Source: Bacteroidaceae bacterium
GTDB lineage: Bacteria > Bacteroidota > Bacteroidia > Bacteroidales > Bacteroidaceae
DNA length: 20,218 bases
Direction of reading: 5' to 3'
Assembly: GCA_017619585.1 (NCBI GenBank)
Contig: JAFZSA010000016.1
Span: forward strand, 1-20,218
Below, one piece after another: positions 1-20,218 of the stretch. The position numbers and the translations under genes are program-made. The notes beneath the pieces are model-generated. The model searched no databases. It was given only the letters and a program-made list of their open reading frames with translations, and had not been told where the DNA came from. Numbering within the stretch: position 1 is the first letter of the stretch; every line of letters begins with the position of its first letter.

Positions 1-2567
1 AAAATTCTGCACTCCCATCGGGGAGCGGGGAGGGGGTTGTCTCTGTAACAAACTTCAAGACTCATCCGGTACGCTTCCTGAGCGCTGCCAAGAATGGGTT
101 GCTGTGCTATACCTATAACGGAGAGATCTATACGCAGAAGAATGGCGGGAAGCCCAAGAAACTGAACATTACGCTGACACGTGATGATGAGGCTGTAATA
201 GCCGACCTTAGCTTCACGAGCGGTGCACGCCAGTCGGTAGTAAGCAAGGACGGCAAGCAGATTGCCTTTGTGGTACGTGGCGAGGTCTTTGTTACCAGCA
301 CTGAATATGCCACAACACGCAGAATATCTCAGACGGCAGGTGCTGAGGGCGATGTTGACTTTGCTCCTGATGGTAGGACTGTAGCCTATGCCTCCGAGCG
401 CAACGGCAACTGGCAGCTCTATACCGCCAGCATAGTCAGGGACGAGGATCTGAACTTTGCCAACGCTACGCTGATAAAGGAGGAGAGCGTGTTCCCTGAA
501 CTGCCTGCTTTGAAGCTGGATGGTAAGCCTGACTTCTCGCAGGTGGAGCGCAGATACCCCAAGTACAGTCCTGATGGCAAGAAGCTGGCCTTTATAGAGG
601 ACCGTATCAAACTGAAGGTGGTGGACCTGAAGACCAAGAAGGTGACGCAGGTTACGGACGGCAGTAAGTGGTACAACCAGAGTGGAGGCTTTGAATATGA
701 ATGGAGCCCAGACGGCAAGTGGTTTGTGATAAGCTTTATTGCCAATCGTCGCGATCCCTATCAGGATATGGGTATCGTCAGTGCCGAGGGTGGTGAGATT
801 CATCCTATCACACAAAGCGCTTACATAAGCCAGAATCCCCGTTGGGTGATGGACGGCAAGGCTATCCTCTTCGAGAGCGAACGCTATGGTATGCGTAGTC
901 ACGCTTCGTGGGGCAGCCAGCAGGATGTGTTCCTGGCCTTCCTGACTCAGGATGCCTATGACCGTTATCGTCTCTCTCCTGAGGACTATGCGCTGCTGAA
1001 GGAGTTGGAGAAGAAAGGCCTACCCCCAACCCCTCCCGAAGGGAAGGGAGATAAGAAAAAAGATAAAGAGAAGAAAAGCCTACCCCCAACCCCTCCCGAA
1101 GGGAAGGGAGATAAAAGCAAGGCTGATTCTGTCAAATTGCTGAAGATAGAGTTTGAGGGGCTGGAGGACCGCATTGTCAGGTTGACACCTAACAGCAGTA
1201 AGTTGGGTGATGCCATTGTCAGCAAGGATGGCGAGAGCCTGTACTATTTCTCGGCCTTTGAGGGCTCGCCCGACCTGTGGAAGATGGATTTGCGCAAGCA
1301 TGAGACCAAGCTGCTGAGCAAGGGCGGAAGCGGATCCCTGCATATGGATAAGGACGGCAACCTGTACTCACTGGGTAGCAGCATGAAGAAGATAGAGAAG
1401 GGGGACAAGACTACCTCTATTACCTACAATGCCCAGATGAAGTTGGATCTGGCTGCTGAACGTGAATATATGCTGCGCCACGTGGCCAAGCAGATCAACA
1501 AGAAGATCTTCCGTACGGATTACAATGGTTGCGACTGGGATCTGATGGTGCAGAACTATGCCCGCTTCTTGCCGCACATCTCTAACAACTATGACTTTGC
1601 CGAGATGCTGAGCGAGCTGCTTGGCGAACTGAACGTCAGCCATACTGGCGGACGCTTCTATCCCTCTGCCAAGGGCGATGCCACGGCTCAGTTGGGTTTG
1701 CTCTATGACCTGTCAGAGGCTACAGACGGCATGAAGATTACCGCTGTGCTGGAGGACGGTCCTTTCTGTCGTGCCAACAGCAAGGTGAAGGTGGGGGATG
1801 TCGTTACTGCCATCAACGGAGAGCCTGTAACCAAGGATACCGACTTGGCTCAGTTGCTGAACCGCTGCAAGGGCAAGAAGACACTGGTAAGCCTAAAGGG
1901 TAGTGCCGGCACCTGGGATGAGGTGGTACTGCCTATCAGCAGAGGAGAAGAGTCCGACCTGTTGTACAAGCGCTGGATTAAGAGTCGTGCTGCCGAGGTG
2001 GAACGTCTCTCTAACGGACGCTTAGGCTATGTACACATAGAGGGTATGGATGACGCCAGCTTCCGCGATGTCTACTCAGACATCTTGGGCAAGTACAACC
2101 TGAAGGAGGGTATTGTGATAGACACCCGTTTCAATGGTGGCGGTCGTCTGCATGAGGATATAGAGATTCTGTTCTCAGGCCATAAATACTTCACACAGGT
2201 GATTCGCGGCAGGGAGGCTTGTGATATGCCCAGTCGCCGTTACAACCATCCCAGCATTATGCTGCAGGCCGAGGGTAACTACAGCAACGCCCACGGAACA
2301 CCTTGGGTGTACAGTCATCAGAAGATAGGTAAGCTGGTGGGTGCTCCCGTGCCGGGAACCATGAGCTCCGTGAACTGGGAGACCTTGCAGGATGCTTCAC
2401 TGGTATTCGGCGTACCCGTCATAGGCTATCAGTTGCCAGACGGTTCTTATCTGGAGAATACTCAGTTGGAGCCTGATATACCTGTACTGAACCTGCCTGA
2501 GACAGTTGTCACAGGTACCGACCTGCAGTTGGAGGCCGCAGTACGTGAGTTGCTGAAGGAACTTTAG
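1..2567 (+). CDS. Tricorn-like S41 family peptidase, 3' part (5' end outside window)
   Basis: The frame is open from base 3 with no stop, so the TTG near base 99 is not the real start and the N-terminus lies upstream. The visible part starts in a WD40-like beta-propeller (repeated SPDGK/APDGR blades, bases ~60-1400). A PDZ-like domain follows around 1740-1930 (KVGDVVTAINGEPV), then the tail-specific protease domain at ~1990-2510. The motif NYSNAHG at 2277-2297 fits the usual nucleophile region, with Ser at 2283-2285. Family members are large exported peptidases thought to degrade peptides in the periplasm. Three copies of a GC-rich palindromic repeat are translated in frame: one just before the blade starting VTNFKTHPVRFLS, and two in the Lys-rich linker at 1010-1129. 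The stop overlaps the convergent gene by 4 bases. Family assignment is firm; the substrate is unknown. Confidence 0.88.
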   Translation, partial: NSALPSGSGEGVVSVTNFKTHPVRFLSAAKNGLLCYTYNGEIYTQKNGGKPKKLNITLTRDDEAVIADLSFTSGARQSVVSKDGKQIAFVVRGEVFVTSTEYATTRRISQTAGAEGDVDFAPDGRTVAYASERNGNWQLYTASIVRDEDLNFANATLIKEESVFPELPALKLDGKPDFSQVERRYPKYSPDGKKLAFIEDRIKLKVVDLKTKKVTQVTDGSKWYNQSGGFEYEWSPDGKWFVISFIANRRDPYQDMGIVSAEGGEIHPITQSAYISQNPRWVMDGKAILFESERYGMRSHASWGSQQDVFLAFLTQDAYDRYRLSPEDYALLKELEKKGLPPTPPEGKGDKKKDKEKKSLPPTPPEGKGDKSKADSVKLLKIEFEGLEDRIVRLTPNSSKLGDAIVSKDGESLYYFSAFEGSPDLWKMDLRKHETKLLSKGGSGSLHMDKDGNLYSLGSSMKKIEKGDKTTSITYNAQMKLDLAAEREYMLRHVAKQINKKIFRTDYNGCDWDLMVQNYARFLPHISNNYDFAEMLSELLGELNVSHTGGRFYPSAKGDATAQLGLLYDLSEATDGMKITAVLEDGPFCRANSKVKVGDVVTAINGEPVTKDTDLAQLLNRCKGKKTLVSLKGSAGTWDEVVLPISRGEESDLLYKRWIKSRAAEVERLSNGRLGYVHIEGMDDASFRDVYSDILGKYNLKEGIVIDTRFNGGGRLHEDIEILFSGHKYFTQVIRGREACDMPSRRYNHPSIMLQAEGNYSNAHGTPWVYSHQKIGKLVGAPVPGTMSSVNWETLQDASLVFGVPVIGYQLPDGSYLENTQLEPDIPVLNLPETVVTGTDLQLEAAVRELLKEL
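7..40 (+). repeat. GC-rich palindromic element, copy A (inside S41 CDS)
   Basis: CTCCC-atc-GGGGAG hairpin followed by a G-rich tail (GGGGAGGGGG). It has the same layout as the seven other copies in the window and is translated in frame as roughly ALPSGSGEGVV, just before a conserved blade of the peptidase. Confidence 0.6.
1010..1129 (-). repeat. Two GC-rich palindromic elements in a 60-bp tandem duplication (copies B and C, inside S41 CDS)
   Basis: Two nearly identical 60-base units (about 1010-1069 and 1070-1129) each carry CCCCTCCCGAAGGGAAGGG flanked by A-rich Lys codons. Each unit is translated as LPPTPPEGKGDK plus a lysine-rich spacer. Read on the minus strand, the element matches the others (hairpin then GGGGTTGGGGG tail). 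The period is a multiple of three, so the frame is kept. The site is the low-complexity Lys-rich linker between propeller parts, where extra residues are likely tolerated. Confidence 0.85.
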
Positions 2568-3640
2568 CGAAGGAATCTTCCGTCGCGATAGACAGTTGGG
2601 GCGATCTTCTTCTTTGCCTTGAAGAACTTGGCAAAGGCTATTTGGGAAGTGAACCCCAACTGCTGTGATATCTGCTGGATAGTCAGGGAGGTGGTAGAGA
2701 GTAATTGCTCACACTCCTGCAAGAGGTAATCGTCTATTACCTGCTTGGGCGACCGTCCGCAGACGGTATTTGTAATCTGTGACAGATAGCGGGTGGAAAT
2801 AGACAACTGTGTAGCGTAGAAGGAAACATCGTGCGCTGTTGTGTAATGCTCGGAGAGGAGCGTCATAAACTGGTTGTAGAGGTTATGAGGCTGCAATGAG
2901 CGTGGCTGTGCCGAGGCATAGACCACCTGGCTGTGCATATAGTTGTGGGCATTGGTGATGGCGGTGGGTACATCATCAGTCTGCGTCAGTTGTGCCGCTA
3001 TGGCTGTGGAGAGCGTCCCGCCTACACCGTGACGCTGCCATCCCTCGATATTCACCGACGAGAAGAATTTCTGGCACCCAGGACCGGAGAGCAGAGCATT
3101 GATACGCCCCTTGGCAAAGGTTCCGCCACGGAGCAGTACCCACTGCGGGCCCATCTGGTGCAGCAGGGCAGCGGCCTCAGTCATATCAGTGTCCGTGCTG
3201 ATACGATGGCCTAACAGAATCTCGACATCCGTACATTTTATAATAAGCAGTTTGCAGACGGGGAAGAGGTGCTGGCGGTAAGCCACCAGGGATTCATTGG
3301 ACATAAGCAGTCCGCCGTGGGATGCCAGTACCACCAGTGAGCAGACGATATTAGGACAGCCCAATATCTCCTGACCAATGGCGCGGATAGTCTCGGCATT
3401 ATCCATCATTCCTATCTTTATGGCATTGGGGATGGTCTCCTCGTACACTGCCTTAACCTGTCCCACCACCAGGGTAGGGGGCAGCTGGTGTACATCTGTA
3501 ATGCCCAAAGAGTTCTGTATGGTCACAGCCGTTACGGCCGTTACGGCATAACAACCAAGATCCTTGATGGTGCGTATGTCGGCCTGAATGCCGGCATGCC
3601 CCATACTGTCTGAACCATTGATACAAAGCACTGATTTCAT
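2564..3640 (-). CDS. ThiD/pyridoxal-kinase-like domain fused to AraC-type HTH regulator
   Basis: 358 residues. Residues ~1-245 look like a ThiD/PdxK ribokinase-fold enzyme: GSDSMGHAGIQAD at 9-21, TAVTIQNSLG at 37-46, IKIGMM at 74-79, HGVGGTLSTAIAA at 204-216. Residues ~260-358 are an AraC/XylS double helix-turn-helix (LSISTRYLSQ, ...QISQQLGFTSQIAFAKFFKA). The ThiD anion-hole motif HGTGCT reads HGVGGT here, so the usual Cys is Gly208, and the TPN.xE stretch is altered (IIKCTDVE). Catalysis may be weak or lost, which suggests a ligand-sensing role. The gene is divergent from pdxS across ~500 bases, so a regulator of PLP synthesis responding to a B6 vitamer is the best guess; a thiamin pyrimidine ligand is the alternative. 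The start ATG is at 3640. The stop overlaps the S41 gene by 4 bases. Domain calls are strong; function is inference. Confidence 0.85.
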   Translation of the reverse strand: MKSVLCINGSDSMGHAGIQADIRTIKDLGCYAVTAVTAVTIQNSLGITDVHQLPPTLVVGQVKAVYEETIPNAIKIGMMDNAETIRAIGQEILGCPNIVCSLVVLASHGGLLMSNESLVAYRQHLFPVCKLLIIKCTDVEILLGHRISTDTDMTEAAALLHQMGPQWVLLRGGTFAKGRINALLSGPGCQKFFSSVNIEGWQRHGVGGTLSTAIAAQLTQTDDVPTAITNAHNYMHSQVVYASAQPRSLQPHNLYNQFMTLLSEHYTTAHDVSFYATQLSISTRYLSQITNTVCGRSPKQVIDDYLLQECEQLLSTTSLTIQQISQQLGFTSQIAFAKFFKAKKKIAPTVYRDGRFLR

Positions 3641-3647
3641 ATTTCTT

Positions 3648-3669
3648 TCAATTCAAAATTCATAATTTA
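3648..3669 (-). repeat. AT-rich ATTCATAATT-family repeat (copy R1)
   Basis: AATTCAAAATTCATAATT lies 8 bases upstream of the start codon of the minus-strand kinase-AraC gene. The same family occurs at 5121-5155, 6653-6683 and 20040-20082. Confidence 0.6.
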
Positions 3670-3705
3670 GTTGACAAGTAAACAAGTTGACAAGTTGACA
3701 AGTTA
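3670..3705 (+). repeat. Short tandem TTGACAAG repeats
   Basis: Three TTGACAAG units and one related AACAAG unit in a row, in the transcribed leader of the minus-strand gene. No function is evident. Confidence 0.65.
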
Positions 3706-3817
3706 TTCGCTAACCTCTAACCGCTAATCTTTAACCGCTATCTTTTACAATTTGATAACAAAACTCATAAGCTACTAAGCCATTAAGCTATTAGCCACTA
3801 ACCCTTTATGGTCTTTT

Positions 3818-3850
3818 TCGATATATCGATATTACGTTATAACGTTATTT
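3818..3850 (+). repeat. AT-rich palindromic block, left arm flanking pdxS
   Basis: Contains CGATATATCG (3819-3828) and CGTTATAACGTTATTT (3835-3850). The exact reverse complement of the 16-mer is at 5068-5083, on the other side of pdxS. Confidence 0.7.
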
Positions 3851-3871
3851 CAATTTATTCTAATCAGACGG

Positions 3872-3903
3872 CTCCCTCTCCTTAGGGGAGGGACGGGGTG
3901 GGG
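3872..3903 (+). repeat. GC-rich palindromic element, copy D
   Basis: CCCTCTCC-TTA-GGGGAGGG hairpin with a G-rich tail. The G side forms four runs (3885-3888, 3890-3892, 3895-3898, 3900-3903) with loops of 1, 2 and 1 bases, a textbook quadruplex motif. It lies in the predicted leader of the kinase-AraC gene. Confidence 0.7.
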
Positions 3904-3946
3904 CTTCTTGCCCCTTGCCCCATGCTCCTTGCCCCTAAATATATTG

Positions 3947-3978
3947 CAAAGGTAAGGCAAATACCTTACTTACCCAAA
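3947..3978 (-). promoter_or_regulatory. Bacteroidetes-type promoter for the kinase-AraC gene
   Basis: On the minus strand, TTTG (complement of 3975-3978), a 20-base spacer and TACCTTTG (complement of 3947-3954) match the Bacteroidetes consensus exactly. Transcription would start near 3940 and give a leader of about 300 bases, long for this group and made mostly of repeats. Confidence 0.7.
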
Positions 3979-3984
3979 TAAGTA
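3952..3984. promoter_or_regulatory. Two overlapping 18-bp inverted repeats, candidate operator
   Basis: GTAAGG-6-CCTTAC (3952-3969) and TACTTA-6-TAAGTA (3967-3984) are both perfect 6+6+6 inverted repeats. They overlap the promoter elements of the minus-strand gene. A further GTAAGG is at 4012-4017, between the two divergent promoters. The AraC-domain protein encoded alongside is the natural candidate to bind; this is inference. Confidence 0.4.
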
Positions 3985-4067
3985 TTCCGTTTTTGGTAAT
4001 ATTTCTTCTTTGTAAGGAATGTTTTCCCATATTGGAAGGGATTTTTCTGTAGGAAACCACTCTGATG

Positions 4068-4075
4068 TAATTTTG
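4068..4075 (+). promoter_or_regulatory. Likely -7 element of the pdxS promoter
   Basis: TAATTTTG matches TAnnTTTG and lies 65 bases upstream of the pdxS start. The -33 region has no clear TTTG (TTTTTCTG at 4042-4049 is the nearest). A weak -33 would fit a promoter that needs an activator, such as an AraC-type protein. Confidence 0.5.
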
Positions 4076-4140
4076 CAGCAGAAAAATCTCATCGTCATAA
4101 TGATATAACGTCATAACGTAATAACTAAAAAAAAACAATA

Positions 4141-5013
4141 ATGGAAGACAGAACTCAATTGAACCGCAACCTGGCTCAGATGCTGAAGGGCGGAGTGATA
4201 ATGGATGTAACAACACCAGAACAGGCTAAGATTGCCGAAGAGGCCGGTGCCTGTGCAGTAATGGCACTGGAGCGTATCCCCGCAGACATTCGTGCTGCCG
4301 GTGGTGTAAGTCGTATGAGCGACCCCAAGATGATACGTGGTATTCAGGAAGCCGTTTCTATTCCCGTTATGGCCAAGTGCCGTATCGGTCATTTTGCCGA
4401 GGCTCAGATCCTGGAGGCAATAGAGATTGACTACATTGACGAGAGCGAGGTTCTCTCACCAGCTGATGATATCTATCACATTGACAAGCGTAAGTTCAAG
4501 GTGCCCTTTGTCTGCGGTGCCAAGGATCTGGGCGAGGCATTGCGTCGTATCAACGAGGGTGCTACCATGATTCGTACCAAGGGTGAGCCCGGTACAGGTG
4601 ATATCATTCAGGCCGTTCGTCATATGCGCATGATGCAGAGCGAGATTCGTCGTTTGGTGAGCATGAGTGAGGATGAATTGTATGAGGCTGCCAAGCAGTT
4701 GCGTGTTCCCTACGAACTGGTACAGTATGTACACGAGAACGGCAAACTGCCCGTAGTGAACTTTGCTGCCGGTGGTGTGGCTACACCTGCCGATGCTGCA
4801 CTGATGATGCAGTTGGGTGCCGAGGGCGTATTCGTAGGAAGCGGTATCTTCAAGAGCGGCAATCCCGTTAAGCGTGCCCAGGCCATCGTTAAGGCTGTTA
4901 CCAACTACAACAATCCCAAGATTCTGGCTGAACTGAGCGAGGACTTAGGTGAGGCTATGGTTGGTATCAACGAGCAGGAGATAGAACTGCTGATGGCAGA
5001 GAGAGGAAAATAG
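4141..5013 (+). CDS. pdxS: Pyridoxal 5'-phosphate synthase lyase subunit PdxS
   Basis: 290 residues, full length for the family. PdxS makes PLP from ribose 5-phosphate, glyceraldehyde 3-phosphate and ammonia; the ammonia is delivered by PdxT. It is a cytosolic (beta/alpha)8 barrel that forms the core of the synthase complex. Visible landmarks are the N-terminal MDV (Asp22), the catalytic-lysine segment MAKCRIGH (Lys79), DYIDESEVL, the second conserved lysine in RTKGEPGTG (Lys147), and the phosphate-binding [20 protein letters not shown] plus [10 protein letters not shown]. The start is preceded by an A-rich stretch (ACTAAAAAAAAACAATA), as expected for SD-less Bacteroidetes genes. pdxT follows 126 bases later on the same strand. 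Arg codons are nearly all CGT, suggesting good expression. Mirror-image repeats flank the gene. Confidence 0.97.
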
Positions 5014-5038
5014 ACCCCCCGTCCCCCTTTAGGGGGAG
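5014..5038 (-). repeat. GC-rich palindromic element, copy E
   Basis: Begins directly after the pdxS stop. TCCCCCTTTAGGGGGA hairpin; on the minus strand it reads TCTCCCCCTAAAGGGGGA then a G-rich tail, identical over 18 bases to copy F inside pdxT about 240 bases away. It could form a hairpin in the pdxS-pdxT mRNA, but no U-tract follows, so it is not a typical terminator. Confidence 0.8.
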
Positions 5039-5066
5039 AAAGAGTGTAGCCGCAAACAAAAGAATC

Positions 5067-5100
5067 GAAATAACGTTATAACGATATATCGTAATATCGA
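5067..5100 (-). repeat. AT-rich palindromic block, right arm flanking pdxS
   Basis: AAATAACGTTATAACG (5068-5083) is the exact reverse complement of 3835-3850, and ACGATATATCGT (5081-5092) matches the second palindrome of the left arm. It lies in the pdxS-pdxT spacer. Confidence 0.7.
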
Positions 5101-5120
5101 AACAAAGCGGCTAAACGAAA

Positions 5121-5155
5121 TAACTATGAACTATGAACTATGAATTATGAACTAA
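5121..5155 (+). repeat. AT-rich TATGAAC tandem repeat (copy R2), contains the pdxT start
   Basis: CTATGAA is repeated (5123-5129, 5131-5137, 5138-5144) and followed by TTATGAAC. The pdxT ATG (5140) is one of four ATGs inside the repeat. On the same strand it resembles copy R3 (GAATTGTGAATTATGAATT). Confidence 0.7.
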
Positions 5156-5727
5156 AAATAGGTGTATTAGCACTGCAGGGAGCTTTCGAGGAACATTGTC
5201 AGGTGCTCAGGCGTCTGGGTGTGGATAGTGTTCTTATCCGCAACCTTGATGACTTTAATAAGTTTCTCCCCCTAAAGGGGGATGGGTCGTCTGGCCTTAT
5301 TCTGCCCGGTGGTGAGAGTACCGCTATGATGAGGGTAATGAGGGATGAGGCTCTGATGGAGCCCATCCGGAAGGCCATCAAGGAAGGACTGCCTGTACTG
5401 GGTACCTGTGCCGGAATGATTCTGCTGGACGACCAACATCTGGGCTGTATGGATGTTACAGTTAAGCGTAATGCCTATGGCCGTCAGTTGGGAAGCTTCC
5501 AGACCATACATAATATAAAAGGTATAGGTGATGTGTCAATGGTATTCATCCGTGCCCCTTATATAGAGCGGTGCGGTGAAGGGGTAGAGGTACTCTCTAC
5601 CTTGGACGGACATGTTGTGGCAGCAAAAGAGAAGAATATGCTGGCATGCTCCTTCCATCCTGAACTGACGGAGGATACACGTCTGCATGAGTACTGGCTT
5701 AAAGCGTTTGTACAGCAGAAGAGCTAA
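5140..5727 (+). CDS. pdxT: Pyridoxal 5'-phosphate synthase glutaminase subunit PdxT
   Basis: 195 residues. PdxT hydrolyses glutamine and channels ammonia to PdxS. Class I glutamine amidotransferase landmarks: [12 protein letters not shown] (8-19), [10 protein letters not shown] (52-61), nucleophile Cys90 in GTCAGM, RNAYGRQ (110-116), FIRAPYIE (136-143), and His173/Glu175 in SFHPELTED. Compared with the Bacillus subtilis protein there are about 9 extra residues ([10 protein letters not shown], 42-51) just before GLILPGGES. These are encoded by a GC-rich palindromic element (copy F). The start at 5140 lies in an AT repeat, and the first five residues (MNYEL) look repeat-derived; KIGVLALQG is the conserved N-terminus. 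No promoter was seen upstream, so co-transcription with pdxS is likely. The stop overlaps the convergent nnrD stop (5724-5727). Confidence 0.96.
5266..5289 (+). repeat. GC-rich palindromic element, copy F (inside pdxT)
   Basis: CTCCCCCTAAAGGGGGATGGG, the same core as copy E in the opposite orientation. It is translated as LPLKGDGS and coincides with a lineage-specific insertion in the loop before the oxyanion motif PGGES of PdxT. Confidence 0.85.
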
Positions 5728-6560
5728 ATCCGGGAAGTATTGAAAGCAGCTCCCAAGTGGGAGATGATATCTGAGGGGAGTAACGACTCTACGCTATTCC
5801 CGTCGGCAAGAGCAAGATCGGCCGCCAGGGCGTGTATCCATACGCCTATGACGGCTGCTTCTTTTGCGGTATAGTGCTGTGCCATCAGACCCAGGATGAT
5901 GCCTGTGAGCACATCACCGGAACCGCCCACAGCCATGCCGGCATTGCCGTGCAGGGTATTCTCGTACACCTGAACCGTATTGCCTGTTGGTACATAGATG
6001 CGTGTATGATGCCCCTTCAGTACAATAACCAACTGGTACTGTGCAGCCATCTCTGCAGGGTCGGCACCAAGACGTTTCATCTCGCCGGGGTGGGGCGTCA
6101 GGATGCTGCCTTTGGGAATCTGCGGGAACCAGTGCGGATTCTCTGCCAGTATGTTCAGTGCATCGGCATCAAAGACCATTGGGATCTTGGGGTTCAGAAT
6201 CATCAGGCGGTGCAATGCCCACTGTGTCTGTACGTGCAGACCTATGCCCGGACCAATACCTACAACCTCTGTTCCAAGGGGAACCTCTACGTAGGTGTGG
6301 TGCGTATAGTGCTGGTCGGCCTGACACTTAGCCTCGGGTATGCCCTGTTGTAGAATGGCGTATCCGCATTCGGGAACATGAACGGTCAGTAGCCCCACAC
6401 CGCTGCGCATACAGGCACGTGCCGAAAGGAGGGCGGCACCTATCATGCCAACACTGCCGACTACGAGAGAGGTTCTGCCGTAGTCGCCCTTATGACTGAA
6501 AGGGTCTCTGGTCTTCAGCCACTCGGATATAAGTTTCTCTGTGATTGGGGTAATCTGCAT
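5724..6560 (-). CDS. nnrD: ADP-dependent (S)-NAD(P)H-hydrate dehydratase
   Basis: 278 residues. Repairs hydrated NAD(P)H by ADP-dependent dehydration; cytosolic. Ribokinase-like landmarks: [16 protein letters not shown] (21-36), the Gly-rich stretch GIGPGIG (101-107), DADALN (131-136), LTPHPGE (154-160), LKGHHT (181-186) and the catalytic-Asp motif [12 protein letters not shown] (205-216, Asp216). In many Bacteroidales this domain is the C-terminal half of a ~500-residue fusion with the NnrE epimerase. Here it stands alone, like Bacillus YxkO, and no epimerase is in the window. The start ATG shares one base with the stop of the upstream surface-protein gene (TAATG), so translation is probably coupled. 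The stop overlaps the convergent pdxT stop by 4 bases. No terminator separates the two. Confidence 0.92.
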
Positions 6561-8422
6561 TATAGATGGACTTTGCCGCCTTGAATGTAAGGGCCCCTTC
6601 TTTTATTTAATTGAGAGTTGATTCTACGGCCACTCAAATCATAAACGTCATCATTATGAATTGTGAATTGTGAATTATGAATTTCACGAATGGCATCCTC
6701 ATCGTCCCCGTTATAGTAATTGCCTTCCTGACTGCGACGTACAATCTCGTGGCTGGACAGGAGGACTGGATATTTGTCCGTTGATAATGTCTGGAAGTAA
6801 ACAGGACTCTCGGTCTCTCCGTTGTTGAGGTTGTAGCACAACTCACCTGACTGGGCTGCTTTGGTAGCTATTGTACCCCAGTAGCAGTTGTTCAGTTCGG
6901 CTGTGGTTGCATTGGTGAAGTCCTCTCCCAGGGTGTAGCAGTTATTGAAGCAGCTGTTCCATGCACCTTCTCCGGCAAACTGCGCTGCCATCTTGCCATT
7001 GGTGCTCACTTTGATGGTCCCTGCCACATAGCAGTTGTCTATCTGTGTCTGCATCAGTGTTCCTGCCAATGCGCCACAAGTCTGGGCACCTGTTCCTGTA
7101 ACGGACACGTTAGCTATACCTAAGTTGCTGATTTGTGCTTTGTAGCAACGACCGAAGAGACCACCCTCGTAGGCTGTCTGCAGGGAAAGGTTGCGGACCT
7201 CGAATCCCTGTCCGTTGAACGTGCCTCCGTAGCTGTTGGTGCGGAAATCGTTCAGCTCAGTTACATTATCTGAATAGAGACCTATGGGCTGGAAGGTAGT
7301 GATGCCTGCCATATTGATGTCTGTTGTGAGCTGTGCGTCAAGGGTACGCATGCCTTCGTTCACCAGAACAGAGAAGCTGCATAGATCCTGTGGTGTGCTG
7401 ATCTGCATGATATTGTCTATGTATTTGGGCATACCGTCTAATGCAGCCATTTGCAAGAGCAGATTGTCGATATCTTCGTTAACAAAACTGCCCTCTGTGT
7501 AACCCTTGGTAGCAGTATCCAGCAACTGTGTCACTTGGCTGTACTGCTGTTCGGTAAGCAGATTGTTGTCAATTAGCAGATTGGCTGTATTCTCTGTTTG
7601 AATAATATTCCGCATCAGCTTGATGTACGCGGCACGACTATTACAAACGTCCTCAAGAAGCTCACCGTAATATTTCAGGGTTTCCATTATCTTGCTCCAG
7701 TTCACCGTATTAGCATAGGCTCCCCCTGCGACACTCTTTATTAGTGATAAGTTGCATGAGGGATGCTGAACATAGTCTTCGATGTCCGTGCTATGGCATT
7801 TATATGCCGTCTCAAGGATAAATTGCATATCTGTGTGTAAACTTGAACAAGCACTATGTGCTTCGTTAACATCTTTTCCTCGATAGAACAGATGCATGTT
7901 GCTGAAAATAGTAAGATCAGTGGAAGACGCAAGGTTTCTTCCGACAATCTTAATGTTCAGTTCTCCATCTTGTGATCTTGCAATAACTTTGTTTGTGGGA
8001 TATTCGGGTAATAGCATGTATTCGTAGGATGAGATGAATACATTCTTCATGTCGTTCATGTATATCATACTGCCATGTAACATACTCTGTGGCATTGCCT
8101 CGGCAGCGAAGTAACCGTCAATCTGAAGCTCGTAGATACCATCTGGCAGGTCGGTGATGGTTTGCTCCAGTGTGAACTCACAGCCTTGGGACTGTACCTC
8201 GAAGGTTCCGTCTGCTTTCTCCTGAACAGTAAGGCTTCCTCCCTGCTGCGTAAGCGTCCAACCGTTGAACTGGTCCTGGAACGTAGGGTTCTGTAGCAGA
8301 TTAGTTACCTCCTGATTGATGCTCAGGTCGTCGATGGCCATCGTGGGTAAGCAACACAGGACGGCTATTATGGATAACATGAATGTTATATAATTGCGTC
8401 TCATTGTTAATGTCTTATGCAT
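6560..8422 (-). CDS. Secreted GLUG-like surface protein with an N-terminal beta-sandwich domain
   Basis: 620 residues from the first ATG. A second ATG at residue 7 (8404) leaves a more usual leader after the promoter and a cleaner signal peptide (RRNYITFMLSIIAVLCCLPTMA), so it may be the true start. Residues ~40-185 (NPTFQDQFNGWTL...FSNMHLFYRG) look like a galactose-binding-like beta-sandwich. Residues ~190-330 are mostly helical. Residues ~350-520 contain GLUG-like repeats (YGGTFNGQGFEVRNLSL, GGLFGRC, CGALAGT, NCYVAGT), probably a beta-helix. The C-terminus VYDLSGRR...YIQGGKV is the common Bacteroidetes surface-protein tail. Residues 581-590 (IHNSQFTIHN) come from an AT-rich repeat. Probably binds a cell-surface or host glycan; the function is not known. 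Coupled to nnrD by a 1-base overlap. Confidence 0.75.
   Translation of the reverse strand: MHKTLTMRRNYITFMLSIIAVLCCLPTMAIDDLSINQEVTNLLQNPTFQDQFNGWTLTQQGGSLTVQEKADGTFEVQSQGCEFTLEQTITDLPDGIYELQIDGYFAAEAMPQSMLHGSMIYMNDMKNVFISSYEYMLLPEYPTNKVIARSQDGELNIKIVGRNLASSTDLTIFSNMHLFYRGKDVNEAHSACSSLHTDMQFILETAYKCHSTDIEDYVQHPSCNLSLIKSVAGGAYANTVNWSKIMETLKYYGELLEDVCNSRAAYIKLMRNIIQTENTANLLIDNNLLTEQQYSQVTQLLDTATKGYTEGSFVNEDIDNLLLQMAALDGMPKYIDNIMQISTPQDLCSFSVLVNEGMRTLDAQLTTDINMAGITTFQPIGLYSDNVTELNDFRTNSYGGTFNGQGFEVRNLSLQTAYEGGLFGRCYKAQISNLGIANVSVTGTGAQTCGALAGTLMQTQIDNCYVAGTIKVSTNGKMAAQFAGEGAWNSCFNNCYTLGEDFTNATTAELNNCYWGTIATKAAQSGELCYNLNNGETESPVYFQTLSTDKYPVLLSSHEIVRRSQEGNYYNGDDEDAIREIHNSQFTIHNDDVYDLSGRRINSQLNKRRGPYIQGGKVHL
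6653..6683 (+). repeat. AT-rich repeat (copy R3) inside a coding sequence
   Basis: GAATTGTGAATTGTGAATTA, flanked by ATGAATT. On the minus strand it is translated as IHNSQFTIHN, between the body of the surface protein and its YDLSGRR tail. Related copies are intergenic at 3648-3669, 5121-5155 (also supplying the pdxT start) and 20040-20082. Confidence 0.75.
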
Positions 8423-8442
8423 ATATTATCTGAAATTGTCAG

Positions 8443-8473
8443 CAAAAATATGGCTTTTTGGCGTAAATAACAA
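8443..8473 (-). promoter_or_regulatory. Promoter for the surface protein-nnrD operon
   Basis: On the minus strand, TTG (complement of 8471-8473), a 20-base spacer and TATTTTTG (complement of 8443-8450). Transcription would start near 8436, only about 14 bases before the first ATG and about 32 before the second. Confidence 0.65.
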
Positions 8474-8563
8474 GATTGTCAGGTGCTATTTTCGCAGAAA
8501 GCCCAAAAAGTGATAGAAGGACATGCAAAGAGAAGTCGGAATGGATAAATTTGTACAAGAAAT

Positions 8564-8594
8564 TTTGGTATTTCGGATAAAATTGATATTTTTG
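8564..8594 (+). promoter_or_regulatory. Promoter for the SGNH hydrolase-glycosidase operon
   Basis: TTTG (8564-8567), a 19-base spacer and TATTTTTG (8587-8594) match the Bacteroidetes consensus. The start codon is 24 bases downstream. Confidence 0.75.
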
Positions 8595-8618
8595 CAGAAG
8601 TGAAAATGAATTAACGAT

Positions 8619-9533
8619 ATGAAAAAAATTCTACTCTTACTGATTACAACTCCTCTGTTTGCCAGCCATGCTCAGGTGACCGATACATATAATATGGTTG
8701 TGAATACCAACGATGGTAACAAGGCTGTATATGCCACCAACCAGATAGATAGTGTGACCTTTTCTGGAGAACAGGGGACTGTGGTAGCACCGCAGAGTAA
8801 AGTCAGGATTAGAAAGAATGTTGTCTTTCTGGGTCATAGTATCTGGAGGAACGATAATTATACAGTAAAGTACGGCAATTCAGGGTCATTCGTGACACCC
8901 TTCTCGGGTAGCTTCAAGGGTAGAGGATATCAGACCCTGCTGAAGGAAGTGTTCGAGTTCGACAACAGTTATTCGCCAGGTCCTAATGGAGGATATAGCG
9001 GTTTCTCGTTGGGCGCTCAGTCGGCGACGGATGCCAGCAGTGTGGCAGTGACAGCCCTTAACAGTAGCAACGGATGGCCTGTCGCCAAGAATGCTATCTG
9101 GACTGTTGACTTCATCACCAACGACTTCAAGCGTAACATCCCCTTGGGGAAACTGGATGATTACAGAAATGCTACGGGACCTACCACGTTCTATGGCGCA
9201 GCCCGTCAGCTGTTTGACAAGATAAAGCAATTGAGCGGTGATGACGTGATTATTGTCTTTGCCAATGCCTTGCCCAGAAACAATGGCAATTATACCAGCA
9301 CCAGTAAGAACTCGGCAGGTTGTACGCTGGCCGACTACGAGTTGGCTCTGCTGACCATAGCCGCCTTAAATACAAATATGTATTTTGTTGATCAGAACCG
9401 GCTCTCAGGCATTACGGATGCCAACCTGCCTGCCGTTACGGCTGACGGCCTTCATCTGAACAACCTAGGATACCAGTTGGCCGTGCAACCCTGGATAGCG
9501 GTGTTCAGGATGCTGGCGAACTCATGCCCCTAA
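8619..9533 (+). CDS. Secreted SGNH/GDSL-like hydrolase
   Basis: 304 residues with a signal peptide (KKILLLLITTPLFASHAQ). Residues 23-48 (YNMVVNTNDG...NQIDSVTF) match a short N-terminal module common in exported Bacteroidetes proteins. The hydrolase part starts at ~67: VVFLGHSIW holds the likely nucleophile Ser74 (GHS in place of GDS), TNDF (167-170) fits the block III Asn, and ADGLHLNNLGY (275-285) gives the Asp276-x-x-His279 pair. Relatives are esterases or lipases, many removing acetyl or other acyl groups from sugars. The next gene, 42 bases downstream, encodes a glycosidase-like protein, so a joint role on an acylated glycan is plausible but unproven. Its last codons run into CCCCTAACCACTTGCCC, resembling the CCTTGCCCC repeats near 3910. 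Confidence 0.7.
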   Translation: MKKILLLLITTPLFASHAQVTDTYNMVVNTNDGNKAVYATNQIDSVTFSGEQGTVVAPQSKVRIRKNVVFLGHSIWRNDNYTVKYGNSGSFVTPFSGSFKGRGYQTLLKEVFEFDNSYSPGPNGGYSGFSLGAQSATDASSVAVTALNSSNGWPVAKNAIWTVDFITNDFKRNIPLGKLDDYRNATGPTTFYGAARQLFDKIKQLSGDDVIIVFANALPRNNGNYTSTSKNSAGCTLADYELALLTIAALNTNMYFVDQNRLSGITDANLPAVTADGLHLNNLGYQLAVQPWIAVFRMLANSCP

Positions 9534-9575
9534 CCACTTGCCCTTTGCTCCTGAAATTAAATATAATACCTGAAA

Positions 9576-11447
9576 ATGAGGGCATTAATTGCCGCTATAC
9601 TTGCGTTGCTATTGTACCAGCCTAACCTGTTAGGGCAGGTTCTTTTTCCGTGCACTCAGACGCTACAGAATCCGTACGGTGTCTGTACCCATGTTACCCG
9701 CAAGGGATGGGACTACGAAATCAGGGACCGTGAGATGGATCTGCTTAGGGATGCCAGGGTGGGGTGGGTACGCTCTGACCTGGACTTCGGGACGGCCTTC
9801 AATGCCTCCGGAGCGTTCAATCCGGAGGTTTTTGAGAACGTTCTGAACAGTGCCGACCATAACGACCTGCAAATGCTTGGTATCCTGACGTGGTTGGACA
9901 AATATCCGTGGGACGACCCTGACTATCATCACTATATAGATACGCTGGCATTCCGCTTCAATGGCAGAATCCGTTATTGGGAGATGCTCAATGAGGTGAA
10001 TCTGATAAAGGGCGTGAAGAATCTGCCGGAGAAATATGTGAAGAGCCTGAAGACTGTTTACGAATGCCTGAAGGACAGGAGTCCTCAGAATCAGGTTGTG
10101 CTGAGCGGACTGGCAGAGATGCAAGGTAACTTCTATGAGGAACTGTGTAAACTGAAGGCACAGGACTATTATGATGTAATGAATTTTCATTCTTATTTTA
10201 GTCCGGAGGAACTGATTCCATGCCTTGAGAAGATTGCCCGGTTGATGGAGCATTACGATTTCCGCAAGCATGTCTGGCTGACGGAGTGCGGCATGAGTAC
10301 GAATCTTGATGCCGAGACATCTGAAGGTTTCTATACCGACCTCTTGCCTGCGGCCTTGAAGCGCATAAATATCAATGAGCAGATGGTTACGGTGGGTTAT
10401 CTGCAAGACAGGGCAACGGGCTATAGAACCCTTAATGAAGCACAGGTGGAACTGTATCTGAGGCCCAAGGCCAAACGTGTCCTGCCAATAGACTTCATGC
10501 ATCTGAGAGGCTTGCACCCGTCGCGCGTCCCTGTGGTGATAGCCACCACGGACGAGTACTTCCCGCTGGACTATTTCCCGTTGCTGGTGGATTATGTAAG
10601 AAGGGGCGGCACCATTGTGCTGGCTGGCGGTATGCCGTTTTACTATAACTCATCGTTACCATCCAAGGCTTGGTTCGAAAGGCATGTCTTGCGTACGAAG
10701 CTGTATCCCATTCTGCATATGTCGCCGTTGAATAACCGATATGACCCGGTTACCTTTGAGTATCTGAGTGATATTCCACCCTGCTCCGACCGTTGTGCTG
10801 ATGCCGACTTTGAATATGAATGGCCCATCAATGCCGACCATCCTGCCCGTTATCTGAGCGACGAGAGCTTGCATCCCGGGGATTCCCTGATAACCCTGAT
10901 ATCTGCCGGTACGGAGCGGATAAAGGGAGCTGTGGCGGGAATCTACAAGCTCAACTCGGATGATCTGACCGGCAACATTGTATTTCAGACCCGTATGTAC
11001 TGCCATCCCATTCCCGATAAGGAAGAAGAACAGGCGCGACGGATAGCCAGGACGTATCTGCTGGCTTTTGCCTACGGCGTGGACAGAGTCTTCTGGTATA
11101 ACTTCCGTTCCAATGAGGCTGATATGTACGAACGTGAGAACTGTTTCGGCCTTATTCATGCCGACTTTACAGAGAAACCCTCCATGCAGGCATACCGTAC
11201 CCTGACGAGGTTCTGCCCTGATGGAAGTACTCGTCCGCTATTGAGGCAAAATGACAATATTTTTCGCGCTCAATGGGTGACGCCCGACAAGCGTATTGTA
11301 CGTGCTATCTGGTCGCCATACCAGACTATGAGCTATTCCTATAAGCTTCCTCCCAAGGCAACTGTGTACAATCACCTGGGTCAGGTAGTGCGGTGTACGG
11401 ACAATAAACTAACACTTTCAGATGCCGTTCTCTTTATCGTTGAGTAA
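9576..11447 (+). CDS. Clan GH-A glycosidase-like protein with an inserted Rossmann-like domain
   Basis: 623 residues, signal peptide ~1-21 (IAAILALLLYQPNLLGQ). Residues ~33-265 form most of a TIM barrel: GVCTHVTRKG, VGWVRSDLDF, YWEMLNEVN with the likely acid/base Glu140, and VWLTECGMS with the likely nucleophile Glu237. Both glutamates are placed as in clan GH-A (for example GH5, GH39). Residues ~290-470 are not barrel-like: VPVVIATTDEYFPLDYFPLL...RRGGTIVLAGG resembles a class I amidotransferase-like fold. The last barrel strand appears only afterwards (VDRVFWYNFRSNE...GLIHADFTEKPSMQAY, 502-540), followed by a small C-terminal beta domain. Hence the barrel seems to be interrupted by a nested domain. 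Substrate unknown. Likely co-transcribed with the SGNH hydrolase and ended by the hairpin at 11468-11492. Confidence 0.75.
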   Translation: MRALIAAILALLLYQPNLLGQVLFPCTQTLQNPYGVCTHVTRKGWDYEIRDREMDLLRDARVGWVRSDLDFGTAFNASGAFNPEVFENVLNSADHNDLQMLGILTWLDKYPWDDPDYHHYIDTLAFRFNGRIRYWEMLNEVNLIKGVKNLPEKYVKSLKTVYECLKDRSPQNQVVLSGLAEMQGNFYEELCKLKAQDYYDVMNFHSYFSPEELIPCLEKIARLMEHYDFRKHVWLTECGMSTNLDAETSEGFYTDLLPAALKRININEQMVTVGYLQDRATGYRTLNEAQVELYLRPKAKRVLPIDFMHLRGLHPSRVPVVIATTDEYFPLDYFPLLVDYVRRGGTIVLAGGMPFYYNSSLPSKAWFERHVLRTKLYPILHMSPLNNRYDPVTFEYLSDIPPCSDRCADADFEYEWPINADHPARYLSDESLHPGDSLITLISAGTERIKGAVAGIYKLNSDDLTGNIVFQTRMYCHPIPDKEEEQARRIARTYLLAFAYGVDRVFWYNFRSNEADMYERENCFGLIHADFTEKPSMQAYRTLTRFCPDGSTRPLLRQNDNIFRAQWVTPDKRIVRAIWSPYQTMSYSYKLPPKATVYNHLGQVVRCTDNKLTLSDAVLFIVE

Positions 11448-11467
11448 AGCTCATTTCCGTTGTGCAA

Positions 11468-11492
11468 AAGAATAACTTATGTTATTTTTTTT
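11468..11492 (+). terminator. AT-rich intrinsic terminator
   Basis: AATAAC-TTAT-GTTATT hairpin (11471-11486) followed by a T-run to 11492, 21 bases after the glycosidase stop. The stem is weak (one G-C pair per half) but the layout is standard. Confidence 0.5.
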
Positions 11493-11511
11493 AATTTAGC
11501 GATTAAAATAG

Positions 11512-11541
11512 TTGATAATCCGATAAATTGTTGTACCTTTG
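11512..11541 (+). promoter_or_regulatory. Promoter of the aryl-polyene-type operon
   Basis: TTG (11512-11514), a 19-base spacer and TACCTTTG (11534-11541) match the Bacteroidetes consensus. The first gene starts 50 bases downstream. No other convincing promoter was seen before the later genes of the set. Confidence 0.8.
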
Positions 11542-11591
11542 CACACGATTTAAAGGATTGATAATTTAAAGTTTATTTTGGAAACGAAATT

Positions 11592-12731
11592 ATGGGTGAA
11601 ATAAAAGTTGTCAAGGTAGAGAATTCCAAGCAGATGGACGCATTTGTTCAGCTGCCTAAAAGACTTTATGCAGGCAACCAATACTATGTCCCCGATTTGG
11701 ATAGCGATATCCGTGACATGTTCAACCCTAAGAAAAACACTGCTCTCAAATACGCAGACATTCAGGCTTTCCTGGCTTACAAAGACGGAAAGGTTGTTGG
11801 ACGTATTGCTGGAATCATCAATAGAAATGCTAACGAGCGCTGGAAGAAAAGCTGTGTCCGCTTCGGGCTTATAGAGTTCGAGGATGACATTGCTATCTCA
11901 GATGCTCTTCTGAAGGCTGTTGAGCAGTGGGGTGCTGAACGCGGAATGACGCAGATTCAGGGCCCGATGGGAATCATTGACTTTGACAAAGAAGGAATGC
12001 TGGTTGAGGATTTTGATCTCTTGGGCAGCATGATAGATATATACAATCCTCCCTATTATCCTCAGCACATGGAGAAGCTGGGCTACAAGAAGGAGGTTGA
12101 CTGGTTGCAGGTTAGGGTGGAGATACCCAAGGAGGTTCCTGCCAAATATGCCCGCGTTGCCAAACTGTCGAAGGAAATGTTCGGTCTGAAGGTGCGGAAA
12201 GTAAGTCGCAGGGAGATTCTGGGAGAGCAAGGACAGCGTGTGTTCCGCCTGATGAATGAAGCATATGCGCCTATCTTCGGGTATAGCGACCTGACAGAGG
12301 AGATGGTGACCGACCTTATCAAGAAGTACATTCCCATTCTGGACCCCGAGCTCATCACAACGGTTGAGAACGAAAAGGGAGAGATGGTCTGCGCTGCCGT
12401 AACAACGGGCAGTTTGTCTCATACCCTTCGCAAGTCAAACGGTAAACTGCTGCCCTTCGGATGGATTCATTTCTTGAAGACACTCTTCTTCAAGAGTGAG
12501 GATACAGTGAACCTGATGCTTATAGCCGTACGTCCTGATATGCAGGGTTTGGGCGTGAATGCATTGGTGTTTGATGACCTGATTCCCATCTACAACCGCA
12601 AGGGCTATAAGTATGCCGAGACGGGTCCTCAGTTGGAGGATAACGTTAAGGAATTGTCGCAGTGGAAGCCTCTGAATCCCAAGATGCAGAAGCGCAGAAG
12701 GTGCTGGATTAAATCGATTGAAAACAAATAA
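11592..12731 (+). CDS. GNAT-fold acyltransferase-like protein (YghO-like)
   Basis: 379 residues, no signal peptide. The N-terminal half has an acetyltransferase-like strand pattern (IQAFLAYKDGKVVGRIAGI, 57-75) and QIQGPMGIIDFDKEGMLV. The C-terminal half has a second GNAT-like core with VNLMLIAVRPDMQGLGVNAL, where MQGLG resembles the acyl-CoA pyrophosphate loop Q/RxxGxG/A. This layout is typical of a family usually annotated as GNAT or YghO-like. From memory and unchecked, a Caulobacter ceramide synthase belongs to a similar group, so an N-acyltransferase using long acyl chains is possible. The gene is first in the operon, 23 bases before the ketosynthase, so it may acylate or modify the polyene lipid, or simply be co-transcribed. 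Fold fairly sure; substrate unknown. Confidence 0.65.
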   Translation: MGEIKVVKVENSKQMDAFVQLPKRLYAGNQYYVPDLDSDIRDMFNPKKNTALKYADIQAFLAYKDGKVVGRIAGIINRNANERWKKSCVRFGLIEFEDDIAISDALLKAVEQWGAERGMTQIQGPMGIIDFDKEGMLVEDFDLLGSMIDIYNPPYYPQHMEKLGYKKEVDWLQVRVEIPKEVPAKYARVAKLSKEMFGLKVRKVSRREILGEQGQRVFRLMNEAYAPIFGYSDLTEEMVTDLIKKYIPILDPELITTVENEKGEMVCAAVTTGSLSHTLRKSNGKLLPFGWIHFLKTLFFKSEDTVNLMLIAVRPDMQGLGVNALVFDDLIPIYNRKGYKYAETGPQLEDNVKELSQWKPLNPKMQKRRRCWIKSIENK

Positions 12732-12754
12732 ACAGAAGAATATAAAATTAGATT

Positions 12755-13978
12755 ATGAATAGAGTTGTAATAACCGGTATGGGTATTTGGTCTTGTCTGG
12801 GTCAGAACCTGGATGATGTACGTGATGCCCTGTACCATGGAAAAAGTGGTATCATCTTCAGTCAGGAAAGAAAGGACGCAGGTTTCCGTTCTGCTTTGTG
12901 TGCAGATGTTCCTTCCGTTAATATCAAGAAACTTTTGGCACGTAACGTTCGTCAGTTTATGCCCGAAGAGGCTCAGTATGCCTATGTAGCTACTCAGCAG
13001 GCTTTGGAGAACGCAAAGATAGACCAGGACTTCCTGGATGCTCACGAGGTAGGTATCATCTATGGTAACGACTCTGTAGCAGAGAGTACCATGATTGCCT
13101 TGGATAAGTTCCGTGAGTTCAAGGATACTTCTGCCTGCGGTAGTGGTGCCATCTTCCAGAGTATGAACAGTACTGTTACCATGAACCTGGCTTGTCTGTT
13201 CAAGTTGCGTGGTATCAACCTGACATCATCTGCAGCCTGTGCTTCCAGCTCTCTGGCTATTGGTAATGCCTATCTGCTTATCAAGGAAGGTCTGCAGGAT
13301 TGTGTTATCTGCGGTGGTGCCCAGGAGGCTAATATGTACTGTGTTGCCAGCTTCGATGGTATCCAGGCATTCTCAACACGTGAGGATGAGCCTACCAAGG
13401 CATGCCGTCCCTTCGACCGCGACCGTGACGGTCTGGTTCCTGGCGGTGGTGCTGCTACATTGATTCTGGAAAGCTACGAGCATGCCGTTAAGCGTGGCGC
13501 TCCTATCATTGCCGAGATTGTAGGCTGGGGCTTCAGCGGTAACGGTGATCATATCTCTACACCTAACGTAGCCGGTCCTGCCCGCTCACTGGAGTTGGCT
13601 CTGAAGAACGGTGGTATTGATCCCCGTATGATTGGTTATGTTAACGCTCACGCTACCAGTACACATGCCGGTGACGGTAGAGAGGCTATGGCTATTGCCC
13701 AGTGCTTTGGTGACTACAAGGTGCCCGTTACCAGTACCAAGAGTCAGACAGGTCATGAGATGTGGATGGCAGGTGCCAGCGAGTGCATCTACTCTACACT
13801 GATGATGAAGAACGGCTTCATTGCCGGTAGCTTGAACTTCGAGAACCCCGATGAGGAGACAGCTTGCGTTAATGTCATTCCACAGACCATCGAGACAGGC
13901 TTTGATATGTTCCTGAGCAACAGCTTCGGCTTTGGCGGAACTAACAGTACCCTCATTGTGAAGGACTTTAAGGGTTAA
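12755..13978 (+). CDS. Beta-ketoacyl-ACP synthase, aryl-polyene/flexirubin type
   Basis: 407 residues, full-length type II KAS fold. It condenses malonyl-ACP with the growing acyl-ACP chain. The active-site triad is intact: Cys162 in SSAACASSS, His299 in NAHATSTHAGDG and His334 in KSQTGHEMWMAGAS with Lys329. GHEMWMAGASE differs from FabF (GHLLGAAGA) and resembles Bacteroidetes pigment-cluster ketosynthases as I recall them. The C-terminal NSFGFGGTNSTL is present. FabF of primary metabolism is unlikely because the neighbours are two non-standard dehydratases and a desaturase-like enzyme. Codons are strongly biased (GGT, CGT, ACC), more so than in the SGNH and glycosidase genes, suggesting higher expression. 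A 155-base repeat-filled spacer follows before the ACP. Confidence 0.9.
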   Translation: MNRVVITGMGIWSCLGQNLDDVRDALYHGKSGIIFSQERKDAGFRSALCADVPSVNIKKLLARNVRQFMPEEAQYAYVATQQALENAKIDQDFLDAHEVGIIYGNDSVAESTMIALDKFREFKDTSACGSGAIFQSMNSTVTMNLACLFKLRGINLTSSAACASSSLAIGNAYLLIKEGLQDCVICGGAQEANMYCVASFDGIQAFSTREDEPTKACRPFDRDRDGLVPGGGAATLILESYEHAVKRGAPIIAEIVGWGFSGNGDHISTPNVAGPARSLELALKNGGIDPRMIGYVNAHATSTHAGDGREAMAIAQCFGDYKVPVTSTKSQTGHEMWMAGASECIYSTLMMKNGFIAGSLNFENPDEETACVNVIPQTIETGFDMFLSNSFGFGGTNSTLIVKDFKG

Positions 13979-14004
13979 AAGATTATAAGATTATAACATA
14001 AATA

Positions 14005-14093
14005 GGTTAGCGGTTAAGGGTTAGCGGTTAGCGAAATCTTAATTATCAATACTCAATTAAAAGAGGTTATCGTTATCGTTGACGTTATCGTTG
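14005..14093 (+). repeat. Short repeats in the ketosynthase-ACP spacer
   Basis: GGTTAGCGGTTAAGGGTTAG and further TTAGCG units (14005-14033), preceded by GATTATAA tandem units (~13980-13996) and followed by TTATCGTTATCGTTGACG-type units (14065-14093). The TTAGCGG family also occurs in reverse near 3705-3740, and the ATAACG/CGTTAT type around pdxS. All lie in transcribed spacer. Confidence 0.7.
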
Positions 14094-14133
14094 AAACATT
14101 AATACATTTTTTTACAAATAACTATTTAAGATC

Positions 14134-14376
14134 ATGACAAGAGAAGAAATCATTGAAAAGACAATCGAGACTTTGACAGACGAGTTTGATGTAAACGAGG
14201 AAGAAATCGTCGAGGACGCTCCTATCTATCAGACCCTGCATCTCGACAGCCTGAGTCTTGTTGACCTGGTAGCTGTTGTACAGTACACTTTTAAGGTTAA
14301 GATTCCCGCAGAGGATCTTCCCAATGTTAAGACCTTCGGTAATCTGTATGATTACATCGAGAGCCACATGGCTTAA
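14134..14376 (+). CDS. Acyl carrier protein
   Basis: 80 residues, acidic, four-helix ACP type. The phosphopantetheine site is Ser39 in LHLDSLSLVDLV. It carries the growing polyene as a thioester on a 4'-phosphopantetheine arm. The start ATG follows an AT-rich stretch (AACTATTTAAGATC). The next gene starts 9 bases after the stop. The context (dedicated ketosynthase and dehydratases) makes it a pathway-specific ACP rather than the fatty-acid AcpP. No phosphopantetheinyl transferase is in the window. Confidence 0.95.
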   Translation: MTREEIIEKTIETLTDEFDVNEEEIVEDAPIYQTLHLDSLSLVDLVAVVQYTFKVKIPAEDLPNVKTFGNLYDYIESHMA

Positions 14377-14385
14377 TCTGATCGC

Positions 14386-14802
14386 ATGACAGATATCAAG
14401 AATCTCATACCTCAGCGCTCGCCAATCATGATGGTTGACGAGTTGCTTGAGGCTCATGATGATGTGGCACGCTGCAGCCTTACCATCAGGGAGGACAACT
14501 TCTTCCTTGAGCCCGACGGTGCTATTGCTGAACCGGGTGTGATAGAGCATATCGCACAGTCGGCTTCGGCTTTTGCCGGCTACAGTGCTATGCAGGCCGG
14601 TGCTACAGAACCGCCAGTAGGATATATTGGCGAGGTGAAGCGTTTCAGATTGAACCGAAGACCCTGTAAGGGTGAGACTTTGGTTACTACCATTACTATG
14701 GGACCCACTGTTGCCGGTGTTACTATCATCAGCGGCGAGACGGTTTCAGGCGAGGAGACAATTGCAACCACTCAAATGAAGATTTATGTTGCTGGAGAAT
14801 AA
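14386..14802 (+). CDS. Hotdog-fold dehydratase-like protein (ApeP/FabZ-like), Glu half-site
   Basis: 138 residues. LIPQRSPIMMVDELLE (7-22) matches the N-terminus of FabZ (LLPHR-P---VD). GVIEHIAQSASAFAGY (51-66) matches the FabZ helix ExMAQ, placing Glu54 on the catalytic Glu68 of E. coli FabZ. The FabZ histidine loop HFPGxPxxPG is replaced by LEPDGAIAEPG, with no histidine between residues 24 and 55. Alone it should lack the catalytic His. The next gene encodes a hotdog protein with the His but not the Glu, so a heterodimer is suggested. In proteobacterial aryl-polyene clusters a two-protein dehydratase (ApeI/ApeP) is known; this pair fits that role. Overlaps the next gene by 17 bases. Confidence 0.85.
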   Translation: MTDIKNLIPQRSPIMMVDELLEAHDDVARCSLTIREDNFFLEPDGAIAEPGVIEHIAQSASAFAGYSAMQAGATEPPVGYIGEVKRFRLNRRPCKGETLVTTITMGPTVAGVTIISGETVSGEETIATTQMKIYVAGE

Positions 14803-15151
14803 ATATTACAAGGTTTTACGCGCGCGTACAGAGGGAGAAGGAAAGGCTGTCTATCATGTGGCCATCCTGCCTGACTGCAACGTGTATCAGGGACATTTCC
14901 CAGGCAATCCTGTATGTCCAGGTGTTTGTAATATCCAGACTATAAAGGAGTGTGCATCATTACTTGTTGGTAAGGAGTTACGCATCTCGTCTATCAAACA
15001 ATGCCTGCTTACTGCAATTGCCACTCCGACGGTTTGTCCCGAGGTGGATGTAGAGGTCGAGGTAAAGGAGACGGACGGAAGTTACACCATTATTGCCAGT
15101 ATCTCTGATGAGGAGAGGCAGTATATGACCTTCAAAGGCGAACTTGTATGA
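14786..15151 (+). CDS. Hotdog-fold dehydratase-like protein (ApeI/FabZ-like), His half-site
   Basis: 121 residues. GHFPGNPVCPGV (36-47) is the FabZ/FabA histidine loop, His37 matching E. coli FabZ His54. Fourteen residues on, where FabZ has Glu68, there is Gln51 (NIQTIKECA). The usual acid is therefore missing, the reverse of the preceding protein. It begins inside the preceding gene (17-base overlap) and its stop overlaps the next gene by 8 bases, so the dehydratase genes are tightly coupled and probably made in equal amounts. Expected role: dehydrating 3-hydroxyacyl-ACP to the trans-2-enoyl form during polyene elongation. A thioesterase role is a less likely alternative. Confidence 0.85.
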   Translation: MLLENKYYKVLRARTEGEGKAVYHVAILPDCNVYQGHFPGNPVCPGVCNIQTIKECASLLVGKELRISSIKQCLLTAIATPTVCPEVDVEVEVKETDGSYTIIASISDEERQYMTFKGELV

Positions 15152-16520
15152 TGTTATAATCATAGGAAGCGGTCTGGGAGGTCTGGTCTGTGCCAACCTG
15201 CTCAGCAAGAAAGGGCAGAAAGTGCTCGTTCTTGAGCGTCAGCATCAGCCGGGCGGCTGTTTGCAGAGCTATCGTAGGGGTTCTATGATGTATGACACCG
15301 GACTTCACTATGTGGGAGGTCTGGCAGAGGGACAGCCTTTGCATGATATCTTCAAGGAACTTGATCTGTTGTCGCTGCCTTGGCAGAGACTGGATGCAGA
15401 AGGGTTCGACCGTATCATGGTAGGCGACCGCGAGTATCGCTTTGCTGAAGGCTTTGACAATTTTGTGGAGACTCTTGCCAAGGATTTCCCTGAGGACAAG
15501 GAAGCCCTTCAGCAATATGTCTCGCTCATGCAATGTACCGACGAGGAATGGATGCAGAAGACAAATGCCTATGAATACCTCAGCGGCATTGTCCGTAATC
15601 CCTTGCTGCTGAGCGTATTGAGCGGAGCTTGCCTGAAGATGGAATTGAAGCGTGATACGTTACCTCTGTTTACCTTCGTACATGGGAATGCTCCCTTCAT
15701 ACAGAGTAGCTGGAGATTGAAGGGCGACGGCAATCTTCTGGTCCGTAAGCTGATAGACAACCTTACCCGTCAGGGTGGAGAAGTTGTCTGTGATGCCGAG
15801 GTCGAGGAATTGGTAGAGAAAGACGGCATGATAAGGAAGGCTGTATGTAAGAATGGTCAGACTTATGAGGCACGATACTTCATTAGCGATGCCCATCCTT
15901 CGGTAACACTTTCTTTAGTGAAAGAGAGTCAGTTGCTGAAGAAGGTTTATCGCCGTAGAATAGATAATTTGGAAAATACTAATGGCATGTTTACGGTCCA
16001 GCTGCTGCTGAAGCCTGAAGAGGTGCCATATTTCAACTATAACGAGTTCCTGTATGACGGACTCGAGGCATGGGACGGACGTGGCTATATGGTCAGCTGC
16101 CGTGTTCCTGAGGACGGGTCTGCCTACGCACGTCAGATAGATATCCTCACGCCCATGAATATAAGCGAATGTGCAGCATGGACAGATACCCGTTGCATGC
16201 GTCGCGGAGAGGAATATCTGCAGTTCAAGGCACAGAAGGCCCGGCAGTGCATAGCTGTTGCGGAACGTTTCCTGCCTGGTCTGCATGAACATATACAGGA
16301 GGTTCATACCAGCACGCCGCTCACGTATAGGGATTACAACCTGACGCCTGACGGCAGTGCCTATGGGATACGCAAGGATGCTGCGGCTCCGCTCTTAACG
16401 GTATTGTCACCGCGTACAAGCATTCCCAACTTACTGCTTACCGGTCAGAACCTTATGCTGCATGGTCTGCATGGCGTAACCATGACCGCAATGTACACAA
16501 CAAAAGAAATTATAGATTAG
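15144..16520 (+). CDS. FAD-dependent oxidoreductase, phytoene desaturase/CrtI-like
   Basis: 458 residues. YDVIIIGSGLGGLVCANLL (2-20) is the dinucleotide-binding fold (GxGxxG), followed by VLVLERQHQPGGC (28-40). The C-terminal NLLLTGQNLMLHGLHGVTMT is the usual FAD-binding end of the CrtI/all-trans-retinol saturase group. The start must be TTG at 15144: the frame closes with TGA at 15126-15128, no ATG occurs between, and a later start would remove the first beta strand. The 8-base overlap with the preceding gene fits coupling. Possible jobs are dehydrogenation, isomerisation or saturation of the polyene or its aromatic end. Flexirubin-type clusters of Bacteroidetes often include such an enzyme, as far as I recall; the classic Vibrio aryl-polyene set does not. 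Confidence 0.85.
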   Translation: MYDVIIIGSGLGGLVCANLLSKKGQKVLVLERQHQPGGCLQSYRRGSMMYDTGLHYVGGLAEGQPLHDIFKELDLLSLPWQRLDAEGFDRIMVGDREYRFAEGFDNFVETLAKDFPEDKEALQQYVSLMQCTDEEWMQKTNAYEYLSGIVRNPLLLSVLSGACLKMELKRDTLPLFTFVHGNAPFIQSSWRLKGDGNLLVRKLIDNLTRQGGEVVCDAEVEELVEKDGMIRKAVCKNGQTYEARYFISDAHPSVTLSLVKESQLLKKVYRRRIDNLENTNGMFTVQLLLKPEEVPYFNYNEFLYDGLEAWDGRGYMVSCRVPEDGSAYARQIDILTPMNISECAAWTDTRCMRRGEEYLQFKAQKARQCIAVAERFLPGLHEHIQEVHTSTPLTYRDYNLTPDGSAYGIRKDAAAPLLTVLSPRTSIPNLLLTGQNLMLHGLHGVTMTAMYTTKEIID

Positions 16521-16529
16521 ATTATATAT

Positions 16530-19166
16530 ATGAAACGTCAGATAACACTCTTTCTGCTCATGATAGCTGTTGCCATACCATCTCTTGCTCAGATGGTTAC
16601 GGGTAAAGTCACTGATGCACTTGATGATGAACCCATGGAGCAGGCACAGATATGGTATAAGGACAGACCAACCGGAAAGATACTTAGCGATGCTAACGGT
16701 AACTATAAGATCCGATTCCGTCCCGGTACCCTTGTCTTCCATGCTTTCGGATATCAGGATGTTGAGGTAGTGGTTAAGAAAGCCCGCGTTCTGAACGTCA
16801 AGCTTTCAATGAATGCCAAGGAGATGAAGGCAGTTACCGTGCAGGAGACAAAGAAGAAGTATGTCCGTAAGGGCAATCCTGCTGTTGAACTGATGCAGAA
16901 GGTTATGAATGCCCGTAAAAGCGCGGATATCCATGATGCTGATTATGCCAGCTATGACAGGTATGTCAGCACAACAATGGCTCTTAACGATGTGGACACC
17001 ACTACATTGGATGCTGAGGACTTCAAGAAAGTCAATCTCTCTGCTGAATTCGCCGAGTACTGCCCCGAAACGGGTAAGATGATTCTGCCTATCAGCTTTG
17101 AGGAGCGTGCTACCAAGGAATACTACCGCAAGGACGGAGACCGACGCAAGAGTATTGTCATGGGCGAGCACAAAGAGAGTCTCTTGGACCTCTTGCAGGC
17201 CACTGAGTTCATAGAGTCCAAGATTAAGACCAATCTGATAGACGTTGATATATACAAGGATCAGACCGTAATCTTCCAGCACAACTTTATCAGCCCCCTT
17301 GGCGGTGCTGCTGCTATGCGATTCTATCATTATGCTATAGCTGATACAGTAGATTGTGATGGCGATTCCTGCATCATTGTCAACTTCCAGCCGGCCAACA
17401 AGCAGGACTTCGGATGGAACGGTAACCTCTATATCATGAACGACAGCACTTATCGTGTAAAGCGTGCCCGTATGGGTATGCCCATGGATAACAGTGTGAA
17501 CTTTGTGAAGCATCTGACATTGGATCAGGAGTTCGAGAGCCTGCCTTCCGGTCAGCAGTTCTGTACCAGCAACCGTATGATTATGCAGGTTGTACTGACA
17601 GAGAAGATCAAGAAGATGCACATCGAGCATTATGCCCATTACAGCAATATCAGCAATGAGCCTTTCTCGGATGAGTACATCAACTTCCTTGGCGACGAGA
17701 AGGTCGAGAAGGGCGCCAAGCATAGAACAGACGATTTCTGGGCAGAGTACAGACCTGATACGCTTACACACGGACAGATGCATATCAACGATCTGAAACG
17801 CAAGTTCACAGACCGTAAAGCCGTTCGTGCCGTGCTCTATGTTATGAAGGTCTTCTTGGATAACTACCTTGAGACAAGTGCCGACCCCAATCGTCCCAGT
17901 AAGGTGGATATAGGTCCCTTCTTCTCAACCTTCGGTAGTAACTGGGCAGAGGGTTTCCGTCTGCGTCTGGGTGCTCAGACCACAGGAGCCTTCAATAAGC
18001 ACCTGTTCCTAAGCGGATGGGGTAAGTATGGTTTCAAGGATCATAAGTTCAAGGGAGAGGGTAAGATCGCATACTCCTTTATCGAGAAGGAGAAAGACCT
18101 GATAGCTTATCCCAGACGTGATATCTCATTTACCTATACCCGTGATATCCAGAGTCCTTCTGATAAGTTCCTGCAGTACGACAAGGATAATACCTTTATG
18201 ACCCTTGCATGGCAGAAGACCCATCTGCAGAGCTACTTCGAGCGTTACCGTGCAGAAGCTATCTTCGAGTACGAGAATGGTCTGGCCTTGAACGGACACT
18301 TCAACCGCGAGTGGAACACTGGTGCCGGCGATTTGTACTTCCTTACCAACAGACAATGGAATGCCATAGACCAGAACTTCCTAAATAATCCTGACGCACT
18401 CATCGATGATGTCCAGTCTAATACGGTTACTTACACCGAGTTTAGTTTCGGTGCTTCTTATCAGCCCGGTCTTAAGGTCCTGAATACCCGTACCAAGCGT
18501 TACCTCTCTAACCTGGAGGCTCCTAAGTATGGCATTCAGCATACTGTAGGTATAAAGGGATTCCTGGGAGGCGACTATAACTACAACATGACTGAGTTTA
18601 CCTTCAGCAAGCGTTTCTGGCTGAACTCATGGGGTAGTGTAGATGGTCTTGTTCATGCTTCTTTCCAGTGGAACAGGGTTCCTTTCCCCTTGCTTATCAT
18701 TCCCGAGGCTAACCTCAGCTATATCCGTAGCCGTAACACCTTCAATCTGATTGGCAACATGGAGTTCCTGCATGACCGCGCTGTCACTACTATGTGGCGT
18801 TGGGATCTCAACGGTAAGATCTTTAACCGTATTCCTCTGCTCAAGAAACTCAAGTGGCGTGAGTCTGTAGCCCTGAACACTATGTGGGGTTACCTCACCA
18901 ACAAGAATAATCCGTTGATTGCAGAAAATCAGAATGATGATTTCCTCTACCGTTTCCCCGGTAAGTGGGTAGCTCAGGAAGATGGCACATCCCAGTATGT
19001 AAGTTCTACAAGACCCTTGAATAGCTGGAAACCATACATCGAGGCTGCCGTAGGAATACATAATATTCTCAAGTTCCTCTCTTTCGAGTACACTCATCGT
19101 TTCACATACGTTGAACCCGGTACACAGAGATGGGGCTTCCGCTTCTACTTCGAGGCAGGGTTCTAA
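16530..19166 (+). CDS. DUF5686-type outer-membrane protein with carboxypeptidase-regulatory-like domain
   Basis: 878 residues. Signal peptide ~1-20 (KRQITLFLLMIAVAIPSLA). Residues ~22-95 form a CarboxypepD_reg-like beta-sandwich (VTGKVTDALDDEPMEQAQIW, FHAFGYQDVEV) as seen at the N-terminus of TonB-dependent receptors. No TonB plug is seen. Residues ~100-878 match the DUF5686 family, and the C-terminal part has alternating amphipathic strands ending RFYFEAGF, with a terminal Phe typical of outer-membrane beta-barrels. The start is 9 bases after the oxidoreductase stop, so it is in the operon. Its role is unknown; an outer-membrane step in placing or anchoring the pigment lipid is an inference from position. 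Confidence 0.85.
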   Translation: MKRQITLFLLMIAVAIPSLAQMVTGKVTDALDDEPMEQAQIWYKDRPTGKILSDANGNYKIRFRPGTLVFHAFGYQDVEVVVKKARVLNVKLSMNAKEMKAVTVQETKKKYVRKGNPAVELMQKVMNARKSADIHDADYASYDRYVSTTMALNDVDTTTLDAEDFKKVNLSAEFAEYCPETGKMILPISFEERATKEYYRKDGDRRKSIVMGEHKESLLDLLQATEFIESKIKTNLIDVDIYKDQTVIFQHNFISPLGGAAAMRFYHYAIADTVDCDGDSCIIVNFQPANKQDFGWNGNLYIMNDSTYRVKRARMGMPMDNSVNFVKHLTLDQEFESLPSGQQFCTSNRMIMQVVLTEKIKKMHIEHYAHYSNISNEPFSDEYINFLGDEKVEKGAKHRTDDFWAEYRPDTLTHGQMHINDLKRKFTDRKAVRAVLYVMKVFLDNYLETSADPNRPSKVDIGPFFSTFGSNWAEGFRLRLGAQTTGAFNKHLFLSGWGKYGFKDHKFKGEGKIAYSFIEKEKDLIAYPRRDISFTYTRDIQSPSDKFLQYDKDNTFMTLAWQKTHLQSYFERYRAEAIFEYENGLALNGHFNREWNTGAGDLYFLTNRQWNAIDQNFLNNPDALIDDVQSNTVTYTEFSFGASYQPGLKVLNTRTKRYLSNLEAPKYGIQHTVGIKGFLGGDYNYNMTEFTFSKRFWLNSWGSVDGLVHASFQWNRVPFPLLIIPEANLSYIRSRNTFNLIGNMEFLHDRAVTTMWRWDLNGKIFNRIPLLKKLKWRESVALNTMWGYLTNKNNPLIAENQNDDFLYRFPGKWVAQEDGTSQYVSSTRPLNSWKPYIEAAVGIHNILKFLSFEYTHRFTYVEPGTQRWGFRFYFEAGF

Positions 19167-19172
19167 GAGCCT

Positions 19173-19283
19173 CTCCATCTCCCCCTTTGGGGGAGTGTTT
19201 ATAGTTAAGAGTTATAAATATAAAAAGTATATAATTAAGGTCTTTCCTTCAGAAAATACACTCCCCCAAAGGGGGAGATGGAG
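19173..19283. repeat. 111-bp MITE-like element with 26-bp perfect inverted repeats (GC palindromes G and H)
   Basis: The arms at 19173-19198 and 19258-19283 are exact reverse complements over 26 bases. Each contains the palindrome CTCCCCCTTTGGGGGAG or its complement plus ATGGAG. The 59-base AT-rich centre holds no gene. It sits in the 142-base spacer before fabG. Each arm is itself a copy of the GC-rich palindromic family. Nothing like a transposase is nearby. Confidence 0.8.
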
Positions 19284-19308
19284 GGGGTCGGATTTTATTA
19301 ATTAAGAT

Positions 19309-20037
19309 ATGAAGTACGCATTAGTTACAGGAGCAAGTCGTGGCTTAGGACGTGCCATTGCAGTCCGTTTGGCCCAGTTAGGATATAACATTCTTATCAA
19401 CTACGCAGGTAATACTGCTGCTGCCGAGGAGACCCTTCGTCTGGTTCGTGAGGCAGGAACAGATGGCGAGTTGTGGTGCTTTGATGTTGCCGACCGCGAG
19501 AAGGCAACCTCTACCATTCAGGCTTGGCAGGAGGCTCACGAGGATGAGTACATCGAGGTCTGCGTGAATAACGCTGGTATTCGCCGTGACGGTGTGATGG
19601 CTCTTATGCCCTTCGAGGATTATACCCGTGTCATTGACATTACCCTGCAGGGCTTCTTCAATGTAACACAGCCTCTGTTGCCCGCTATGCAGTTCCATAA
19701 GTTCGGCCGTATCATCAATATGGCTAGTGTAAGCGGTATCAAGGGACTTCCCGGTCAGACTAACTACTCAGCTGCCAAGGGCGGTATTATTGCTGCTACC
19801 AAGGCATTGGCTCAGGAGGTTGCTAAGAAGAACGTTACCGTTAATGCATTGGCTCCTGGCTTTATCAAGACGGATATGGTAGAGGGTTTGGACGAGGCAA
19901 GCCTCAAGAAGACCATTCCTGCCGGTCGTTTCGGTCAGCCCGAGGAAGTTGCAGAGGCTGTTGCCTTCCTGGTATCTCCTATGGCAGGTTATGTAACTGG
20001 TAATGTCATCTCCATCAATGGAGGACTTTATACTTAG
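19309..20037 (+). CDS. fabG: 3-oxoacyl-ACP reductase, FabG-like
   Basis: 242 residues, classical short-chain dehydrogenase. TGASRGLG (7-14) binds NADP(H), NNAG is at 87-90, and Ser140, Tyr153 and Lys157 (YSAAK) form the catalytic core. The C-terminal AGYVTGNVISINGG is typical of FabG. At the position of the catalytic-tetrad Asn (E. coli FabG ETNLSS) this protein has Thr112 (DITLQG). It reduces 3-oxoacyl-ACP to the 3-hydroxy form between the ketosynthase and dehydratase steps. It lies in the pathway operon but is separated from the previous gene by the inverted-repeat element at 19173-19283, which could affect expression. The start is preceded by ATTAATTAAGAT. Codon use resembles the ketosynthase. 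Confidence 0.92.
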   Translation: MKYALVTGASRGLGRAIAVRLAQLGYNILINYAGNTAAAEETLRLVREAGTDGELWCFDVADREKATSTIQAWQEAHEDEYIEVCVNNAGIRRDGVMALMPFEDYTRVIDITLQGFFNVTQPLLPAMQFHKFGRIINMASVSGIKGLPGQTNYSAAKGGIIAATKALAQEVAKKNVTVNALAPGFIKTDMVEGLDEASLKKTIPAGRFGQPEEVAEAVAFLVSPMAGYVTGNVISINGGLYT

Positions 20038-20039
20038 TG

Positions 20040-20082
20040 AATTCATAATTCACAATTCTTATCTCTTAATTCAAAATTAATT
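20040..20082 (-). repeat. AT-rich ATTCATAATT-family repeat (copy R4)
   Basis: AATTCATAATTCACAATTCT followed by TTAATTCAAAATTAATTGT fills the 66-base spacer between fabG and the next gene. It resembles copy R1 and the complement of copies R2 and R3. Confidence 0.65.
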
Positions 20083-20103
20083 GTAAGATAATCTCTGTGA
20101 TAT

Positions 20104-20218
20104 ATGAAAAGACTTATTTTCATTCTTTCATTCTTTCATTTCTTCATCCTTGCTGCTTTGGCAGCAACACTTGAGGGTCGTTTGTTCCAGTTCGAGCGTA
20201 GTACCAATCGTAACTACA
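20104..20218 (+). CDS. Exported protein, 5' part only (runs off window)
   Basis: The frame from ATG at 20104 is open for 38 codons to the end of the window. It begins KRLIFILSFFHFFILAALAA, a clear signal peptide, then TLEGRLFQFERSTNRNY. The hydrophobic core is encoded by TTCATTCT-type short repeats. It follows fabG by 66 bases on the same strand, so it probably belongs to the same operon. Too little is visible to name a family. Confidence 0.65.
   Translation, partial: MKRLIFILSFFHFFILAALAATLEGRLFQFERSTNRNY

Follow-up and report, generated by a model that had tools for sequence, protein, structure and literature searches.

The fusion gene and its association with pdxST

The window, as we call the whole 20,218-nucleotide stretch of DNA analysed here, comes from a Bacteroidaceae bacterium that is a relative of gut and rumen Prevotella. 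On its minus strand lies an open reading frame of 358 aa with an ATG start and no internal stops, transcribed away from pdxST on the plus strand:

2564..3640, minus strand: gene fusing a ThiD/PdxK-like pseudokinase to an AraC-type helix-turn-helix (HTH), 358 aa (open reading frame; PF08543 with PF12833/PF00165)
2915..3640, minus strand: ribokinase-fold, ThiD-like putative sensor domain, residues 1-242
2582..2818, minus strand: AraC-type HTH region, residues 275-353 (HTH_18, 64.4 bits; PDB sequence matches to AraC, SoxS and MarA)
4141..5013, plus strand: pdxS, lyase subunit of PLP synthase, predicted target (NCBIfam TIGR00343, 511.1 bits; cut-off 438.45)
5140..5727, plus strand: pdxT, glutaminase subunit of PLP synthase, downstream of pdxS, predicted target (NCBIfam TIGR03800, 224.5 bits; cut-off 105.55)

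A Pfam scan of the protein identified the ribokinase-like ThiD fold as Phos_pyr_kin (PF08543) at residues 11-242 (184.4 bits against a cut-off of 27), and placed HTH_18 (PF12833) at residues 275-353 (64.4 bits; cut-off 33.6). PF00165 also exceeded its cut-off (27.4 against 26.6 bits), and the C-terminus carries the AraC-type HTH of AraC/XylS regulators. The intact frame and these matches bear out an earlier note on this DNA, which had described a ThiD/PdxK-like domain joined to an AraC-type domain and divergent from pdxS, whose start is at 4141. With TIGR00097, the HMP-P kinase equivalog, the fusion scored 178.7 bits, below the curated cut-off of 204.95. The nearest structures to the kinase-like domain are of ThiD type (7r8y, 8g1h, 4jjp, 1ub0 and 1jxi); since the structural comparison effectively covered model residues 1-255, the HTH fold is assigned from sequence. 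At E<=1e-3 the fusion matched 1543 database proteins, possibly including plain kinases; the best 120 of these are 58-92% identical to it and all except one (P0047) contain both domain families, so the fusion is not a product of chance or of a frameshift. Where the source databases name these relatives, they name them kinases.

Relatives were sampled around genome G001, the fusion being found in several Bacteroidales families and mostly adjoining pdxS, an association that the earlier note had suggested looking for. Consistent placement beside unrelated genes, one of the two outcomes by which the earlier note would have held its reading refuted, was not what we saw: 43 of 46 fusion loci on genome contigs have pdxS within about 2.1 kb. 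The family sample (301 genomes searched) yielded 60 pdxS loci in 59 genomes, of which 46 have an adjacent fusion (gap <=681 bp) and 6 more have one within 8 kb. All 16 genomes whose listed match spans kinase and HTH also carry pdxS, as do 5/5 fusion genomes of the order sample. One metagenome-assembled genome (G339) has a fusion and no pdxS seen, and G687 has a second fusion away from pdxS. Among 345 genomes of the phylum searched at E<=1e-60, a cut-off that the short class described below could escape, the fusion was found in G001 only, and two further genomes matched across the kinase part alone. Most fusions are co-directional with pdxS (29/43 genome-contig loci and 43/46 adjacent loci of the family sample); this majority, the short class and the predicted two-way operator go beyond the earlier note.

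Loss of catalytic residues in the kinase-like domain

The residue at the centre of the comparison with ThiD enzymes is Gly208:

3017..3019, minus strand: codon of Gly208, which replaces the catalytic Cys of ThiD (alignments)

Gly208 of the HGVGGT motif aligns with the Cys of HG.GCT in the five structures shown, and this Cys is present in 22/22 canonical ThiD rows from related genomes, in agreement with the earlier note, which had recognized the exchange of the anion-hole Cys. In 25 aligned ThiD-type rows the position holds 22 Cys and 3 Asp; neither this Cys nor the ribokinase Asp occurs there in any of 99 fusion rows. The TPN segment is altered, as had also been noted: T-P-N of ThiD, whose Asn is present in 25/25 ThiD-type rows, aligns with I133-I134-K135 of the window protein. 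TPN, the KGG Lys, T206 and K232 are gone in both the long and the short fusion classes. Judged from the alignment, the catalytic kinase residues are lost throughout the fusion rows examined, the window protein included. Residues G9, S10, D11, G17, Q19, D21, K75, G77, H204 and G205 are retained in the fusions, with the GSD and QAD motifs; ThiD Gln42 persists in 78% of the long rows and in 100% of the short/intermediate ones. At the position of ThiD Ala8, each of the 88 fusion rows tallied has Thr, Asn or Ser. In S. aureus PdxK the Cys equivalent to that of ThiD binds pyridoxal covalently; the fusion has lost it, and therefore vitamer binding would have to differ from that in S. aureus PdxK.

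The model of the long class (pLDDT 87.6) still shows the ribokinase fold at full length. In the family sample, residues ~137-202 are missing wholly or for the most part from 36 of 52 fusions, and by this alignment one sub-clade has shed most of the nucleotide half. L046 was considered as a possible broken gene and proved to be an intact short-class fusion of 293 aa.

A conserved element at both promoters

The intergenic region holds two predicted operator/promoter units, which face the fusion gene and pdxS:

3973..4010, minus strand: predicted operator facing the fusion promoter, containing CGGAATACTTATTTGGG; GAA core starting at 3987, reading down; its distance to the -7 box, 33 nt, is shared by ten related divergent loci
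3947..3954, minus strand: Bacteroidetes-type -7 box of the fusion gene, TACCTTTG
4008..4047, plus strand: predicted pdxS operator, TTTGTAAGGAATG then TTTTCCCATATTGGAAGG; GAA core at 4035-4037 (EM motif, W34 score 32.8 and W40 score 41.2 bits)
4068..4075, plus strand: Bacteroidetes-type -7 box of pdxS, TAATTTTG, 33 nt downstream of the GAA core

Together the units (3947-4075) nearly coincide with positions 3950-4070, which the earlier note had suggested for a test of DNA binding. The element, at 33 nt from each -7 box in the window, occurs at both promoters in 11/11 loci examined of the window's divergent group. The EM motif averaged 26.2 bits, compared with 12.3-13.1 in six shuffled sets. When a spacing of 22-48 nt was permitted between GAA core and -7 box (T[AT]nnTTTG), the core lay 32-34 nt before the box of the pdxS unit in 53 of the 65 regions holding both (91 regions in total); shuffled sequences gave this spacing in 0.65 of 91. 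Under the 32-34 nt rule, 19/79 regions are without the element. The repeat lag within the element is 21 in co-directional loci, where a direct repeat with 21-bp spacing is clear, and 21-22 in the short class; in the divergent class, to which the window belongs, the peak is not at 21 but at 17-18, with a weaker one at 22. A PWM trained on the long class exceeded the 99% background level in just 23/52 fusion loci, and in three of these 23 (L168, L180 and L193) its match differs from the element picked out by eye.

A 17-base core pattern of the short class, counted as exact matches only, was found at 9 places in 24 genomes, one in each of nine genomes and none in the other 15; the reversed pattern, used as a control, gave 3 matches. 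Eight of the nine places are at the pdxST unit and the ninth (L212 in G320) is inside a coding region. A wider regulon is thus unsupported by this short-class pattern, though further targets are possible. Control by a TPP or other riboswitch instead of a protein was also considered, and a comparison of the window with Rfam returned nothing at gathering score. In six fusion loci and six ThiD loci the only matches were tmRNA and tRNA; because the ThiD loci gave no riboswitch match either, this result does not separate B6 from thiamin.

Proposed control of pdxST and comparison with known systems

We consider it probable that the fusion is an AraC-type regulator with a pseudokinase sensor, most likely an activator, that controls pdxST and itself in answer to a B6 vitamer. 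The proposal of the earlier note that it controls pdxST is supported by the linkage, the catalytic loss and the fixed-distance predicted element, to which the retained substrate-side motifs can be added, all read from sequence. PMC11410844 lists the ten Prevotella bivia genes with the strongest up-regulation; pdxT, pdxS and a gene annotated as HMP/PMP kinase are among them, and we count this list in favor of a pdxST regulator. The N-terminal domain would have descended from a ThiD/PdxK-type vitamin kinase that lost phosphate transfer and retained its substrate-side motifs, and would now detect a B6 vitamer, for which PLP or pyridoxal is the strongest candidate. We infer that the HTH binds the element just upstream of the pdxS -33 region (GAA core near -40) and, in the divergent arrangement, the equivalent element at the fusion's own promoter. 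From this class-II-like position the fusion would most likely activate pdxST under vitamer scarcity and cease to do so once the vitamer pocket is filled.

The opposite sign of control appears unlikely. A vitamer-bound repressor could block RNA polymerase at the -33 region, which the element abuts, and release it when B6 is scarce, and pdxS and the fusion do share the same element in divergent loci. However, the narrow spacing, found despite the wide range allowed, is what polymerase contact would predict. Repressors usually tolerate varied operator positions, and most AraC-family regulators at such a position, for example AraC at I1-I2, activate. Because AraC-family proteins so placed mostly activate and the spacing is fixed, repression is disfavored.

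A ligand from thiamin metabolism, HMP or HMP-P, through which the fusion would couple B6 synthesis to that pathway, seems to us quite improbable. The resemblance to ThiD-type structures and the retained Gln42, GSD and QAD are consistent with it, but pyridoxal and PLP are also ligands of ThiD-type proteins, by the titles of PDB entries 4c5l and 4ywr, and the exchange of Ala8 shows the site to be altered. The neighbors are pdxS and pdxT, with nearly all pattern matches at their unit, and gene context favors B6 over thiamin as the theme of the ligand.

There is very little likelihood that the element is part of the pdxS promoter or another factor's site, with the fusion acting elsewhere. Given their usual adjacency, element and gene could simply be inherited together, but the element, sought at 32-34 nt before the -7 box, is missing upstream of pdxS in 8/8 fusionless loci; one of these genomes, G290, shares its genus (g31) with G333, which carries the element as well as the fusion. 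Of the six pdxS loci whose fusion lies 2.3-7.3 kb off, four scored 17.2-23.0 (99% background level 6.6, maximum 14.9 of 311) and clearly keep the element, the other two scoring just 2.3 and -0.9. By these scores, the element tracks the fusion even across a distance of kilobases; it also stands at the fusion's own promoter, and its 21-bp repetition in co-directional loci is AraC-like. Finally, a bifunctional protein still active as pyridoxal or HMP kinase, as the intact long-class fold and the database labels might suggest, is hardly credible against the absence of catalytic Cys or Asp from every fusion row, the lost TPN and KGG Lys, and a short class without most of the nucleotide half.

Beyond an activator at this locus, it seems rather likely that the fusions form an independently evolved class of B6-sensing factors, in which a ThiD-type kinase lost catalysis and joined an AraC HTH, and one branch later dropped most of its nucleotide-binding half, so that a minimal vitamer sensor remained that would activate pdxST and itself through a fixed-distance element. 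If so, PLP synthesis in Bacteroidales would have a named regulator, with fusions at or near 52/60 pdxS loci examined in one family; the fusions would provide a natural progression from active through inactive enzyme to trimmed sensor, and a precise prediction of element, spacing and two promoters that is cheap to test. Where databases name the fusions, they label them kinases, and pathway reconstructions for B6 and thiamin can be led astray by this.

Among known systems, PdxR, of the MocR subfamily of GntR regulators, resembles the fusion in its enzyme-derived sensor domain and in the pdxST control predicted here. According to PMC5320631, apo-PdxR of several species binds the shared pdxST-pdxR intergenic region, activating pdxST and repressing itself, with PLP as anti-activator. 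PdxR combines a GntR-type wHTH with a PLP-binding aminotransferase-like domain, neither of which was detected in the window fusion by Pfam scan (E<=1e-3), whereas the fusion joins a ThiD-fold pseudokinase to an AraC HTH. It differs from ThiD and ThiD2-type PdxK kinases in the missing catalytic Cys, TPN and KGG Lys, in the added HTH and, in one clade, in the deletion of most of the nucleotide half. With AraC, the arabinose regulator, which uses repeated half-sites near the -35 region, it shares the C-terminal HTH, and the half-sites predicted for it near the -35/-33 region would likewise be repeated; the sensor of AraC is a cupin, that of the fusion a vitamin-kinase fold. ROK repressors (NagC/Mlc) and archaeal ThiR likewise join a kinase-like or thiamin-enzyme domain to a DNA-binding domain, as the fusion does, the former through an actin-like sugar-kinase fold and the latter through a ThiN domain; neither ROK nor ThiN matched the window fusion at E<=1e-3 in the Pfam scan. 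The earlier note knew of no described regulator with exactly this architecture; likewise, we found no description of a ThiD-type domain with an AraC HTH in open-licence PMC papers, and 'AraC' is absent from the main texts of PMC9997740, PMC6593275 and PMC5320631. Set beside these systems, the fusion seems to represent a type of vitamin B6 regulator not described so far.

Distribution of the fusion and its linkage to pdxS

The ThiD/PdxK-like kinase and AraC-type HTH fusion of the window is matched at E<=1e-3 by 1543 database proteins (6814 candidates scored), which possibly include plain kinases; both domain families are present in the best 120 of the 1543, P0047 excepted. A profile scan of genome contigs gave 48 loci, and the fusion is encoded by L001-L046; L047 and L048 encode none and were left out. 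The sources as labelled are Bacteroidales taxa or uncultured bacteria, and the isolates include Hallella colorans, H. bergensis, Prevotella illustrans and Prevotella sp. S7-1-8. Fusions were found in five of 247 genomes of an order sample (the reference genome G001 and G687, G724, G779 and G819), and only in G001 among 345 genomes of a phylum sample at E<=1e-60, a cut-off that the short class of fusions can escape.

At 43 of the 46 fusion loci, pdxS lies no more than about 2.1 kb from the fusion, which is upstream and co-directional in 29, divergent in 13 and tail to tail in one (L035). pdxS was not found within the stretch examined at L009, L040 and L041; among the genomes of these loci, G340 and G341 carry it elsewhere, and a genome-wide search saw none in G339, a MAG. 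As a reverse test, the stretches round all 60 pdxS genes of the 59 family genomes with pdxS (out of 301) were examined for a fusion. At 46 the fusion was adjacent (gap <=681 bp), and at 6 it lay apart from pdxS but less than 8 kb away; at the other 8, one of which (G194) is on a 4.7-kb contig, no fusion was found. The loci counted here and below are related in sequence, and their counts are not independent events. In the genomes of the eight fusionless loci, kinase and HTH were joined in none of the matches listed. Among the matches listed for family genomes, in which short-class fusions are split or absent, 16 genomes had a match spanning both domains, and all 16 have pdxS. Outside the family, pdxS adjoins one fusion in each of G687, G724, G779 and G819. 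The best single contrast is within one genus, where G290 carries neither the fusion nor the predicted operator and G333 carries both.

G687 also encodes a second, short-class paralogue (L260, 5773-6687, minus strand), which is separated by about 57 kb from the long fusion linked to pdxS and adjoins an ORF that resembles an AAA-type ATPase, judged by the ORF start. In G298 (L188, 10196-10624, plus strand), an AraC-only remnant (profile 237-358) is immediately upstream of pdxS, and the full fusion is 7.3 kb off. On the other side of pdxST the window carries:

5724-6560, minus strand, NAD(P)H-hydrate dehydratase gene (TIGR00196)

This gene overlaps the pdxT 3' end by 4 bases, tail to tail; L001-L007 and L019, which are close relatives, also have a homologue after pdxT. 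Further on, a row of ORFs at 11592-20037, named from ORF reading as ketosynthase-like, small ACP-like, dehydratase-like, FAD-oxidoreductase-like and FabG-like, is reminiscent of a putative aryl-polyene or flexirubin-type cluster.

Catalytic residues and the trimmed class

Canonical ThiD rows (22) were compared with 51 long and 37 short or intermediate fusion rows, numbered by the window protein. Both fusion classes keep G9, S10, D11, G17, Q19, D21, G29, Q61, K75, G77, P102, G109, H204 and G205, and both have lost T133-P134-N135, K171, T206, C208 and K232 (ThiD letters). Near-identical rows included, residue 208 is G in 57, N in 35, A in 4 and S in 3 of 99 fusion rows, and C in 22 and D in 3 of 25 aligned ThiD-type rows. 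In the best 120 of the 1543 database homologs it is Gly in 113 and Ser in 3, with 4 unmatched by the search expression. Ala8 of ThiD is replaced by Thr, Asn or Ser in 88/88 tallied fusion rows. By these residues, the kinase domain of the fusions is predicted to be dead.

Of 52 family-sample fusions, 36 have lost (29) or reduced (7) the region equivalent to residues ~137-202, which bears the nucleotide half's GG loop; these 36 proteins are 292-339 residues long. The predicted model of one short-class fusion (300 aa, pLDDT 88.2) still matches ThiD structures, if less well (7r8y, E 5e-13, TM 0.52/0.67). In a quick tree of 113 rows, with the deleted columns left out and the root placed on ThiD, fusions split from ThiD with SH-aLRT 100, and one change suffices to separate short and intermediate from long fusions; two long proteins (L172, L187) are placed next to the short clade, and support is weak for many inner branches. 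Because all fusion classes are without the Cys, loss of catalysis would most simply have preceded the deletion.

A predicted operator before the pdxS unit

Of 39 extracted upstream regions, near-duplicates (L003, L016, L024, L025, L033, L038), L001 and L046 (16-base gap) were left out. EM on the remaining 31 gave a 34-base motif with a mean of 26.2 bits, against 12.3-13.1 in six shuffled sets; L011 (7.2) and L043 (7.9) scored low, and the L011 site is located further upstream than the 260 bases supplied. A PWM built from 28 EM sites was scanned over the 60 family-sample pdxS loci, with 311 random 250-bp pieces as background (99% level 6.6, maximum 14.9). The 99% level was exceeded before pdxS or the fusion at 23 of 52 fusion loci, including three repeats or near-repeats of training loci (L150, L165, L181), and at none of the 8 fusionless loci (highest 0.7). 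For L168, L180 and L193, also among the 23, the PWM match differs from the element seen by eye. Upstream of pdxS at six loci with a remote fusion, scores were 20.2, 17.8, 17.2, 23.0, 2.3 and -0.9, and a site is visible by eye at the last two (L174 and L171). At loci with hardly any gap between fusion and pdxS, the site usually precedes the fusion, and with it the joint operon. The pattern TTTRTCANAANNGGAAC matched 9 places in 24 genomes, 8 of them at the pdxST unit.

In 65 of 91 regions (some near-duplicates), the motif is accompanied by a -7 box, T[AT]nnTTTG, at a distance of 22-48 nt. The GAA core is 32-34 nt from the -7 box in 53 of the 65, compared with 0.65 of 91 after shuffling and 0/8 fusionless loci. 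Under a second rule, a site at 32-34 nt is present in 60 of 79 regions and not in 19 (present in 11/13 divergent, 23/30 co-directional and 26/36 short class). When the proximal half-site was compared with itself, the best lag was 21 bp for the co-directional class, 21-22 bp for the short class and 17-18 bp, with a lesser peak at 22, for the divergent class, window included. In 11 of 15 divergent regions (the window, L001, L002, L004-L008, L010, L011 and L019) each of the two promoters, that of pdxS and that of the fusion, has the element at 33-34 nt from a -7 box, and this arrangement was not found in L020, L027, L261 and L262; shuffled divergent regions match in 0.355 of 15, in one direction.

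Upstream of pdxS in L015-L018 and L030-L032, the proximal half-site appears by eye to make up one side of a terminator-like inverted repeat with a T-run behind it. Such a repeat and T-run may end the fusion transcript in co-directional loci, and in these seven some bases seem to belong to operator and terminator alike. In the window (3641-3946) and L001, a long leader runs from the fusion promoter to the start codon, with dispersed-looking repeats, ttgacaag and CCCTCTCCTTAGGGGAGGG-like; around positions 5016-5042 the window has a similar CCCCCTTTAGGGGG element.

Proposed mechanism and comparison with known regulators

AraC-type activators touch polymerase from the class-II place against the -33 element. 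The predicted site ends some 33 nt ahead of the -7 box and so lies against the -33 element. From this class-II-like site, we infer that the fusion would activate pdxST and positively control its own gene, and that a B6 vitamer bound in the former substrate pocket would relieve activation. Gene context argues for a B6 vitamer over a thiamin precursor as ligand, but the sensor pocket of the fusion is a descendant of an HMP site.

The ten most up-regulated genes tabulated for P. bivia in PMC11410844 include pdxT first (3.43), pdxS third (3.03) and a gene annotated as bifunctional HMP/PMP kinase, a candidate fusion, sixth (2.68); this co-listing is an independent hint. A cob(I)yrinic acid adenosyltransferase and a phosphate transporter are listed there as up-regulated beside pdxS and pdxT (PMC11410844).

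No description of the ThiD and AraC HTH pairing, the dead ThiD domain or the trimmed class was found in open-licence literature, an absence that is not proof. Enzyme-derived sensors joined to an HTH domain are already known from MocR, and also from ROK and ThiR. For PdxR, the account in PMC5320631 describes PLP as an anti-activator, which the proposed vitamer relief of the fusion would parallel; whereas PdxR represses itself in that account, the self-control proposed for the fusion is positive.
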